Source: Ulota crispa (lineage: Eukaryota > Streptophyta > Bryopsida > Orthotrichales > Orthotrichaceae). From it: a stretch of DNA of 64,000 nt. The notes under the pieces are model-generated. The model was not told the DNA's origin. It was given only the letters and a program-made list of their open reading frames with translations, and did not search any database. The stretch covers positions 21,347,428-21,411,427 of the forward strand of contig OY987246.1 in assembly GCA_963920765.1 (NCBI GenBank), read 5' to 3'. Shown here in pieces: positions 1 to 64,000 of this stretch. A program made the position numbers and the translations under genes. How positions within the stretch are numbered: the first letter of the stretch is position 1; each line of letters starts with the position of its first letter.

Positions 1-230
1 CTACGCTAATAAATGCATCACCTTCTCAGCACAAAACCATCATGCTCCTCTTCATTGGAGACACACTGATGGCTGTGAGGAGATCGACAAGTAATGAGGA
101 GTGTTCTCGACGGGTCAGATATAATGCACCTGAATCGTGATACAGCACTGAAACTGTAAGAGAATGAGAAGATTTCAGACGACGCTAAAAAAATGTAGTG
201 GAAAACCTATTATTACAACAATATTGGGAT

Positions 231-851
231 CTACACATGTGATGTCACTTGCGGCGCATTGCCTGAAGTGAGGAACGACAAGATGCCTCCACTCGTGTCT
301 TGCTCATCAAGGAACAGGTCATCAGGCACGCGGTAAGCACCGTGAGCAAAGCACAAAGCACCGCCGATCATTAAAGCCGAAATCAGGATGGATCCGACGC
401 TCGTCATGAAGACTAAAACAATGGAGAAGAAGCTCATACCAAGCAGAACCTCCCGTTCGCTGAACGTCCGTCCGTTTACAACAAGAGGCTCCGTGCGGAC
501 AAGGTAAAGGTAGGTCCACGCGGCCAAGAGCGACAAAAGCAAGAAAAGAGATCCAGGGTTAAAGATCAAGCTCAATGCAACCACTCCGGTGAGCACAAGC
601 GAGTAGTTAATGCGAAAATAGAACCAATTCTTCCGAGCACGTGCAATCGCTTCGCTGAACGACTCCGGCTTCGCCATCTGCGTCCGGTCGGCCAACTCCG
701 CCCATGGCCGCTTCTGCGCGAGCGCCAGGTTGAATACATCCTGCGCCTTTCCCACAAGCATCCAGATCGTCGCCTGCTGCGGCGTCACACTTCCAGCAGC
801 AACTCCTTGCTGTGTCACAGGAATCACCGGAGGCTGGCTGGACGGCGACAT
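231..851 (-). CDS. PRA1 family protein (prenylated Rab acceptor, plant B-type)
   Basis: Single-exon gene of 206 residues. PRA1 proteins are small membrane proteins of the endomembrane system that bind prenylated Rab GTPases and assist ER/Golgi/endosome trafficking. The protein has a soluble Pro/Gln-rich N-terminus, then the family signature KRPWAELADRTQMAKPES (residues 47-64) and ARARKNWFYFRINY (70-83). Two hydrophobic blocks follow (about 84-118 and 134-168), and it ends with the conserved GAYRVPDDLFLDEQ (171-184). Length and lack of introns match plant PRA1.B genes as I know them. I chose the ATG at 849-851 because the family N-terminus starts near there; the open frame runs 35 codons further upstream without family-like sequence. 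Promoter not identified. Confidence 0.93.
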   Translation of the reverse strand: MSPSSQPPVIPVTQQGVAAGSVTPQQATIWMLVGKAQDVFNLALAQKRPWAELADRTQMAKPESFSEAIARARKNWFYFRINYSLVLTGVVALSLIFNPGSLFLLLSLLAAWTYLYLVRTEPLVVNGRTFSEREVLLGMSFFSIVLVFMTSVGSILISALMIGGALCFAHGAYRVPDDLFLDEQDTSGGILSFLTSGNAPQVTSHV

Positions 852-1460
852 GTTTCCACAAGCCCTAACTCCTCCACAAAATGCTGTTACCTCGATACTC
901 TTCCGCGCTTTAGTAACACAAAAAAGGTTCGGATTCACGATCCAACGCCTACACAAGCATCAGGCTCCTTTAACATACAATACCGGACCAAAACAAACCC
1001 CGAGTATGTTTTCTGGATCGATTTGCCTTCAGTAAACATAAACAGACGAGAAATGCGTCAAATTTCTTCAGGAAAAGTATTCCTAACCGAATACACAAGC
1101 AATGTAGTGCAGATCTGTGACGAAATCGGAGGTGCGGAGGAAGATGAGCACGACGAATGCCGTAGAGCGCAAGCGTGCGGGGCTTCCTGGCTATGGCGGA
1201 CTTGGAGGTTCGTGGCTATGGTGGACTTGTGTTCTGCAACGATGAAGCGCGTGCACTGGGAACGCCAAGGGAACATCATTGGGAGCGTTCGGCTCTCGTC
1301 GGTTCGTGGCTTTCGTCATTATTGGACTGGGGAAGGGTTGTGGTCGATTATTCGGTCTGCTTTAAATTGAAATTATTGCATGGAAATGATTTACTCAAAA
1401 TGGAATAGGGGGATTGTTTTAGGGGATTGATATAGGCACACCGGGGTTTGATGGACATCG
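852..1460. other. Upstream region of the PRA1 gene, no gene seen
   Basis: Mixed-composition spacer that should hold the PRA1 promoter and 5' leader. The short open frames here are overlapping and have no recognisable domain. A short phrase, CTATGGCGGACTT-like, occurs at about 1193 and 1219 and again near 6454 and 6709 upstream of the DDAH gene. I cannot say whether it is functional. Confidence 0.5.
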
Positions 1461-1773
1461 GGGTAAATTTTAGATATACACCATCAATAAGTTGAATTTG
1501 GAAAATTTGAATTTAGATTTGGATTTTGAGACCTTGATTTAGTTTAGAATTATGAAGGAGGATATAGTTGAACAACATCTAGTAGAAAAGTTTAGTTTTT
1601 TTATAAACAAGGGTAAAAAGTAATAATATGCCCCCTAGTTAAAGGTTTCCACTAGGCATTGTTCAATTGTAACCTCCTTTGTGATTCTAAACTAAATCAA
1701 GATATCTAAATCTAAATTTAAATTAAAATTTTCTAAATGCAACTTGTCAATGGTCTATATATTTAAAATTTAG
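1461..1773. mobile_element. Foldback MITE-like element, copy 1
   Basis: The two halves are imperfect inverted repeats: the left arm from GGGTAAATTTTAGATATA is mirrored by the right arm ending in TATATATTTAAAATTTA, with matching inner segments (ACCTTGATTTAGTTTAGAAT on the left, its reverse complement on the right). It has no coding capacity. The arrangement is that of a non-autonomous foldback element. It is a diverged relative of the element at 1995-2418. Confidence 0.7.
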
Positions 1774-1994
1774 CTCTTGAGTCTTCTTTCTATAATAGAA
1801 CACGGTGTCCATAAGTACGTATTAGTTAAGAGGGGTTGTATGATAAAATTGCACATGGGCCATGGAGGGCATGCATGGGGCCATGGGGGGTTGATAAAAA
1901 TAATCATAAAAAGTTCCCGGATTGATATCTCACCTATCACTCCAAAAAAATGATTAATATAAGCCTCACATGTCACACATTAAAAAAAAAAATT

Positions 1995-2418
1995 AAAAAA
2001 GGGAATTGAAATGTGCACACCAAGGGTTCACATTTGCACACCCGCTTGGGAGGTAAATTGTAGATTTCTACCATCAAAAATTTGAATTTGAGAATTTTGA
2101 ATTCAGATTTGGACTTAGAGACCATGGTTTACTCTAGAAGCATCAAAAAGTTTGCAATTGAACAACACCCAATGAAAAAGCTTATCTTTTTTTACAAACA
2201 AAAGCAAAGGTAACACTTTTTCCCTTAGCTAAGCTTCTTCACTGAGTGTTGTTTAATTGCAACATTTATTTATGGTTCTAGAGTAAATCATGGTCTCTAA
2301 CTCCAAATTTGAATTCAAATTTCTCAAATTCAACTTTTTGATGGTAGAAATCTACAATTTACCTCCCAAGGGATGTGCAAATATCAACCCCCATTGTGCA
2401 CATATCAATCCCCTTAAA
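1995..2418. mobile_element. Foldback MITE-like element, copy 2 (long near-perfect arms)
   Basis: Long inverted repeat with arms of roughly 150-190 bases. The core left arm starts GGGAGGTAAATTGTAGATTT and the right arm ends with its reverse complement. An outer, less exact layer (GTGCACA and TTTGCACA motifs) extends both ends. It has no coding capacity. The transcript would fold into a strong hairpin, so small RNA production is possible but not shown. Confidence 0.78.
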
Positions 2419-2984
2419 AAAACCATTAGCCTCACTTGTCACAAAAACCTTTAAAATAAGCAAAAAATGATTAGAATAAGCTACAACATGACTTTATTAA
2501 GCAAGCAAAAAACAATTAAAATAAATGGAACGATAAGCGTGATTAGAATAAACGATTAAAATAAACAACAAACAAATCATGATTAAAGCCTTCACCCTTA
2601 ACTTATGTGTTTGAAGTGGGCTCAAAAGGTGCACGGGTCCACTAATGTCCTTATATCAAACCCCGGGTGTGCATATATTATTTCCCTTGTCATTTTACAA
2701 CAAATTTTCATTCCCATTTATTGTTATCACCTTTTATACTTAAACACCTGGGCAACGGATTTATGAGCATATCAAGGGCAACTTATATTGTAATTTCCTC
2801 ATTTTTACCAAGCAGGTGCCATACATATTTCCCAAGTACGTTTTCCAAACAAATGTTTAACAAAGATTTTCTACAAAAATTTCTTGAACATATCCTTATA
2901 TAAGGATTTCTCAAGTAGATGTCATACAAAGATGTCCCTACAAAAAATTCTCTACAAGAAGTTACCTTCAAAAATTCCCCAATA

Positions 2985-3193
2985 CAGTAGAACTCCTTTA
3001 AATCAATATGGTTGGGACTCCAAAAACCAAATTAGTTTAAGTAAATTATTACTTAATTTTGTGAAAGTGTAAATGAAGTGACCTTGAGGTTAATGCCGAG
3101 ATAGCATCAAGGAGCATTACTACTATTGAATCTGACACTGAGATATGTGTTATACATTAGTTTACAGGATATTAACTTACATGAGTTCTACTG
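2985..3193. mobile_element. Emigrant/pogo-like MITE (TA target duplication)
   Basis: About 209 bases, starting CAGTAGAACTCCTTTAAAT and ending with the complementary AGTTCTACTG, flanked on both sides by TA. The terminal sequence resembles the Emigrant-type plant MITE terminus (CAGTARAACCTCTATAAAT, from memory), which belongs to the pogo branch of Tc1/mariner. A second, larger member lies at 35167-35571. Confidence 0.7.
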
Positions 3194-3675
3194 TACTTTG
3201 CAAAATGCACCTTCCAAACCAAAATTTGTAATGTCATTTTTCAAAGATTATATAGGGGACTCATAGTTATAAGGCTCTCCTTTTCCCCCGTTTTCTCATC
3301 TTGATGATCAAGGAATGTAGCTCATATGAGCTCGGAACTACATGTAGGAAGAAGCTCATCAAAATCCAATTTATTAAAATACGAGGAAAAAAGAAAATGG
3401 TATACAAAGTAAAGTAATTTGCATAGAAGATGCATTAGAGCTTGCCAAGTAATTTCCATGTTTTGTGTCAAAGGCAAAGCCTCACAAAACTGGAAAGGAA
3501 CTCACTAGTGTAAATGTAGCTTGAACAAAATCCTTGCATTTTTGGTTGTCCTATACTTGTGGATGTAAGTCAATGATAAAAATTGCAAAGTGATGTTATG
3601 CTGTGTAATGTCATTCTTGCTAGCAAAAAAGGATACATGGCAATTTTTTTTTCAAATGTTGTTTATGCAAACTAA

Positions 3676-4005
3676 GGGGTGGTTTAGACTACTTCCCACG
3701 TCCCATGTGACAAAATCCCACGAGAGTGCAAAATCCCATCTTTGTGGGCCATAAAGATGGGAAAAGATGGGACTTGGGCTAAAAGATGGGTCTACCAAAA
3801 TGCTCAACTCAATCTTGGAGTGAAGTCTTGCTTTTTTTGGGGCCAAAAGTTGGAAAAGTGCTGCCATGTAGGTTCCATGTAAGCAAGTGGGATGTGGGAC
3901 TTTGAGGCATAGTCTGAAATGCAAAGTCCCATCTTTTGCCTCTCTACCAATCAGATTCTCAAATTTAGTGGGACTTGGGACGTGGAACATAGTCTGAATT
4001 GCCCC
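3676..4005. mobile_element. Tourist-like MITE (PIF/Harbinger type)
   Basis: About 330 bases with terminal inverted repeats: the left end GGGGTGGTTTAGACTACTTC is mirrored by a right end that reads GGGGCAATTCAGACTATGTT on the other strand. TAA is present immediately outside both ends, as expected for a Harbinger-type 3-bp target duplication. The interior is full of repeated TCCCATCTTT-like phrases. No transposase frame is present. Confidence 0.75.
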
Positions 4006-4028
4006 TAAAAGCCAAATGCATAGATATT

Positions 4029-4170
4029 GTTTACTTGAGCTTTGCCCTCATTTTCAATGGCTTAAAAACACCACTGGTTACTCAAACTCTGCTCTCATTT
4101 ACTTGAGCTTTGCCCTCATTTCCAATGGCTTAAAAACATAACTACTTACTCAAACTATGCTCTCATCCCA
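4029..4170. repeat. Short tandem repeat, about 70-base unit
   Basis: The phrase TTACTTGAGCTTTGCCCTCA followed by CAATGGCTTAAAAACA occurs twice about 70 bases apart, with a partial third copy (CTCATCCCAATGGCTTAG). Nothing else is recognised here. Confidence 0.7.
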
Positions 4171-5003
4171 ATGGCTTAGACTTGCACTAGTGTTTACTTG
4201 GAGCCCTCATTCCCAATGGCACAGCTTAAATGTAAAAATGCCCTAGCGTGAGACCCCTTAGGGAATCCTCAATCTAGATTGTGCATTGCAACTTGGCAAC
4301 GACAATTACAGAGCTTTGTCACGTGGTATAAAGCAAAGCAAGTGACATTGGCTCCTTTGACCCAATGCACACTAGTAGAGAGAAATATAAACTTCAATTT
4401 TGTCAAGCTTTTTTGACAAGGTCTCTATTTCTGACCGGTAAAATAATCATCACTTCTCTAACAACAATATATAAAACAATTTGAAAAACTCTTGAGGACT
4501 GCTAATACTACCAAATGTAGGGTAAGTTTTACTGTCCCCTTTACGATCATGTCCCTCATACACGATGCATTGGACGAGAGTGCCGTTACACAGTGGATTA
4601 TATCTGCTACATTGTGGATGCTCTTACCCTACAAATACAATGGATCAACCTTTTCTCATAGTGATCTACAGTCCCTCAACCTCACTAAGCTTACTGAATA
4701 AGAAATCCATGCATGGAGCATGAAATTAAAAAGCCCACTTCAGAGTCAAAACCAAAAAGTGCTCAGACAAAAAAGCTCATCACTTCCATACTGAGCAACT
4801 GCAGAATGCTTCAAATGAACGGAAGAAGTCTCCAAAACCTTCAAAGCATTCACTACAATGAAAATCTTCAAACACCAGCAACCTTTCCAACAGGGCATGA
4901 GTCAGCCTCAAGAATACAAACAAAGTCCGCATTGGCTCGATTAGGGTTTGCACAGCATTCGCAAGCAGCAACAATCCCGAGGAGGCAATGCTGCTGCTGC
5001 TGC
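4171..5003. other. Spacer downstream of the SET/MYND gene, no gene seen
   Basis: AT-rich sequence between the Tourist-like element and the 3' end of the SET/MYND gene. It should hold the 3' UTR of that gene on the minus strand. Open frames here are short and unlike known proteins. Confidence 0.5.
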
Positions 5004-6251
5004 TCAGTCGTCATTGTCATCGTCGTCGTCGCCCTCGTCTACAGCATGCTCCTCGAGGTCACGATGGAACTCTTCGTCCGACCTGACATGCCCGCAGAAA
5101 TTGCATTCCATGGACCCCTCCAGCCCTTGCGCGTCTACTTCTCCCGGTGGCAAGGGAGCCATGGTGCCCCCGCATTCCTCCACCGGACACAAATACTTCA
5201 CAAAAAACATAGCATGGCCGAAATCGTCCTCATCGTCCTCATTAACGTCGCCTTTCGCTTCAGTAGTGGCCACTTCAAGCTCTTCGTCACTCTCTCCGAC
5301 ATCGCCATCGCCATTGCCATTCCTATTGCTATTGCCATTGCCATTGCCATTGCTATTGCCATTGTCGTTGTCGTTACTATTGCCATTGCCATTGGCATTG
5401 TCATCATTGTCGTTGTCGTCGTCGTCTTTCCATGCGGACTCGACCCGGCATCGTGCGCACTTGCACCAGAATCCATACTCGTCATGCAGCTTCTTCTGCC
5501 GGTCGCCATACGCCCAGTCGACGGCGAAGTAGCTCAAGCAAACCTCGGATCCCTCGTCGATGTCGTGCAGAGCGCGCACAATGACATCAGTGTTGTTGCC
5601 ATCGCCGTTGCGATCAACGTACTCGAACCTGCAAGCGTTCGGCAGGCAATCATGGTTGAACATGGAAGCCTGCGCGTACATCGCGTATCCCCGAACCTTT
5701 CTCTCCTCTCCCGGTTTCGAAGGTGCCATGAGTCCAAACGTGTTACAAGCATCGCGAGCTAACAACTCCCTCGTCGTCTCTACCGTTATGTGCACATCCG
5801 GTGGCAAAACCTCCTCCACGACAAACGTGTGGAGCTTCTTCACGACGTCCTCATCTTGTTCCTGCCCTTCCAATTCCAACAACTTTGTAAATGATTCGGG
5901 ATCCAAGGTGTACGCCGCGATCAGAAAGCGTGCAAGTGTCTGCTCCTCCAGAGAGAATTCCAGCTTCTTTTTCTTCAGTGCGGTGATTGCCTTGCAGGCT
6001 CGCGCGTGTCCGGATTGAAGGCAAGACGTGTTGCAGAAAGTGGCTGCGTTGCAATCGGAGCACGATACGGTATGACGACGGGGAAGCAAACGGAGACAGT
6101 GGCTGCAAAAAGCCGCGCTCTCTGCAGCCTCCGCCTCCTGGTAGAACAGGAGTGGCGATTCTCGTAACAAAACCTTGCCTGCTTGCAACTGTCTTGTGGC
6201 TACCAATCCTCGCCCCCGCCCTGCTATCGTCTCTTGCCGCAGTAGCGCCAT
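5004..6251 (-). CDS. SET and MYND domain protein (SMYD/ASHR2-like lysine methyltransferase)
   Basis: Intronless gene of 415 residues. SMYD-type proteins use S-adenosylmethionine to methylate lysines on histones or other proteins. The SET core begins GRGRGLVATRQL (residues 11-22). It is split by a MYND zinc finger with Cys/His ligands from C49 to C86 (CSHC, CSDC, CNTSC, HARAC). The SET domain then resumes with FNHDCLPNACRFEY (198-211, the AdoMet-binding NHSCxPN box with Asp for Ser), VCLSYFAVDWAYGDRQ (237-252) and post-SET FWCKCARC (261-268). The order matches plant ASHR2. Odd features: an Asn/Asp/Gly-only tract at about 276-318 from an expanded repeat, and an acidic C-terminal tail. A Cys-rich patch (CPVEEC, CNFCGH) lies between them. 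Target unknown. It is divergent from the DDAH gene across about 590 bases. Confidence 0.92.
   Translation of the reverse strand: MALLRQETIAGRGRGLVATRQLQAGKVLLRESPLLFYQEAEAAESAAFCSHCLRLLPRRHTVSCSDCNAATFCNTSCLQSGHARACKAITALKKKKLEFSLEEQTLARFLIAAYTLDPESFTKLLELEGQEQDEDVVKKLHTFVVEEVLPPDVHITVETTRELLARDACNTFGLMAPSKPGEERKVRGYAMYAQASMFNHDCLPNACRFEYVDRNGDGNNTDVIVRALHDIDEGSEVCLSYFAVDWAYGDRQKKLHDEYGFWCKCARCRVESAWKDDDDNDNDDNANGNGNSNDNDNGNSNGNGNGNSNRNGNGDGDVGESDEELEVATTEAKGDVNEDDEDDFGHAMFFVKYLCPVEECGGTMAPLPPGEVDAQGLEGSMECNFCGHVRSDEEFHRDLEEHAVDEGDDDDDNDD
5283..5425. repeat. Coding microsatellite (ATTGCC-type hexamer) inside the SET/MYND gene
   Basis: On the plus strand this is an imperfect ATTGCC/ATTGCT/GTCGTT run; on the coding strand it reads as AAT GGC / AAC GAC codons giving the Asn-Gly and Asn-Asp tract. 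The frame stays open through it, so it is a length-variable coding repeat rather than a break. Confidence 0.85.
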
Positions 6252-6844
6252 GGCCCGCTCTCAGAGCTCCCGCGCACTCAACCTCTGCCAAACCCTAGTC
6301 TCACACTATTTGGATGAAACCCTCGACCTTCTGTTCGACTTCAAGATATGCTCGCCTTGTCGTCCTTTGCCGTCGTCACTTGTTTGCTGGCATCGCCGAT
6401 CCTACTCGGCCGTCTGGAATTAAAGAAGGCTATTGCGTTGTGGAAAGAGAGTGGCCATGGCGGACTTAACTTGAGCGTTTTCGGTGAAAACTCTTCAGAA
6501 AACAACGTCAATTGCTGCGGGTGGACCTGATTTAGTGTGTGATTGCTTCTTAGTTCTGGTTGTCCGAAGAGCGACGCCTGAGCGCCAGGCTATGGCGTCC
6601 AGAATTGCGATTGCTCGTGGCGTGCAGGCATTGCCGATCCTCCTCTGAAGCTACTGTTATGGCCGTCTGGAACTAAAGAAGGCTGTTGTATTATGGAAAG
6701 AGATTAGCTATGGCGGACCTAACTTGAGCGTTTTCGGTGAAAACTCTTCAGAAAACAACGTCAATCGCTGCGACTGGATTTGATTTAGAGTGTGATTGCT
6801 TTTTAGTGCTGATTATCCAAAGAGCGACGTCCGAGCGCCACGCT
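6252..6844. promoter_or_regulatory. Divergent promoter region between SET/MYND and DDAH genes
   Basis: The start codons of the two genes face away from each other across 593 bases. Much of the spacer is a tandem duplication (6388-6627 and 6628 to about 6877), and the second copy runs into the true DDAH start. No clear TATA box was picked out; the assignment rests on gene geometry. Confidence 0.65.
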
Positions 6845-6877
6845 ATGGCGTCCAGAATCGCGATCGTTCGTGGCGTG
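6388..6877 (+). repeat. Tandem duplication of DDAH promoter plus first 11 codons
   Basis: Copy 1 (6388-6627) and copy 2 (6628-6877) share the order: CCGATCCT, CGTCTGGAA, AAAGAAGGCT, AACTTGAGCGTTTTCGGTGA, AACTCTTCAGAAAACAACGT, AGCGACG, then ATGGCGTCCAGAAT. Copy 2 continues into the real gene. Copy 1 breaks after GTGGCGTGC and joins the beginning of copy 2. Copy 1 therefore keeps an ATG (6592) and codons for MASRIAIARGV, then ends at TGA after 18 codons. Confidence 0.9.
6592..6648 (+). pseudogene. Truncated duplicate of the DDAH start (18-codon upstream ORF)
   Basis: The open frame reads MASRIAIARGVQALPILL and stops. The first 11 residues match the DDAH N-terminus except that Ala replaces Val at position 8. 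The last seven come from the junction with the next repeat unit. If transcription begins upstream of it, it would be an upstream ORF in the DDAH leader; otherwise it is a silent relic. Confidence 0.75.
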
Positions 6878-9044
6878 CCGGATTCCTTCTGCGACGCGCT
6901 GTCTCTAACGCCGCCTCCACAGCCTGTGAACCTCGACAGAGCGCGCTTGCAACATGCGGCATACGTGAACGTTCTCAAAGGTACCGTCATTAATATAGTT
7001 ACAAGCTGAAAGACGAAAATGCAATCCTGTAGACGAACTTTATAGAACTTTTGTTATACACATTTGTTGCAAATTGCTCAGAAACTGTGTTGCAGCTGCC
7101 ATGTAATGCGAATGTGATGCAAAATCTGCAAAAAACCTGTTGAAATGTTCATGGTAGTGGTGCCTGTGTTGGCAGGACTGGTGCAGGAGGTGATTCAGGT
7201 GCCTGCTGATAACAAGTATCCTGACTGCCCTTTCATTGAAGACACCGCGGTGGTGATAGGCAACCGGGCGTTGATCACGCATCCAGTAAGCCATTCATTC
7301 AAACATCCACGATCATAGACACTTAGCCCTTTCTCTTAACCCTTAAAGGACTGGCCCTGAACCCGTGGCTCAGTCCAGGAGAGTGTGCACTGTTCATGTG
7401 CAGCAAACAGCCTGTGGCATGTGTACAAGAGAGATAATATTCTCCTCAAAGAAGGAAAAATCAATAGTGTATCATGCCCTCACAAAAAGGGTAGCAGGGA
7501 CCTTGTACATCTCTTTACAAATTGGTGTTTTAAAAAATATGGAGGCATTGAAAACAGCTACTTTTTGCATTCAGTGATATGGCACATCTGTCTGACCACG
7601 TTCAAGAAAAAAAATTTGAAAAAAAAACATTTTTCCACCCTTGGGGTGTGTTTTCGGCACTGAAAGGATTTTCGTCCTCTTGGACGGTTAGGGGTTAAGC
7701 TTCTCTTATGCTTTTGTTATGCTTATGTTATATACTATAAACACCGAGGCTTCAACTCTTTTCGTTCTTGTGGTTTTTGTGAAAGGGAGCGGCTTCTCGA
7801 CAAGGGGAGGAGGTGGCCATTCGAGAGGCTTTGCAGCACTTAGGAATCCACATCTCCGAAGTGGAATCTCCTGGCGCTATAGATGGTGGTGACGTGTTGT
7901 ATGCTTCAGGCATGCTCTTTGCCGGCCAGAGCAGGTTTAAACAAAAATCCTCCTCTCATCTCAAGTCTTTGTAATTGTGTTTCAGCAATATTTTTGAGTA
8001 TTTCGTGTTTCTCGACATGTGAAGCTCAGTGCACTTGTTGTTGTTCCTCCGCTGAGTTTTCTGACGCTTTTTGAACCGAGATTCTCTACTAAACCTATCA
8101 CTCAAAAGCTCTTTGATGATGCGCTCAAGCTTTGATATGTCCGTGCAGCCGGACAAACGCAGCAGGAATTGAGGCTCTGCAAAAGGCATTTCCTGATGTG
8201 AAAGTGCACACCATCCCCGTTGCTGAGGGACTACATCTGAAATCAGGTAAAGTCCATCGTCTTCAATGCCAATGCATGTAAAAACATGAGTATTCTCAAA
8301 GTGCCTCTGCTGTATTTGTTTCGAGACTTTTTTGCTTCACACGAGTGTCCTGGACTCCTCGAGTTATGCTTTTCATAGCTGTATCATTTGTTGTGGTTTC
8401 CAGCTAACTTTGTTTGCTTCACACGAGTGTCCTGGATTTTTCGAGTTCTGCTTTTCATAGCTGTATCATTTGTTGTGGTTTCCAGCTAACTGTGGTTGCT
8501 TTACACGAGTATCTTGGAGCTTCAGCTACTCTTCAAGTTCTGCTGTTCATAGCTGTATCATTTGTTGTGGTTTCCAGCTAACTTTTTGTGCTTCACACAA
8601 GTGTCTTGGAGCTTCTACTCTTCGAATTCTGGCTTTATCATCTGCTATGGTTTGCAGCTAACTTATTTTGCTTCACACGAATGCCCTGGACTGTCCGAGT
8701 TCTGCTTTTCATAGCTGTATCATTTGTTGTGGTGTGCAGCGATGAGCATGATCGCTCCAGCAACGCTGGCTGTGGAAGACAGCGTGGCGGCAACGGCTAT
8801 GTTTGAGGAGATGCAACGGAAGAGCGGCGGTCACTTCAAGATGGTGAAGACGGGGGGAGCAGGAGCAGCCAACACAGTGCTGGTGGGCGAGACGGTGATC
8901 TGCTCCGCCACGCTGGGACTTGGAGCCGCCTTGCAAGCTCATTACCAGCAACATGCGGAGCATGTCGTTCCGGTGGACGTCTCCGAATTCCACAAGGTGG
9001 ATGGTGGCCTCACTTGCCTCTCTTTGCTCCTTGAAAAATGCTGA
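6845..9044 (+). CDS. DDAH: N(G),N(G)-dimethylarginine dimethylaminohydrolase (DDAH), 5 exons
   Basis: Exons 6845-6980, 7176-7285, 7786-7934, 8149-8246 and 8740-9044 join in frame to 265 residues; all introns are GT-AG. DDAH hydrolyses asymmetric methylarginines to citrulline and methylamine, in the guanidine-modifying (pentein) superfamily. Family landmarks: YPDCPFIEDTAVV (60-72), ALITHPGAASRQGEEV (77-92), IDGGDVL (114-120, substrate-binding Asp/Gly turn), SRTNAAG (132-138), VAEGLHLKS with the catalytic His (156-164, His161), and KVDGGLTCLS with the nucleophile Cys (Cys257). Order and length fit animal DDAH (about 285). Agmatine deiminase and arginine deiminase lack this SRTN/HLKS/TCLS combination. 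Intron 2 carries a TTAA-flanked element and intron 4 a five-copy repeat. Confidence 0.93.
7336..7698. mobile_element. TTAA-flanked element in DDAH intron 2 (piggyBac-like termini)
   Basis: Begins TTAACCCTTAAAGGAC and ends with the complement of TTAACCCCTAACCGTCC. It lies wholly within intron 2. A TTAA target with inverted ends starting CCC is the hallmark of piggyBac-type insertion. No transposase frame is present. Related elements lie at 9700, 28820, 30509, 31676 and 36292. Confidence 0.65.
8333..8739 (+). repeat. Five tandem copies of a 3' splice-site segment (DDAH intron 4)
   Basis: Units begin near 8333, 8411, 8493, 8588 and 8669, and are 70-95 bases long. Each reads GCTTCACACGAGTGTCCTGG, then CGAGTTCTGCTTTTCATAGC, then TGTATCATTTGTTGTGG and a terminal AG. 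In units 1-4 the end is TTTCCAG or TTTGCAG followed by CTAAC; in unit 5 it is TGTGCAG followed directly by exon 5. The functional acceptor is the last member of an array of near-identical acceptor-like sequences. Confidence 0.88.
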
Positions 9045-9084
9045 GTTTCTTCTTCTCCTTCTGTTTCTGAGGATTCAGCTTGTT

Positions 9085-9306
9085 TCTTCTGATACTCCTG
9101 CAGTCCAGCTCAGCATTTGTGGGGGTCTTGTATAAACTCGCTTTTTGTACTGGCATTGACTTGGAATGCTTTTGAGCTTTTGTAAGATAGCCATGGCCTT
9201 CTGATACTCCTGCAGTCCAGCTCAGCATACGTGGGGGTCTTGTCTAAACTCGCTTTTTGTACAGGCATTGATTTGGAATGCTTTCGAGCTTTTGCAAGAG
9301 AGCCAT
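9085..9306. repeat. Tandem duplication just after the DDAH stop codon, about 111-base unit
   Basis: Two units start TTCTGATACTCCTGCAGTCC at about 9088 and 9199 and both run through GGGGGTCTTGT, AAACTCGCTTTTTGTAC and GGAATGCTTT to AGCCATGG. The array lies within the expected DDAH 3' UTR, so transcripts would contain the repeat if polyadenylation is downstream. Confidence 0.85.
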
Positions 9307-9414
9307 GGTTTGTTGTCTCCGGTTTGCTTGATTTCGTTACCAAGTTTGAATCATCCCTCTAGTTCCATTACCATGCCTTGACAGCAAATCCGGAATTAAG
9401 GAATTTACGAAAGG

Positions 9415-9640
9415 AATTATTTCGATGGATACCCCTAATATTTACAATACTTGTATATATGCCCTTGGATTTTCAAAAGTTGCACAAATACCCTTGGACC
9501 ATAGTTTTCAGGCATTTGTTTTGTTGTGAAAGCCACTTCCTTCATGCTCGCAATGGGAAAAGGATGTGGCGTGCACAATAAACAAATGCTTGAAATTTAT
9601 GGTCCAAGATTATATTTGGAATTTTTATGGAAATCCTTTG
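9415..9640. mobile_element. GGATACCCCT-family foldback MITE, copy A (right end degraded)
   Basis: Left side carries GATGGATACCCCTAA and CACAAATACCCTTGGACCAT. The interior GGCATTTGTTTTGTTGTG is mirrored by CACAATAAACAAATGCTTG, and CTTGGACCATA by TATGGTCCAAG. The same layout occurs at 38185-38636 and 46480-46788. The outer right terminus is not clear here. Confidence 0.6.
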
Positions 9641-9699
9641 GCCTGAGAAGTGCCACATGGTATCACTTGATTGGCGATTGTTCAATAGCTGTGATGAGT

Positions 9700-9778
9700 T
9701 TAACCCGTAAATGCCTAAGGCACCGAACTTTGGTGTTCTACAGACCAAAACTTGGTGCCTCAGGCACTTAGGGGTTAA
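9700..9778. mobile_element. Mini TTAA-flanked palindromic element
   Basis: 79 bases bounded by TTAA on both sides: TTAACCCGTAAATGCCTAAG at the left and CAGGCACTTAGGGGTTAA at the right. The middle is also palindromic (CACCGAACTTTGGTG). It looks like a minimal member of the TTAA/CCC-terminated family. Confidence 0.6.
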
Positions 9779-10102
9779 TGTGGCATTTCAAGTTAAGAGG
9801 GAAGAGTGCCTAATATGGTGTTAAGATATGGTATCTAATGTAGTTTATTTTGTATTTTGGAAATGTTCGAGTGGAGATGATACACGTTATGGAGACACCA
9901 TATGTTTGTACACTAATGCATATTTTGTATAGAAACCATTAGTTCATGTATCCCTTCATTATAATTGTTCCATTGTAGTTGATTTGTGGACTTTCAAGCT
10001 ATATTCCTTTGTGTGTAGATTGTTTGTGGACACCACCAATATCATATTTTTTTGAGAGTTATCTAACCCTTGGATTCAATGAATTCAATGGGACTTGGTG
10101 AA

Positions 10103-10340
10103 GCCTACGCCAAATAGTGCATTTAGGTTGCCCCAGATTATATGTTGACCATGCTTGGATTTCACATGGTTTACAACTTGAACATTGTTAATTTACTTTT
10201 CGACAACTTTGTAGTGGTTGCAAGGCCCTTTTAAAAAAAAGAAATTGCAATAATTAGTAATGGAAATCATTTTTGCAGCAGTAGAAGAGGTAGATATGAG
10301 AATTAGTGTGGGGCAACCTGAATGCACTATTTGGTGTAGG
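10103..10340. mobile_element. MITE with GTGCATTTAGGTTGCC termini, copy 1
   Basis: The left end CTACGCCAAATAGTGCATTT plus AGGTTGCCCC is mirrored by the right end GGGGCAACCTGAATGCACTA plus TTTGGTGTAG. The interior lacks coding capacity. Two further members lie near 44070-44648 and 44646-44952. Confidence 0.72.
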
Positions 10341-10414
10341 AGATTAGATTTTGTAACATTTGAGGGTCAAATTTTATCTCTAAAAGCATAGGTGTTTACA
10401 TTTGAAATCACTTC

Positions 10415-10870
10415 TTGTCCACATCATGGACACTTGCATTGCTCAACAAAGGAGTAAGGATTGGCAAAAGACTAAGACAAGCGCCTAGCTACTTTGCCAC
10501 CTCTCGCTCACATTGCAACCACCCAATGGAGAGCGAGCAACACATATTCTATGATTGCCCTTTAGTGGCAAAGATCTGGTGGAGAGTCAACCAATTCGCA
10601 AGCAAAAGCAATAGACCCTAAACATCCACGTTTGAGGACATCCTTCTCTACCAATTTCAAGTATGCAACTCCAATCTTGAAGCCAAATACGTCTTTCATT
10701 ACAGACCTTGGGATTTATTTAGGTCTAGCCTTGTATGACAATTATGGACAGCCAGATGTGGCAAGCAATTTTCTTAGCAAACCCTAAGTGGCAAGCAAAT
10801 TTTCTTGGCATCCTAGACTAGCACCCTCCATGTTGGGGTTGCTATCTAGAGAACAAAAACAATAAAATAC
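10415..10870 (+). pseudogene. LINE retrotransposon 3' remnant (zf-RVT-like)
   Basis: The frame at 10415-10621 contains HCNHPMESEQHIFYDCPLVA followed by KIWWRVNQF. This fits the Cys/His/Cys zinc-finger segment that follows plant LINE reverse transcriptases (pattern C-x2-H, then E-x2-H-x2-F/Y-x-CP-x5-W). Downstream, a short stretch reads LWTARCGKQFS in another frame, as in the tail of such ORFs. Frames are broken by stops, so this is a decayed fragment. Retroelement identity is an inference from the motif alone. Confidence 0.6.
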
Positions 10871-12690
10871 AAGGACAAGATAGCCACCCTAGAAACCCTA
10901 TCCAATGGGGAATGGTCACTCCATTTTTGTTCATCAACAAGAGTATACCATTATACACTTCCACCACGTTTCACTAGTTTTGCATACTAATAAAACCGCC
11001 CATGGCAAGTCTACACGTGCAACCCCACCAAGCCCTAAAAGGCATTTAACATGGACATTTCCACTCTTAGGAGTTAAGCAACAAACAAGTTGGTTATGAA
11101 AATAAACAACATTTGCACTAGTTTTTTTATAGTAGATTTGCAAAGATACTTGGTATTTGAATGAATATTGATTAGAATGTATGAAATGTACTAACTCAAC
11201 ATTGTGATATGACACTTCTATGCTTGAAAAAACCTAAGTAATCTTCAGATGCTTCTAAGATTGTTTATAATATTGAATATAAAATTTCAATGCCATAACG
11301 AATCCCAAATTTGAATGGCAGTACAATTGTACAATGTCATAGATTGTTTCAAATGAATTATGCAAGATGAGTGGTATAAACAAAATTTGGCACAAAAAAT
11401 GATATTCAACCACTTGAGTAAAATCATTTTGAAATTATGAGGCAATCTCCAATATTCCACATGTGACAATTATGGAAAGAAATCCAACATGGATGTCATG
11501 ACCTTACAATTGAACATGCTATGTGTTTTGTCGTTAGAGGCATATCTTATACTGAAAGAGCAAGTTTTTATTTTGAAGATATCAAATGAACACATTTAAT
11601 TTTAAGACTTGATATAGCTATGAAAATTTAAAAACAACTATGTATCATAAAAATGACACTTTTGTAATCCTAAGCAAACTATATCAACTCTTTCTCTATC
11701 ATTCCTTGTTTCAGAGTACATACAATATTGATTCAATTACACCTCCTTATACGCGCTTATCTATTTAGCAATGACCTATGAAGCCTAATACCAAACTTGA
11801 CTCTTAAAAAAATTGTATAATGAGATTTGACAAAAGAAACTTCATTGTGTGACTGTGGATCAACAATTTATTGATGATTTGATATATAAAAATAGTGCAA
11901 ATTTAGTTGTACCTAGGTCCCTAGTACAAGGTTTTCAAAATTTGAAACATATATTCCTTTTGTAGGTAGATGTGATTAAAAATCTCCACTAAAATTACTA
12001 GGTCACCTTTGGACAATATACATAGATGAACAAAAGGGCAAAGTTCCTCATAATACTTTTTAAATTTTCAATGGAGTTCAAAATAGTAAGAAGTGTAAAA
12101 AGACACAAAAATAATATAAAACATAATCCAATTGCAAAATTCAAGCCAAATTTTTTCCTTCAACCCTCTCAATGAGGTCATAAAAAAGATCAATGATCAT
12201 CACCACCTTCCAAAGTGTAACTTGCACAAAAGAATCTAAAGACCCAGCAAACGATTATATACAAAGGATTCGCATTCAAACAGCATTTTTAGATTGTTCA
12301 TTTGAGGCTCTTCAATTTCTACCACAATTACTGGATTAGAATACGTTTGGGAGATTCTATAGATACGCCTTGAATCTTAGAATTAGAATGCTGAATGGAA
12401 AGAGTAGGACCCAAAGTTTCCAAATTTTACATGTAAAAGGGACCTTCCATAACTATTTAAACAAGTCATGCACTTTGTAACTAGTGAAGATGCATAATGA
12501 CAGGATGCAAGTTGGTTATTGGACATAAACTACTCCACTCAACTGTAAGACCAAACTCCCTAAAATTTCACATCCAACTGTTGGTTAATCTAAGGGCATA
12601 CAATGAGGAAAAGGACTACGAGTTATAATCCTTTTCTAATTAACCGATGAGGCATTGACACGGTTTCTTGGCATTATATTGTGAACGTCA
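10871..12690. other. AT-rich spacer downstream of the LdpA-like gene, no gene seen
   Basis: No open frame with recognisable protein features and no clear terminal repeats. The part next to 12690 must contain the 3' UTR of the LdpA-like gene. Confidence 0.5.
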
Positions 12691-15600
12691 TTACCTAGTA
12701 AGAGTTTGCTTGAAAGGTCTTACCAAGGCGGTTGCCTCCTGCAGAGCACCCAGCAACAGTGACGGATAGTGCTCTATACCTAGTGATGCTGAACCTGGCG
12801 CCGCAGAGTTCGTGAAATCCCACGTTTCATGGCACCTGTCCATCTTCTGAAGATACTTGGTCACAACCTGTTTGCAGATGCCAGCAACAAAATGTTAGCA
12901 ACAATCGTGTTAAAAGAACAGGCTAATTTGTACAATACTTCATGGTGCACTTTGGAAACCTTAACAGATCACTAACTTGATAAAAACACAGGTCCCTTCA
13001 GGGTTGATCTTATTGACCTTTGGTTTTACTAAATACAGTAGAGTCCATGTATGTTATATACGACTTTCTCAGCTTCAACATTAATTTAATATTAGGTAAA
13101 TTGGGAAAAATGGAGGGACAATTTTGCACTCCACCTTAATCTTACATACAGTAAATGTAGGCATAGCTATAGCTCAAAGTTGTAATTATCTAAAATTCTT
13201 GGAGGCAATCAATATAGTGCACGCTTGTTATGCCAACTTTTACATAATGGCAGAAACAGTGAAAGTCCCAGAATGCACTGTTTTTCCCAGTTTATCTAAT
13301 ATGGTGTTTAAACAGAACACCAACTGTGCATGGCAAATCATCTACACTAAAACCTTTTTATTAGGACCTTCCCTATATAGCATTCTAGAACATTTTACAC
13401 GCTTGCTGCACTATCGTTAACTGCAGCACGCTCATCACACATTCATACTATGTCACATGTCTCTTTACAAATGATACTGTAGAAAATATACCTTTCTAGC
13501 ATAACCACCGTAGGCCACTCCCGCAATGGTTGCACTGCTCTCGTGAGGGGTTAGGAAGAGCCCTTCTCTCTCCAAAGCATCAACAGTGTGGCTGTTCGTT
13601 CCTCCTGCCAGCTGAAGAAAACCTGAAAACAATTCTCTCGCATTTCATCAGACCTACAGCTCAAGCCAAAGATTGCATGCCTGTTTGTACGTATTCTACT
13701 CTCAGATGCAACTTTTCCTTGGAGCCGCTAAATACTGCATGAACGAAGAAAAATCTGACCTGGAGGACGATCTTCTGCAGCGGCAATACGCGCAGCAAGT
13801 GCAACTGCTGCCTTGGTTGCACCTGCACCGATATCCCCGCTCATCGGTCGACCATCCAACTGGACCACAATATTTATCACAACGTATGAACTTCTTGTGC
13901 AGTTTCAAAGAGGCTTTAGAGCACTATAAGTGACAGTAGACAACCTCATTTTCATTCAAACATCAAGGTCAATAAGCACTAGTTTCATTGAAGTTCAACC
14001 AAGTGTCTGAACAGGTGAGTTGTAACAAAGGTAAGTTTCATGAGATATATCAAGTCGATAATGGTTTTTGTATCTTCTAGCTTGGATTTTTCAAAACATG
14101 CAACATCGCGAAGAAGGAAATCACCTGCCAGAGATTGAGGCCTTTGAGATTGGGTCTCAGGCTTTCGTACATGGTAACCAATGCTGGAACCAAATGGTCG
14201 CCCAAATCTGGCACACTCACCTGCACACCTGGGTTACCAAAAAAACAAAAAAATTCGAAAAACAGAAAAAAAACCAGAAACGTAATCATATAGAATCAAG
14301 GCCATGTGGCAGTATAGATGAAAGGTCACGTTTTCTTCTAGGGTTAAAATGCAGGTTTTCAAAATGTTTGTTGGTATGTAGGAAACCTGGAAAACCACGT
14401 ATCTGGATAAACTTTCTGCACAACTATATGCGACGATCAAAACACATGCGATCCGGGAAACAATTTTGAAGCATGTTTCTGGTCTTGAAACACAATTGAC
14501 ACTCACGGAAATTTGAAAATGGATGGTTCACCACAAAGTCAAACCCACACTGAATACTTACAGCGATTAATTTGAGGGATTGCAACACGTCAGAGAGGTC
14601 TCCCACCACCCTATGGAAGGCTTCTAAGTGCCTGCAAAGCAATTGGAATTAACCCTGTGAACATTCACAAGCAATAATCACGCTTGAACTGACAGAGATT
14701 AACAGAAACAAAAGAATTTTCCCTGTTCATCCTACGTGAAGTTCAAACCCACCCCGTCTTTAATACACATATATTCTTTAGCTATTCTCATAAACTACAG
14801 AAATGTTCTTAGAACAGCAGAGAATATTTGGGACTATTCTTCAAAATTTTGACTAGGAGTATATAACATGTTCGACACCCGTCTAATCAAAACTATTTGA
14901 CATCAAACCTTCAAAACTACGTCAAGTAGACCTAGCTTGTCAACAATCCTGCCTGAACTTTATACAAAAAGAACATACCCTGCACCTGTGTGAATTTCAA
15001 TTGCGTCGATGTCATTACTCCTCAAAAGACTAGCGACAGCTTTCAACTCCCTCACATATGTCCTGGCATCTTCAAAGCATTGCAAGTACAGATTAGCTGG
15101 TGGTGAGGCCCGGCTACCATAGTAAGAATTTGAATCAGGAACATTCAAGGAGAAGTCCAAGTAAAGGTGCTCACGGATAAGGCCCAACGGGCATACGGGA
15201 ATGCAACGTCCACATCCATAGCAACGATCGGTGATGACCCCATCCTGTAGAAATGAATGGTAAGAAAAGTAAGCGAAACTGCAATATCATACAAAAAAGT
15301 ATAAACAAGGCTCGTGCAAACAACAACCAATTAGTATGTGTACCAAATGAAAGGCTGAACGATGACTTGAGTGTCCTGCACTCGCCAAAGAGTTTGACTT
15401 CAGCCTTTCTTCAGCTGTAGATGCATTGAAGGCAATCGCAGCAGCAGGGCATACACGCTCACACGGACGTGGACAATCAGTTGGACATAGCTCAGGATCA
15501 AACTCTGCATGGAATGCGTTGTACAACAAATAAAATTTTGCACTCCAGTTGCATGGTAAGGATAAAAAATCACCAACAATAAACAATATGAGCAGCAGTG

Positions 15601-17803
15601 TAAGTTATGTAAGTACCAGCACCAGAAGATGCCAGAAAAGGTTTCAATATGAATATTTCGTATCTCGTAATAATTCCTCCGGAAAGGATTTAATATTAAG
15701 TCATAAGTAAACATTTCATGACTAAATTTTGAAGCAGCTCACCAGCTTTTCTAAAGTGAGGATCCTCGTCATCATTTATGCTGACCATTATCCAAGGCCT
15801 TCCAATAGTGAACACTCCAGCAGAGTTGAGGTGACGAGAGAGATGTTGAGCGGCCGCCACGCCCTCCAAAACAGCAGCCACAACGGCAGAATCAGCGGCA
15901 CAATCAATGCAGTCAACTGCACATGCCAACGCTTTGCTGAAAATTCCAACACAATGACTGACGTATGCAAGCAAGATTCTATTGATCAATAAATTTGTGG
16001 ATTTGCTGTTCATAGCCATAACTTGAAAGTACCTGTAAGTGTCCAAGCTAAAGTCTGAAAGTCCACATTTGAAGCTAACAGTTGATTATAATAACTTCAA
16101 ACACATCTTTCTATTGTTTAGAAATGTAGGATATGATTTCTTCATGTAAATACACGAGTTTTGGCTTCCCAACATTTATATTTCAACTCCTATGGAAGAG
16201 GCCACCTTCGGTCATTTAGGCAAGGAGAAATGTGAATTTCATCAAATAAAGGTTGAGCTAAGAGCAGTCATGATGGCTAAAAGCGTCAAAACAGCCAGCC
16301 TGAATTCCTGAGCACAGTATGTTAACTATACGGAGATATTCAAGAGAAGCAGCATAGCTTTTAAAGGTGGTTTTAGCTGGACCATAGAGTATGGTGAACG
16401 TGAAATGAGGAAACTGTGAAACTATTCATAACTTGAAAACCGGAAGACCTACCTCCGGCCAACGTATACACAAGAGAAAGATTACGTATGTCCACCACAT
16501 CCTGCATAGAACACCTCCAACAAAGACCTCATAAATTGTAACCCCATACAAAAAACATTTAATGTTGAATCTTTTCGTTACTAAAAACTCTTGCATTCCA
16601 CCTCTTATGACAACTGCTACGAAGAGAGATAAGAGAGAATAGTTACTAAGAAGTACTAACCTCGAAGCTTGCTCCACAAATAAGTTTCACCCATCTCCCT
16701 TCCCGCAAAGACACTTCTGGAGCTCTATTACCACTTGACATAGCCGATTCACGAACGAGGTCGGACAAAGCTCCATTTACATAGACCCTATCCTGCTCAA
16801 CTGCGAAACATATACTAGAATTGAAGTTTTTTCCAGCTGTCTTACCACCTGAAGGATACACGGTTTGAAAAACAATCAATTAAACCGAAAACATTTGTGA
16901 AACAAATAAAAAATCAGATGGAACAAAATTTTATATCACCAGAATCAGTAAAGAACATTGCACGTGTTTGTCACTATATCATTTAAAACTGTGTTAAAGA
17001 GAGTTCTAATGTGACCTAATCAAAAACTGCGAAAAAGAATAAGGTTTAATAGGGACCGGTGTTCAGCAGCTCCAAGTGACATTCAAGGACGTTATCCTTA
17101 CCAGTCTAAACTTCAAAATCGCGCCCTGACAAACAGTATTCTCTACATTAAACCGTGATTCTCTCGGCAATTCAAATTCAGATTCACGGTTCTGATTTTG
17201 TATACTGCAAATGCAGTCCTGAATGCGAGCACCTCGAGAACACGAACGCGATTCTTACATTCACAGGGAATTTTGCAGCAAAGTTTTGCAAATCGACGGC
17301 ATCAAACAGAAAGATACAGACGAAGGAATGAATAGAGGGACCGGTGTGCAGCAGCTCCAAGTGACATTCAAGGACATTATCCTTACCAGTCTAAAATTCA
17401 GAATCGCGCACTAGCAAAACCATTCTCTGTCATACATAAAACTATGATCCTCTCGGCAATTCAAATTTAGACTCACAATTCTGCTCTTACATACTGCAAA
17501 TGCATTCCTAAATGCGAGCACCTCGAGAACATGAACGCGATTCTTACATTCACAGGAAATTTTGCAGCAAAGTTTTGCAAAAAGACGGCATCAAAGAGAC
17601 GAAGGAATGAATAGAAAACCTGAATCCCGTTGAAGTACGTCTTGCGCGCTCAGAATCGCGACATTTTGATACCGCTCCATCCTTGACGCTCGAATTCGAC
17701 CGCTCGCAAACTTGCAATAGTCTTTACAGAATAATAAACTCGGCAAGCGCACTCCAGCAGCCGAATTCGTGCGAGAAAAGCATACGCCGCATTTAAGAGC
17801 CAT
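12691..17803 (-). CDS. LdpA-like iron-sulfur protein, probably plastid-targeted, 11 exons
   Basis: Exons 17620-17803, 16661-16848, 16453-16501, 15743-15916, 15344-15504, 14979-15244, 14562-14631, 14125-14220, 13760-13859, 13492-13622 and 12691-12867 join without a stop to 531 residues; all introns are GT-AG and all phases agree. It resembles cyanobacterial LdpA, a redox-responsive iron-sulfur protein that adjusts the circadian clock period to light. After an N-terminus rich in Ser/Arg (1-60, likely transit peptide) come EGRWVKLICGASFEDVVDIRNLSLVYTLAG-VDCIDCAAD (about residues 110-149), Cys-x3-Cys-x3-Cys-x3-Cys (205-217), Cys-x2-Cys-x2-Cys-x3-Cys (260-270), a TIM-barrel-like part with HTGAGHLEAF (336-345) and LDGRPMSGDIGAG (397-409), QLAGGTNSHTV, and GIEHYPSLLLGALQEATALV near the end. 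The two Cys clusters should bind 4Fe-4S centres. Function in plants is inferred. Confidence 0.88.
17055..17613. repeat. Tandem duplication of about 280 bases in intron 1 of the LdpA-like gene
   Basis: Copy 1 (about 17055-17336) and copy 2 (about 17337-17613) share CAGCAGCTCCAAGTGACATT, CTTACCAGTCTAAA, GCGAGCACCTCGAGAACA, ATTTTGCAGCAAAGTTTTGC and GACGAAGGAATGAATAG. Copy 2 ends just inside the intron, within a few bases of the exon 1 donor at 17619/17620. Confidence 0.88.
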
Positions 17804-17999
17804 GGCCGCATGCGTTTTCGAAGCAGCGCAACTCCAATTTCGGCAGAACCTAAACGCAATTAAAGCTTAGCACACTTGCAGCATTCCAGCAGCCGAAGTC
17901 GTGCAAGAAAATCCGGCGCCGCATTTGAGAGCCAGGGCCGCATGCGTTTTCGAAGCAGCGCAACTCCAATTTCGGCAGAACCTGAACGCAACTAAAGCT

Positions 18000-18068
18000 T
18001 TAGCACACTCGCAGCACTCTAGCAGCCGAATTTGTGCGAGAAAAGCCGGCGCCGCATTTGAGAGCCAT
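18000..18068 (-). pseudogene. Duplicate of the LdpA-like gene start (22-codon upstream ORF)
   Basis: The frame reads MALKCGAGFSRTNSAARVLR-VC, then TAA. The real protein starts MALKCGVCFSRTNSAAG. The stop lies at the unit boundary. It is upstream of the gene on the same strand. Confidence 0.75.
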
Positions 18069-18131
18069 GGCCGCATGTGTTTCGAAGCAGCGCAACTCCA
18101 ATTTCGGCAGAACCTGAACGCAACTAAAAGC

Positions 18132-18200
18132 TTAGCACACTCGCAGCATTCCAGCAGCCGAATTCGTGCGAGAAAAGCCGGAGCCGCATTTGAGAGCCAT
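18132..18200 (-). pseudogene. Second duplicate of the LdpA-like gene start (22-codon upstream ORF)
   Basis: The frame reads MALKCGSGFSRTNSAAGMLR-VC, then TAA, in the most distal repeat unit. It has the same length and end point as the copy at 18000-18068, so the short ORF has been kept open in both units. Confidence 0.72.
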
Positions 18201-18331
18201 AGCCATTTCGAAGCAGTGCAACTCCGATTTCGGCAGACCTGGAACACACAAAAGCTTCAGAACACTCGAAGACTCGCAGACTCGAAGGATGCGAAGGCTG
18301 CAGTTACTTTATCTTTTAGCATCGTCAGATT

Positions 18332-18435
18332 TCGAGTGAACGTTCAGGTGGCGTCATTGCGAACGCCTGGGAACTTTGCAGGAACGTGTGAACGTCCAGG
18401 TGGCGTCATTGCGAATGCTTGGGAACTTGAAAAGG
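18332..18435. repeat. Tandem duplication of about 50 bases in the divergent spacer
   Basis: The phrase AACGTTCAGGTGGCGTCATT plus GCGAACGCCTGGGAACTT is followed directly by GAACGTCCAGGTGGCGTCAT plus TGCGAATGCTTGGGAACTT. Confidence 0.8.
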
Positions 18436-18649
18436 AACGCGGACAGTTATGTCTTCCTCCCGCCCTCTCTCGTCCTCTCCTTTCCCTTTCAAACCGAATG
18501 CCGGCGGCAAATTCAAACTGAAAGCCTCTTCGATTTGAATTGCTCTTGCTTTTTGGCGGCTGTAACTCATCAAGCCTGGATAGCTCTTTGCGTACTTCAC
18601 CCGTTTAACTTGAGCTCGTCGATTGTGTTCTTCATTTTTTTTAAACAAC

Positions 18650-19270
18650 GTGATTGTACAGCAGCGTCCTCTTTGTCTAAATTTTTTATTCAAAATTTTG
18701 TTCCAGGATTGCGTCCTGGCAGGATGTCGATGCACTTGTACAGTAGCGTCCTCTTTGTCTAATCTTTTTTGCGAAATTTTGTTCCGGGATTGCGTCCTTG
18801 GCAGGATGTCGATGCAGTATGTTTTGACTTACGTTGTTGTCATTCTTTGCTGTACACTTGTCTCCTACTTTGTGATGAAGAGAGCAAACCGAAGTCGCAC
18901 AAACAATCCACTCCCAGTGTGATGATGGATAACGTTATTTAAAATTTGATGTTCGTGCTTTCGAGCCTTCTTCGTACAAACAATCCACTCCCAGTGTGAT
19001 GGATAACGTTTTATCTAACAATTGATATTCGTGCTTTTTTAGCAACGTGATTGATTGTACAGTAGCGTCCTCTTTGTCTAAATTTTTCTTTTCGAATTTT
19101 TTTGTTTGAAGTTTTTTTCAAGGATGTCGATGCAGTGTGTTGAGTTGTTTTCATTCTTTCCTGTACACTTGTCTCGTACTTTGTGATGAAAAGAGCAAAC
19201 CGAAGTCGCACAACCAATCCACTCCCTGTGTGATGGATAACTTTATCTAACAATTTGATATTTCGTGCTT
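18650..19270. repeat. Three-unit array upstream of the RSPH1-like gene
   Basis: Each unit begins TTGTACAG(C/T)AGCGTCCTCT followed by TTGTCTAA, and includes GGATGTCGATGCA. The first unit (about 18650-18738) is short. The second (about 18739-19010) and third (about 19046-19270) continue through TGTACACTTGTCTC, GTACTTTGTGATGAA, AGAGCAAACCGAAGTCGCAC and AATCCACTCCC. An extra copy of the AATCCACTCCCAGTGTGATG phrase follows the second unit. Confidence 0.85.
18806..18922 (+). CDS. Possible small membrane-type ORF (38 codons) in the repeat array
   Basis: An ATG opens a 38-residue frame with a hydrophobic stretch (YVLTYVVVILCCTLVSYFV) followed by a basic tail (KRANRSR). In the neighbouring repeat unit (ATG at about 19123) the same start is followed by a short deletion and the frame ends after 20 codons. 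It is either an upstream ORF of the RSPH1-like transcript, a tiny gene, or chance. I have no evidence of translation. Confidence 0.2.
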   Translation: MSMQYVLTYVVVILCCTLVSYFVMKRANRSRTNNPLPV

Positions 19271-19398
19271 TCAAGCGTTCTTCGAATTGGTGACGATGTG
19301 AAGGTTTACTATCACGCATACCACTGGCGACCTGCTGACTCGCCTGCTGAAGAAGAGAACATAAAAGATCTCAGGGTTGGAGTGGACGATATTCCAAA

Positions 19399-22300
19399 AT
19401 GTCGAGTGAAGAGGACGAGGAAGACGAAGAGGGAGAGAAGGGAGACAAGGTACATTCAATGTCATTCCTAGCTCTGTACAAATTCAATATGACTATATCG
19501 TTTTTGAGGAAAGCTTTCACTATCTTGAGCTCGTCTGCTTTTTTCAAGGAAGAATTGCGGTATCTAGGATGCTTCAGTTCTCTGACATCTTCTTTCTTTG
19601 ATGCAATTCTGCTTAAATTTTAGTTCACGAACTAGAGAGTGTGAAGCGTTTCACATCAGGTTCCTTCAATTCCTGTGAATGGCACTCTAACTCTTGAAGG
19701 ACGACGGCCAGAGAGCTTTAAAGGGCTAATAGTAGCTACTTGATGGATAATTGTGAGCAAGCAAAAGGATGAGAAGTGTGCACAATTTTAAGCCCTGCTG
19801 CTTGAATCCAAAATTTTGTGTTGTTTTTATGTCATTCGATGAAAAATAAGATCGGAGCATTCAATTCTTGTGAATGGCACTCTAACTCTTCAAGAATTAC
19901 GGTCAGTGAGAGCTTTAAAGGGTTAATAGTTGCTCCTTGATGGATAATTGTGATTAAGCAAAAGCATGAGGAGTGTGCACAATTTTAAGCCATTAATGCC
20001 GCTTGAATCCAAATTGTTTTATGTTAATTTTATGTGTCATTAGATGGACAATAAGGTGGGAGCATTATAGAACAATCTAAGAATGTTACGGACTGCCATA
20101 CGGTTCTTTCTCTCAGACAAAATCCGTTGCAGCAACTGTGGACAACATAAGCAAGAGCGAGGTATTCAAAAACTTGTAACTACAAGTTTCTGGTGCGCTT
20201 GTTTGCAATTTCAGGGATTCACATGGAGTGGAACCACTGAGTCGGATGAACCGATAGGGCCAGGCATTGCCGGGTATCCCAATGGCGATACATATGAAGG
20301 CTCCTACTTCAGCGGCAAGCGAAACAGTCTTGGGAAATACACATTTACTAAGAGTGGCGCAATATATGAAGGGAATTACACCAACAATCAAAAGGCTGGA
20401 TTTGGCACCATGAGCTACCCTGACAAAAGCATCTACATAGGTTTTCTTCATCTTCGCAATTTTTCATTTCTAAAGAAACTGCTAGTTATGACTTAACATT
20501 CTGATGAATTCAGGTCCTCATAGCTCAGGCCATCTGTCATCTCTAGAAGAAACCTGTGTTCTTTTGACGGATTTTTTTGGATGTCCACTTGTTTTTATGT
20601 TACAATTGATGTTAAAGCTAACATCTTGATGTCATGTTTGATGTCATTGTTAACATAAAAACCACTGAACGTCAAAAATAATCTATAAAAATAAACACGA
20701 GTTTCTCCTTGGATGCATCCCAGGAAGAATCAAAGTGTTTAAGATTGAGTGATTCTTTGACACTTGCTTTCTTTGCGAACGTGTTTGAGAACAGAATTTG
20801 AAAGTGAAATTTTCTAGCTCATGCAATGCAACGTTATAATAAATCTGGAATTCATATTACATACTCCCTCTGTCCCTCTAAAGACCTCCAAAAAGCTTCC
20901 TTGCGAAGGATTAACTGTGTTTTTTAGTCTTTGTGCTAGTAACACATGCATTTTGGAAACAATATACTCCCTCCGTCCCAAAATGATCTTCTTGTTACAC
21001 AAAATGTTATACATTAAGCTCAAAAAGAACTATTTTTCAAAAAAATTGACCTATGAATAGAGTTTGATATCCTCCTATTGTTCTGAAATTTTGAGTTTCA
21101 AATTAGTTTTCAAAATGTGATTTCAAAATGCTTGAAAATTGAATTTTTGAGGCATTTTTGAAGAACACCAGTGGCCACTCACTTGATGGCATGGGATTGG
21201 TTAGTATGCCCATGCTTTTGGACTACGTGCAAGTGTCATTAACTCCCTTCCTCCTCCAACAAGAAGATCATTTTTGGACACTAAATAAAGTTCAACAGGA
21301 AGATCATTTTGGGACAAAGGGAGTACCATCTACCAAATGTATGCAAAATCTCCAACCTTGATGTTGCTGTTTGGGCATCCAAATTCTATGCAAAATGTAC
21401 CGTATTTGTGCATGTTGCTAGCTCCTCATTATTGATGATTTAAAGATTAGTAGCAAACAATGGTACCTCATATGGGCAAGGTCAAGCTTGCTAGGAGAGG
21501 AATGCTCTCTAATTGCTTGATTTGCCCCCATGAGATCATTGAACATGGCAGATGCTTTCTTAACATTTGAAATTAGCAAAAGGGAGCTTTTTAGTGGTAC
21601 AAGAAATGTGTTTGATTTGGAGCTTTTTAGAAGGACAGAGAGAGTAGTTTTTTTGTTGTTAAAACTGCCATGTGGTTATAAAGTTGCTCAGTCTTGGGGT
21701 CACATGATTACTGACATCACTGATCCTCACATTATTTTTGTGACCTGTTTGTCTTTAGTGCTACAGTAGCAAGGTTACAAGCCCAACACCATTTAAGGAT
21801 ATTCTAGTTCATTGTAGTAGCATGGAGGTCTAATTAGGTCATCTTTATTAAATCTTGACCTCCTTTCAAGAGTTTTTTAGTACCTTCTCATTGATGTAAA
21901 CAATAGTGCTTTATCATGTGAGGTTGTACAGGAGCATGGTATCAAGATTCGAGGAGCGGAGAAGGGCAGTACACATATGCAAACGGCGACATCTACAAGG
22001 GACAGTGGTCTGAGAATAAGAAACATGGTGTCGGCACTTATTTCTTCAAGAATTCCATGGCTCACGTAAGTCACCTTAAGAAAAAAACTTACAACTAGGT
22101 AGGTACTGCATTGATATCCACAGGAAAAGCTCATCCATGGCTGCTGTCTTGCATGCACATTAAAATGAGCTGCAAGCCTGCAACAGTACGAGATTCCACC
22201 GTGGCCGGTAGTTAGGTTTGTTACATTGCTGAGAATCATGTGATTATGTTCCTTAAGGTACAGCGGTTGGCCAGCAACGTCCGTTGTTCTGTATGTAGAA

Positions 22301-22694
22301 GTCTTTAACAGAATTTTGGTATTTAGCATTGAGAAGCAGTACTGTGTTACTTGTATTAACTCTGCCATGTTTTGATTGGCTTGTGAAGTTCATTGGAGAT
22401 TGGGAGAAAGGATTCTTTGTGAAAGGGAAGTGGTTATTCCGGAACGGTGATTTCTTCGAGGGTGATTTTGCCAAGAGCAAACCTTTTGGGCCAGGGAAGT
22501 TCATGTTCTTCAGGTCCAAATCAGAGGTGAATGGCACATTTGAAAAAGGTGGCAAATGGACGACAGGAACGACAAAGCTAACTCCTGCAAAAGTGATACT
22601 GGAGTATGCCATGACAGCTGCTCCTTCATTATTTGCTCCTCCTGTAGATGTCAAAAGTCTGCCTTCATTTGTCATTCCGATGAAATTCAAATGA
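19399..22694 (+). CDS. MORN-repeat protein, radial spoke head 1 (RSPH1)-like, 4 exons
   Basis: Exons 19399-19449, 20215-20440, 21932-22065 and 22389-22694 join in frame to 238 residues. RSPH1 is a MORN protein of the radial spoke head in 9+2 axonemes; in land plants only lineages with swimming sperm need it. An acidic N-terminus (SSEEDEEDEEGEKGDK) resembles that of RSPH1. MORN units follow: YPNGDTYEGSYFSGKRNSLG, GAIYEGNYTNNQKAGFG, YPDKSIYIGAWYQDSRSGEG, YANGDIYKGQWSENKKHGVG, FIGDWEKGFFVKGKW and FRNGDFFEGDFAKSKPFGPG. The tail (SLFAPPVDVKSLPSF) is short compared with the animal protein (about 309). The last acceptor (TGTGAAG) is weak. Other axonemal MORN proteins remain possible. Confidence 0.8.
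19655..20068. repeat. Tandem duplication of about 200 bases in RSPH1-like intron 1
   Basis: Copy 1 (about 19655-19858) and copy 2 (about 19859-20068) share TTCAATTCCTGTGAATGGCA, CTCTAACTCTT, GAGAGCTTTAAAGGG, TTGATGGATAATTGTGA, GAGTGTGCACAATTTTAAGC and GCTTGAATCCAAA. Confidence 0.88.
20864..21644. mobile_element. Stowaway-like MITE (outer), interrupted by a second one
   Basis: Left end CTCCCTCTGTCCCTCTAAAG is mirrored at the right end (CTTTTTAGAAGGACAGAGAG), with TA outside both ends. The CTCCCTCYGTCC terminus and TA duplication are typical of plant Stowaway (Tc1/mariner) MITEs. It lies in intron 2 of the RSPH1-like gene and is split by the element at 20967-21323. Confidence 0.7.
20967..21323. 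mobile_element. Stowaway-like MITE (inner, nested)
   Basis: Left end CTCCCTCCGTCCCAAAATGA and right end TCATTTTGGGACAAAGGGAG are inverted repeats of more than 25 bases, flanked by TA. It sits inside the outer Stowaway-like element, so it inserted later. Confidence 0.82.
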
Positions 22695-23074
22695 AATGGC
22701 TTTTTTTTCAAAAACCCAAACCCTTGTACATTAGTTTACTGTGATCGTAAAAGCTACAGTACTTTAGATGGTGTTTCAACCTCTTTTTTTGTGTGAATGT
22801 AACTGATGAGCGTTGAGTACAGTACCCATGCAAATGGTTGCTTCTCCATGGTTTGATTTGCTTGTAAGGTTTGGCCGAGTAGCATGATTTTCTCAAACAG
22901 GTCTCCATGTGGAGCACTGAAAGCAGATGAACTATGAAACGATCATGATTGAGGAAGTTCCAGATAAGTATCTACGACCATGTGCATTTGCAGTTGTAAT
23001 TATTTTTGTAGCTTGAAACGTCATTCTATCAACCTTAGTTAGTAACAAAATAATATTCAACTCAATCTTGTCAT

Positions 23075-23398
23075 ACGAAACATTGTAATGTCATATTTGT
23101 TAGTTTGGGAAAAAGCGTACAAAGTGGGACTTCTGGCTTTTTTTTCCACAGAATGTCATATTCATTGAATTGAGAGTCCGTTGAGTATTTTCCAATGTAT
23201 GAGATATATATCTTCCAGAAATACACTCTTTTTGGACAAAAAGTTCATTAACTTCTGAATTTTTGGACAAAAGTTCATTAACTAGGTTTAAGGTGACCTC
23301 CTTAATTGAATTGAATTAAGGTGGCTATTTTGAATTAAGGTGAGGTACAAAATGGTACCCATTGTTTTCCCAAATTAACGAATATGACGTTTCGTGCC
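23075..23398. mobile_element. MITE with CGTCATATTTGTTAGTTTGG termini
   Basis: Left GTCATATTTGTTAGTTTGGG is mirrored by right CCCAAATTAACGAATATGAC. Inside are a TACAAAGTGGGACTT phrase on the left and TACAAAATGGTACC on the right. A shorter relative lies at 44358-44621. Confidence 0.65.
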
Positions 23399-23777
23399 AC
23401 GTGTGAGTGATAGTAGTGGTCCTCAACCCCGGTATTGTTTTCACTGCCGTACTGTGAGAGGGTGATATTTTGTGATTGCACATCAAAGTAGGTATTTTGA
23501 TGTTGTAATCTTTGCAATGAGACAGCCTGGTACTGAACTTTTACTAGAGATGGCGTAGAGAAGCAGCAGGATGTCCATCCGAGGGAGTTGCTGGGAGAGA
23601 AGGACATCTCTCTTTTGTTGTCTCAAGCCACATGTCCATGACTGTGTGGGAGATGTTTACGTCAAGCAACTGTGCATTCAGGAGTGATGTTTTGGACGTT
23701 GCATAGGCGTCTCATTTTTTTGGAAACGCTGGAGATGTTGATGGCGTTGTCATACGTTTTATAACTGGAGTTCTTTT

Positions 23778-25755
23778 TGAATTGTTGCTGGGTAGGTAAT
23801 ATTGCACATCCGTGTTTGTGGGCCTTCGGTTGAAAAGCTATGATTTTTCACTTGGCAGAAAACATTAGACAGTTGGAAAACTTTACTAGTAGAAAATTGA
23901 ATTTGTTAATTTTGAATTTAATTTTGGATTCACAAACTTTGGGTATTTTGAGTTCATGTTTGGATTCAGAGATTATGGTCTAGAAAGAGACAAAATTGAG
24001 CAACTCCAAAATAGGAGTAGATTTTTACTTTTTATCCTTTGTGTAAATAAAATCTGAGCTTTTCCATCATGGGCTCACAAATAAGTATGTAGTACACCAA
24101 GTCAATGTAATTGTTCCAATTTAATGGATCATCCATGTGCAAAGAGGCTAAGTAATAGAATCACTTCACACTATGGTCAAAGGTCAAGAAGCAATAAATT
24201 TTTAATAGTCAAATTGCAAGAAACTAAGATTAATTTTGGTCTATTTACCCTTTACACCATAAGCCAAAGTCTAAATTCTATCATCCTCCAAACTATCTAC
24301 ATGGTATCATTTTTTCATCCAAAACAACACCATCTCAAAAGAAGTTTGCGTTGAGCAACAATGGAAATTTAAACTATGGTTAAGAGATTGTCAAAAAAAT
24401 TCCATAAAATAATCATATATTAACAAGATTTAGGCCGATAGATTAGAAGGCTTGGTTTTTGGACTAGGCCTTTCATTCCACATATGTTCAAGTCAAAAAG
24501 TTGTGGAAGTTCATTGCCAAGAGGTTGGCTTTTGGACTTGGCGTTTGAAGGCTTCACAATATGGCCGGCCAAAGGTTGTAATCACAATACTTTATGGTCT
24601 ATCTTAAGCCCATTTTGTTGATCTCTCAACAAAATTTGACCACTCAATCTCACATTAGCATAAAGCAGCCGTAAGTGCCCTTGGCTTTGACGATCAAACG
24701 TCACATCTAGGATGGTTTTTCAATATTCATTTAAAGACTTTTGATGTTCAAGAGTTAATTCCTATGCTAAATCACCTTGGTTCTTGATAATTGGACTTCT
24801 TTTTTGAACTATTGTTGGGTAGGTATATTGCACATCCGTGTTTGTGGGCCTTTAGTTGAAAAGCTATGATTTTTCACTTGACATAAAGATTAGAAAATTA
24901 GAAATTTTACTAGCAGAAATTGAATTTTGGAATTTTGAATTCATATTTGGATTCAGAGTTTGGTTTAGTCATGAGCTACAAAAAGAGATAAAATTGAGAA
25001 ACTCCAAAATAGAAGTAGATTTTTACCTTTTTATCCTTTTCGTAAATAAAATCTGAGCTTTTCCATCCTGGGCTCACAAACAAAAATATACAGTGCACCA
25101 AGCCACTATAAGTGTTCCAATTTCAATGGATCATCCATGTGCAAAGAGGCTAGTAGGGACACTTCAAACTACGGCCAAAAGTCAAGAGATAGTTAATTTT
25201 CACCAATCAAATTGCAAGAAACCAAGATTTTGACTTCTCAACTCTTCACATTAGAGGCCAAAGTTCACCTACATGGCAGTAGTTCTTCATCCAAAAAAAC
25301 ATCCTCTCAAAAGCAGTTTGTGTTGAGCAGAACTAGAGACCCAAATTTATGGTCAAGAGATTATCAAAAAAAATCCATAAAATAATCATAAAATAATAAG
25401 ATCTCAGCCAATAGATTAGAAGGTTTGGTTTTTGGGCTCAACCTTTTTGCACCATGTATGTTCAAGTCAAAAAGTTGTGGAAGTTTATTGTCAAGAGTTT
25501 TGCTTTTGGACTTGGCGTTTGAAGGCTTCACAATACGGCCGGCCAAAGGTTGTAATCACAATACTTTATGGTCTATTTTGAGCCCGTTTTGTTGACCTCT
25601 CAACAAAGTTTGGCCACAAAATCCCACAACAACGTAAAGCAGCCGTAAGTGCCTTTGGCTTTGACCCTCAAACGTTATTTCTAGGATGGTTTTTCAATAA
25701 TTATTTAAAGACTTTTGATGTTCAAGAGTTAATTCCTATGCTATATCACCTAGTT
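23778..25755. repeat. Tandem duplication of about 1 kb
   Basis: Copy 1 (about 23778-24790) and copy 2 (about 24809-25755) share the ordered phrases GCACATCCGTGTTTGTGGGC, AAAGCTATGATTTTTCACTT, AAATCTGAGCTTTTCCATC, GGATCATCCATGTGCAAAGA, CAAGTCAAAAAGTTGTGGAA, CACAATA(T/C)GGCCGGCCAAAG and TTAATTCCTATGCTA. There is no long open frame. Part of the same unit occurs inverted at about 45430-45980, so the unit is a mobile or dispersed repeat. Confidence 0.85.
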
Positions 25756-28137
25756 TCTAAATTTTATGATGGATTCCTATTGTAAAATTAGCTCAAAGTT
25801 TTAAGAAAAAAATTCAACAACTCTCCCTACGTTAAATCAAGACCATTTGGATCTTGGAAATTTATGGACAATAAATTTGCTCTTAAGAGAATGGAGTTGT
25901 TGGTGAGATATTTTTTGTTAGTGAGATATTATTTGAGAGCCCAAGAGGCTCAAGAAGGATATAGAACATGATGTCAAGTTGTCTAGTGTAGCTAAATTTC
26001 AAATGTCCCAATCTAAACTTTTGGTTGGTCAAAGATCCACGTTGAGGAAAAAGGTTATTAATTACAACCTTTGTCTAACTTGCTAGTGAAAGAGCCAATG
26101 AAAGAATAACGTAATTTTCTCAAAATGTAGATGTAAAGTTTGGACTCAAGACCTTATTCTTTTCCAACCAAAGAACTCCTAGATGTGGACATGAAATTGA
26201 CAAGAGATATTTTGACAATGTTCTTCAAGTAAATTTGTTTGTGCAAAAGAGATGAAGTGATGTTGACCTTTCAAAGTCATAAGGATATGTCAAACCATTA
26301 TCATCTTAGAATGTCTAAATGTACTTTGCCATATTTGATATGAGTTTTGTCATTGGATGAGTTTGTGTGATGAGAATAAAGGCTCCAACAAATAGAATAT
26401 ACACTAATTGTGTTAGTACTTGATGTTTTTGTGAGGAACTAATCAAGTGAACATTTGGGTATTTATAAAAATTGTTACAAATTGTAGTAATGCACATCAA
26501 ATAATTTGTTAGAACTTGCAACTTTTGGAATACAAGACATGTTCACAATTGATTTTGTAAGTTTCTTTTACCCTTGCAGAGGCTCATAGTTTCCGTATGG
26601 CAAAGAAATATGCTAGTTAAAAAATCCAGCATCCCAATAAAGCCCATTAACTCCTAAGAATGAAAATATAATTTAGGTGAATTATGAATGATTTCAAATG
26701 TTTTCTTGTAAAAGTTGTAAGAAACAAACAAAGTACACCCAAGTATGCTCTGAAGGCTATACTTGTCTACCTTTCAATCAGTAATCTAGTTTAGTCATTG
26801 GATGCTTCATGGTGTTTGTGTAAGTCTTTGAAGATGGAAAAAAAAAAAAACCTTGAGAAAAATGAAGATCTTCTAAAATCTTCTAAGGATGTAATTTGGT
26901 TTTTGCTTCCTAAGCTCCACATCTACATGCTTTGTCCACAACACTCTTCAACCATCTCCACTTGTATTAAAAACCTACAAGTTGAAGAGGCTTTTGGATG
27001 AAAAAGAAACAACTAATGTGTGAACCTATCAAAATATTCTCCTTATCATGGTAAAAATTGCAATTTTTCATGCACAACAACTCCTCTAAAAACACTACTT
27101 TTTTTTTTACAAAAGCAAGTTGAATAATCAATGATGAAGAACATATTTGCTTTTGTAAAAAAGGAGATTTGCCAATGGTTGATTGTTAATTTACCAAATT
27201 GAACAGGTGGGAAAAAAAAGTGGTCAATATGAGAAACAAGAAACATTATGTTTCCCACCAAGTGTTTGGAGAGATTTTGAGCTTCCTTGACAAAAATCCT
27301 ACAATTCTTCTTTTCAACTCATTTTTATTAGCAATTCAGGCATTCATCATTATAATTTTATTAAGATTTTCATATGTTAGATAGTATACAAAATACAAAT
27401 TTCAATAGGTCTTCAAATTGTATTTATGTGATAATATCACAAAGAGTGTACATGTGATGTTACATAGATCAATACATGATATTACAAAAACCAATGTGAT
27501 TGTATCTATAATATCACAAAGATAGGGATGTGATATGACAGAAGTCACTGTGATTCTAGTAATATGATTTAAAATATCACAAAGATAGGGATGTGATATT
27601 ACAGAAGTCACTGTGATTCTAGTAGTATGATTTAAAAGCTTTCCAAAACCTGGTCATTTTTTATCTGATTGATTAAAATTTCTACCAAGTTTTTAAAAGG
27701 AAAAGGAAGAGGAAGAATGTTGAGAACACCACCGCATGCCTCCCCCAAAGCCCTCTGCCAGAATCTCAATGAAACTTACAGTCACTCCATGATTGCCTGG
27801 CTGGGACTGGGTAAAGACACAGGCAAATAATGGGTCTTTGTCCTTAGCTATTTCTGGGGTACGTGTCACTCATCTACTAAGCCGAAATCTGTGGCTTACA
27901 CCATCTGACCGAGTCTGGCCTGCCCTGGGCAGAATAAGAGGACCAGACAATAAAAAATAAATAAATAAAATCCCTACGTAGTTGCAACAAAATTTAATAT
28001 GAGGTAGCAGCACCCATAACCATCAAACTAAGGGTTTTGAACATGACGATTATTAATAAACATTTAGCAAGTTATAGAAACTTATTAGCAAGAGAAGAAT
28101 GCTCAGTTTGCACATTTGAATGAATTATTTGGATACA
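25756..28137. other. AT-rich repeat spacer, no gene seen
   Basis: No convincing coding sequence. The stretch 27690-27965 is richer in GC and ends in an AATAAATAAATAAAAT run, which could be a SINE-like or processed insertion. I could not find an RNA polymerase III promoter pair in it. Confidence 0.45.
27425..27640. repeat. Short tandem repeat, about 64-base unit
   Basis: The phrase ATATCACAAAGATAGGGATG plus TGATAT(G/T)ACAGAAGTCAC plus TGTGATTCTAGTA occurs twice in tandem (from about 27510), preceded by degenerate copies. A single similar phrase appears near 41695. Confidence 0.78.
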
Positions 28138-28553
28138 CATTTATTGAAGAAGTTAAAAATGAATTTTTGGAAAAAGGTCCAGATTGGGTAGCCCAAAAAA
28201 TTCTCAAAAATTGTATTGAAATAAATAAAAATATAGAATACGTTCTTTATATTTATGTATAGGTAGGGAGTTTTGAATCATTCAATTTTCATTGCTGAGA
28301 TGAAAGCTATGAAAAGTTTTTGCTTGCTGGTGGGTGTGATTTTGAGAGAAAACATACCTACCCACAAACAAAAACTTCTCCTGACTTTCATCTCATCAAT
28401 GAAAATTGAATGATTCAAAGCTCCCTACCTATACATAAGTGTAAAGAATGTATTTCATATTTTTATTTATTTTAATGCAATTTTTAAGAAATTTTTGGGC
28501 TGCCCAATCTAGATCTTTTTCCAAAAAATCATTTTTAACTTCTTCAATAAATG
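28138..28553. repeat. Long hairpin (inverted repeat with about 190-base arms)
   Basis: The left arm starts CATTTATTGAAGAAGTTAAA and the right arm ends with its complement. Inner segments such as GGTAGGGAGTTTTGAATCAT and GAATGATTCAAAGCTCCCTA also pair. The short spacer is near 28340. It has no coding capacity. Part of the arm recurs at about 31960-32010 inside a TTAA-flanked element. Confidence 0.85.
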
Positions 28554-28819
28554 TTAGAATGAAGAAAAAATTAGACACCCACGTAGATTTTTGAATTCCC
28601 CATCATCCATAAAAGTTTCAAAAAATCACACAAAGTAGTTTAGCCATAGGTACATGCCCAAAATCCCATTTATCCCTTGAGGAGACCGTTGGTCTTTTAA
28701 ACCTTCTAGAATCTTCAAAGATTGACCTCCTAGACTTTGGTAATGCCTAGTCTTTTTGAATCCATAACACATGGGAGGTTGTTGCCAATAAATATGAAGT
28801 AAACTCTAATCAATTCAAT

Positions 28820-29146
28820 TTAACCCTAAACGTCCAGAAGGACGTTTTTTGTCCTTTGCCTTTGGAAAAACACTCTTGATGACATAAGAAAGCAAATTTT
28901 CATTTGATTTTTTCCCAAAAGTGATCATAAACACATGCTCCATCATGGAAGGCAAAAAATAACTTCATCAAATACACTCATATTTCTAGACAATCCAAAT
29001 TTTGAGAAGATCCATATTGCCCTTCCTACAATTTTTGTGAGGTCAGCACTTGTTACACCAATTACAAATATGAAATCTTTGAAAAACATTGTAGAAGTCA
29101 TTGTAGCAAGCTAGCCACGGGGATGAGCCTGACATTTAAGGATTAA
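28820..29146. mobile_element. TTAA-flanked element with CCC-starting termini
   Basis: Left TTAACCCTAAACGTCCAG and right CTGACATTTAAGGATTAA are imperfect inverted termini with TTAA at each end. No coding frame. Same family as the element in DDAH intron 2. Confidence 0.5.
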
Positions 29147-30508
29147 TTTAGATGATCACAATTAATTATTTGTTTGTAGAACTTTAATAGAAACAATTAA
29201 TAAATTATCATTGATGCATGAACATCTACAAAAATACTGGTAGTAGAATAAGACACTTCCTCAATTCTACCACCAAGTTGTTGCTAAAAAAAACTAATAC
29301 CATGAGTACATCTACCAAAGTGAATTTACCTTGCTTTGTCAATAAAAAGCTTTATCTATTGCTTGAAAGCCATCTTCCATCTATTGCATAAAAGTTATAA
29401 TGCCTAAACTTACCTTGGATTTGATAAATTCAATATTTGTTACTTTAGGGAAAAAAACTGCAATTTTGGGACTTTTAGATTTTATGGTTTCAAAAGCTTT
29501 TTGTCAATTTAGAGTGAAATTTATGATGATTTCTTCAAAACCTTACATCATTGATGAAAGATTTTAAAAAGATTATCAAAAACTCACTTTAGATTACCAA
29601 AATATATTCACAAATGCAAAATCGTGTACCCAAAATTGATTTTGGGAACAACCTTTTCTCAAACAAACAAATATTATGTTGCATGCAACTTGCTTGAACA
29701 TTGTATAAAGTTCTTTTATACAAAACCAAAAGTTGACATAATAGTACCATTGCCACCATCCACACAACATTAGCAAAATTTTGAACCCTCCACAAGGCCC
29801 TTAAAAATTGACACTCTTAACATTTATTGAGCCTAGGCCGGGTACATTAGAAGCATGTGAGAACTTGTGTGAAGTGTCTCTATCTTGTATGACTTTCCTA
29901 TTGTACATCACAAAAACTATGAATAGAAAATGGCAATCTAGTACTATGTCACAAATTTTAAATTATTCTCCTACTATTGTACACAATCATAGCTAAATGT
30001 TACCAGCACAAGTACTAAGTTGAAGATTTTAATACAAAGAAAAAGGACCATGGTAATATGTACATGTAATTGTGACACCCAATGGAAATTGGACATGCCA
30101 ATGTGAGTCATGATTATAGTCAAAGGCATAGTAGGGTGTAAGGAATTTTGGTTATCCCAAAGTAAAAATTAAAACAATTAAGGAGACCCCTTGAAAGGGG
30201 TTGTTAGGAGCCTTGTGGAGGGCTCATATTTTTGCTAATGTAACAAACGTCATTCAACATAATGAAAGTGTTTTAAGTAATAAATACTTTGTCAAAAATA
30301 CAAAGAATTTTACCATTGCTCAATAAAAATACGGTTTCAAAAAGATGATATAAGGTAGTAGCACCCATGTTCACAAGGGTATTCATGGGTGTTATTTACT
30401 CCTGTGTCTCTGTCAGTGACTGACAAATATAAAAAAAGTTGGTTATGGGTGTCTAAGTGATTGTTTTGGGTGACTAGCATGATGGCTTTGAGTGTTACAT
30501 CTCACTAT

Positions 30509-31423
30509 TTTACCCTTTAGAGACCATTGAACCATATTTTGGTTCAAGAGAGTAGTCTTTGGCCTTTACATTGAAATCTCTCAATAATTTGGAAAATGAT
30601 CTTGAAGAAAGCTTCTCATCACAAGAATTTTGCATCCAACCCAAAAGACAACAATGGAATTGGATATGTGAGTTGATAAATAATGGTGTTTGTACATCAT
30701 GGCCCCAAAATATGTATCCATATTTGGTCAAAGATGGATCAAAGCAACAACACAATACATCAAACATCCAAGAAGTGTGCCACATTTCAATTGTGCAATC
30801 TTAAAAAATTTCAACTTGCTTAAAGAATGCGCTTGTCTTGTTTCTCTATATGGTAATAGTACAATTGTAGTATCTGAGAATCCATTGAAATGATGCTATC
30901 ATTTTATTTTAAAAAAATTATCCTACATTTGAGGCCAATTCTTGATTGCTTTCACCGATTAGATTTTTCCATAACAATTATCAAATTTCTTGCAAAACCG
31001 TTTTAGGGTAGCTAATAAAATAGGATTTTTGACCCTTTTTGTCCACTTAGCTACACCTTGTGATTGCTATTTTTGTCTATTTTGTGTGAAACTAGTCTTG
31101 TTGGAAAGGTGGGAAACCTTGCTTTCTAGAAATGTAGAGCTCTTCTCAATCAAAGCTTGCATGAAGCATTAACATTCAAAACCACATAAGCATGAAAAAC
31201 TAGAGATTTTTCATATATGACTCACTCAATCATTATAATATTTCACCTCCAACGGTAGATCTATCTAAAATTTTGATATGTTACAACAAACAAAGGTGTC
31301 CTTCACATTTGTACTGTTGGATTATTCAAATTGGGCCCATAATTGTTTCAAATGCACATCTAAATTTGTTGCCCCTGTTTCTAGTGGATTTTGAGAAAAT
31401 GTGTGTGGTCTTTAAAGGGTTAA
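30509..31423. mobile_element. TTAA-type element with CCCTTTARAGACC termini
   Basis: Left TTTACCCTTTAGAGACCA and right TGGTCTTTAAAGGGTTAA are inverted repeats of about 17 bases, with TTAA (one base changed at the left) as the flank. The interior has only short frames. Confidence 0.5.
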
Positions 31424-31675
31424 GGACTCCTCAAGTTAGTATTATGAGCATATGAGCACACTAAAGACATCTCCTACACATAACTTTAGATTTTTAGTGA
31501 TTTTTGACTTTTGTAAAATCTTTGTGAAGAAATGCTTGCAATTGGAACTTTGAAATTAATGTTGTTATTTTTGGTTTCCTCTTGCGAGATTGACAATACT
31601 TTTTTCAAATTAGAGTTCATCAATTTATTCTCCTACTCCAAAATCCTTAGTTTCATGCTTACAGGTGCTGCTATC

Positions 31676-32554
31676 TTAACCCCTAAAGGACTAGACCCCC
31701 TTTTTAGCAAAATAGTGATTTTGGGCACATACTTATGATTGGAGCTTTTCATATTTTAGGCTATAATTTTACTAAAATGTGGGAACAAGGTTTATCTTTC
31801 ATATGTATTGTCTAGATTTCATAACATTTGGAATTATGAGTAAAAAGTCATGGCCTAATATGTTGTTTTTTCCACTCGATGTGCAGCTTGGGCAGATTTT
31901 TAAAAATGACTTTTTTCAAAAATAAAGATAAAAATTGGTTTAGGAGATTTATGTGAAATTAGGAAGCTTTGAATCATTCCGTTTTGATCAACAAGATGAA
32001 AGTTATGAGGATTTTTAGTTTGCGGGCAATTATGGATTCTCTACTCTCAAATAATCTTTGAAGTCTCTTATTTTACTAAATTTTCATTATTTTGGAAAAA
32101 GAATACTAAAGCATGTAGATTGTTTATTACAGCATTACGACCATTAGGATTGGCATTTTTCATTTCCATAATTAAATTCTTAATAATTTTATGTTTTGAA
32201 TCATTCTCTACTTCTTTTTACTTACTAATTTTTTTCCATATGTTATACAATTCCAAATGATTTGAAACTGAAGCAACACCCACATGGCCTTTTTTCCTTA
32301 GGAATTTCACCTTCTAAAAGGTAGCTGCCTAATTTTTCAGTAGACAATTTTGAATATTCAAACCATTCTAATTTCCAATCCACCTAATGAAAAACTCTCA
32401 AATTTTTTCCATATCTTCTAAAAATATTCTTCTACAAGATCCTATGGTCACATATGCATAAAACTATTTTTGTTTTCAAATTTGATTAATGCTCTAAAAA
32501 TGACAGTTTTGGAAAGTTTTTGGTGAAATATTTGCTTGTTCCTTTAGGGGTTAA
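31676..32554. mobile_element. TTAA-flanked element with CCCCTAAAGGAC termini
   Basis: Left TTAACCCCTAAAGGACTAG and right TTCCTTTAGGGGTTAA, with exact TTAA at both ends. The interior shares a segment with the hairpin at 28138-28553. No transposase frame. Confidence 0.65.
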
Positions 32555-32559
32555 GAGGG

Positions 32560-35164
32560 ATTTAACATCACAAAGAGTTTTAACTGTGAAGTTGGACCAA
32601 GTATTAATAATTTACACATCAGATTTTACATATGAAACCATCATTCCTTGAGAAAATCTAGAGCACCTTTGGAAGAAGAGGACAATTATTAAAAACTCCC
32701 CAAATTACAAGGGGCTCGATGATGCAAAAAGAAGTGTTGTCACACACTGCCACACTCTCAACAAAGGCAAGGATATAAACATATACAGTATATATAGCAA
32801 GGCCAAATTAAGTTTGCCTGTTTTTCTTTCCTAAACTTGTTTCCTGTCCAACCATACTTTTTTAGTTGGTTTTAAATTCTTTGCTTTCATAGACTGAGTT
32901 TGTATTAGATGGCTCTTCTTCCCAGACATTGATGGGCACCTAAGAAACCTCACCCTAGGCTCCTCCAGTTTCATTCCAATTTCTTTTGAAACACTATGCA
33001 ACCGACCAAGGATAAACTTCAAACTTATGAGTAACTTAGTCAATATGGAATCCATTACGACTTAGGAATACCACATGGTTCCACAGGGGTCCCCTACTCC
33101 CCTGTATGGGGACCAAAAAATTATTGCTTTTTTAATGTTGGCTCTGAGCATGGGCTAGGTGTTTATAGGCCTGGTAGTGGCTCTGAGCATGGGCTAGGTG
33201 TTTATAGGCCTGGTAGTGGCTCTGTCTTTACACTAAAAAATTGCGTTTAGGGTTGGTCTGACCAACCGGGAAATATTTGAGTTTGACCTGTTAACTTCCT
33301 TGAATTCATTGAACAGGTTTCTCAAGGATCTATTCCGGTTATTTTCTCTATTTCATAATGTAAATCTCTATTTCATATTGTAATAAGTTCTTTTAGAATT
33401 TTAACTGGTTTTTTAGCTAATGTTTATAAAATGCAAATGATTTTTCCTCAATACAACTAGCTAGCTTTGAATTAGCCACCATTTCTTTCCAAACCTTGGT
33501 TAGTTCACAATAATTTCTTGACATTTTACATTGTATAAACAATTCTTGATATCATTGTTATTTCATTAATAATTACAACAATAAATTTGTTTTAAAGGAC
33601 TTGATAATAAGAAAAGTACAAACTAATGGCATCCAAGTTGCAAACTATGTGAATTTGTAGTATTTAGAGAGTTGCATGCACCTCCAAGTGGCCAAGAGAT
33701 GAATTATGAGATAATTTTTTAAGGTAAAGCATCCTAATTGTTAAGATAACCTAAATAATATATTTTGTGTAAAAAGAAAATTATTCTAATTTGCCAATGG
33801 GTCTCCTTTGTAACCACTTGTTATTATGGAAAACTGGTTACTGACAGTGATTTTTTTGTCATTTAAGGGAAAATATTGAAAATATGCCTAACAAATGGCC
33901 ATGTACAAAACTTGGCCTAACATTTAAAAAATATCAAAAGTAGACCTCACCAAATATCAAAAGTAGGCCTTATAGCTATGGTGGTCAAAACATTGAGCAC
34001 ATCAATTTATTTTCAAATCAAATTGATTTGTGATAACTTTGCTTACAATGACCAAGACCACTGCATAAATTGCTATATGACTCGTACATTGTGATTAAAC
34101 TTGTTTTCATTGAACATAATGATATATTTACTTTGCCAAAAATACTAAAAAAAGAGATATTTATTTTATAAAAATTGGCTATACAGGCAAAAACTATTGT
34201 CCAAGTCCTCTACAATAGTAAGTTAATTTTCGCCCTGTCAATGTTTTTTCTGGCACCCTCCTAAGTTACCCCCTCCCCCTTCTCTCTCCATATCCACTTG
34301 GTGATGGTGTTGGATCATGGTTTTTTTTTTGTTTTCTCACCGATGCCTGGGTGACATTTCTTGAAAATGGTTTGTAGCTTGTTGGCTTCGTCCCTATTTT
34401 GGTTGGAGTTGAAGGTGGCCCCAGCTCATGAATTTTTGGAGCATCATGGGATTTTTTTGTAAGTAAAAAATATTCATTAGTCATTTTTCAAAAACATCCT
34501 TGTAATCATTGCCATTACTTAAGTATTGTATTGAACTGGATTAGGCAACACCTCAAAAAATTTGAAATGTTTAATAATTTTAAAATGATGACATCAATTT
34601 TCAATTTGATAAGGATTTTATAAAAACCTAGGGTGCAACGCAATTTTTGTTATTGCAATTTGGCATTTTTTGAAAAAAATTCACCCATTTTTTTCTATAG
34701 GCTTGAAGCTAGCCTTTTTTTTTGAGGCAATTGAGCCTTAAATTGCCCAAAAAAAAAAACACTGTGTTGGACTGTTGGTGTAAACTTATCTGGCTGGATG
34801 TTTTATCTGCAGTTTGTGCAATTTATTACTTCGCCTGACTGACTTGCCCCTTTGCCTGCATGGCAATGACAATTGACAACCCTCCTGAGGCCCTGAGTGA
34901 CAGCCAACCCCCTTGCTTCTAATTCAAGGCACCTCTTGCTCCACCCTTTTACTGCACTTCCTGTATTTCTCATCTTCACGGGGCTACAATCAACAATAAT
35001 AACAAGGAATTGTATCAAATGTGGATTTTGATCTAAATGATGTTTATTGAAGGTGTGTTGGTGTTATATCACTATTAAAATTTGTTGCCATAGATGGCTT
35101 TAATGTTTGAACTTGACTATGTAAGTGTTATTATAATAAAATGAACATTTATCGATAATTCCAT
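32560..35164. other. AT-rich spacer, no gene seen
   Basis: Contains the two-copy repeat at 33135-33226. A segment near 33590-33780 resembles the GTGCATTTAGGTTGCC MITE family but is too degraded to bound. The patch at 34800-35010 has higher GC but no recognised feature. Confidence 0.45.
33135..33226. repeat. Tandem duplication, about 43-base unit
   Basis: GGCTCTGAGCATGGGCTAGG plus TGTTTATAGGCCTGGTAGT occurs twice without spacer, followed by a partial third start (GGCTCTG). Confidence 0.9.
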
Positions 35165-35166
35165 GT

Positions 35167-35571
35167 ACAATAGAACTTCTCTAAACTGATATGGTTGGGA
35201 CCAGCGTTCTCTAAACTAGCTAAATTTAACAAGATTGCTAACAAAAAGAATTCATAGCTAAAAGAAATGTAAGCTGTCTAGTGTTAAATTTGAAAATTTT
35301 AGCTTTTTAACAATGTTTTTAGCCACTTGTGCTAAAATTGAAAACCATATTTGGGATCACTGGTTGGGACCCCAAGAACTAAATTAGTTTAAGTAAGTTA
35401 TTAGTTAGGTACCTTGAGGTTAGTGCTAGGACAGTACCAAGGAGTATTGCTGCTATTGAATTAATTGTTTTAGTTTATGATTGACGTATGATCTAGTATT
35501 AAGATTTGTGTTGTATATTAGATTATAGAGGATATCAGTTTAGAGAATATTGATTTAGAGGAGTTCTACTG
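35167..35571. mobile_element. Emigrant/pogo-like MITE, larger member
   Basis: Starts CAATAGAACTTCTCTAAACT and ends TTTAGAGGAGTTCTACTG, with TA outside both ends. It shares ATATGGTTGGGAC and GTACCTTGAGGTTA-type interior phrases with the shorter member at 2985-3193. Confidence 0.72.
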
Positions 35572-36291
35572 TAGAACCAAAAAGTGTTGCACTGCATCCA
35601 AGCATAATTCAAGTATAATTCAAGTTTAATCAGAAGCAACAAATTATGACGCATTTTCACGCGTATGACTCGTAATTGAATATGAAACAATTCTGCCCAG
35701 AAAATAGGCTTTATTCCAAATAAATTGGTCTGAAAAGATGTCTGTATGTATACGTGAAGTTTTGGCATGCGGGATTAATGAACCCTTTATTTAATCGTTT
35801 ATTGGTCAAAAGAAAAGAATAAGTTTTGAATGCAAGCAGTCAAGGAGTCGTGACATATTTGTAGGGATGTACGTTAGGACTATGGAGTTCTAATGAAATG
35901 GCTCTCCGTACGACCACCATCATCACACCTGCCTCCACAGCCACCAGTCAGTTACCGCCTATTTGGATCTAGGCACCAGTCAGGGGGAGGTTTCTTATCA
36001 AACTCGTCTTCGAGTTCATTCGGTTTTTTTTTTTAAAGTCATAAAACAAAGTGTCTTTTATTGCAAGAGCCAATTACACTTATACTTCATCTCCTTATAA
36101 ATTGCAAGGGAACAATTTATGGGAGATCTAGAATTACAAATAGGTGTCAACTATTGAAAACTTTAAAAATTCATCAACATACTTCAAAAAATATGATTTT
36201 TTTTGTTGCATCTAGCATCCATTTCTCTTTGTCTTAAAATTAAACAAGAAATCTTCACGTCTTGGAAACACCATGAAAATTAAATCAACCC

Positions 36292-36645
36292 TTAGCCCCT
36301 AAACGTCACGGTGGTCACTATGTTTGCCCAGTGAACAATGTTTAACGCATGTACAATGATCTCCTTAGTGGTTAAATTATTATTTTTAAAAGTTACAAAA
36401 GACATTAGAGCATGACAACCTCATAAAAGTTATAATAAGGGTAACTTAGGACCTAAGGACTAACACCATGACTTTGAAATTTCTCACAATTTGGGTTACC
36501 TAAAAATAGTAATACAACTACTGAAGTCCATATGTTTACGATCACTTCTAAAAATAAAATCAGACATAAAAACTGTTTTTTTCATAGTGTGTTTATTTTA
36601 TGCCCAGGGGACGAAAAATCGTCTACTTCGGCGTTTAAGGGTTGA
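36292..36645. mobile_element. Diverged TTAA-type element upstream of the F-box gene
   Basis: Left TTAGCCCCTAAACGTCAC and right GGCGTTTAAGGGTTGA are inverted termini in which one TTAA base is changed at each end. The right end also carries the GGACGAAAAATCG phrase that marks the right end of the element at 7336-7698. Confidence 0.5.
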
Positions 36646-37825
36646 ACTGTCGGTTTTCGAGCTACCTACCTGCGCACACCTTTTTGGGGACTTGTAAACA
36701 AAGAAAGTTCTTCCCATTGCACCCCAAGGAAAGCTCTACGCCTACGAAGACTGGGACACCTCCAGCTCACCAAACGGGAGAGAGACGATTCACTTTCAGA
36801 CTTTCAGACTTTCAGCCATTGTTGTGTTTGTATATAAGTTATTTACAGTCATCACTCGTGCTCACTCGTGCTTCTTCAAATCCGGGCCGATTCTCGATAC
36901 TACAAAGCGGTTATGAGAGAGAGCTCAGCAAAGAAGCAAGCTCCACATGAGAGCCCTCCATTTCTCTCTTAGAGGCCAGAGTACAACGCTCACAAGGGAC
37001 TGTACAAAGCTCATAAGTGATATTGCATCATAAGTGATAGTGCAAAGCGTATGGCTAAAAAGTGCTTCATTTTGCAGCGAGAAAAGTCTCACCAAAACCG
37101 GGGGTTTAAGTTGAGCTTGCTTCCACACACCCAATCTAGTTAGCTTTCAAGGATTGTCCATTTGAGCTGTGTTTGTATTGCTAAACATTTCATTTTTCCT
37201 TCTCTCTCTTTCACGTTTATCTTATAGCCATTTCTAGCTGAAGGTGAGAGAGAAAGAGAGAGAGAGATAGAGGTGCTTCAAGCTCTTGTGGCGTGCCAAC
37301 AGTTTTATGGTGAAACGGGTTCGGTATTGCTATGAATTGTGCTCTCAGTTTAGACACCTTTTTCTGAGAGCTCGGAATCGAGAGTGACAGTCCCCAAAAG
37401 CTTCGCCTTTAGAAGGCAGACAGACACAGACAGGGTGGAATAAAAGTGCTCCGAGGAGGAGAAAGTAGTCAAAGTTTTATTAGTGGTGTAACTGCATGCA
37501 TGTCACAGAGTAAATCACAGACCACAGAAGAGATTTGTTGCCAAACGAGCTGCTTCACCGCTTACTCTAGTTCTATGGACGAGCCATGCCCTTGTAATCA
37601 AAACCGCGAGAATCACTACAGCAAAATTGCTACTATCCATTGTTGTCAGATCAGGCACCAAGTGCGGCGGTCGTCGTCGTTGCTGGAATGCCACAGCCAG
37701 CGGCCGGAGTGCATCTGCAAGTAGCTCAGGTTTCTTGCGCACAATTACTGTACCGCTTTGTGTTTGCTGAAATTTTGCCTCCTGGGCTTACTCTCTGGCA
37801 TTGGAGGTGGTTATTTATCTGAGCT
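36646..37825. promoter_or_regulatory. Upstream region of the F-box/LRR gene
   Basis: Composition rises in GC here compared with the spacer before it. A TATATAA-like box is at about 36830-36836, but it lies about 1 kb before the ATG, so its use would need a long leader or an upstream intron. A GA-rich run lies at 37244-37270. No protein-like frame was accepted in this stretch. Confidence 0.35.
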
Positions 37826-40800
37826 ATGGCGGAGACTCGTACTGTCGAAGTGCTTACACTGACACCAACTCAGGTAAACGCCTGCCAAAATCATGTTATC
37901 ATAATCTACAGTGTTTTGTTTCTGCTTCTATATGACATGGTCCTTTGATATGTAAAAGGTTTTTGCTTGGATTTGTTCTTTGAGTGGAGAAGAATCGAAG
38001 ATGGAGTTGCTAAAGTGAGGTAGATTTTTTTGTTGCAGGAACTACTGGAAGCACCAGTACCTATGGCGGCTGGGTCGACTGAGATGCAGCTCCTCAGCAT
38101 GGAGGAGGTACTTAAATCCATGGAATACTAGACCCCAGAAACTCTGATTGTGATTTCGTCAACTCTAGTGTTGTTTATTTGTAGAGAAAATTTCATTGGT
38201 GCCCGTGCCCCTGAAGTTTGCAATATTTTCATAGATACGCCTGCTTGCTTTTTCAGAAATATCACAAATACCCTTGGCCCAAAAAATTTAGGTTGTGCAT
38301 GCCACTTCCCTTCTCCTACTTTGTGTGCACATTTCTTCTTTCTTGTTATGAGTGTGCACAAAAGAAGGGGAAATAGCATGCACAACAAAACAAACCCCTA
38401 AATTTTTTTGGTCCAAAGATATTTGTGATATTTTTGCATGCCACTTCTCTTCTTCCTTTGTGCGCACACTTTTTCTTTCTTGTTATGCGTGTGCACAAAG
38501 AAAGGGAAATAACATACACAACAAAACAAACGCCTAATTTTTTTAGCATTTGTGATATTTCTGAAAAATCAAGCAGGGCCTGGAGGGGTATCTATGAAAA
38601 TATTGCAAACTCCAGGGGTATCCATGAAATTTTCCTTTTCCTTTGTTTGTTTGTATGGTCGAAAAAATAGAACCTTGTGACTGGAACCCTAACGTAAGTG
38701 ATGTGGTATTGACTGTGGCTATTCTTTGGGTGCAGGCGTTGCCAAGCCACGTGTTATCATGTATCGTGAACAAGGTGAAGGATGCAAGGGACCTCGCAAA
38801 TTGCATGGCAACGAGCAAAACCATGAGTGATGCCGTGCAACAAGTGCCCACCCTGACCTTAACATGCCGGAAACGGTACTACGAGCTGGCGAGGGAACGC
38901 TTCCCCATCCAACGCCCCTGCTCATTCTCAGACGACGACGACGACGACGACGACAACGACAACGACAACGAAGACGACGATGATTCGAACGAGGACGACG
39001 ACGATGAGACGTGCGAATGGGCGTCGGCTCCAGTTGCACCAGCCCCTGACGATGCCGGTGCCGGTGCCGTTGCTTTGGATTCATCTTCACCGAGAAGCTC
39101 GTCGTCGACTTGCGCTACAGAACAACAGCCAGGAGTGCCAGGTCACGTCTCCTTCAAAACTGCGTGCTTGAACATGCTGGGTAAAGTGAGCCACGTGCAA
39201 CAGCTGCGCATCGAAGTGGACCAGGACATGCAAGCCAATCTGTTCCAGAAGGAGGAGATCCACATGGTGGATTTCTGGTTCAGCGAGCCCATGTTCGTTC
39301 GCAAATGGGTGGCGCTCTGCAAGCTCTCCCTCCGGCACTTGACTGTCGTGGATTACGGCCAGCAGGCCATCATGCGTCAATCCAACATCGTCCGAGTGCT
39401 CTCCCAAAACTGTAAGCTTTCACTCTCCCCCCTTTTGGTTTACAATGACATTTTACTTTGAATCAAGTTGTTGCCTCTTTTGAGGTATAATGAGTACCTA
39501 AACTCATCAACAAAATAACTAAAGAACTTTGAAAGCTGTGGCAAAACAAAATGCAGAAAAAATTTTAAGCTTATTTCAATACGGGTTGAGAGCATGTGAA
39601 ATTTTGTTTACGCATGTATCCTTCTCTTTCCTATTGGTCCTTTGTTAGAAGAACTTAGAGTTAGCTGCTTTATGCATGTATCCTTCTCTTTCTTATTGGT
39701 CCTGCGCTAAAAGGACTTAGTGTAGACCACTTTATGCATGCATGTACTTTGTTCCTATGTTGATTTTTTGCTAAAAAAGACTCAATGCAAACCACTTGAT
39801 ACATGTATCCCTCTCTCATGTGATGATTATTGATTAACAATAAACTATGATGGATACCTGAAAGTGACACCACAACACTTTCTTTTAACCAATTAGATTG
39901 AGCTACTTCACAAAAAGTTAACAACATAGCCAATCAATCAAAATGCGGATGTATTCTTTTATATATATAAGAAAGATGTGAAGTTTAGACTTACAGAATC
40001 TTTGGATGTGTTGGGGATTGACCAACAACAACAACAGGCAAGGACCTCCGCCACCTGGAACTCCGCAACATGTACCTAGACACGAACGACCTAGAAGTGC
40101 TACCCAAACTGGAGAGTCTCACACTCCGCTGCATCAAGATGACAGACAAGGCACTCACAGACATCAACAACTGCATGCCAGCGTTACTAACACTCGCACT
40201 AGTGAGCGTCTTCGGAGTACAAGAAGCCCGGTTCTGCAGTCCAGAACTACAAGTCCTCTGCCTGGGTCTCTCCACACCCGCCAGAACAGTCGACTTAAAC
40301 CTCCCTCTCTGCACAAAACTTCAACTCAAAATGATGTGTCCAGACTCACTCCGAGTACGAGCCCCATCACTAGCCTACGTGGCAGTGTGTATGGAAAAGC
40401 GTGACGGCTCAGTGGTGGAGTTCGACGACGTTAACAATCTCAGGGAGCTACTGTTCGGTGCTTCTCATTTTGCCACGCTGTCAAAGCTCATGCAAACGAA
40501 TATCCACCTGGAGAAGATCTTTCTAGATGTACCGTGCATGGCGTTGGGTGAAGATGGAAAATGGGAGGGTGTTCTGGAACAAATTCCTCGTAATCTGCCT
40601 GATATTGAAGCACTTAAATTATCTTGTCCGTCTTTGCACACGCTTAGTGTTGGTCCTGGACTGTGGCACTCCATGGAAGAGTCGTTCGTTGTGAACCAGG
40701 AGCTTGCTACTTTTCGAGGATGGCCTGCGCTTTCTAGACTTATTGTGCACATGGTGGTGCAGAGCTTGGAAACTTGTGTGGGTATTTTGCAGTGGTTGAT

Positions 40801-40963
40801 CTCTGCTGTGCCTTCTTTGAAGTTTTTGGAGATTTACGTGCATGCGGATAGTCCTGTTGATCAGGAGCTGTTTTGGAATGTTTGCCAGGAGCGGCTTTCG
40901 CTTGCTCACTTGCAGTGGGGCATCTGGAAACGGAGTTTGAACTTCGCTTGCTTTAGCTTCTGA
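37826..40963 (+). CDS. F-box/LRR-repeat protein (At4g29420-like), 4 exons
   Basis: Exons 37826-37873, 38039-38107, 38736-39411 and 40038-40963 join in frame to 572 residues; all introns are GT-AG. F-box proteins recruit substrates to SCF ubiquitin ligases via SKP1. The F-box is ALPSHVLSCIVNKVKDARDL (40-59) continuing to VPTLTLTC. An acidic run of Asp/Asn/Glu occupies about 105-130. Then come DFWFSEPMFVRKW (also seen as D-[LF]-[YW]-[LF]-[TS]-[ED]-P in the At4g29420 group) and leucine-rich units: LRHLTVVDYG, LRHLELRNMYL, LPKLESLTLRCIKM, MPALLTLALVSVFGV, LQVLCLGLS and LRVRAPSLAYVAV, ending at KRSLNFACFSF. Substrate unknown. Intron 2 contains a foldback MITE, intron 3 a tandem repeat. Confidence 0.88.
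38185..38636. mobile_element. GGATACCCCT-family foldback MITE, copy B (in F-box intron 2)
   Basis: Left GAAAATTTCATTGG and CCCCTGAAGTTTGCAATATT are mirrored at the right by AATATTGCAAACTCCAGGGG and ATCCATGAAATTTTCC. The interior has two successive hairpins built from GTGTGCACAAA and CCTAAATTTTTT-type phrases, so one half seems duplicated. It lies entirely within the intron. Confidence 0.8.
39600..39840. repeat. Degenerate tandem repeat in F-box intron 3, about 65-base unit
   Basis: Units read ATGCATGTATCCTTCTCTTT, TATTGGTCCT, TAAAAGGACTTAG and ACCACTT, and recur about three and a half times with increasing divergence. Confidence 0.75.
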
Positions 40964-43900
40964 CTTTTGGATGCAAAAAAGTTTAGTACTAATGATTTGC
41001 TCCATTTTCAGGTTTTTTGTATAGAAAAGCTCCGTCCACAGTATAAAAGGAGCAGATTTTCACAACTGCTAAAGAAATATATATCTTTGATACTCTGGAA
41101 ATCTCTGGTTTTATTTGCCTACATCCATGTGTGCACATACAGCTCTTGATACGATACCATGGTTGATACTATGAGCAAGTTGTTAGGCCAAAGGATAGGA
41201 TAGGCAGGAGGTTTGGATTGGGCGATGTGGCTGTCCATGCTTCAATCAAGATGTAGATTGTAGACGTCAAGGTGCAAAGGCAGGTCGCGTACATGTTTTG
41301 ACTTAATAAAAAATAAAATCTTACATTTGCACCTTGAACGTTTGCGTTTGCACTAGACAGACATGCGATTTAGGATTGGTCCAATAGGATAATCATACTT
41401 GATACATGTGAAATATTTTTGCTGCGACACTATTGTAGTGCCAAAGTCCAAACATGCTTTGACGTCACCTTAGTTTTGGCATGTATAAATGTATAATGTA
41501 TTGAGTTTCTATAGTTTTCAATGACATTTTTTTTACCTCAGTTCATTCAGTTTTGTATAACCTCATTAGCACACAGCCGAATATGTAGTGAGGGGAACTT
41601 GTTTATTTGGCAATTGCTACGCTACACATTTACCATTGTTGTGAAATCCAAAATTAATTGTTGTGAAATACTAAAATCCAATAATCATTGAAGATGTGAT
41701 ATTACAGAGGGTCTTGTGATTTGAGTAGTGTGATTGAGTATGGTCTTTAGAAATCATGCCAATTATGAAAACTGCAGCCAGATCCTGTATCAAAAAGTCA
41801 AAGTTTGAAAGGAGTCAGTGGAATGATTCTTTGCAGGATTGAGTGAGTGATTGCGGTCATGGGATATTTTTTTGGTGTACGATGACCGAGTCTTGACGTT
41901 GAAAACAATGCAACACATACTTTTACACTTGGAACTCGGAATTAGTGCAGCAAGCATCTCTCGAGTTTTTCAAACAGTAGATAAGCGTTCACAGAGTTCG
42001 AAGTGTGATGTTTTCATAATTGAAAAGAAAAGACTATTCACTATTGTATCAAATGTGCTAACAATTCAAAGTTAACCATGGTACATAATTTGCGTTATTA
42101 TAGCTGCAGCCTGCAGGAGTTATTTCTAGTAGTGTCAAATTTTGAATTGTGCAATACTCCTTAGTTCCAGGGTTTTTTTTTTTTTTTTGGTGTTGGTGCT
42201 TTTTGTCAGATTTCTGGTGTCCAGTGTACACAGTACATTGGATAAGAAATGGAGGGATTGGCCGGCATTGGTCCAAATTTGTTAAATCTGTAGCCATAGA
42301 AAAAAATACATTGCTCAATCCTCACGCACTAATTTGGGTGAACTTTGCCTAATTAATATAAAAATGTGGCATATGTCTTCCCTATGCCATTGTTCTCCAA
42401 GTAGAGTTTTGAACATGACCTTTCATGGCCCCTCAAATGCCTCAATTGTCTCATGAAACAACTTGCTAGCCAATCGTTTGAAAATGTGATATCTTTCACA
42501 CTCTCTAATTGAGCTTCATACTTACAAAATCTCCTTTGAACATTTGACAATTAAAGTATTATTTACTTAAGATAAAATTTAAAGATTATGATTCACAACA
42601 TTTAAGTAGGGTGATTGCAAGAAATACTTGTACTATTTTTTGTCCCCTTCACCTCGTGCATGTGCTTTTTGGCTTCTAATTTTTATGCAGCAAGATTTTT
42701 TGAGTTGAAATTTCAAAGGAAGGTACATGTCATAGTTACAAACCTTTCATAACTTTTGTGGTTTTTTTAAAATTATTTTACTATTTTTGAACAGCCCCCA
42801 AATAGGTGTCTACTTTGGCCATTTTGGGGGTTTTTAGTACTATTTTGGGTCCAAAAAAGCTTTTCTACGGCTACAAATTAGGGATGTTGTTTATGGAGCA
42901 TGCTTACACGCATTTGTAGAAGGGTTTTGCAAAATTATAAATTCCATGCCATCTACATTGTCTCAAAGTGGGCATCCTATCTCCCTTCATTGTCAAAATA
43001 CAAAAAAATTCCTTAACAAAGCAATTGTACCATGTGAATGTGTTTAATAATGGGTTCTCAAATGGCCAATTTTTATTTTATTTTTTTGAATTATTTTATT
43101 ATTTTCTAAAAATCAAGAAAGAAATTGGCTTTTTGTTGGTGATTTTGTTTTGAGCATAACTTTTAGAATAAAAAATTTCTAGGTCTGAATTCTCATGAGT
43201 ATGCTATTTTAAGTGTTTTACAAATTGTCCATATTTTATTTTATTTAAAAATTTATTATTCCAAAAGCTCATAGTACTACCTAGTACTACCAGTACTAAG
43301 GGTGTTTGAGACAAAATTGTGAAGTATTTCTTGCAACTACCCAGTTATCTAAATTATTGTGAACTACTTTGTTAGTGCACCTTGCAAATTTACCTATATG
43401 CTTGAATTAGTATGAGATAGCTATGCTAATGCAAGATGCAGTTATTGAAATAAGTTGCATGGTTTATAGCAAAAATAAGTTTTGACCAAACTTGGTCACT
43501 TTGGAGCTATGCTCTAAAATTTGAATTTCACAATTTGCTCAAGTGGCTAAAAATTCTGCCAAGTATACCAAGAATCCAACATTCACTAGAAGAAAACCAT
43601 GTCCTAAATGACTGGTTTACAATGATTGCAAATGTCCTAAACAACGAAACAACTAAATTACAATCAAATTGAATTGTTCAAAACATTTTTATTTGTTGTG
43701 AACTAGTCGTTTAATGCAAGATTTCTTCTAGTGATTTACACTTTTGAATTTATTTACTTCTGTTGATTACAACGAACTGGTTGAAATTTGGTTAAGTTTA
43801 GCCAGTGAACACGGCAATACGGCATTGGAGAGTACCGGTACTTCTTGGAAATCGTTTCCTCACAAATTTCCCCAAAATTCAGGGATATTGTTTTATACGG

Positions 43901-44069
43901 CTCGGTTTACTACACACGTGTTTGTGGGGACCAGGGGGTGAAAAAACTCAGTTTCTCACCTTGCAAAACAGGTTAGAGTTTAATAATGTACCATTGAACA
44001 TTGAACTCATGTTTTTAGATTCAAAGGTCTTGGCATTCTAGAACCACGGAAAGAGATAAAATTAATGAA
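40964..44069. other. AT-rich spacer downstream of the F-box gene, no gene seen
   Basis: The first few hundred bases should be the F-box 3' UTR. The remainder has short frames only, a T-run near 42170 and no clear element ends. Confidence 0.45.
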
Positions 44070-44648
44070 CTACACCAAATAGTGCATTTAGGTTGCCCTA
44101 TACTAAGTTCTCAATATTTTGCATTATTTAAATATTTATCAAGACTATAGTAGCTTTTGTCAATAATTATTGTGATAAATAATGTAGGGAAAGAAGCAAA
44201 GGTTGGGCACAACAACAATCACCAAAATCAAGGAGCAAGGAAGCTAGAACTTTAAACAAAATCAAAAATTTCTATAGCGTAAAGAGAGTTGTATATGCCT
44301 CTAGGTGATCAAGGGTGAGTTGTGAGGTAACTTTGCCGAGGTAAGGCAACCTAATTGTTAAGAACGCGTTATTTGTTAAATTGGTAAAAAGCTTACATTT
44401 TGGGACTTTTTAAGGTTTCAAGATGCCTCCTAAAATCGAGCTCAACTTTTTTTTGGGTACACATGTCCTCACTTGAGAGGAGGAATTTGCAAGGGAAAAA
44501 ATCATAGTGGCTCAAACTGAATCTAAATCCTTTGAATTTGGTTTAAGGTGACTTTTTGGGTTTAAGGTGGAGTACAAAATGGTACCTCCATTTCTATCAA
44601 TTTAACAAATAACGCGCTTAAGGCAACCTAAATGCACAATTTGGTGTA
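44070..44648. mobile_element. MITE with GTGCATTTAGGTTGCC termini, copy 2 (interrupted)
   Basis: The left end CTACACCAAATAGTGCATTT is mirrored by AAATGCACAATTTGGTGTA at the right. It is interrupted near its right end by the element at 44358-44621. The adjacent copy 3 shows the uninterrupted form GGCAACCTAATTGTTAA plus AGCAACCTAAATGC. Confidence 0.7.
44358..44621. mobile_element. MITE inserted at TTAA inside another MITE
   Basis: Termini ACGCGTTATTTGTTAAATTG and CAATTTAACAAATAACGCG form an inverted repeat, with TTAA on each side (44358-44361 and 44618-44621). Comparison with the neighbouring copy at 44902-44952 shows one uninterrupted TTAA at the same point, so the TTAA is a target duplication. 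It is related to the element at 23075-23398. Confidence 0.7.
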
Positions 44649-44952
44649 CATTGAATGTTGTGTTTAGGTTGTCCCACACTAATCTCTTGACACTATATAG
44701 ATATTTATTGTAGTAACTATAGTAACTTTCATTAATAATTATTGCAACAACTAAATAATTTTTAAAGAACCTAGCAACAACAACAACAAAGTAACAAGAA
44801 AACAAAATATTGACTTCCAAGTCATAAACCATATAAAATCCTAATATTTAAAAAATTACATGTAATTCCAAGTAACCAAACAATAAGCCATGTGATAACT
44901 TTCCAAGGTAAGGCAACCTAATTGTTAAAGCAACCTAAATGCAATATCTAGT
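44646..44952. mobile_element. MITE with GTGCATTTAGGTTGCC termini, copy 3
   Basis: Left TTTGGTGTACATTGAATG and GTTTAGGTTGTCCCACACT, right GGCAACCTAATTGTTAAAGC and AACCTAAATGCAATATCTAG. It abuts copy 2 and gives the empty-site sequence for the nested insertion there. Confidence 0.6.
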
Positions 44953-45429
44953 GTACAAAATATGAACATATTTTTACTTCTATTCTTATTTGTAATAAAC
45001 TTTAACTTTTTTTTCCACCCTAGCACCATAAATACGTATGTGCGTGCAGTATACAAAGCAAGAGTTCCGTACCAAATCTGCCACGAGAACTGCACACTTT
45101 TTTGACTTTTTTGACTTGGAAATGGTCAGTTTTGGCATCTTCTGGCTTTCCCTCATTCGTTGCATGTTTATTTGTTGAGTAGGTCGTAGTCGCCGTGTAT
45201 TCAAGAGGAGGTTACAAAACTCCAAAAAAATCCATTATTCTTGAAGAAAAGTACAGTTTTTGGAAGGAAATAAAACCAGAAAAAATTCCTTGAATAAAAT
45301 TTGGATTTTCCTCATGAGAAAATCCGAAGTATAATGCACATCAGGGGTTTTCAAATTTCATAGGAAATAAGCACCCCTTTTTTCAAGAGGAAGTTGTTAT
45401 ATTCCTACTCAAAATTCAAAACTTCGGTG

Positions 45430-45980
45430 AAAGAAATTAAGGGCGCTTCATACTATGGCCAATCAAGTCGAGAGGCTATGGGATTGAGTGGTCAAATTTT
45501 GTTGAGAAGTCAAAAAATTGTGTTGAAAATAGGCAATAAAATATTGTTTTTGACACCTTCAATCACCCATAATGTGAAGTCTCCAAAGGCTGAGTCCAAA
45601 GGTCAAATTCTTGGCAATGAACCTCCACAGCCTCTCAACTTGAATGGCCATAGTGTGAAGCCTCCAAAGCTCAAGCCCAAAGTCTAAAATCATAATATTT
45701 ATTAATCCTTTCAAATCTAACGTTTAAGATCTTATTGGCTTTTGATTACCTTATGAGAAAAAATTGACAGCTTCTCAACCACAATTTGGGTGTCCATTTT
45801 TGCTTGATCCAAACTTTTCTTGAGAGACTGTCATTTTGAATGAGAAGATGATGTCATGGGGGTGAGGGACTTTAAACTTTAGCCTCTGGTGCAAAGGATT
45901 GAGAGGCCAAACTCTTCATTTCTTGCAATTTGATTGGTGGTATTCCATGGCCTCTTGACCTTTATCATAGTGTGAAGCAG
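45430..45980. repeat. Dispersed, inverted copy of the 23.8-25.7 kb repeat unit
   Basis: Phrases such as GATTGAGTGGTCAAATTTTG and AATGTGAAGTCTCCAAAGGC match, on the opposite strand, the CAAAATTTGACCACTCAATC and GAAGGCTTCACAATATGG parts of the 1 kb tandem unit. The order of phrases is conserved, although the middle has diverged. Confidence 0.65.
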
Positions 45981-46479
45981 CCCTCAGAAAATTGTGCACC
46001 TACTGGGGTGCAAAAAGTGCAAGCATGAGCTCTCGAGTGAAAAATAAGGAAAATAAGTTGGAAGATTAAGTTTTTTATTTATTAAGAGGTCTAGAAAGAT
46101 AACAAAATTCACTTGCAAAATGTATCTCCCTATTGAGAGGTGCACAAATTTTGACAAAACTCCTTTGCGTGAGAAATTAATAGAAAAGTCAAGAATCCAT
46201 TGGTTCAAGATAAAATGTCTATCTTTGAAAGCACTACAAGAAACGAGGATTCTTCTCTTGCAAAAAAGGCTGAAAAGTTATGTTTGAGAAAATTAGGCTT
46301 TGACATGAAAACCAGCAAAGATTTCAAAATCCCCCAACTTTATGATAATAAAGTTTTCTTTTTCCTGGATACCCAAGAAATAAAGATCTGTTGCCAAAAT
46401 ATAACATAGAGCCTCGTCAATTGCTCACTCCGTGCAACAGATGCAAGAGAACTTGTCCAAAATCTATCATTATATGTAA

Positions 46480-46788
46480 GGAAAATTTGATAGATACCCC
46501 TGAAGTTTGTAGTATTTGTACAAACACCTCTTATTTTTCAGAAGTTGCACAAATATCCTTGAACAATAAATTTTAGGCAATTTTTTTTGTTGTGTATGCC
46601 ACTTCCTTCTCCCTTAGCGAGCACACTCCTCCTTTCATGTGTAGTATGTACACAAAAGGAGAAGGAAGCAGTGTGCATAACAAAAAAATGGCCTAAAATT
46701 TATGGTCCAAGGGTGCTTGTGCAATTTCTGAAAAATCAAGGATACCTGCATAGATACTGCAAACTTCAAGGGTATCCATCAAATTTCC
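46480..46788. mobile_element. GGATACCCCT-family foldback MITE, copy C
   Basis: The left GAAAATTTGATAGATACCCC plus TGAAGTTTGTAGTATT is mirrored by the right TACTGCAAACTTCAAGGGTA plus TCCATCAAATTTCCCC. TTATATG occurs just outside both ends. It is the best-preserved copy for defining the family termini. Confidence 0.82.
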
Positions 46789-48086
46789 CCTTATATGAAT
46801 AGTGCCCTCCACAAGTTCTTGAGTTCTTCGAAACTTACCTATTATCTATTATTTCAACTTTGTTAAATAATAACAAATCTCATAATCCTGCTCGTACATT
46901 TTCCATTCATGTGACTAGTAGATATGTGGCTCAAGATTGTTAGCATATAGCCACGTGGGATTTTATTGATTTTGAAGTGTTCAATTATTGTTCTTCACCA
47001 ATGATTGCTGTCTAGCGGAGTTTCAAAGAACTCAAGCACTTGTTGGAGAGCATTGTACAAGCATTTATCAAAAGGTCTCCATTTTGTATAAATTTTTACT
47101 ACCAATGAGGCTCATATGTACGCAATCACGAGACATCGGCACTTACAAAGTCTTTTAACTGGTTCTTCATAAAGTATACGGTTCTAGACAATCATAATAA
47201 CATCAGCTTGCTATCCTAACCAACCAGAACTGAACACATGGCCAATTTCATATTGAAATGGTCAGTCCTTGGTCCGGCACTTCATAAAAGCACCAGCAAT
47301 TCGATCATATCAAGTTTCGTTTCTACAACAAGCTCACACTTCGAAACTTCATAATAATTTAAAAGAAGCCATGATTCATACTCTACTCTAGTAGATTTTG
47401 AGAGCAGGGAAAGACTCAGCTGATATACAATATACGCTGATAAAGCTTCTACCCTTCAGTTTGAGTGTCACTGCGATTTGTTACTGCAAAAAGAAAAGAA
47501 AGAAAAGAATCAATAATGATTCTGCATCACCTAGAGGAGTTGGAAGTGAATAATTTTAAAAGCTATAAGGCAACAAAATACACCAGAAAAACAGAAGAAA
47601 TCATACCTTGCATGTAACAACTAAAGCAATAGGACTTGAAAGTTACTGTAATGGCCTACTAGCTTCCAGAGTGAAATCCCGATTTTGAGCTTGAATATAC
47701 ATGCAGTTTTTGACTATTTGACAATTGCATGGTATGGACCAAATGTACAAGATAGTCTGACCTGTTTTTTCTCACTGATACCGTTGTTGATAAAAATCAA
47801 TAGACGTGCAAATGGAAGTTGCATAGGCGATGTTGCCCATTCAAGGAATCAAAGTTCTGCTTGAAGCTATTCTCATTAACAACCACTGTTCATCTCTTCT
47901 CAGCTTGTGTCCCTCACTAACTCCAACGTGCAGCAATTCCAGCTGCCAGTCCCTTGCGAGTTCTTCTGAAGGTTCCAAAGAGATAGCATGAAACTGTTGC
48001 AGAGACTGTAGTGTTTCCAGTTCCCTATGTTCCAGCTTCTGAGCTCAACATCCACAAGAACGTACACCTTGCTGTATCACGCTCCA
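46789..48086. other. Spacer downstream of SMG1, no gene seen
   Basis: The part from about 47900 onward has more balanced composition and may be SMG1 3' UTR on the minus strand. No protein-like frame or element end was found. Confidence 0.45.
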
Positions 48087-48160
48087 GGGCTTATAGTTTA
48101 ATTGGTTCAAACGCACCGCTCATAACGGTGATATTGTAGGTTCGAGTCCTACTAAGCCTA
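48087..48160 (+). tRNA. tRNA-Ile(CAU), mitochondrial/bacterial type, probably a nuclear insertion
   Basis: The 74 bases fold as a complete cloverleaf. The acceptor GGGCTTA pairs with TAAGCCT (one G-T pair) and the discriminator is A. The D stem is GTTT/AAAC, the anticodon stem CACCG/CGGTG with loop CTCATAA (anticodon CAT), and the T stem GTAGG/CCTAC with loop TTCGAGT. It is unlike plant nuclear elongator or initiator tRNA-Met, which start GGGG or ATCAGA. From memory it closely matches plant mitochondrial trnI-CAU, whose CAU anticodon is read as Ile after lysidine modification. It lies about 180 bases past the SMG1 stop on the opposite strand. Transfer of mitochondrial DNA is the simplest reading; expression is unknown. 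Confidence 0.85.
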
Positions 48161-48343
48161 TATTCTAGAAAACCAAAGTAATAAAATTAGACTGAAATGA
48201 ATGCATAACACGTTGCGCCTTATGGGATTTTAGGTGTCAAAGTGTGGGTTTCATATTTTTAACACAAAAAAAAGGGACAAGTTGTGAATTCGGCATAACA
48301 TGCTGAAATGAAGAGTCCATGAGCTTAAGTGGTTTCTACCATG

Positions 48344-51300
48344 TCAAACCCAAGGTGTCCATCCCTCGTACATGTTTGCAAGATTGTCAATCCCTGTAGC
48401 TTGGCGAAGCAGAATGTCCACTTGCTCTGCCACTCCATGTTTCCTGCTACAACAGCTCAAAACACACCAGCATATAAACTTAGATACACCACTATAACGT
48501 GCCAAGAAGCGTCATTAAAACATGAAACGTCTGTACTGATAATAAAAAATGGTTAAATGCTGAAAGAGTAATAGTAGTAGTACCTGGTGCCGTCACTTTC
48601 TAGTCCCTCCAATTTCATCTGGACGCGCTTGAGAACTGAGACAGCATATGCATTTTTCCCTGCATGCTCGAAAACCATTCGTTAAGTTAGAGTAAAGCCA
48701 AAAATTTAGCAGTAGCTGATTTTACTCCAGGTAGAATTACACAAAACTAATGCTTTGAAAGATGTGGTGTTGTGTACCTTTGATAGGATGAACACGAGGA
48801 GCCATGTCTGCCCCGGCATTCTTGGGTTCTTTTGAATAAGCAAGCCTGTGCAAGTCCCTTAAGCTTTTGCGAGCTTCATTTTGATGCTCCAATTTAACAC
48901 CGGCAGCAAATGGGAAAGGCTCGTTGTCACTGGAAGAGTTTAAGCCGCTCTGTTGAGATCTCATGAGAGTTGATGTGGCACTTATTCCTGGTGAACTGAT
49001 GAGGTTTAAGCTTGTATCGTCAACATCTGGATTATCAACCAGATTCAGTGCATCTCTTGTTTTGTTGGGCAGGGTCTGATTACCCTTTTCGTTTTGCAAC
49101 TCCTGTTGCTCCTCAACAATTTCAGGAGACGATCCTGCCGTGAGAGTGCCCGCATAAGCGACAGACTGGTTGCTGTCGGGCGGAGATACCCAACGGGCAC
49201 CAGGGTCCAGCAAATCTGGCAAGTCGTCCCTCAGAACCAAACTGGACTCCATGTCAGCAATTGACTTACCAACCAAATCAGAATGGGAATATTCTTCATT
49301 TGTTTCTGATTCTGCTATCACCACCTGTGAAGATCGCTCTCCTTGGTTCTCACCACCGACTCCCGCAAGAGCCTGCACAGCCCCATGGGAAACACACATC
49401 AATAACCAACAAGTCACCGCTTTACAATCCAGTTCTTGAGCAAGTATCTATTACTGTGGAAGATCTCTGGACTAGAGAGAAGGAAGCTTTTATCGAAGAA
49501 GCTGCATAACCTCCCAAGTGATACAGCAGAAAACGAATTTGGATTACTCCAGGAAAAAATGTATCTAAAACCAATCGAACACGGTTAAAGTAAAAAGTAG
49601 AGTCCAAGGATGGTTTGAGCTTGTTGTTTACCTTGTGCAGAAACCCGGCATCTGAACTTGCAGTTCGAATAAGCTTGCTCAAGCAGGAGTGCAAATTCTT
49701 CACAGCACTAAGGAGGCTTAACACCGTTTCACTCAAGGTTGCTGATGTCTCTTTCAGTTTAGAGTGACTTGGATCTGCTGCGTTGTGACCATGCCCTAAA
49801 CTCTTCTCGACCACAGTGTCTGTTAACGCCATTCCTGAAGAGGATAACCGAGCAAGACTGCTTGAAAGAAGCGCTCCAGATGTCAGCAATGTTTCCAGCG
49901 GAAGGATCAACTCCTTGACCTGCATATAAGAGGTATTGAGTTATCATCAGGGATTACTAATCTCAAAAGGACACAATTAGAACAAATTAAAGGTTCAGAA
50001 GAAAGAGCTATCTCTCTCAAACATCAACTTAATCGTGTATGACCTGATGGATGATAAGCTGTAGCCATACCTTACTGAGCTTAGCCATGAGACAAGCATG
50101 CTCAGCAGCAGCCGCTTGAGCCAGGCCATGAACGTCCTCTGCGCCCTCTGTCCCTTCTGTAATTGTTAATACCTGCAATACTCGCAAATTTTTGGTATTT
50201 TAATATCTGTGGATGATGCAGGTTCAGAAGATGATGCCTTGATCAATGGGTTTCTTCAACTAAGAGCAGTCACTATGGTTGAAAGAAGACGTCGTACAAG
50301 GCTGTATAGCCCGCGAGTAGTACCTCATCAAGCATCTGCCCAGCGTCTGAGGTAAGAGCAGTGTGACTTGTCACAATAGTGCTCACTGCCGACCACCGAG
50401 TTGCCGTCTCCTTTATCCAAGCTTGAAGATTAACAACTGAAACTTTGACTTCACCTTCACATGATCAATATCGAAACTGGTTAGAGAAAGTATTAAATAG
50501 ACATGAAAACTCCTGTTCCGCACAAAAGTGTGACAAAAAGAGAAAAGTGCCAAGGCCAACCTACGTACTTCGAGGCAAGCTAAAATAGAGAACAACAAGA
50601 GACACTGATAATTCTTTACCTGAAGCAGATTCAGATTCTGATGATGATGATTGGAGCTCATTAGCAACATTGGACAACTCCACTCTCGCAGATTCTAGGT
50701 GACTTATAGCTGATTGCCACTCTGTTTTCAATCCTGTATCAAAAATGTAATGTTAACCAACCAAGTCGAAGAAGCAAGACGAGTTTCACAGATTGGGTGA
50801 TGGGAGGAATAAAATAACCACTCCTTGCAGTCACAGTTGCAGATTTAAGAAGGCGTAACGACGTGAGCAATACTGCCTGAGATAAACTCAAAAAGAGGCA
50901 GAGACTTACTTGAGAACAAGATATAAGCGGACTCCAGGCGTGAAACAACTTCGAAGTATGTCTGCTGCCACATCCTGCCTCGCTCCTTGTTGACTTGCAG
51001 TCCATCACCAGGGGAGATGGTAAGAAAGCCATCTCGTGAAGCTTCGAACTCAAGAACTGACTCACAAATGCGCAGAATGTTGACAGCATGTTCATGATTT
51101 GATCTTAGCAACTGGCGTCGTCTGTGAAGATGGTCGTAAAATTCAGATGGAATTCTAGTCCTCTGTCCGGAATTGGAGGAATTGGCACTTGCAGAGGCCC
51201 ACGCAGATACCAGCGCCCGCTCGAGTTCTCCTTCTGCTGCCGCACCGGCAACCTCTCGTCCCTACAAGACAACATCCAGGATTTTTTGTTGGCTCGTGTT

Positions 51301-54300
51301 GCTTCTGGATTACGGTACTCCTTTGTCACAAAACATGTTCAGCTTAATCTCTTGCATAAAACAAGTGAGCACTGACCTGAAGCCCTTCCGTTGCCTGCCT
51401 TATAGCAGTTGATGCAGCATAAAGGTTCTTCCGTACTTGCCTTCGATCCCACCATGCTGTATCAGTACCTTCGTTATTCTCTATCATATACGTTGGTACA
51501 CCTACTGGTTGATTTTGAGGTAGCAAGTCGGACAAGAGCATGTCATTCATCCATTCCAGCTGGGCGGCCTCCAACTGCACCTTATCCATGGATTGCAACC
51601 GTTCGTCCTCCTGGCTCAAAAAACAAGGAGGTGAACAACTAAAATTTGAAAGATCCACGCTCGCAAGAGACTTGGAGAGTTTGTTTTTCTATATAATCTC
51701 ACCAGCCTAAAACTACAAGAACATTCCGTGTCAAAAGACCGAGTTACAAGAAAAACTATCCATGAAACACTACAAGAACAGTTGCAACAAATAAATTCTA
51801 ACAAGCACCTAACAATCTACGGATCATTCCAGAATTTTTACAAGATTTAGACAGGATTTCCTTGCCTGATTTCGTAGAGCAGCAGCAGCGGCATTCGCAG
51901 CTTGTACGGAATCGTGAGCATTACAATATTCGTTGAGTAGCTGAAGTGCCTGATCAGCTCCTTCTTCAGATCGCCAATCATCTTCCGAACTCTCGTTTTT
52001 ACCTGCATAGGAGCGCTTCTAATCAGCTAGACCACTAAACAGTTCCATGATTTCATTGGTAACCAACTTATAAAGTTCAGAAATCATGAAGAAATCAAGC
52101 ACGTAACATTTAGCAAAAAAGGTCTGAATAAGTATGTGATTAAAAAACCTGGATTTGGCGACATCGGATGTGTCTCCTTCACAAGGAATAGCAGCATGGA
52201 CATCAACCGGTGGCCAAGGTATTGTCCGAAAAACCAGAGGAGCCGACCTTGGAGCCTCTTCTCAACTTGCGGAGCGTGCTCAGAGGGATCCTGGACTGCA
52301 CTAATGCAAGTATTAAGAATACCTTCAAGATATCTTATTTTCCACACGAAAAAAGCCTTCTTCTCCGACAGGCGAGTATCTTTCCACACATTTCCAGTGT
52401 CTACTGTGCTTTCCAGATCCCCTTCCTCCAGGGAGTTATCATGGTCCTCACTAACCTCCTGCAATAAGGATACCAAACCCTGATCGACCCTTTCCAGCCT
52501 TGAGATCGACTGAGCGAACGCTGCAACATAGGACTGTCCTCGTCTAGAATGAACACCATCAGTGTACAAGTCCACCAGCATACTGAATCGCTGCATTATC
52601 TCCTCAAACGTCAAATCCTTTCGACCAGGAAAGTCCGCCTGACTAAAATCAATATCCTCCCAAGAATAGTTATCCAGTTCCTTGGCTCCCTCAACTTCTT
52701 GAGATTCGGAGTGCCTGGACCGATGCGTGCTAGAATCTACGTCTTGTTCAACCAATTTATCAATGTTTTCGCGAATATGCTTGAAAGCCGTGAAGGCTTC
52801 GACGATGCTAGTATCGCGAGACATGATAGTTGACAAAATTTCAGGGAGAATAGCACATGCTGTCTGCTGAGAATAATTTCCAATTGCAGAAACACACGCA
52901 GTGAATCTTGGGCCCCATTGACCCACTCTTGAAGTCAGTGGATTCATCCATTCAGGAGCACCAGCCCTTGGGCTTCCAGACGATTTTGTACCAAGGTTTT
53001 CAACTTCAACCACAATATCGGCCAGAAGCATCCATTTGCTTATCTTAGCGTTCAAATCATCAAAGAGCCATTGCTGTGCTTTGCCTTCGTCTACACTGTC
53101 TGCAGCACCACTCTGCTTCAAGAAACGATGTTGCAGCCTCTTCAAACCATCCAAATTCTCATCATAAAGAGTCGTCGCAGATTTTTGTAACACCCAAATG
53201 AACTTGCTCTGTTTCTCTTCTGCTTCACTTCCATTGTCTCGTGCTAGATACTGAAGATGGGCAGTTACACTAGTCAGAAAATGATCTTTGGAAACACGCA
53301 GAGCCTCTGGAGGCGCGACAGCTTCAAGGTCGCTTAGATCTCCCCTCAATTTCTGCAGGTCTCCGGAAAGACGCTCATGACAAGAGCGTACTTCATTGTA
53401 CTTCTGTTGAATGGAGTCATCCTGCAGACCGTGACATTGTGCAATCAGGTCCGCCGCCCGCGTCTTTGCTACAACCAGTACATCGGGTGAGAGATCTTGG
53501 GACAAAACCTGTAAGACCTCCGCCCAAGAGTGCACATGACTGCTGGCAACATAATTAACTGGTACTAGCTCCTGAAGGGCTACTGAGTAAGCCTCCACAC
53601 TTTGCACAGCAATGACAAGAGCCTCCTGCCGAGCAACAGTGAATAAGGCAACCTCTCGATCAATTTCTTGACAATGTGCTTGGGCAGCATCAGGGATGAC
53701 TGCCAAGGGTGCCCCGATTGCCAAAACAGCTGCTTTGAGGGACAGGGTCTCAGCGGTGCTGCCCGCCTGTTCACTAGTCTCAGATTCTGGTACAGACCCT
53801 AAGCGAAGTGCCTCAAGTACCGACGCATGCTGCTTGACCCAGAGAACAAGTTTCCGAGCTGCTTCGACGATCAAGCCTTTGGTCTTCTCAAGACTTTGAA
53901 CCTGCGCACTAAAAGCCTCTTGCGACTTTTCATGGTCCGATGTGGCTTCAACAAACGCCGACATAGCTGCACCTTCTGCATGTACTGCTGCTCGGCGCTT
54001 CTGCTCTGCTTGAGAATACAATGCCACAGCTTGCTCAAGCCTGCCGTCAGCTCCAACCAGATTCTCTAAAGCAGTAGCAGCAGCAGGTAATGTCAGAATA
54101 ATTTGATCATGATGCTCCTGAAGTGGCACTCGAATCTCCTGCAATCGTGATGCAAACAGGCTCAAACTGACTGCTAACTCCATGCCTTTGCGCTCTTCGC
54201 CACCAATGACAGCTTCATCGTGACCATCCCCACGCATCCACTCCACCAGTGGATCCCAAATAAAGACCTGCAATAGCATGAGAAGCACATCTTTGTTGCC

Positions 54301-57300
54301 CTGCAGCACTTGCAAAACAGCCTCACAATTCTTGCGAAACACTCCCTCCACTCCTGCAAGGCCCAGAGCTGCCTGTATCGTATGAGTAAGACGAAATGGC
54401 ACAATCTCCGGAATTTTAAGGCGAAGACCCTTGTCAAAGCAGACATTGTAATCAATGTGAACCACATCACCAGAACGGAAATCTACCAAGATGTTGTCCA
54501 AGTGACGATCACCAAGCCCCAAGATGTAGCCCACGATACTTATCACCGCCACACTACCAGAGAATCTGTCAAGCTTAGCCCTGAAAGAGCTGAGCCCTTC
54601 ACTTGCACACCAGAGCTCTTTATGCAACAGCTGCCGAGGGGTCTCTTTGACGAGCTCCAGTAGCACGTTCCGCTTCACATCCTGAGGCCAGTCACGGCGA
54701 GATATCACTTTGCGCAAGCCCTTCTCTTTCAGGGCAGGGATGATCTTTCCGTAGAACAAATCACTCGGACGCGGAACCGGTGGCACACCATTACTGAGAT
54801 TAGTCCCGGACGCCACCACTGACCGTTCTTGCCAAGCCTTATACACACTGTACATGCTGGTCAGATCTTCAATCCACTGGATCAGACCCGCACGTCCATT
54901 GATTGGCGTGACAGAGTAGTGCCTGACAGTAAGTGCCCGGCGTCTGGTTTCACCACGAGTCATAAGCATGGAATTCACTGCCTGTAACAGTTGCATTATG
55001 CGGGCATCCAGACGAAGGTCCTCTCGGCCCTTAAGAAGATAGGGATAGACAGTGCCATCGGATCCCACTATCTGCAGCTTCTTCGGTTTGGTTTTAGTGG
55101 ATAGTACAGTAACATGGCTGCTGAAAGAGGCAACTGTTATAATGTCGGGTTGATTGCAACTGGCGAATGAAGGCCCCTCGTTCTTAGAAACCGTGAAAGA
55201 ATCTCTATCTACAATTGAGGAATGAAATCCAAGTCCAGGCATCGGTGCCTCCGAGGACTTTAGAGCTGTCAAGCCAGGAGACACGTCACTTAGTGGAATG
55301 GTCGACTTCTTCTGATGGCTAACCAGATCAGCAGTGATCATGTCAAAAGGCCGCCAGACACCTGACAGAGACGCTGATCCTATTGGAGGACTCTTGAAGA
55401 CTTCGATTGCCCTTTTCAAAGAGCTCCCAAATTGGTCTTGGAACCAAGCTTCTCGAGGATTTTCGGGGGGTTTGGATGTAGATGCAAGGCGACGACCAAG
55501 AGCGACAATCACAGGAGCCATCATGGCTAAGTATTTGGCAGCATTGATTCGGGCTTTTTCACTGTCGCTGAGGGTTGTGTTTTCTGCCACCCGAGTAGTT
55601 TCATGCTTCAACGTGGTGATTCGTCGCATCACATCTGCACAGCAAAGATGTCTACATTATCACGATATGACTATAATTGGAGCACCCTTGTGTGCAAAGA
55701 GAAGATAATAATTTCAAGTTTCAAGGAAAACTTGCAAGTAAAAGGACCAAACCTGTTCGAAGATCTTGTAGTGTGCTCAGCCATTGCTCATCCCAAAATA
55801 CCGTGATGGAGCCCAACTCGGCAATCATCGACTTCACATCCCTGGCTAGTTTTGGATGTAACTTGATCTGCACAACACAAACTCTATTATTACATGCTCT
55901 TGATAAAAGCTTCAAAAAGAACAAAATAGAAACGTCAAAACAATGAGACGGTAAGAGGGGATTGGTGCATTTTGTCCACGATCTATTAAGTTTCCCCATT
56001 TAACCTCTAAGGTTCCAGACCGTTCAAATTGAAACTCATATTCCTTTTTGCGGTTTTGAGAGGGTCAAAGTAAGGACTTTCTAATGTTCTGACGAACACA
56101 AGCAGTGTTCTTCGCTGGCTCTAAGTTTTATGTTTTATGATCAATCGAGATAGTCATTTTCAAACCACGAGTACTTGGTCCTTTGAGACTTCCGAAACTC
56201 GCTCAGGGTTTTACGTTTAAACTAATGCCAACATCGGAAAGATAGCAGCATAAATAACACTTCATCGCCCCACAGCGTACACGATGGCATCAGGAAGAAG
56301 AGGATCACAGTTAGGTACTAGACCAATAGAATTTACCAGACAATCTCGGAGATCCTCCAGCTCCTCTGATAACACTTCATCACTTCCATTCATATCCACC
56401 AACAACGGATACACAATTGCCCACGGTGACAAGTTAGCGGAAGCCATTAGTAATCCTTTCAGCTGCTTCCGAATTCTAGATTCCGGGTGGCTGTTTAACC
56501 GAGCCAAGATCTGAACTGAGATGGCCTGCACAAAGTATCACATGGTGAATGTTTCAGGAAATAACGACGCATGAGAATGGAATATACAAACATACAGGAT
56601 GGAGTTCAACCTTCAGTACCATGTCTTTACATGAAGTAGCCCAATCTCAAACGTGAGACTCACAGTCCACAATCCCAACATCACCTACTCGAATCGGATG
56701 TAACGACCCTGTAGATTTGGCCGAGACATTACCTGCCAGGAAGACGGTGGCACAGACAACAAGCCCTGTTGCAGTGAATCTTCCAGCTCAACACCATAGT
56801 TCACGATAATTTGCAGTAGATAGAGAGAAGCGCTTAGCATGCAGTCTTCTCTGTTCGGTTTTACTTCCGTGGAAAAAGCGCTTTTCGATAGTCTCTGCTT
56901 TGATAATGATAGATACTGCACAAAGCCCCGTGCTGCATGCGAATACAAACTTACTTTTCTGCGCCTCAGAGTCCACCATATTCGCATCAATGCAGGAATC
57001 GCAGGAGCTATTGACCATGCCGGTGAGAGTGCCTGTAAAAGTTGTTGCAGTTGCAACGACAGCACATAGACTGAATGCTCTTCCTCTATATCTTCAGAAC
57101 CGGCACGCCTGGCTGCTGCTGCAACAAATGTAGTGACAATTCGTTGAACGCAGTTCTCCACATCATCTCCACTTTCCGTAATGGATTGGTTCAGAGCGTC
57201 ATTTCTTGGGTCTGTAGCAACCTTCGAGACAATGAGGCGTATGCTTGCAACTTCTTCGACTGTTAGGTCACCATTGTTTTCAAGTACCTCTCCATTGATC

Positions 57301-60300
57301 AAATTCAAGAGACTACATGAGCTCTCTGTAACCACCCCCTCCGGTTTGTGAGATTCTTCTGCATAAGTATAACACCAATAACCATAGTTGAACCATGCTT
57401 TTGCCATGCCGGGTGAGCATATAGTCGCCCCTTTTGTTGCTGCGCCTATAATCTGCTGAATAATGGTGTTGAACTTCCCGCTAGAGAATATTTCCTTGCT
57501 CTGAAAGCTTGTTGAATCTATTTGATCATACACAGAAAAGTCAGCTTCGTTATCGTGGAGCCCTAATTTTGCGAGCACTGTCAGCATGCTTGACGATGCA
57601 AGGTTGCCTTGTAGCCAAGTTGCAAGCTTCAAGCAAGCCTTAGAATTTGTTGCTTCGTTGGCCTCTTCACGGATAGGATTCTCGAGACATAAACTGATCT
57701 TTTCTTCAACCAATTGCCAGAGCCTTAATAAGGCATCGTCCTGCTTTTCTTCAGCATGAAGCAGAAGAATATCTTCATAAAGCAAGCGTCCAGACAGAGC
57801 AGATTGAGCTGCTGATGTCTCCAATCCAAAATCAGCTGGCACTGGTAGGTCCAGAGCCTCGTTCAGTAGTCGACGTGCAAGCCTCAGATTGGATTGCTTA
57901 CGACCCAATCTCACAAGCTGCTGCTGAAGGCGAAGAGTTCTAGGTGATCCTGGGAAGACCACACGATACACACGTAGAAGCTTAAGCCATACCTGCGAGT
58001 CTTGATGCATATGATCCAGTGGCCACGTAACATATGGGGAAAAAGATGAAGTCAATTTACTCAGGCGCTCCTCGGGAATATTATCGTCCCTGAAAGAGTC
58101 ATACACCTGAATGCATTCCAATTGCATCAGATAAGGAGTGGCTTGAGGTAAGCCATCAAGCATAGCCACCTGCAGACAATCTTCCACCATCGCTTTTGCC
58201 AGCGAGATCTCCAAGGCAACTCTATCACTTCTTGTGCTTCGTTGCAGCATTACCTGCAGCAGCATTTGCTCACTTCTGTGCAGTGCTTGCCAAGGATCTG
58301 CAGTCAAGTCACTCCTACTTTGAGGAGTCAGATCAAGGTAGCCCAATGCTCCATGGGCATCCCCACCATCAAACCGAGCAAGAGCATATACGGCGTTCAT
58401 ATCATTACCAGAGGTCGTCAGAGCACCACAGTATGCTTTTCCAGCATGATTTGCTCGTAAAAGCTGAAGCTCCTGCACCCATGAATCAAGCGACTCCCAG
58501 TCTGCAAGAGCCTTGTAGCTCTCCACCGTTCGTGCAATTACAAACTGAATCCCATCAGCGCCTATCGCAGCCAAAGCTTCATCAAGTTGCAAAATATGAT
58601 TGTACTGTGCGAGTGCCTTTTCATACTGTCCTTTGGCTTGGAAAGCTAACCCATCTAACCAGACAAAAGGTCCTATAGAAGTGCTGATCTTGTGAGTAGA
58701 AAGATAGTCCTCTGCCAACACCGGTGCAAAAGCTGATTTTACCCACACCTTGAGCCCTTGAAGAGCATCAGCTTCATGAGTTCGGCAGAGGGCAATCGAG
58801 ATTTGTTGCATTGCTTTTGCTAGATCTCCCTGGATGTTTCCCCTGATACTGTGAATATTCTCTGATATGACTTGACCCCGGGCTTCCCTCAAAGATGGAG
58901 GAATAAGTGTTCTCAGATCCTGCAAATGAAGTGCTGCATTCTGAATTGTGCCTGCATGACACTGAGTGGCAATGCTTGCACTTATGAACGCCTCTCTGAT
59001 GCGTGCAAACCAATCCTCGCATACCTGAAAAACACGAAGCCTTTAACACTTAAAAGAGTTCCAGTGGTACATTTCTCTGATAACGCATAGGCATATCCCT
59101 TCTCAAAGATGATCATCATTGTTGTAGACATTCATAAAAAATATCCTCAAAGAAGCCATATCTCATGGAGCACTCCAGATATCAAACACTCAACAAAAGT
59201 GAAATAAAATTCCCAACCACTCACAAAACATCAACATGAACATATCCGATGGACGAACCTTTTTATTTGCTCGAAAGAAAAGTGAACTCAAAGTTGGTGG
59301 AGGTGATAATACAGCAGAACCTTCGTAAGAATTGTATATATCTTTCTTCAGCGCTTCTACAAACTCTATCAAAAGCCGTAACGGCAGCAACTGCACAGTT
59401 ATAGGGCTGGCCAAGCCTCCCATCAACATCTCCCTTCGTCCAAAATCTATACGACAGAGGTGTGGAACATCCAAGAGCATCCTTTCCAAGGCTGCAAATG
59501 TCTGGGTGGGGCCACCCAAATGCGTCCGGAGTCGGACTGTGACACAGTGACGGGACGCCTCCTGCACAGTCCACCATAGTGCTGATAACGTATTGGACGT
59601 CAACTGTTCCAGGAACTTTGAATCGCGAATACCACGGAGTCCATCGAACATCTCCATCTTCACATCGGTTGCAGATTCCTGCTCCTCCCCTTCCAGGATA
59701 ACTCCCGAGGGCTTTATCCTGCCAGGTAAGTTGTATATCAACCTCTGCAACCAATGCGACGGAAGAACTTGTGTGCGCTGTGATAAATAATTGAGAATCC
59801 ACGATAGTTGCTGACTTCGGAGATGCTGCACTGAATGCAGATCTAATGCAGTTCGCTTTCCATTAAGCATGTGTAAGCTGTCAGGTTGCGAAGTGTTTGA
59901 AAGAAGAGCCTGCCGAATTTTGAATGGTATTGCCCAACCATGGATCCACAGAGCAGCAGGGGCATAAGATTGGGCAACTCTTTGAAATAAAGCGTGAAGA
60001 GAGGGTTCAGGGTCTCTGAGCTGCTTGAGGGCGACCATTGTAACTGGCTGAAAATGAAGAGGTCGTACAAGGTTACTTTGCAAAATGGCCTCTAAGACCA
60101 GAGCCACACCTGCTCGTACCCGAGGCTCCTTATCAAACGCCATAGTAAGCAGCAAGTCTGGTAGCCTTGGAGTCAACTGATTTGTATGTCCTTCATTCCA
60201 GAGGTGCGCAATTTGCTGATTGCTAACATCTGATCTGGCCGGAAAATTTGAGATAGCATACACCCTAGCCCAACTGAGTGCCTCCAGTTTCATAAGAAGA

Positions 60301-62646
60301 CTGGCATGTGAATCCATCGCTAGTGCAGTGACAAGGCTAAAACCTGCAACAGTATTTATAGCAGACATATTCCAATCCTTCCAAGCGCAGCTTCGCTCAG
60401 TGGTTTCTCCATGATCTTCTGCTTTGATGCCTCTTCTATCCTTCAAGTCCTCCCCTTGTGCTTGTAAATCTTTTTTTGAAACAGAGTCATGAGTGCACAG
60501 CCAATGTAGGATTTGCCATACAACCAACTGCAACTGTGGATTCCACTGCAATGGACCTTCAAAAGGATGAAATTTATCCAAAATGAGCTCCGTTAAGTCA
60601 CGAGTTTGTTCAGTCTGGAAGGCATTCAAAGCTGGGGCCTCCTTTAACATGGACTCATATAGAAGCAGCATCAGGTCAAATCTGAACAATGTATCTGAGC
60701 TTTGCACTTCGGCTTCCCTCCTCAAAAGCTCCTCAGACCGTGCCCCGTCTTTGAAGGAAGCAATCTTCCTCTTCCTTAAGAACTCTAGCTCTCTCATTAA
60801 ACATTGACTTGCTTCTCTAGCAACTCCCTTCGAATTATGTTGCAAAAGGAGCATGTAAGTGGCCGCGACAGTTCCTGCAAACAAGGAACGCCAGTTGACA
60901 TCCCCTGCGAAAAGTATTGAAAAAAACACTACAGTACATTTGCAGCCACATTAACGATTCATCAGCAAACTTTGCGAAAAAGAACTTCAAACTCAGATGT
61001 GACAATGTCTACCTCTAACTATGCGACTTGGGTGCAGGCGTAGGCGTGCGAGAGGTGAAGTCCACTCTAGAAGCTTAGCAACAGCTCCGGCAGATAGTTC
61101 TAGACCTTGACAGGTAATCAACTTCATATTGACTTGCAGAATGACTTGAACCTGTGAGATACAGTGAGATACAGCTGCACCAATTCCATCATATCAACGT
61201 ACACAAAGAGCCAATGCGAAAATAACTCCCCATAGCACTAGTAGCTCACATAAGCAACGAGGTATCAAATCATGAAATTTGATTCTCAGGAAGTGCAAAC
61301 CTAATTTACACAAGATTGAATAAATCATTATTAAAACCAAAAGCTTCAACGTCCTAAAAAAGGGTTGCAGTTAACTAGCACTTCTGAAAGCTTCTCTCTT
61401 GGGTAACCTCAAATTCCAAAGAGAAACAAACCTGAGGAGCGCTTAATGGAGAGGGTATTTGAGCCAAGTTCAAACCCAGGGAAGCACACTGCTGCCGACC
61501 TCCCAGGTTGCGGTCTGATACTTGAAACAAAATCTCGAGAACAGAGATATAAAATTCAGCAAAACTCTCTTTCAAAACTTCGGCAAACAGAGAGAGACAC
61601 CTGCACTCCTCGTTCAACCATCTAAAATGCCAAAACTTTTCGCCCAGTATTGCAAAGCATGATATGACACGCGGCAGCATCTCTTTCCAAGCACCCACCA
61701 AGGAGCTCCGTTTCTCTACGTACTGTATATGTTCAGACGGCAGATTCAAATCAGCTGCAGGCAGTTGATGCTTATTAGGATCTGCCTCGTCCATGCCCTC
61801 AGCTGTGGCCTGCATTACGGCCACAAAGCAGGACGCTAGCGCCAGGAGTTCAAAGAGCTGCTGCAAAGTGGGAGTCGCACGATCATGGGCTAGCGCCTCC
61901 ATGTCGTTAAGAAATTTCCTCAGCAAATTTAAAGGAAATTCAGGGTTTCTGGTCCACATTCGTTGAAACTTGAGGAAATTATCAACAATGAGCCGGCGGT
62001 CCCCCTCAGGATGCTCAGGATCAAGTGCCCATCCCAGAAGCAGATCAACCATGTCCACAAAGTAGGACTCAAGACAATGACTGAACCGAACGCCACATAC
62101 TGCCAAAACTCCCAGCAACGGTTCCAACAATGGCATTTCATGTTCTAGAAGCTCCCGACATGATTCGAGAACAGGTGGCACTAACTTTTCAATACCCGTT
62201 ATATCACCTGCACACACACACAAAAAAGGCCTGATAATCAAGATGACGTATGACCTCAGAGAAATCAAAGCTCGGTTCAGTATTGTGCTCTTTACGTGAC
62301 AGACAACAACAACCACGCAGAACTTCTCATTATTTTCTGTCCATTCCTGGAAGTATCAAAATGGTGAAATTTGAACTTGCCTATAGCGAGAAATTCCCGA
62401 AGTCCAGCTAGCGCTAGGCCAGTAGCTTCAGTATCAAATGTGCTGTCTGTAAGACGGGGCAGTGCCCATCCCATAAAGAGATCCGCAGGACCTCCAGCAT
62501 TTTCAACGTCAGATGATACTAGTCCCGTTGGCATTGCTCCCAATGCTCCATATGTAATAGCTGCAGTCTGCCTTACAATGTACGCCCTACCACATATTCC
62601 AGCCCACCGAAAGGTCAACAACGAAGAGGCAAGAGAAGAGATCAAG
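48344..62646 (-). CDS. SMG1: SMG1, PI3K-like kinase of nonsense-mediated mRNA decay (5' end outside window)
   Basis: SMG1 phosphorylates UPF1 to trigger decay of mRNAs with premature stops. Exons in coding order: 62381-62646, 61432-62207, 61013-61151, 59259-60904, 56733-59024, about 56274-56525 (its 3' limit is uncertain), 55753-55867, 52149-55634, 51866-52002, 51377-51610, 50910-51261, 50620-50733, 50324-50436, 50071-50172, 49632-49919, 48778-49372, 48584-48659 and 48344-48446. They give about 3,695 codons in one frame. N-terminal exons are helical-repeat sequence (LLGWALDPEHPEGDR, LLRKFLNDMEAL). The FAT-like part starts VCEDWFARIREAF. The kinase exon has LGLGDRHLDNIL (catalytic loop) and VHIDYNVCFDKG (metal-binding DFG equivalent). 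A very long insert separates it from the FATC end (GKNAYAVSVLKRVQMKLEG, VAEQVDILLRQATGIDNLAN, MYEGWTPWV). That insert is diagnostic for SMG1 over TOR, ATM and ATR. Confidence 0.93.
52149..55634 (-). other. SMG1: SMG1 catalytic exon (PIKK kinase domain plus start of the long insert)
   Basis: This single 3.5-kb exon encodes, in order: a helical lead-in; the ATP-binding lobe around VLSTKTKPKKLQIVGSDGTV; RREDLR-equivalent GREDLRLDARIMQLL; the catalytic loop GLGDRHLDNIL; the activation segment HIDYNVCFDKGLRLKIPEIV followed by PFRLTHTIQAALG; and then several hundred residues of the SMG1-specific insert with coiled-coil-like Glu/Gln/Leu composition. All catalytic Asp/His/Asn positions expected for a PIKK are present. 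Confidence 0.9.
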
Positions 62647-63463
62647 CTGAAAGTAGCACAAACATCTCATCCATTCAAGCTTCGTTGAATCCACATCTGA
62701 TGATCAGCAAGTCATGAAGCTCAAAAGTTGGTAGGCCATGTCTATTACAGAGGACCCGGAGGAAACCCTGACTACGATAGGGTTCCTTCCTGCCGGCCAG
62801 GTGCTTTGAACACCCTGCACATGAAGGCCTTACCCCTAGCTTTAAGATGCTCTTCAAAGACCCTCATAAATCACTAATCCTACGGAGTCGGGCAAGTAGG
62901 GTTTGTAACAGGGTCAGAAAACTGTGCAGGTAATTCTGCTTAGAGTATAAAATCAAAAATCAAAATAGAAGATCCTCCATACTACTCCTCTGCCCCTGTG
63001 TCCTTCTGCCTAAACCTTATTGAATTATAGAAACAGGACCTCGATCCGGCAATGCAACATTCAAACAGTGCAATAGTAGTTTGATACTTACAACTGATGA
63101 TGATTGAATAATCTTATATTGCATGATAACCTCATAACCGGTCTTTCACGATTTCCAGATTGGCTGAACTCTAGTCTTAAGAATACACCTTACATTGATG
63201 TCAAGAATCGTGATAAGGATTTAAGATATATCTTGTTATTTACTTGCTTATTTTCTGAGCTGCTATCAAGTTGTGAGAACATAAATTAGCAAAGCTATCT
63301 ACCTGTGTTAATACCTATATCCACAAACGCAGCGAAAAACAAAACCGACTGTGCTCTATATCTTCAAATTCTTACCACAAGCAATAAAGCTTCACCTGAC
63401 GAAATTGGAAAGAGTGGACATCACGAAACAATTGTTTTTTCAGTATTGTACACCGACATTGGT
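62647..63463. other. SMG1 5' intron sequence, no exon recognised
   Basis: The exon at 62381-62646 begins in phase 2, so at least one upstream coding exon exists. I could not identify it before the window end. The stretch 62690-62880 is richer in GC and has a 60-codon minus-strand frame without a recognisable domain; it is not phase-compatible evidence by itself. Confidence 0.4.
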
Positions 63464-63981
63464 AAATTCCACTAAACCTACGTACACATATGCTTCACTA
63501 ACTAACCTCGAAACACTAAACTCTATGCACATAAAAAGTAAGAGTTCTTTTGGATCCCAAGCCATTTACATTAAAGAGTTTCAAATAATAATCATACAGA
63601 TAGACATGCAAAAAGTTGTCCTTAACTTACTTTGAAAAGTTTCTTCAAAAATAATTTCAAATAGTGTGATTGAGCTAGGTAAGAGTCCAAGGAGTTTTGG
63701 CAAAAAACATATCTCAAAATAGAGAGTGTGTGAAAGATGTTGCATTATGTAAGCTCTGCCTCCAGATAAATTCCACTAAGCCTGCAAATATGCTTGACTA
63801 ACCTCGAAACATTAAGAAGCTCTATGCACATAAAAAATAAGAGTTCTTATGGATCCCAAGCCATTAACATTACAGAGTTTCAAATAATAATCATACAGAT
63901 AGATCTGCAAAAGTTGTCCTTAACTTACTTTGAAAACGTTCTTTAAATACAATTTCAAATAGTGTGATTGAGCTAGGTAAG
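63464..63981. repeat. Tandem duplication, about 300-base period, running to the window end
   Basis: Copy 1 (63464-63683) and copy 2 (63765-63981) share AAATTCCACTAA, TATGCTTCACTAACTAACCTCG-like, CTCTATGCACATAAAAA, GGATCCCAAGCCATT, TTTCAAATAATAATCATACA, GTTGTCCTTAACTTACTTTG and GTGTGATTGAGCTAGGTAAG. The phrase CATATCTCAA follows both copies. Confidence 0.9.
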
Positions 63982-64000
63982 TAACATATCTCAATATAGA

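Follow-up and report, generated by a model that had tools for sequence, protein, structure and literature searches.

A local cluster of short tandem duplications, some of them spanning gene starts, in a 64-kb window of the Ulota crispa genome

Tandem duplications in the window

The window, i.e. the whole stretch of 64 kb that was analysed, contains a local cluster of tandem duplications, several of which lie at or near gene starts. They are probably ordinary short tandem duplications, generated by end-joining repair of staggered breaks and kept where they are harmless. Self-BLAST revealed 11 tandem-duplication loci, at which the copies are adjacent and arranged head to tail. Each of five Markov-1 simulated windows contained no comparable locus, so that chance is ruled out and the duplications are genuine. 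Table 1 lists the features discussed below.

The best period is 68–319 bp at 10 of the 11 loci, which lie inside the unit range of the end-joining class (10–1000 bp), and 1026 bp at the remaining one. Promoter and intron copies differ by K2P distances of ~0.06–0.14, showing that the duplications are old, and the spread across all window pairs, from 0 to 0.166, suggests that the events were separate in time. Unit ends were inspected for seven pairs. Five overlap, the DDAH-like pair by 6 bp and four others by 1 bp; in the remaining two, which show no overlap, the copies are separated by 43 or 80 bp, the 80 bp containing another repeat copy. Because the copies are ~10% diverged, the junction overlaps are soft evidence. 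The pair at 63463 is cut by the end of the window.

The duplications named in an earlier note on this DNA, which emphasized the starts of three neighbouring genes, all exist, but its list was selective: 5 of the 11 loci (4030, 8326, 9086, 23758, and 63463) are more than 300 bp away from all five starts used, and unplaced starts may exist near 63463 and in other stretches of the window.

Table 1. Tandem duplications and associated gene features in the window
Feature	Position	Strand	Basis or remark
DDAH-like 5′ end, two tandem units (~6385–6628, ~6623–6881)	6385..6881	+	
Upstream copy of DDAH start, 18-codon uORF echoing the DDAH N-terminus (MASRIAIARGV...)	6592..6648	+	translation
DDAH-like exon 1, ATG 6845 (MASRIAIVRGVPDSF...)	6845..6980	+	translation
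Array of 5 × ~82 bp, read as within DDAH intron, away from start	8326..8740		
Tandem pair, period 112, 3′ part of DDAH region	9086..9308		
LdpA-like intron 1, tandem pair, period 285, K2P 0.110	17051..17615		
LdpA-like exon 1	17620..17803	-	translation; in phase with exon 2, which ends at 16849
LdpA-like 5′ end, four tandem units of ~132 bp	17749..18275	-	
Tandem pair, period 52, LdpA/RSPH1 divergent promoter	18333..18428		
RSPH1/MORN-like promoter/5′-UTR, nested tandem copies	18654..19284	+	
RSPH1/MORN-like exon 1 (MSSEEDEEDEEGEKGDK), read as true start	19399..19449	+	translation
RSPH1-like intron 1, tandem pair, period 195, K2P 0.129	19665..20065		
Tandem pair, period 1026 (1 kb)	23758..25758		part of dispersed repeat in each copy
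Tandem pair, period 139	38293..38559		~100 bp 5′ of F-box-like ORF, ATG 38655

Duplicated starts, leaders, and introns

The tandem duplication of the DDAH-like start was confirmed. Its two units span ATG 6845, comprise the 5′ flank, the start codon, and the first 12 codons, and are 87.8% identical across 221 aligned bases (K2P 0.136). They are located in a divergent promoter that is common to a SET-domain gene on the minus strand (ATG read at 6251), for which the domain has Pfam support. The exon following exon 1 carries the motif PDCPFIEDTAVV; the gene is presumably a DDAH, a name assigned by motif rather than by family search.

The LdpA-like start is duplicated as claimed, with ATG 17803 (minus strand) inside the first of four units, the pairwise K2P values of which are 0.064–0.121. 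Two further units (18014–18145 and 18146–18275) retain the ATG and thereby contain uORFs of 22–24 codons, and unit 17881–18013 has CTG in its place. The Fe-S domain exons of LdpA are found within 14963–15286 and 15290–15604 (Pfam PF25160); exon ends and phase were judged by eye. On the plus strand, the GC-rich array is scored as “coding” (17889–18509); we attribute this to the crudeness of the codon score, by which six of eight known exons were missed.

For the RSPH1-like gene, repeats do exist nearby, but they are confined to the promoter/5′-UTR and stop 115 bp upstream of the best ATG (19399), and they form a nested set instead of the single unit next to the start codon that had been described. 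The periods are 82 at 18654, ~319 (18736–18974 and 19055–19284), and 76 at 18895. We take the gene to be an RSPH1 from a motif; the MORN repeats downstream of exon 1 (PF02493) have Pfam support. Copy A of the leader contains a 38-codon ORF (18806–18922), the frame of which is shifted in copy B, disfavouring a protein role. One piece of the leader has a relative on C6 (119-bp match, 76% identical), in which an open frame is kept at this place, so that the case against a protein role is tentative. The ~50-base repeat reported at 18332 in the divergent promoter is the period-52 pair (18333–18376 and 18385–18428, 91% across 44 aligned bases), and the duplications of intron 1 of both the LdpA-like and the RSPH1-like gene are also real. 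The F-box-like ORF is an uncertain gene with a Pfam match under the cut-off.

The duplicated units could be pieces of mobile elements or tandem insertions. The dispersed repeat inside the 1-kb tandem pair and the C6 match of the leader piece would fit this origin, which we nevertheless consider extremely improbable overall. A genome search placed the DDAH, LdpA start, LdpA intron 1, and MPP6 (see below) stretches at one place each and found no other copies, although the lack of a match does not prove rarity, and a mobile-element origin was rejected for these units. Furthermore, inverted repeats of at least 12 bp were not found in 6350–6900, and 17700–19400 contains only six short pairs (12–18 nt, 75–92%), i.e. 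nothing notable. The same result led us to reject a hairpin or fold-back origin, the latter being one option offered in the earlier note.

Tandem duplications elsewhere in the genome

For comparison, we analysed 240 kb of the genome in 24 unselected stretches of 10 kb, which contain 16 tandem-duplication loci. The window is thus denser (11 loci in 64 kb versus 16 in 240 kb, p = 0.016, post hoc). The probability of four loci starting within 2.6 kb in one 64-kb window is 0.003 at the sample rate and 0.058 at the window's own rate. Only one of the 16 sampled loci touches a recognised start, that of an MPP6-like gene (L027; Pfam support for MPP6). Its copies overlap by 2 bp, and it represents a third start-spanning case with the same anatomy as the two in the window. 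For twelve of the 16 loci, the nearest predicted coding segment is over 300 bp away, a weak figure because the predictor recovered just two of the eight known window exons; some of these loci may adjoin short first exons that it missed. Neither 10-kb flank of the window has a locus, though each has a predicted coding segment. The L019 duplication (9404–9989), 59 bp from a weak, Met-less coding score, was not counted as lying at a start.

Within the window, 6 of the 11 loci are found within 300 bp of five starts, versus 0.55 expected by random placement in its mostly non-coding parts (p = 0.0004, a post hoc value because starts were sought where the repeats were). With the F-box-like ORF counted, all five starts have a duplication within 300 bp; in the Fisher test this ORF was omitted, and the window starts were taken as 4 of 4. 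Outside the window, a duplication within 300 bp was present at 1 of 12 starts, versus 0.74 expected from the background. This small check gave no sign of start targeting, and a several-fold enrichment is compatible with n = 12.

The 12 starts, placed by eye from open frames without transcripts, were L003, L006, L015, L025, L027, L029 (RbcS), and the DnaJ-family starts L037, L038, L041, L042, L043, and L044. The RuBisCO small subunit is most similar to chloroplast-type chains, of the kind found in land plants. The DnaJ stretches, 8 of 68, remained after two near-identical twins were removed from the ten top-ranking matches. As the DnaJ stretches are 710 bp long and include 261–652 bp of upstream sequence, units longer than ~300 bp could escape, which biases the test against enrichment. 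L039 and L040, judged to be internal exons (with Mets upstream in L040), were left out before the count, as was L030, a second copy of RbcS that was read on the opposite strand; none of the three has a duplication. L031–L036 are GST matches without a placeable start, and one of the six (L033) has a duplication at 353–555. The other predicted genes of the 24 stretches and the two flanks were omitted because their start codons could not be placed.

Of the proposed duplication habit focused on gene starts, the local cluster is real, but the outside starts and the sampled loci lend the focus on starts no clear support. Promoters might be true hot spots if open, transcribed divergent promoters were nicked or broken more often (topoisomerase, R-loops), still with ordinary end joining. 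The excess at the window starts and the occurrence of the start-spanning MPP6-like case in an unselected stretch are consistent with this possibility, which is on balance rather unlikely given the outside starts and the empty flanks. In the available part of their survey of 29 land plants, four of them without UTR annotation, Zhao et al. (2013; PMC3887541) report tandem repeats to be densest in 5′-UTRs and next in the 200 nt upstream. This also favours hot spots and resembles our loci in that tandem repeats occur near plant gene starts, bryophytes included, but the enrichment described there is for shorter units (1–50 bp, arrays from 12 nt) than those found here (52–319 bp).

Anatomy of the start-spanning units

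The start codon lies inside the unit for DDAH, LdpA, and MPP6, but not for RSPH1. In the three start-spanning cases the units end 13–55 nt past the ATG, which is perhaps more than coincidence, and each gene retains the downstream ATG in frame. In this plant, the segment reaching from roughly the transcription start to shortly past the ATG (a few codons) might undergo duplication as one unit more frequently than DNA elsewhere, with unit ends perhaps set by breaks or RNA:DNA hybrids at the first exon. The three genes would then exemplify a recurring class in which an additional start codon lies upstream and opens a short uORF echoing the protein's own N-terminus. We judge this reading decidedly unlikely.

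Judged from the sequences, the repeats might also have been retained by selection, if duplicated promoter elements or new uORFs tuned expression. The upstream ATG is indeed retained in copy 1 of DDAH, in copy 1 of MPP6, and in two of three upstream LdpA units, and the two MPP6 copies are identical over the final ~56 bases of the unit, a stretch that includes the ATG. However, the ATG was lost from one LdpA unit and the frame of the RSPH1-leader ORF was shifted, and selective retention appears very improbable.

Probable error-prone break repair and proposed tolerance of the copies

We infer that duplications of ~50–1000 bp arose singly and over a long time through error-prone repair. Two close nicks, one in each strand, or a staggered break, would be filled in and end-joined, whereby the stretch between the nicks would be copied head to tail. 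Once two copies were present, unequal exchange or slippage could raise the copy number, as may have happened for LdpA (4 × 132 bp) and the DDAH intron (5 × 82 bp). The presence of duplications in promoters, 5′ leaders, introns, and spacers would reflect tolerance of extra copies in such DNA. A start-spanning duplication would be tolerated because the coding sequence remains attached to the final copy and the protein is unchanged; such an event would merely add a short uORF or another copy of the promoter. The window cluster may be due partly to two divergent promoters in one stretch and partly to a chance run that was picked by the reader.

End joining is favoured by the occurrence of the same kind of locus in the unselected sequence, by the near-background value at the outside starts, by the single genomic place of the four searched stretches, by the spread of K2P values, by the in-frame downstream ATG of the three start-spanning cases, and by the short overlaps of five of the seven window pairs and of the MPP6 pair. 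The density excess of the window, the post hoc excess of loci at its starts, and the similar ends of the three start-spanning units argue against it. Units of more than ~300 bp exceed the nick spacings known from experiments, which also counts against this account.

Schiml, Fauser and Puchta (2016) reportedly obtained short tandem duplications after paired nicking or at patch-mediated breaks. The available text of Schimmel et al. (2021; PMC8355091) treats short tandem duplications of this paired-nick/patch-mediated class, and Cas9-nickase breaks yield tandem duplications in different species, including A. thaliana (PMC8355091 and PMC5730883, in the parts available). For rice, Vaughn and Bennetzen (2014; as cited in the accessible part of PMC7407515) attributed tandem or partly tandem duplications of 10–1000 bp to asymmetric nicks followed by end joining. 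The window duplications probably belong to this class. They share the head-to-tail order, units of ~10–1000 bp, a plant genome, and, as far as the diverged junctions can be read, little or no junction overlap; they differ in being old (~10% diverged), in that two arrays have grown to 4–5 copies, and in that several loci sit in two divergent promoters. Structural variants in rice are likewise long in promoters and short in 5′-UTRs, but the accessible text of PMC6499320 ascribes them mainly to transposons and simple repeats, with few tandem duplications called. The earlier suggestion of break repair agrees with the best account, and a plant mechanism for short tandem duplications has been published, although it is not specific to starts.

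At present the case mainly illustrates how the non-coding sequence around plant genes is shaped by short tandem duplications; it also shows that a gene can remain intact after a duplication across its start. If starts were truly favoured, such events would continually supply promoters in duplicate and uORFs that mimic the gene's own protein, a simple path to new translational control.

Short tandem duplications and gene starts in the window

The window sits in contig C5 of a 275-Mb plant genome. Tandem Repeats Finder and self-BLAST revealed a set of short tandem duplications, and self-BLAST yielded 11 loci, i.e. places with a head-to-tail duplication; five Markov-1 simulated windows had none. 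The earlier note had placed duplications beside the start codons of three genes, which holds for the DDAH-like and LdpA-like genes.

Coordinates of the features (window positions, except for the MPP6-like gene in L027, a stretch outside the window)
Feature	Position	Strand	Remarks
DDAH-like tandem units (2)	about 6385-6628, 6623-6881		cover 5′ flank, start codon and 12 codons
DDAH-like start codon	ATG 6845
SET-domain gene start	6251	minus	read by eye
Duplication-rich region	17051-20066		LdpA/RSPH1 promoter and first-intron copies
LdpA-like tandem units (4)	17749-18275	minus	about 132 bp each
LdpA-like start codon	ATG 17803	minus	inside gene-proximal unit
RSPH1/MORN-like repeats	18654-19284		nested
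ORF in RSPH1-like leader	18806-18922		38 codons
RSPH1/MORN-like start codon	ATG 19399		preferred (best reading)
1-kb tandem pair	23758-25758
Inverted repeat	28137-28554		arms 206 nt, 88% complementary, 6 nt between
Tandem pair	38293-38559		directly upstream of F-box-like ORF
F-box-like ORF	38655		start; uncertain gene
SMG1-like kinase gene	52087-62355	minus	PF15785, PI3/PI4 kinase domain
MPP6-like tandem copies	274-427, 426-579		Pfam PF10175; K2P 0.098; spanning ATG 567

The upstream DDAH-like copy produces an 18-codon upstream open reading frame (uORF), and the duplicated stretch is also the divergent promoter of the SET-domain gene. An array of five 82-bp units lies in the DDAH region too, as does one more tandem pair. 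In the LdpA-like gene, named from a match to the LdpA Fe-S domain, the ATG is kept in two of the three upstream units. The RSPH1/MORN-like repeats end upstream of the preferred ATG, so that this start codon is not duplicated. Sequence comparison of the copies confirmed both reported first-intron duplications, and, taken with the promoter copies, they make 17051-20066 strikingly rich in duplications. The ORF in the RSPH1-like leader would encode a hydrophobic stretch; copy B retains 92 nt of it at 93% with a shifted frame, and in a relative on contig C6 (L002, minus strand; 76%) the frame is still open across this part.

Six of the 11 loci lie within 300 bp of five placeable starts, including that of the uncertain F-box-like ORF, compared with 0.55 for random placement in the mostly non-coding parts of the window (p = 0.0004, post hoc). 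The other five do not. The earlier observation was mostly right, its examples too narrowly chosen. Complementary ends make the first unit of the pair upstream of the F-box-like ORF resemble a small inverted-repeat element. About 490 bp per copy of the 1-kb pair belongs to a dispersed repeat (at least 56 matches, with 40 of 1726 initial candidates scored). The large inverted repeat looks like a palindromic element. The window also carries a gene resembling SMG1, a nonsense-mediated-decay factor.

Comparison with sampled stretches of the genome

For comparison, 24 stretches of 10 kb were taken at round positions irrespective of content, 20 on contigs C1-C5 and four on C6-C7. They contain 16 loci covering 2.15% of bases, versus 9.6% in the window, one-third of which stems from one 2-kb locus. 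Self-BLAST found no loci in the two 10-kb flanks of the window. The density difference between window and sample gives p = 0.016. For the presence of four loci in just 2.6 kb, p is 0.003 if the sample rate is assumed and 0.058 with the window's own rate. Starts with a duplication number 4/4 in the window (two promoters) versus 1/12 elsewhere (Fisher p = 0.003, or 0.033 when each promoter is counted once). All these values are post hoc, because the window was chosen for the pattern.

Twelve of the 16 sample loci lie >300 bp from any coding segment predicted by a codon score (threshold 14; null maximum 10.9 per 10 kb in 18 simulated stretches), a count that overstates the distance because the finder is insensitive (2/8 known window exons recovered); one of the twelve, in L025, falls within the span of a gene. 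A single sample locus touches a recognised start: in the MPP6-like gene, which lies in an unselected stretch, the tandem copies take in both the leader and the ATG, and the upstream one contains an 8-codon uORF. The one duplication within 300 bp of the 12 placeable outside starts compares with 0.74 expected from the sample density; six of these starts, picked by match score alone, belong to the DnaJ family, and none of the six has one. The proposed focus on gene starts is not shown at this scale, and some enrichment may exist.

According to a study of 29 land plants, tandem repeats with units of 1-50 bp are densest in 5′-UTRs, followed by the 200 nt upstream (PMC3887541); a bias to plant gene starts is therefore already published for shorter units. 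Start-spanning duplications as a class were not described in the titles and abstract openings of the best matches in the open-licence literature. A barley uORF case involves a base change and whole-gene duplication, unlike a start-spanning duplication (PMC4584011).

Possible origin of the duplications

A genome search placed the DDAH, LdpA, LdpA-intron and MPP6 stretches at a single site each; a piece of the RSPH1 leader has one additional match (76%). Five of seven pairs examined have junction overlaps of 1-6 bp, and 43 or 80 bp separate the copies in the other two. Divergence between copies (K2P) ranges from 0 to 0.166 in the window and up to 0.296 in the sample, where two values are void (overlapping alignments compared with themselves); the spread indicates that the events are spread in time. 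Together, these features fit the end-joining model of plant tandem duplications, as outlined in PMC7407515, PMC5730883 and PMC8355091. The break repair suggested previously is plausible. Growth to four or five copies would require a second step, e.g. unequal exchange. As the last copy remains attached to the gene, a start-spanning duplication would leave the protein unharmed; the occurrence of such duplications could be explained by their survival rather than by targeting. We read the window as a genuine local cluster, modestly rare, against a genomic background that commonly carries such scars.
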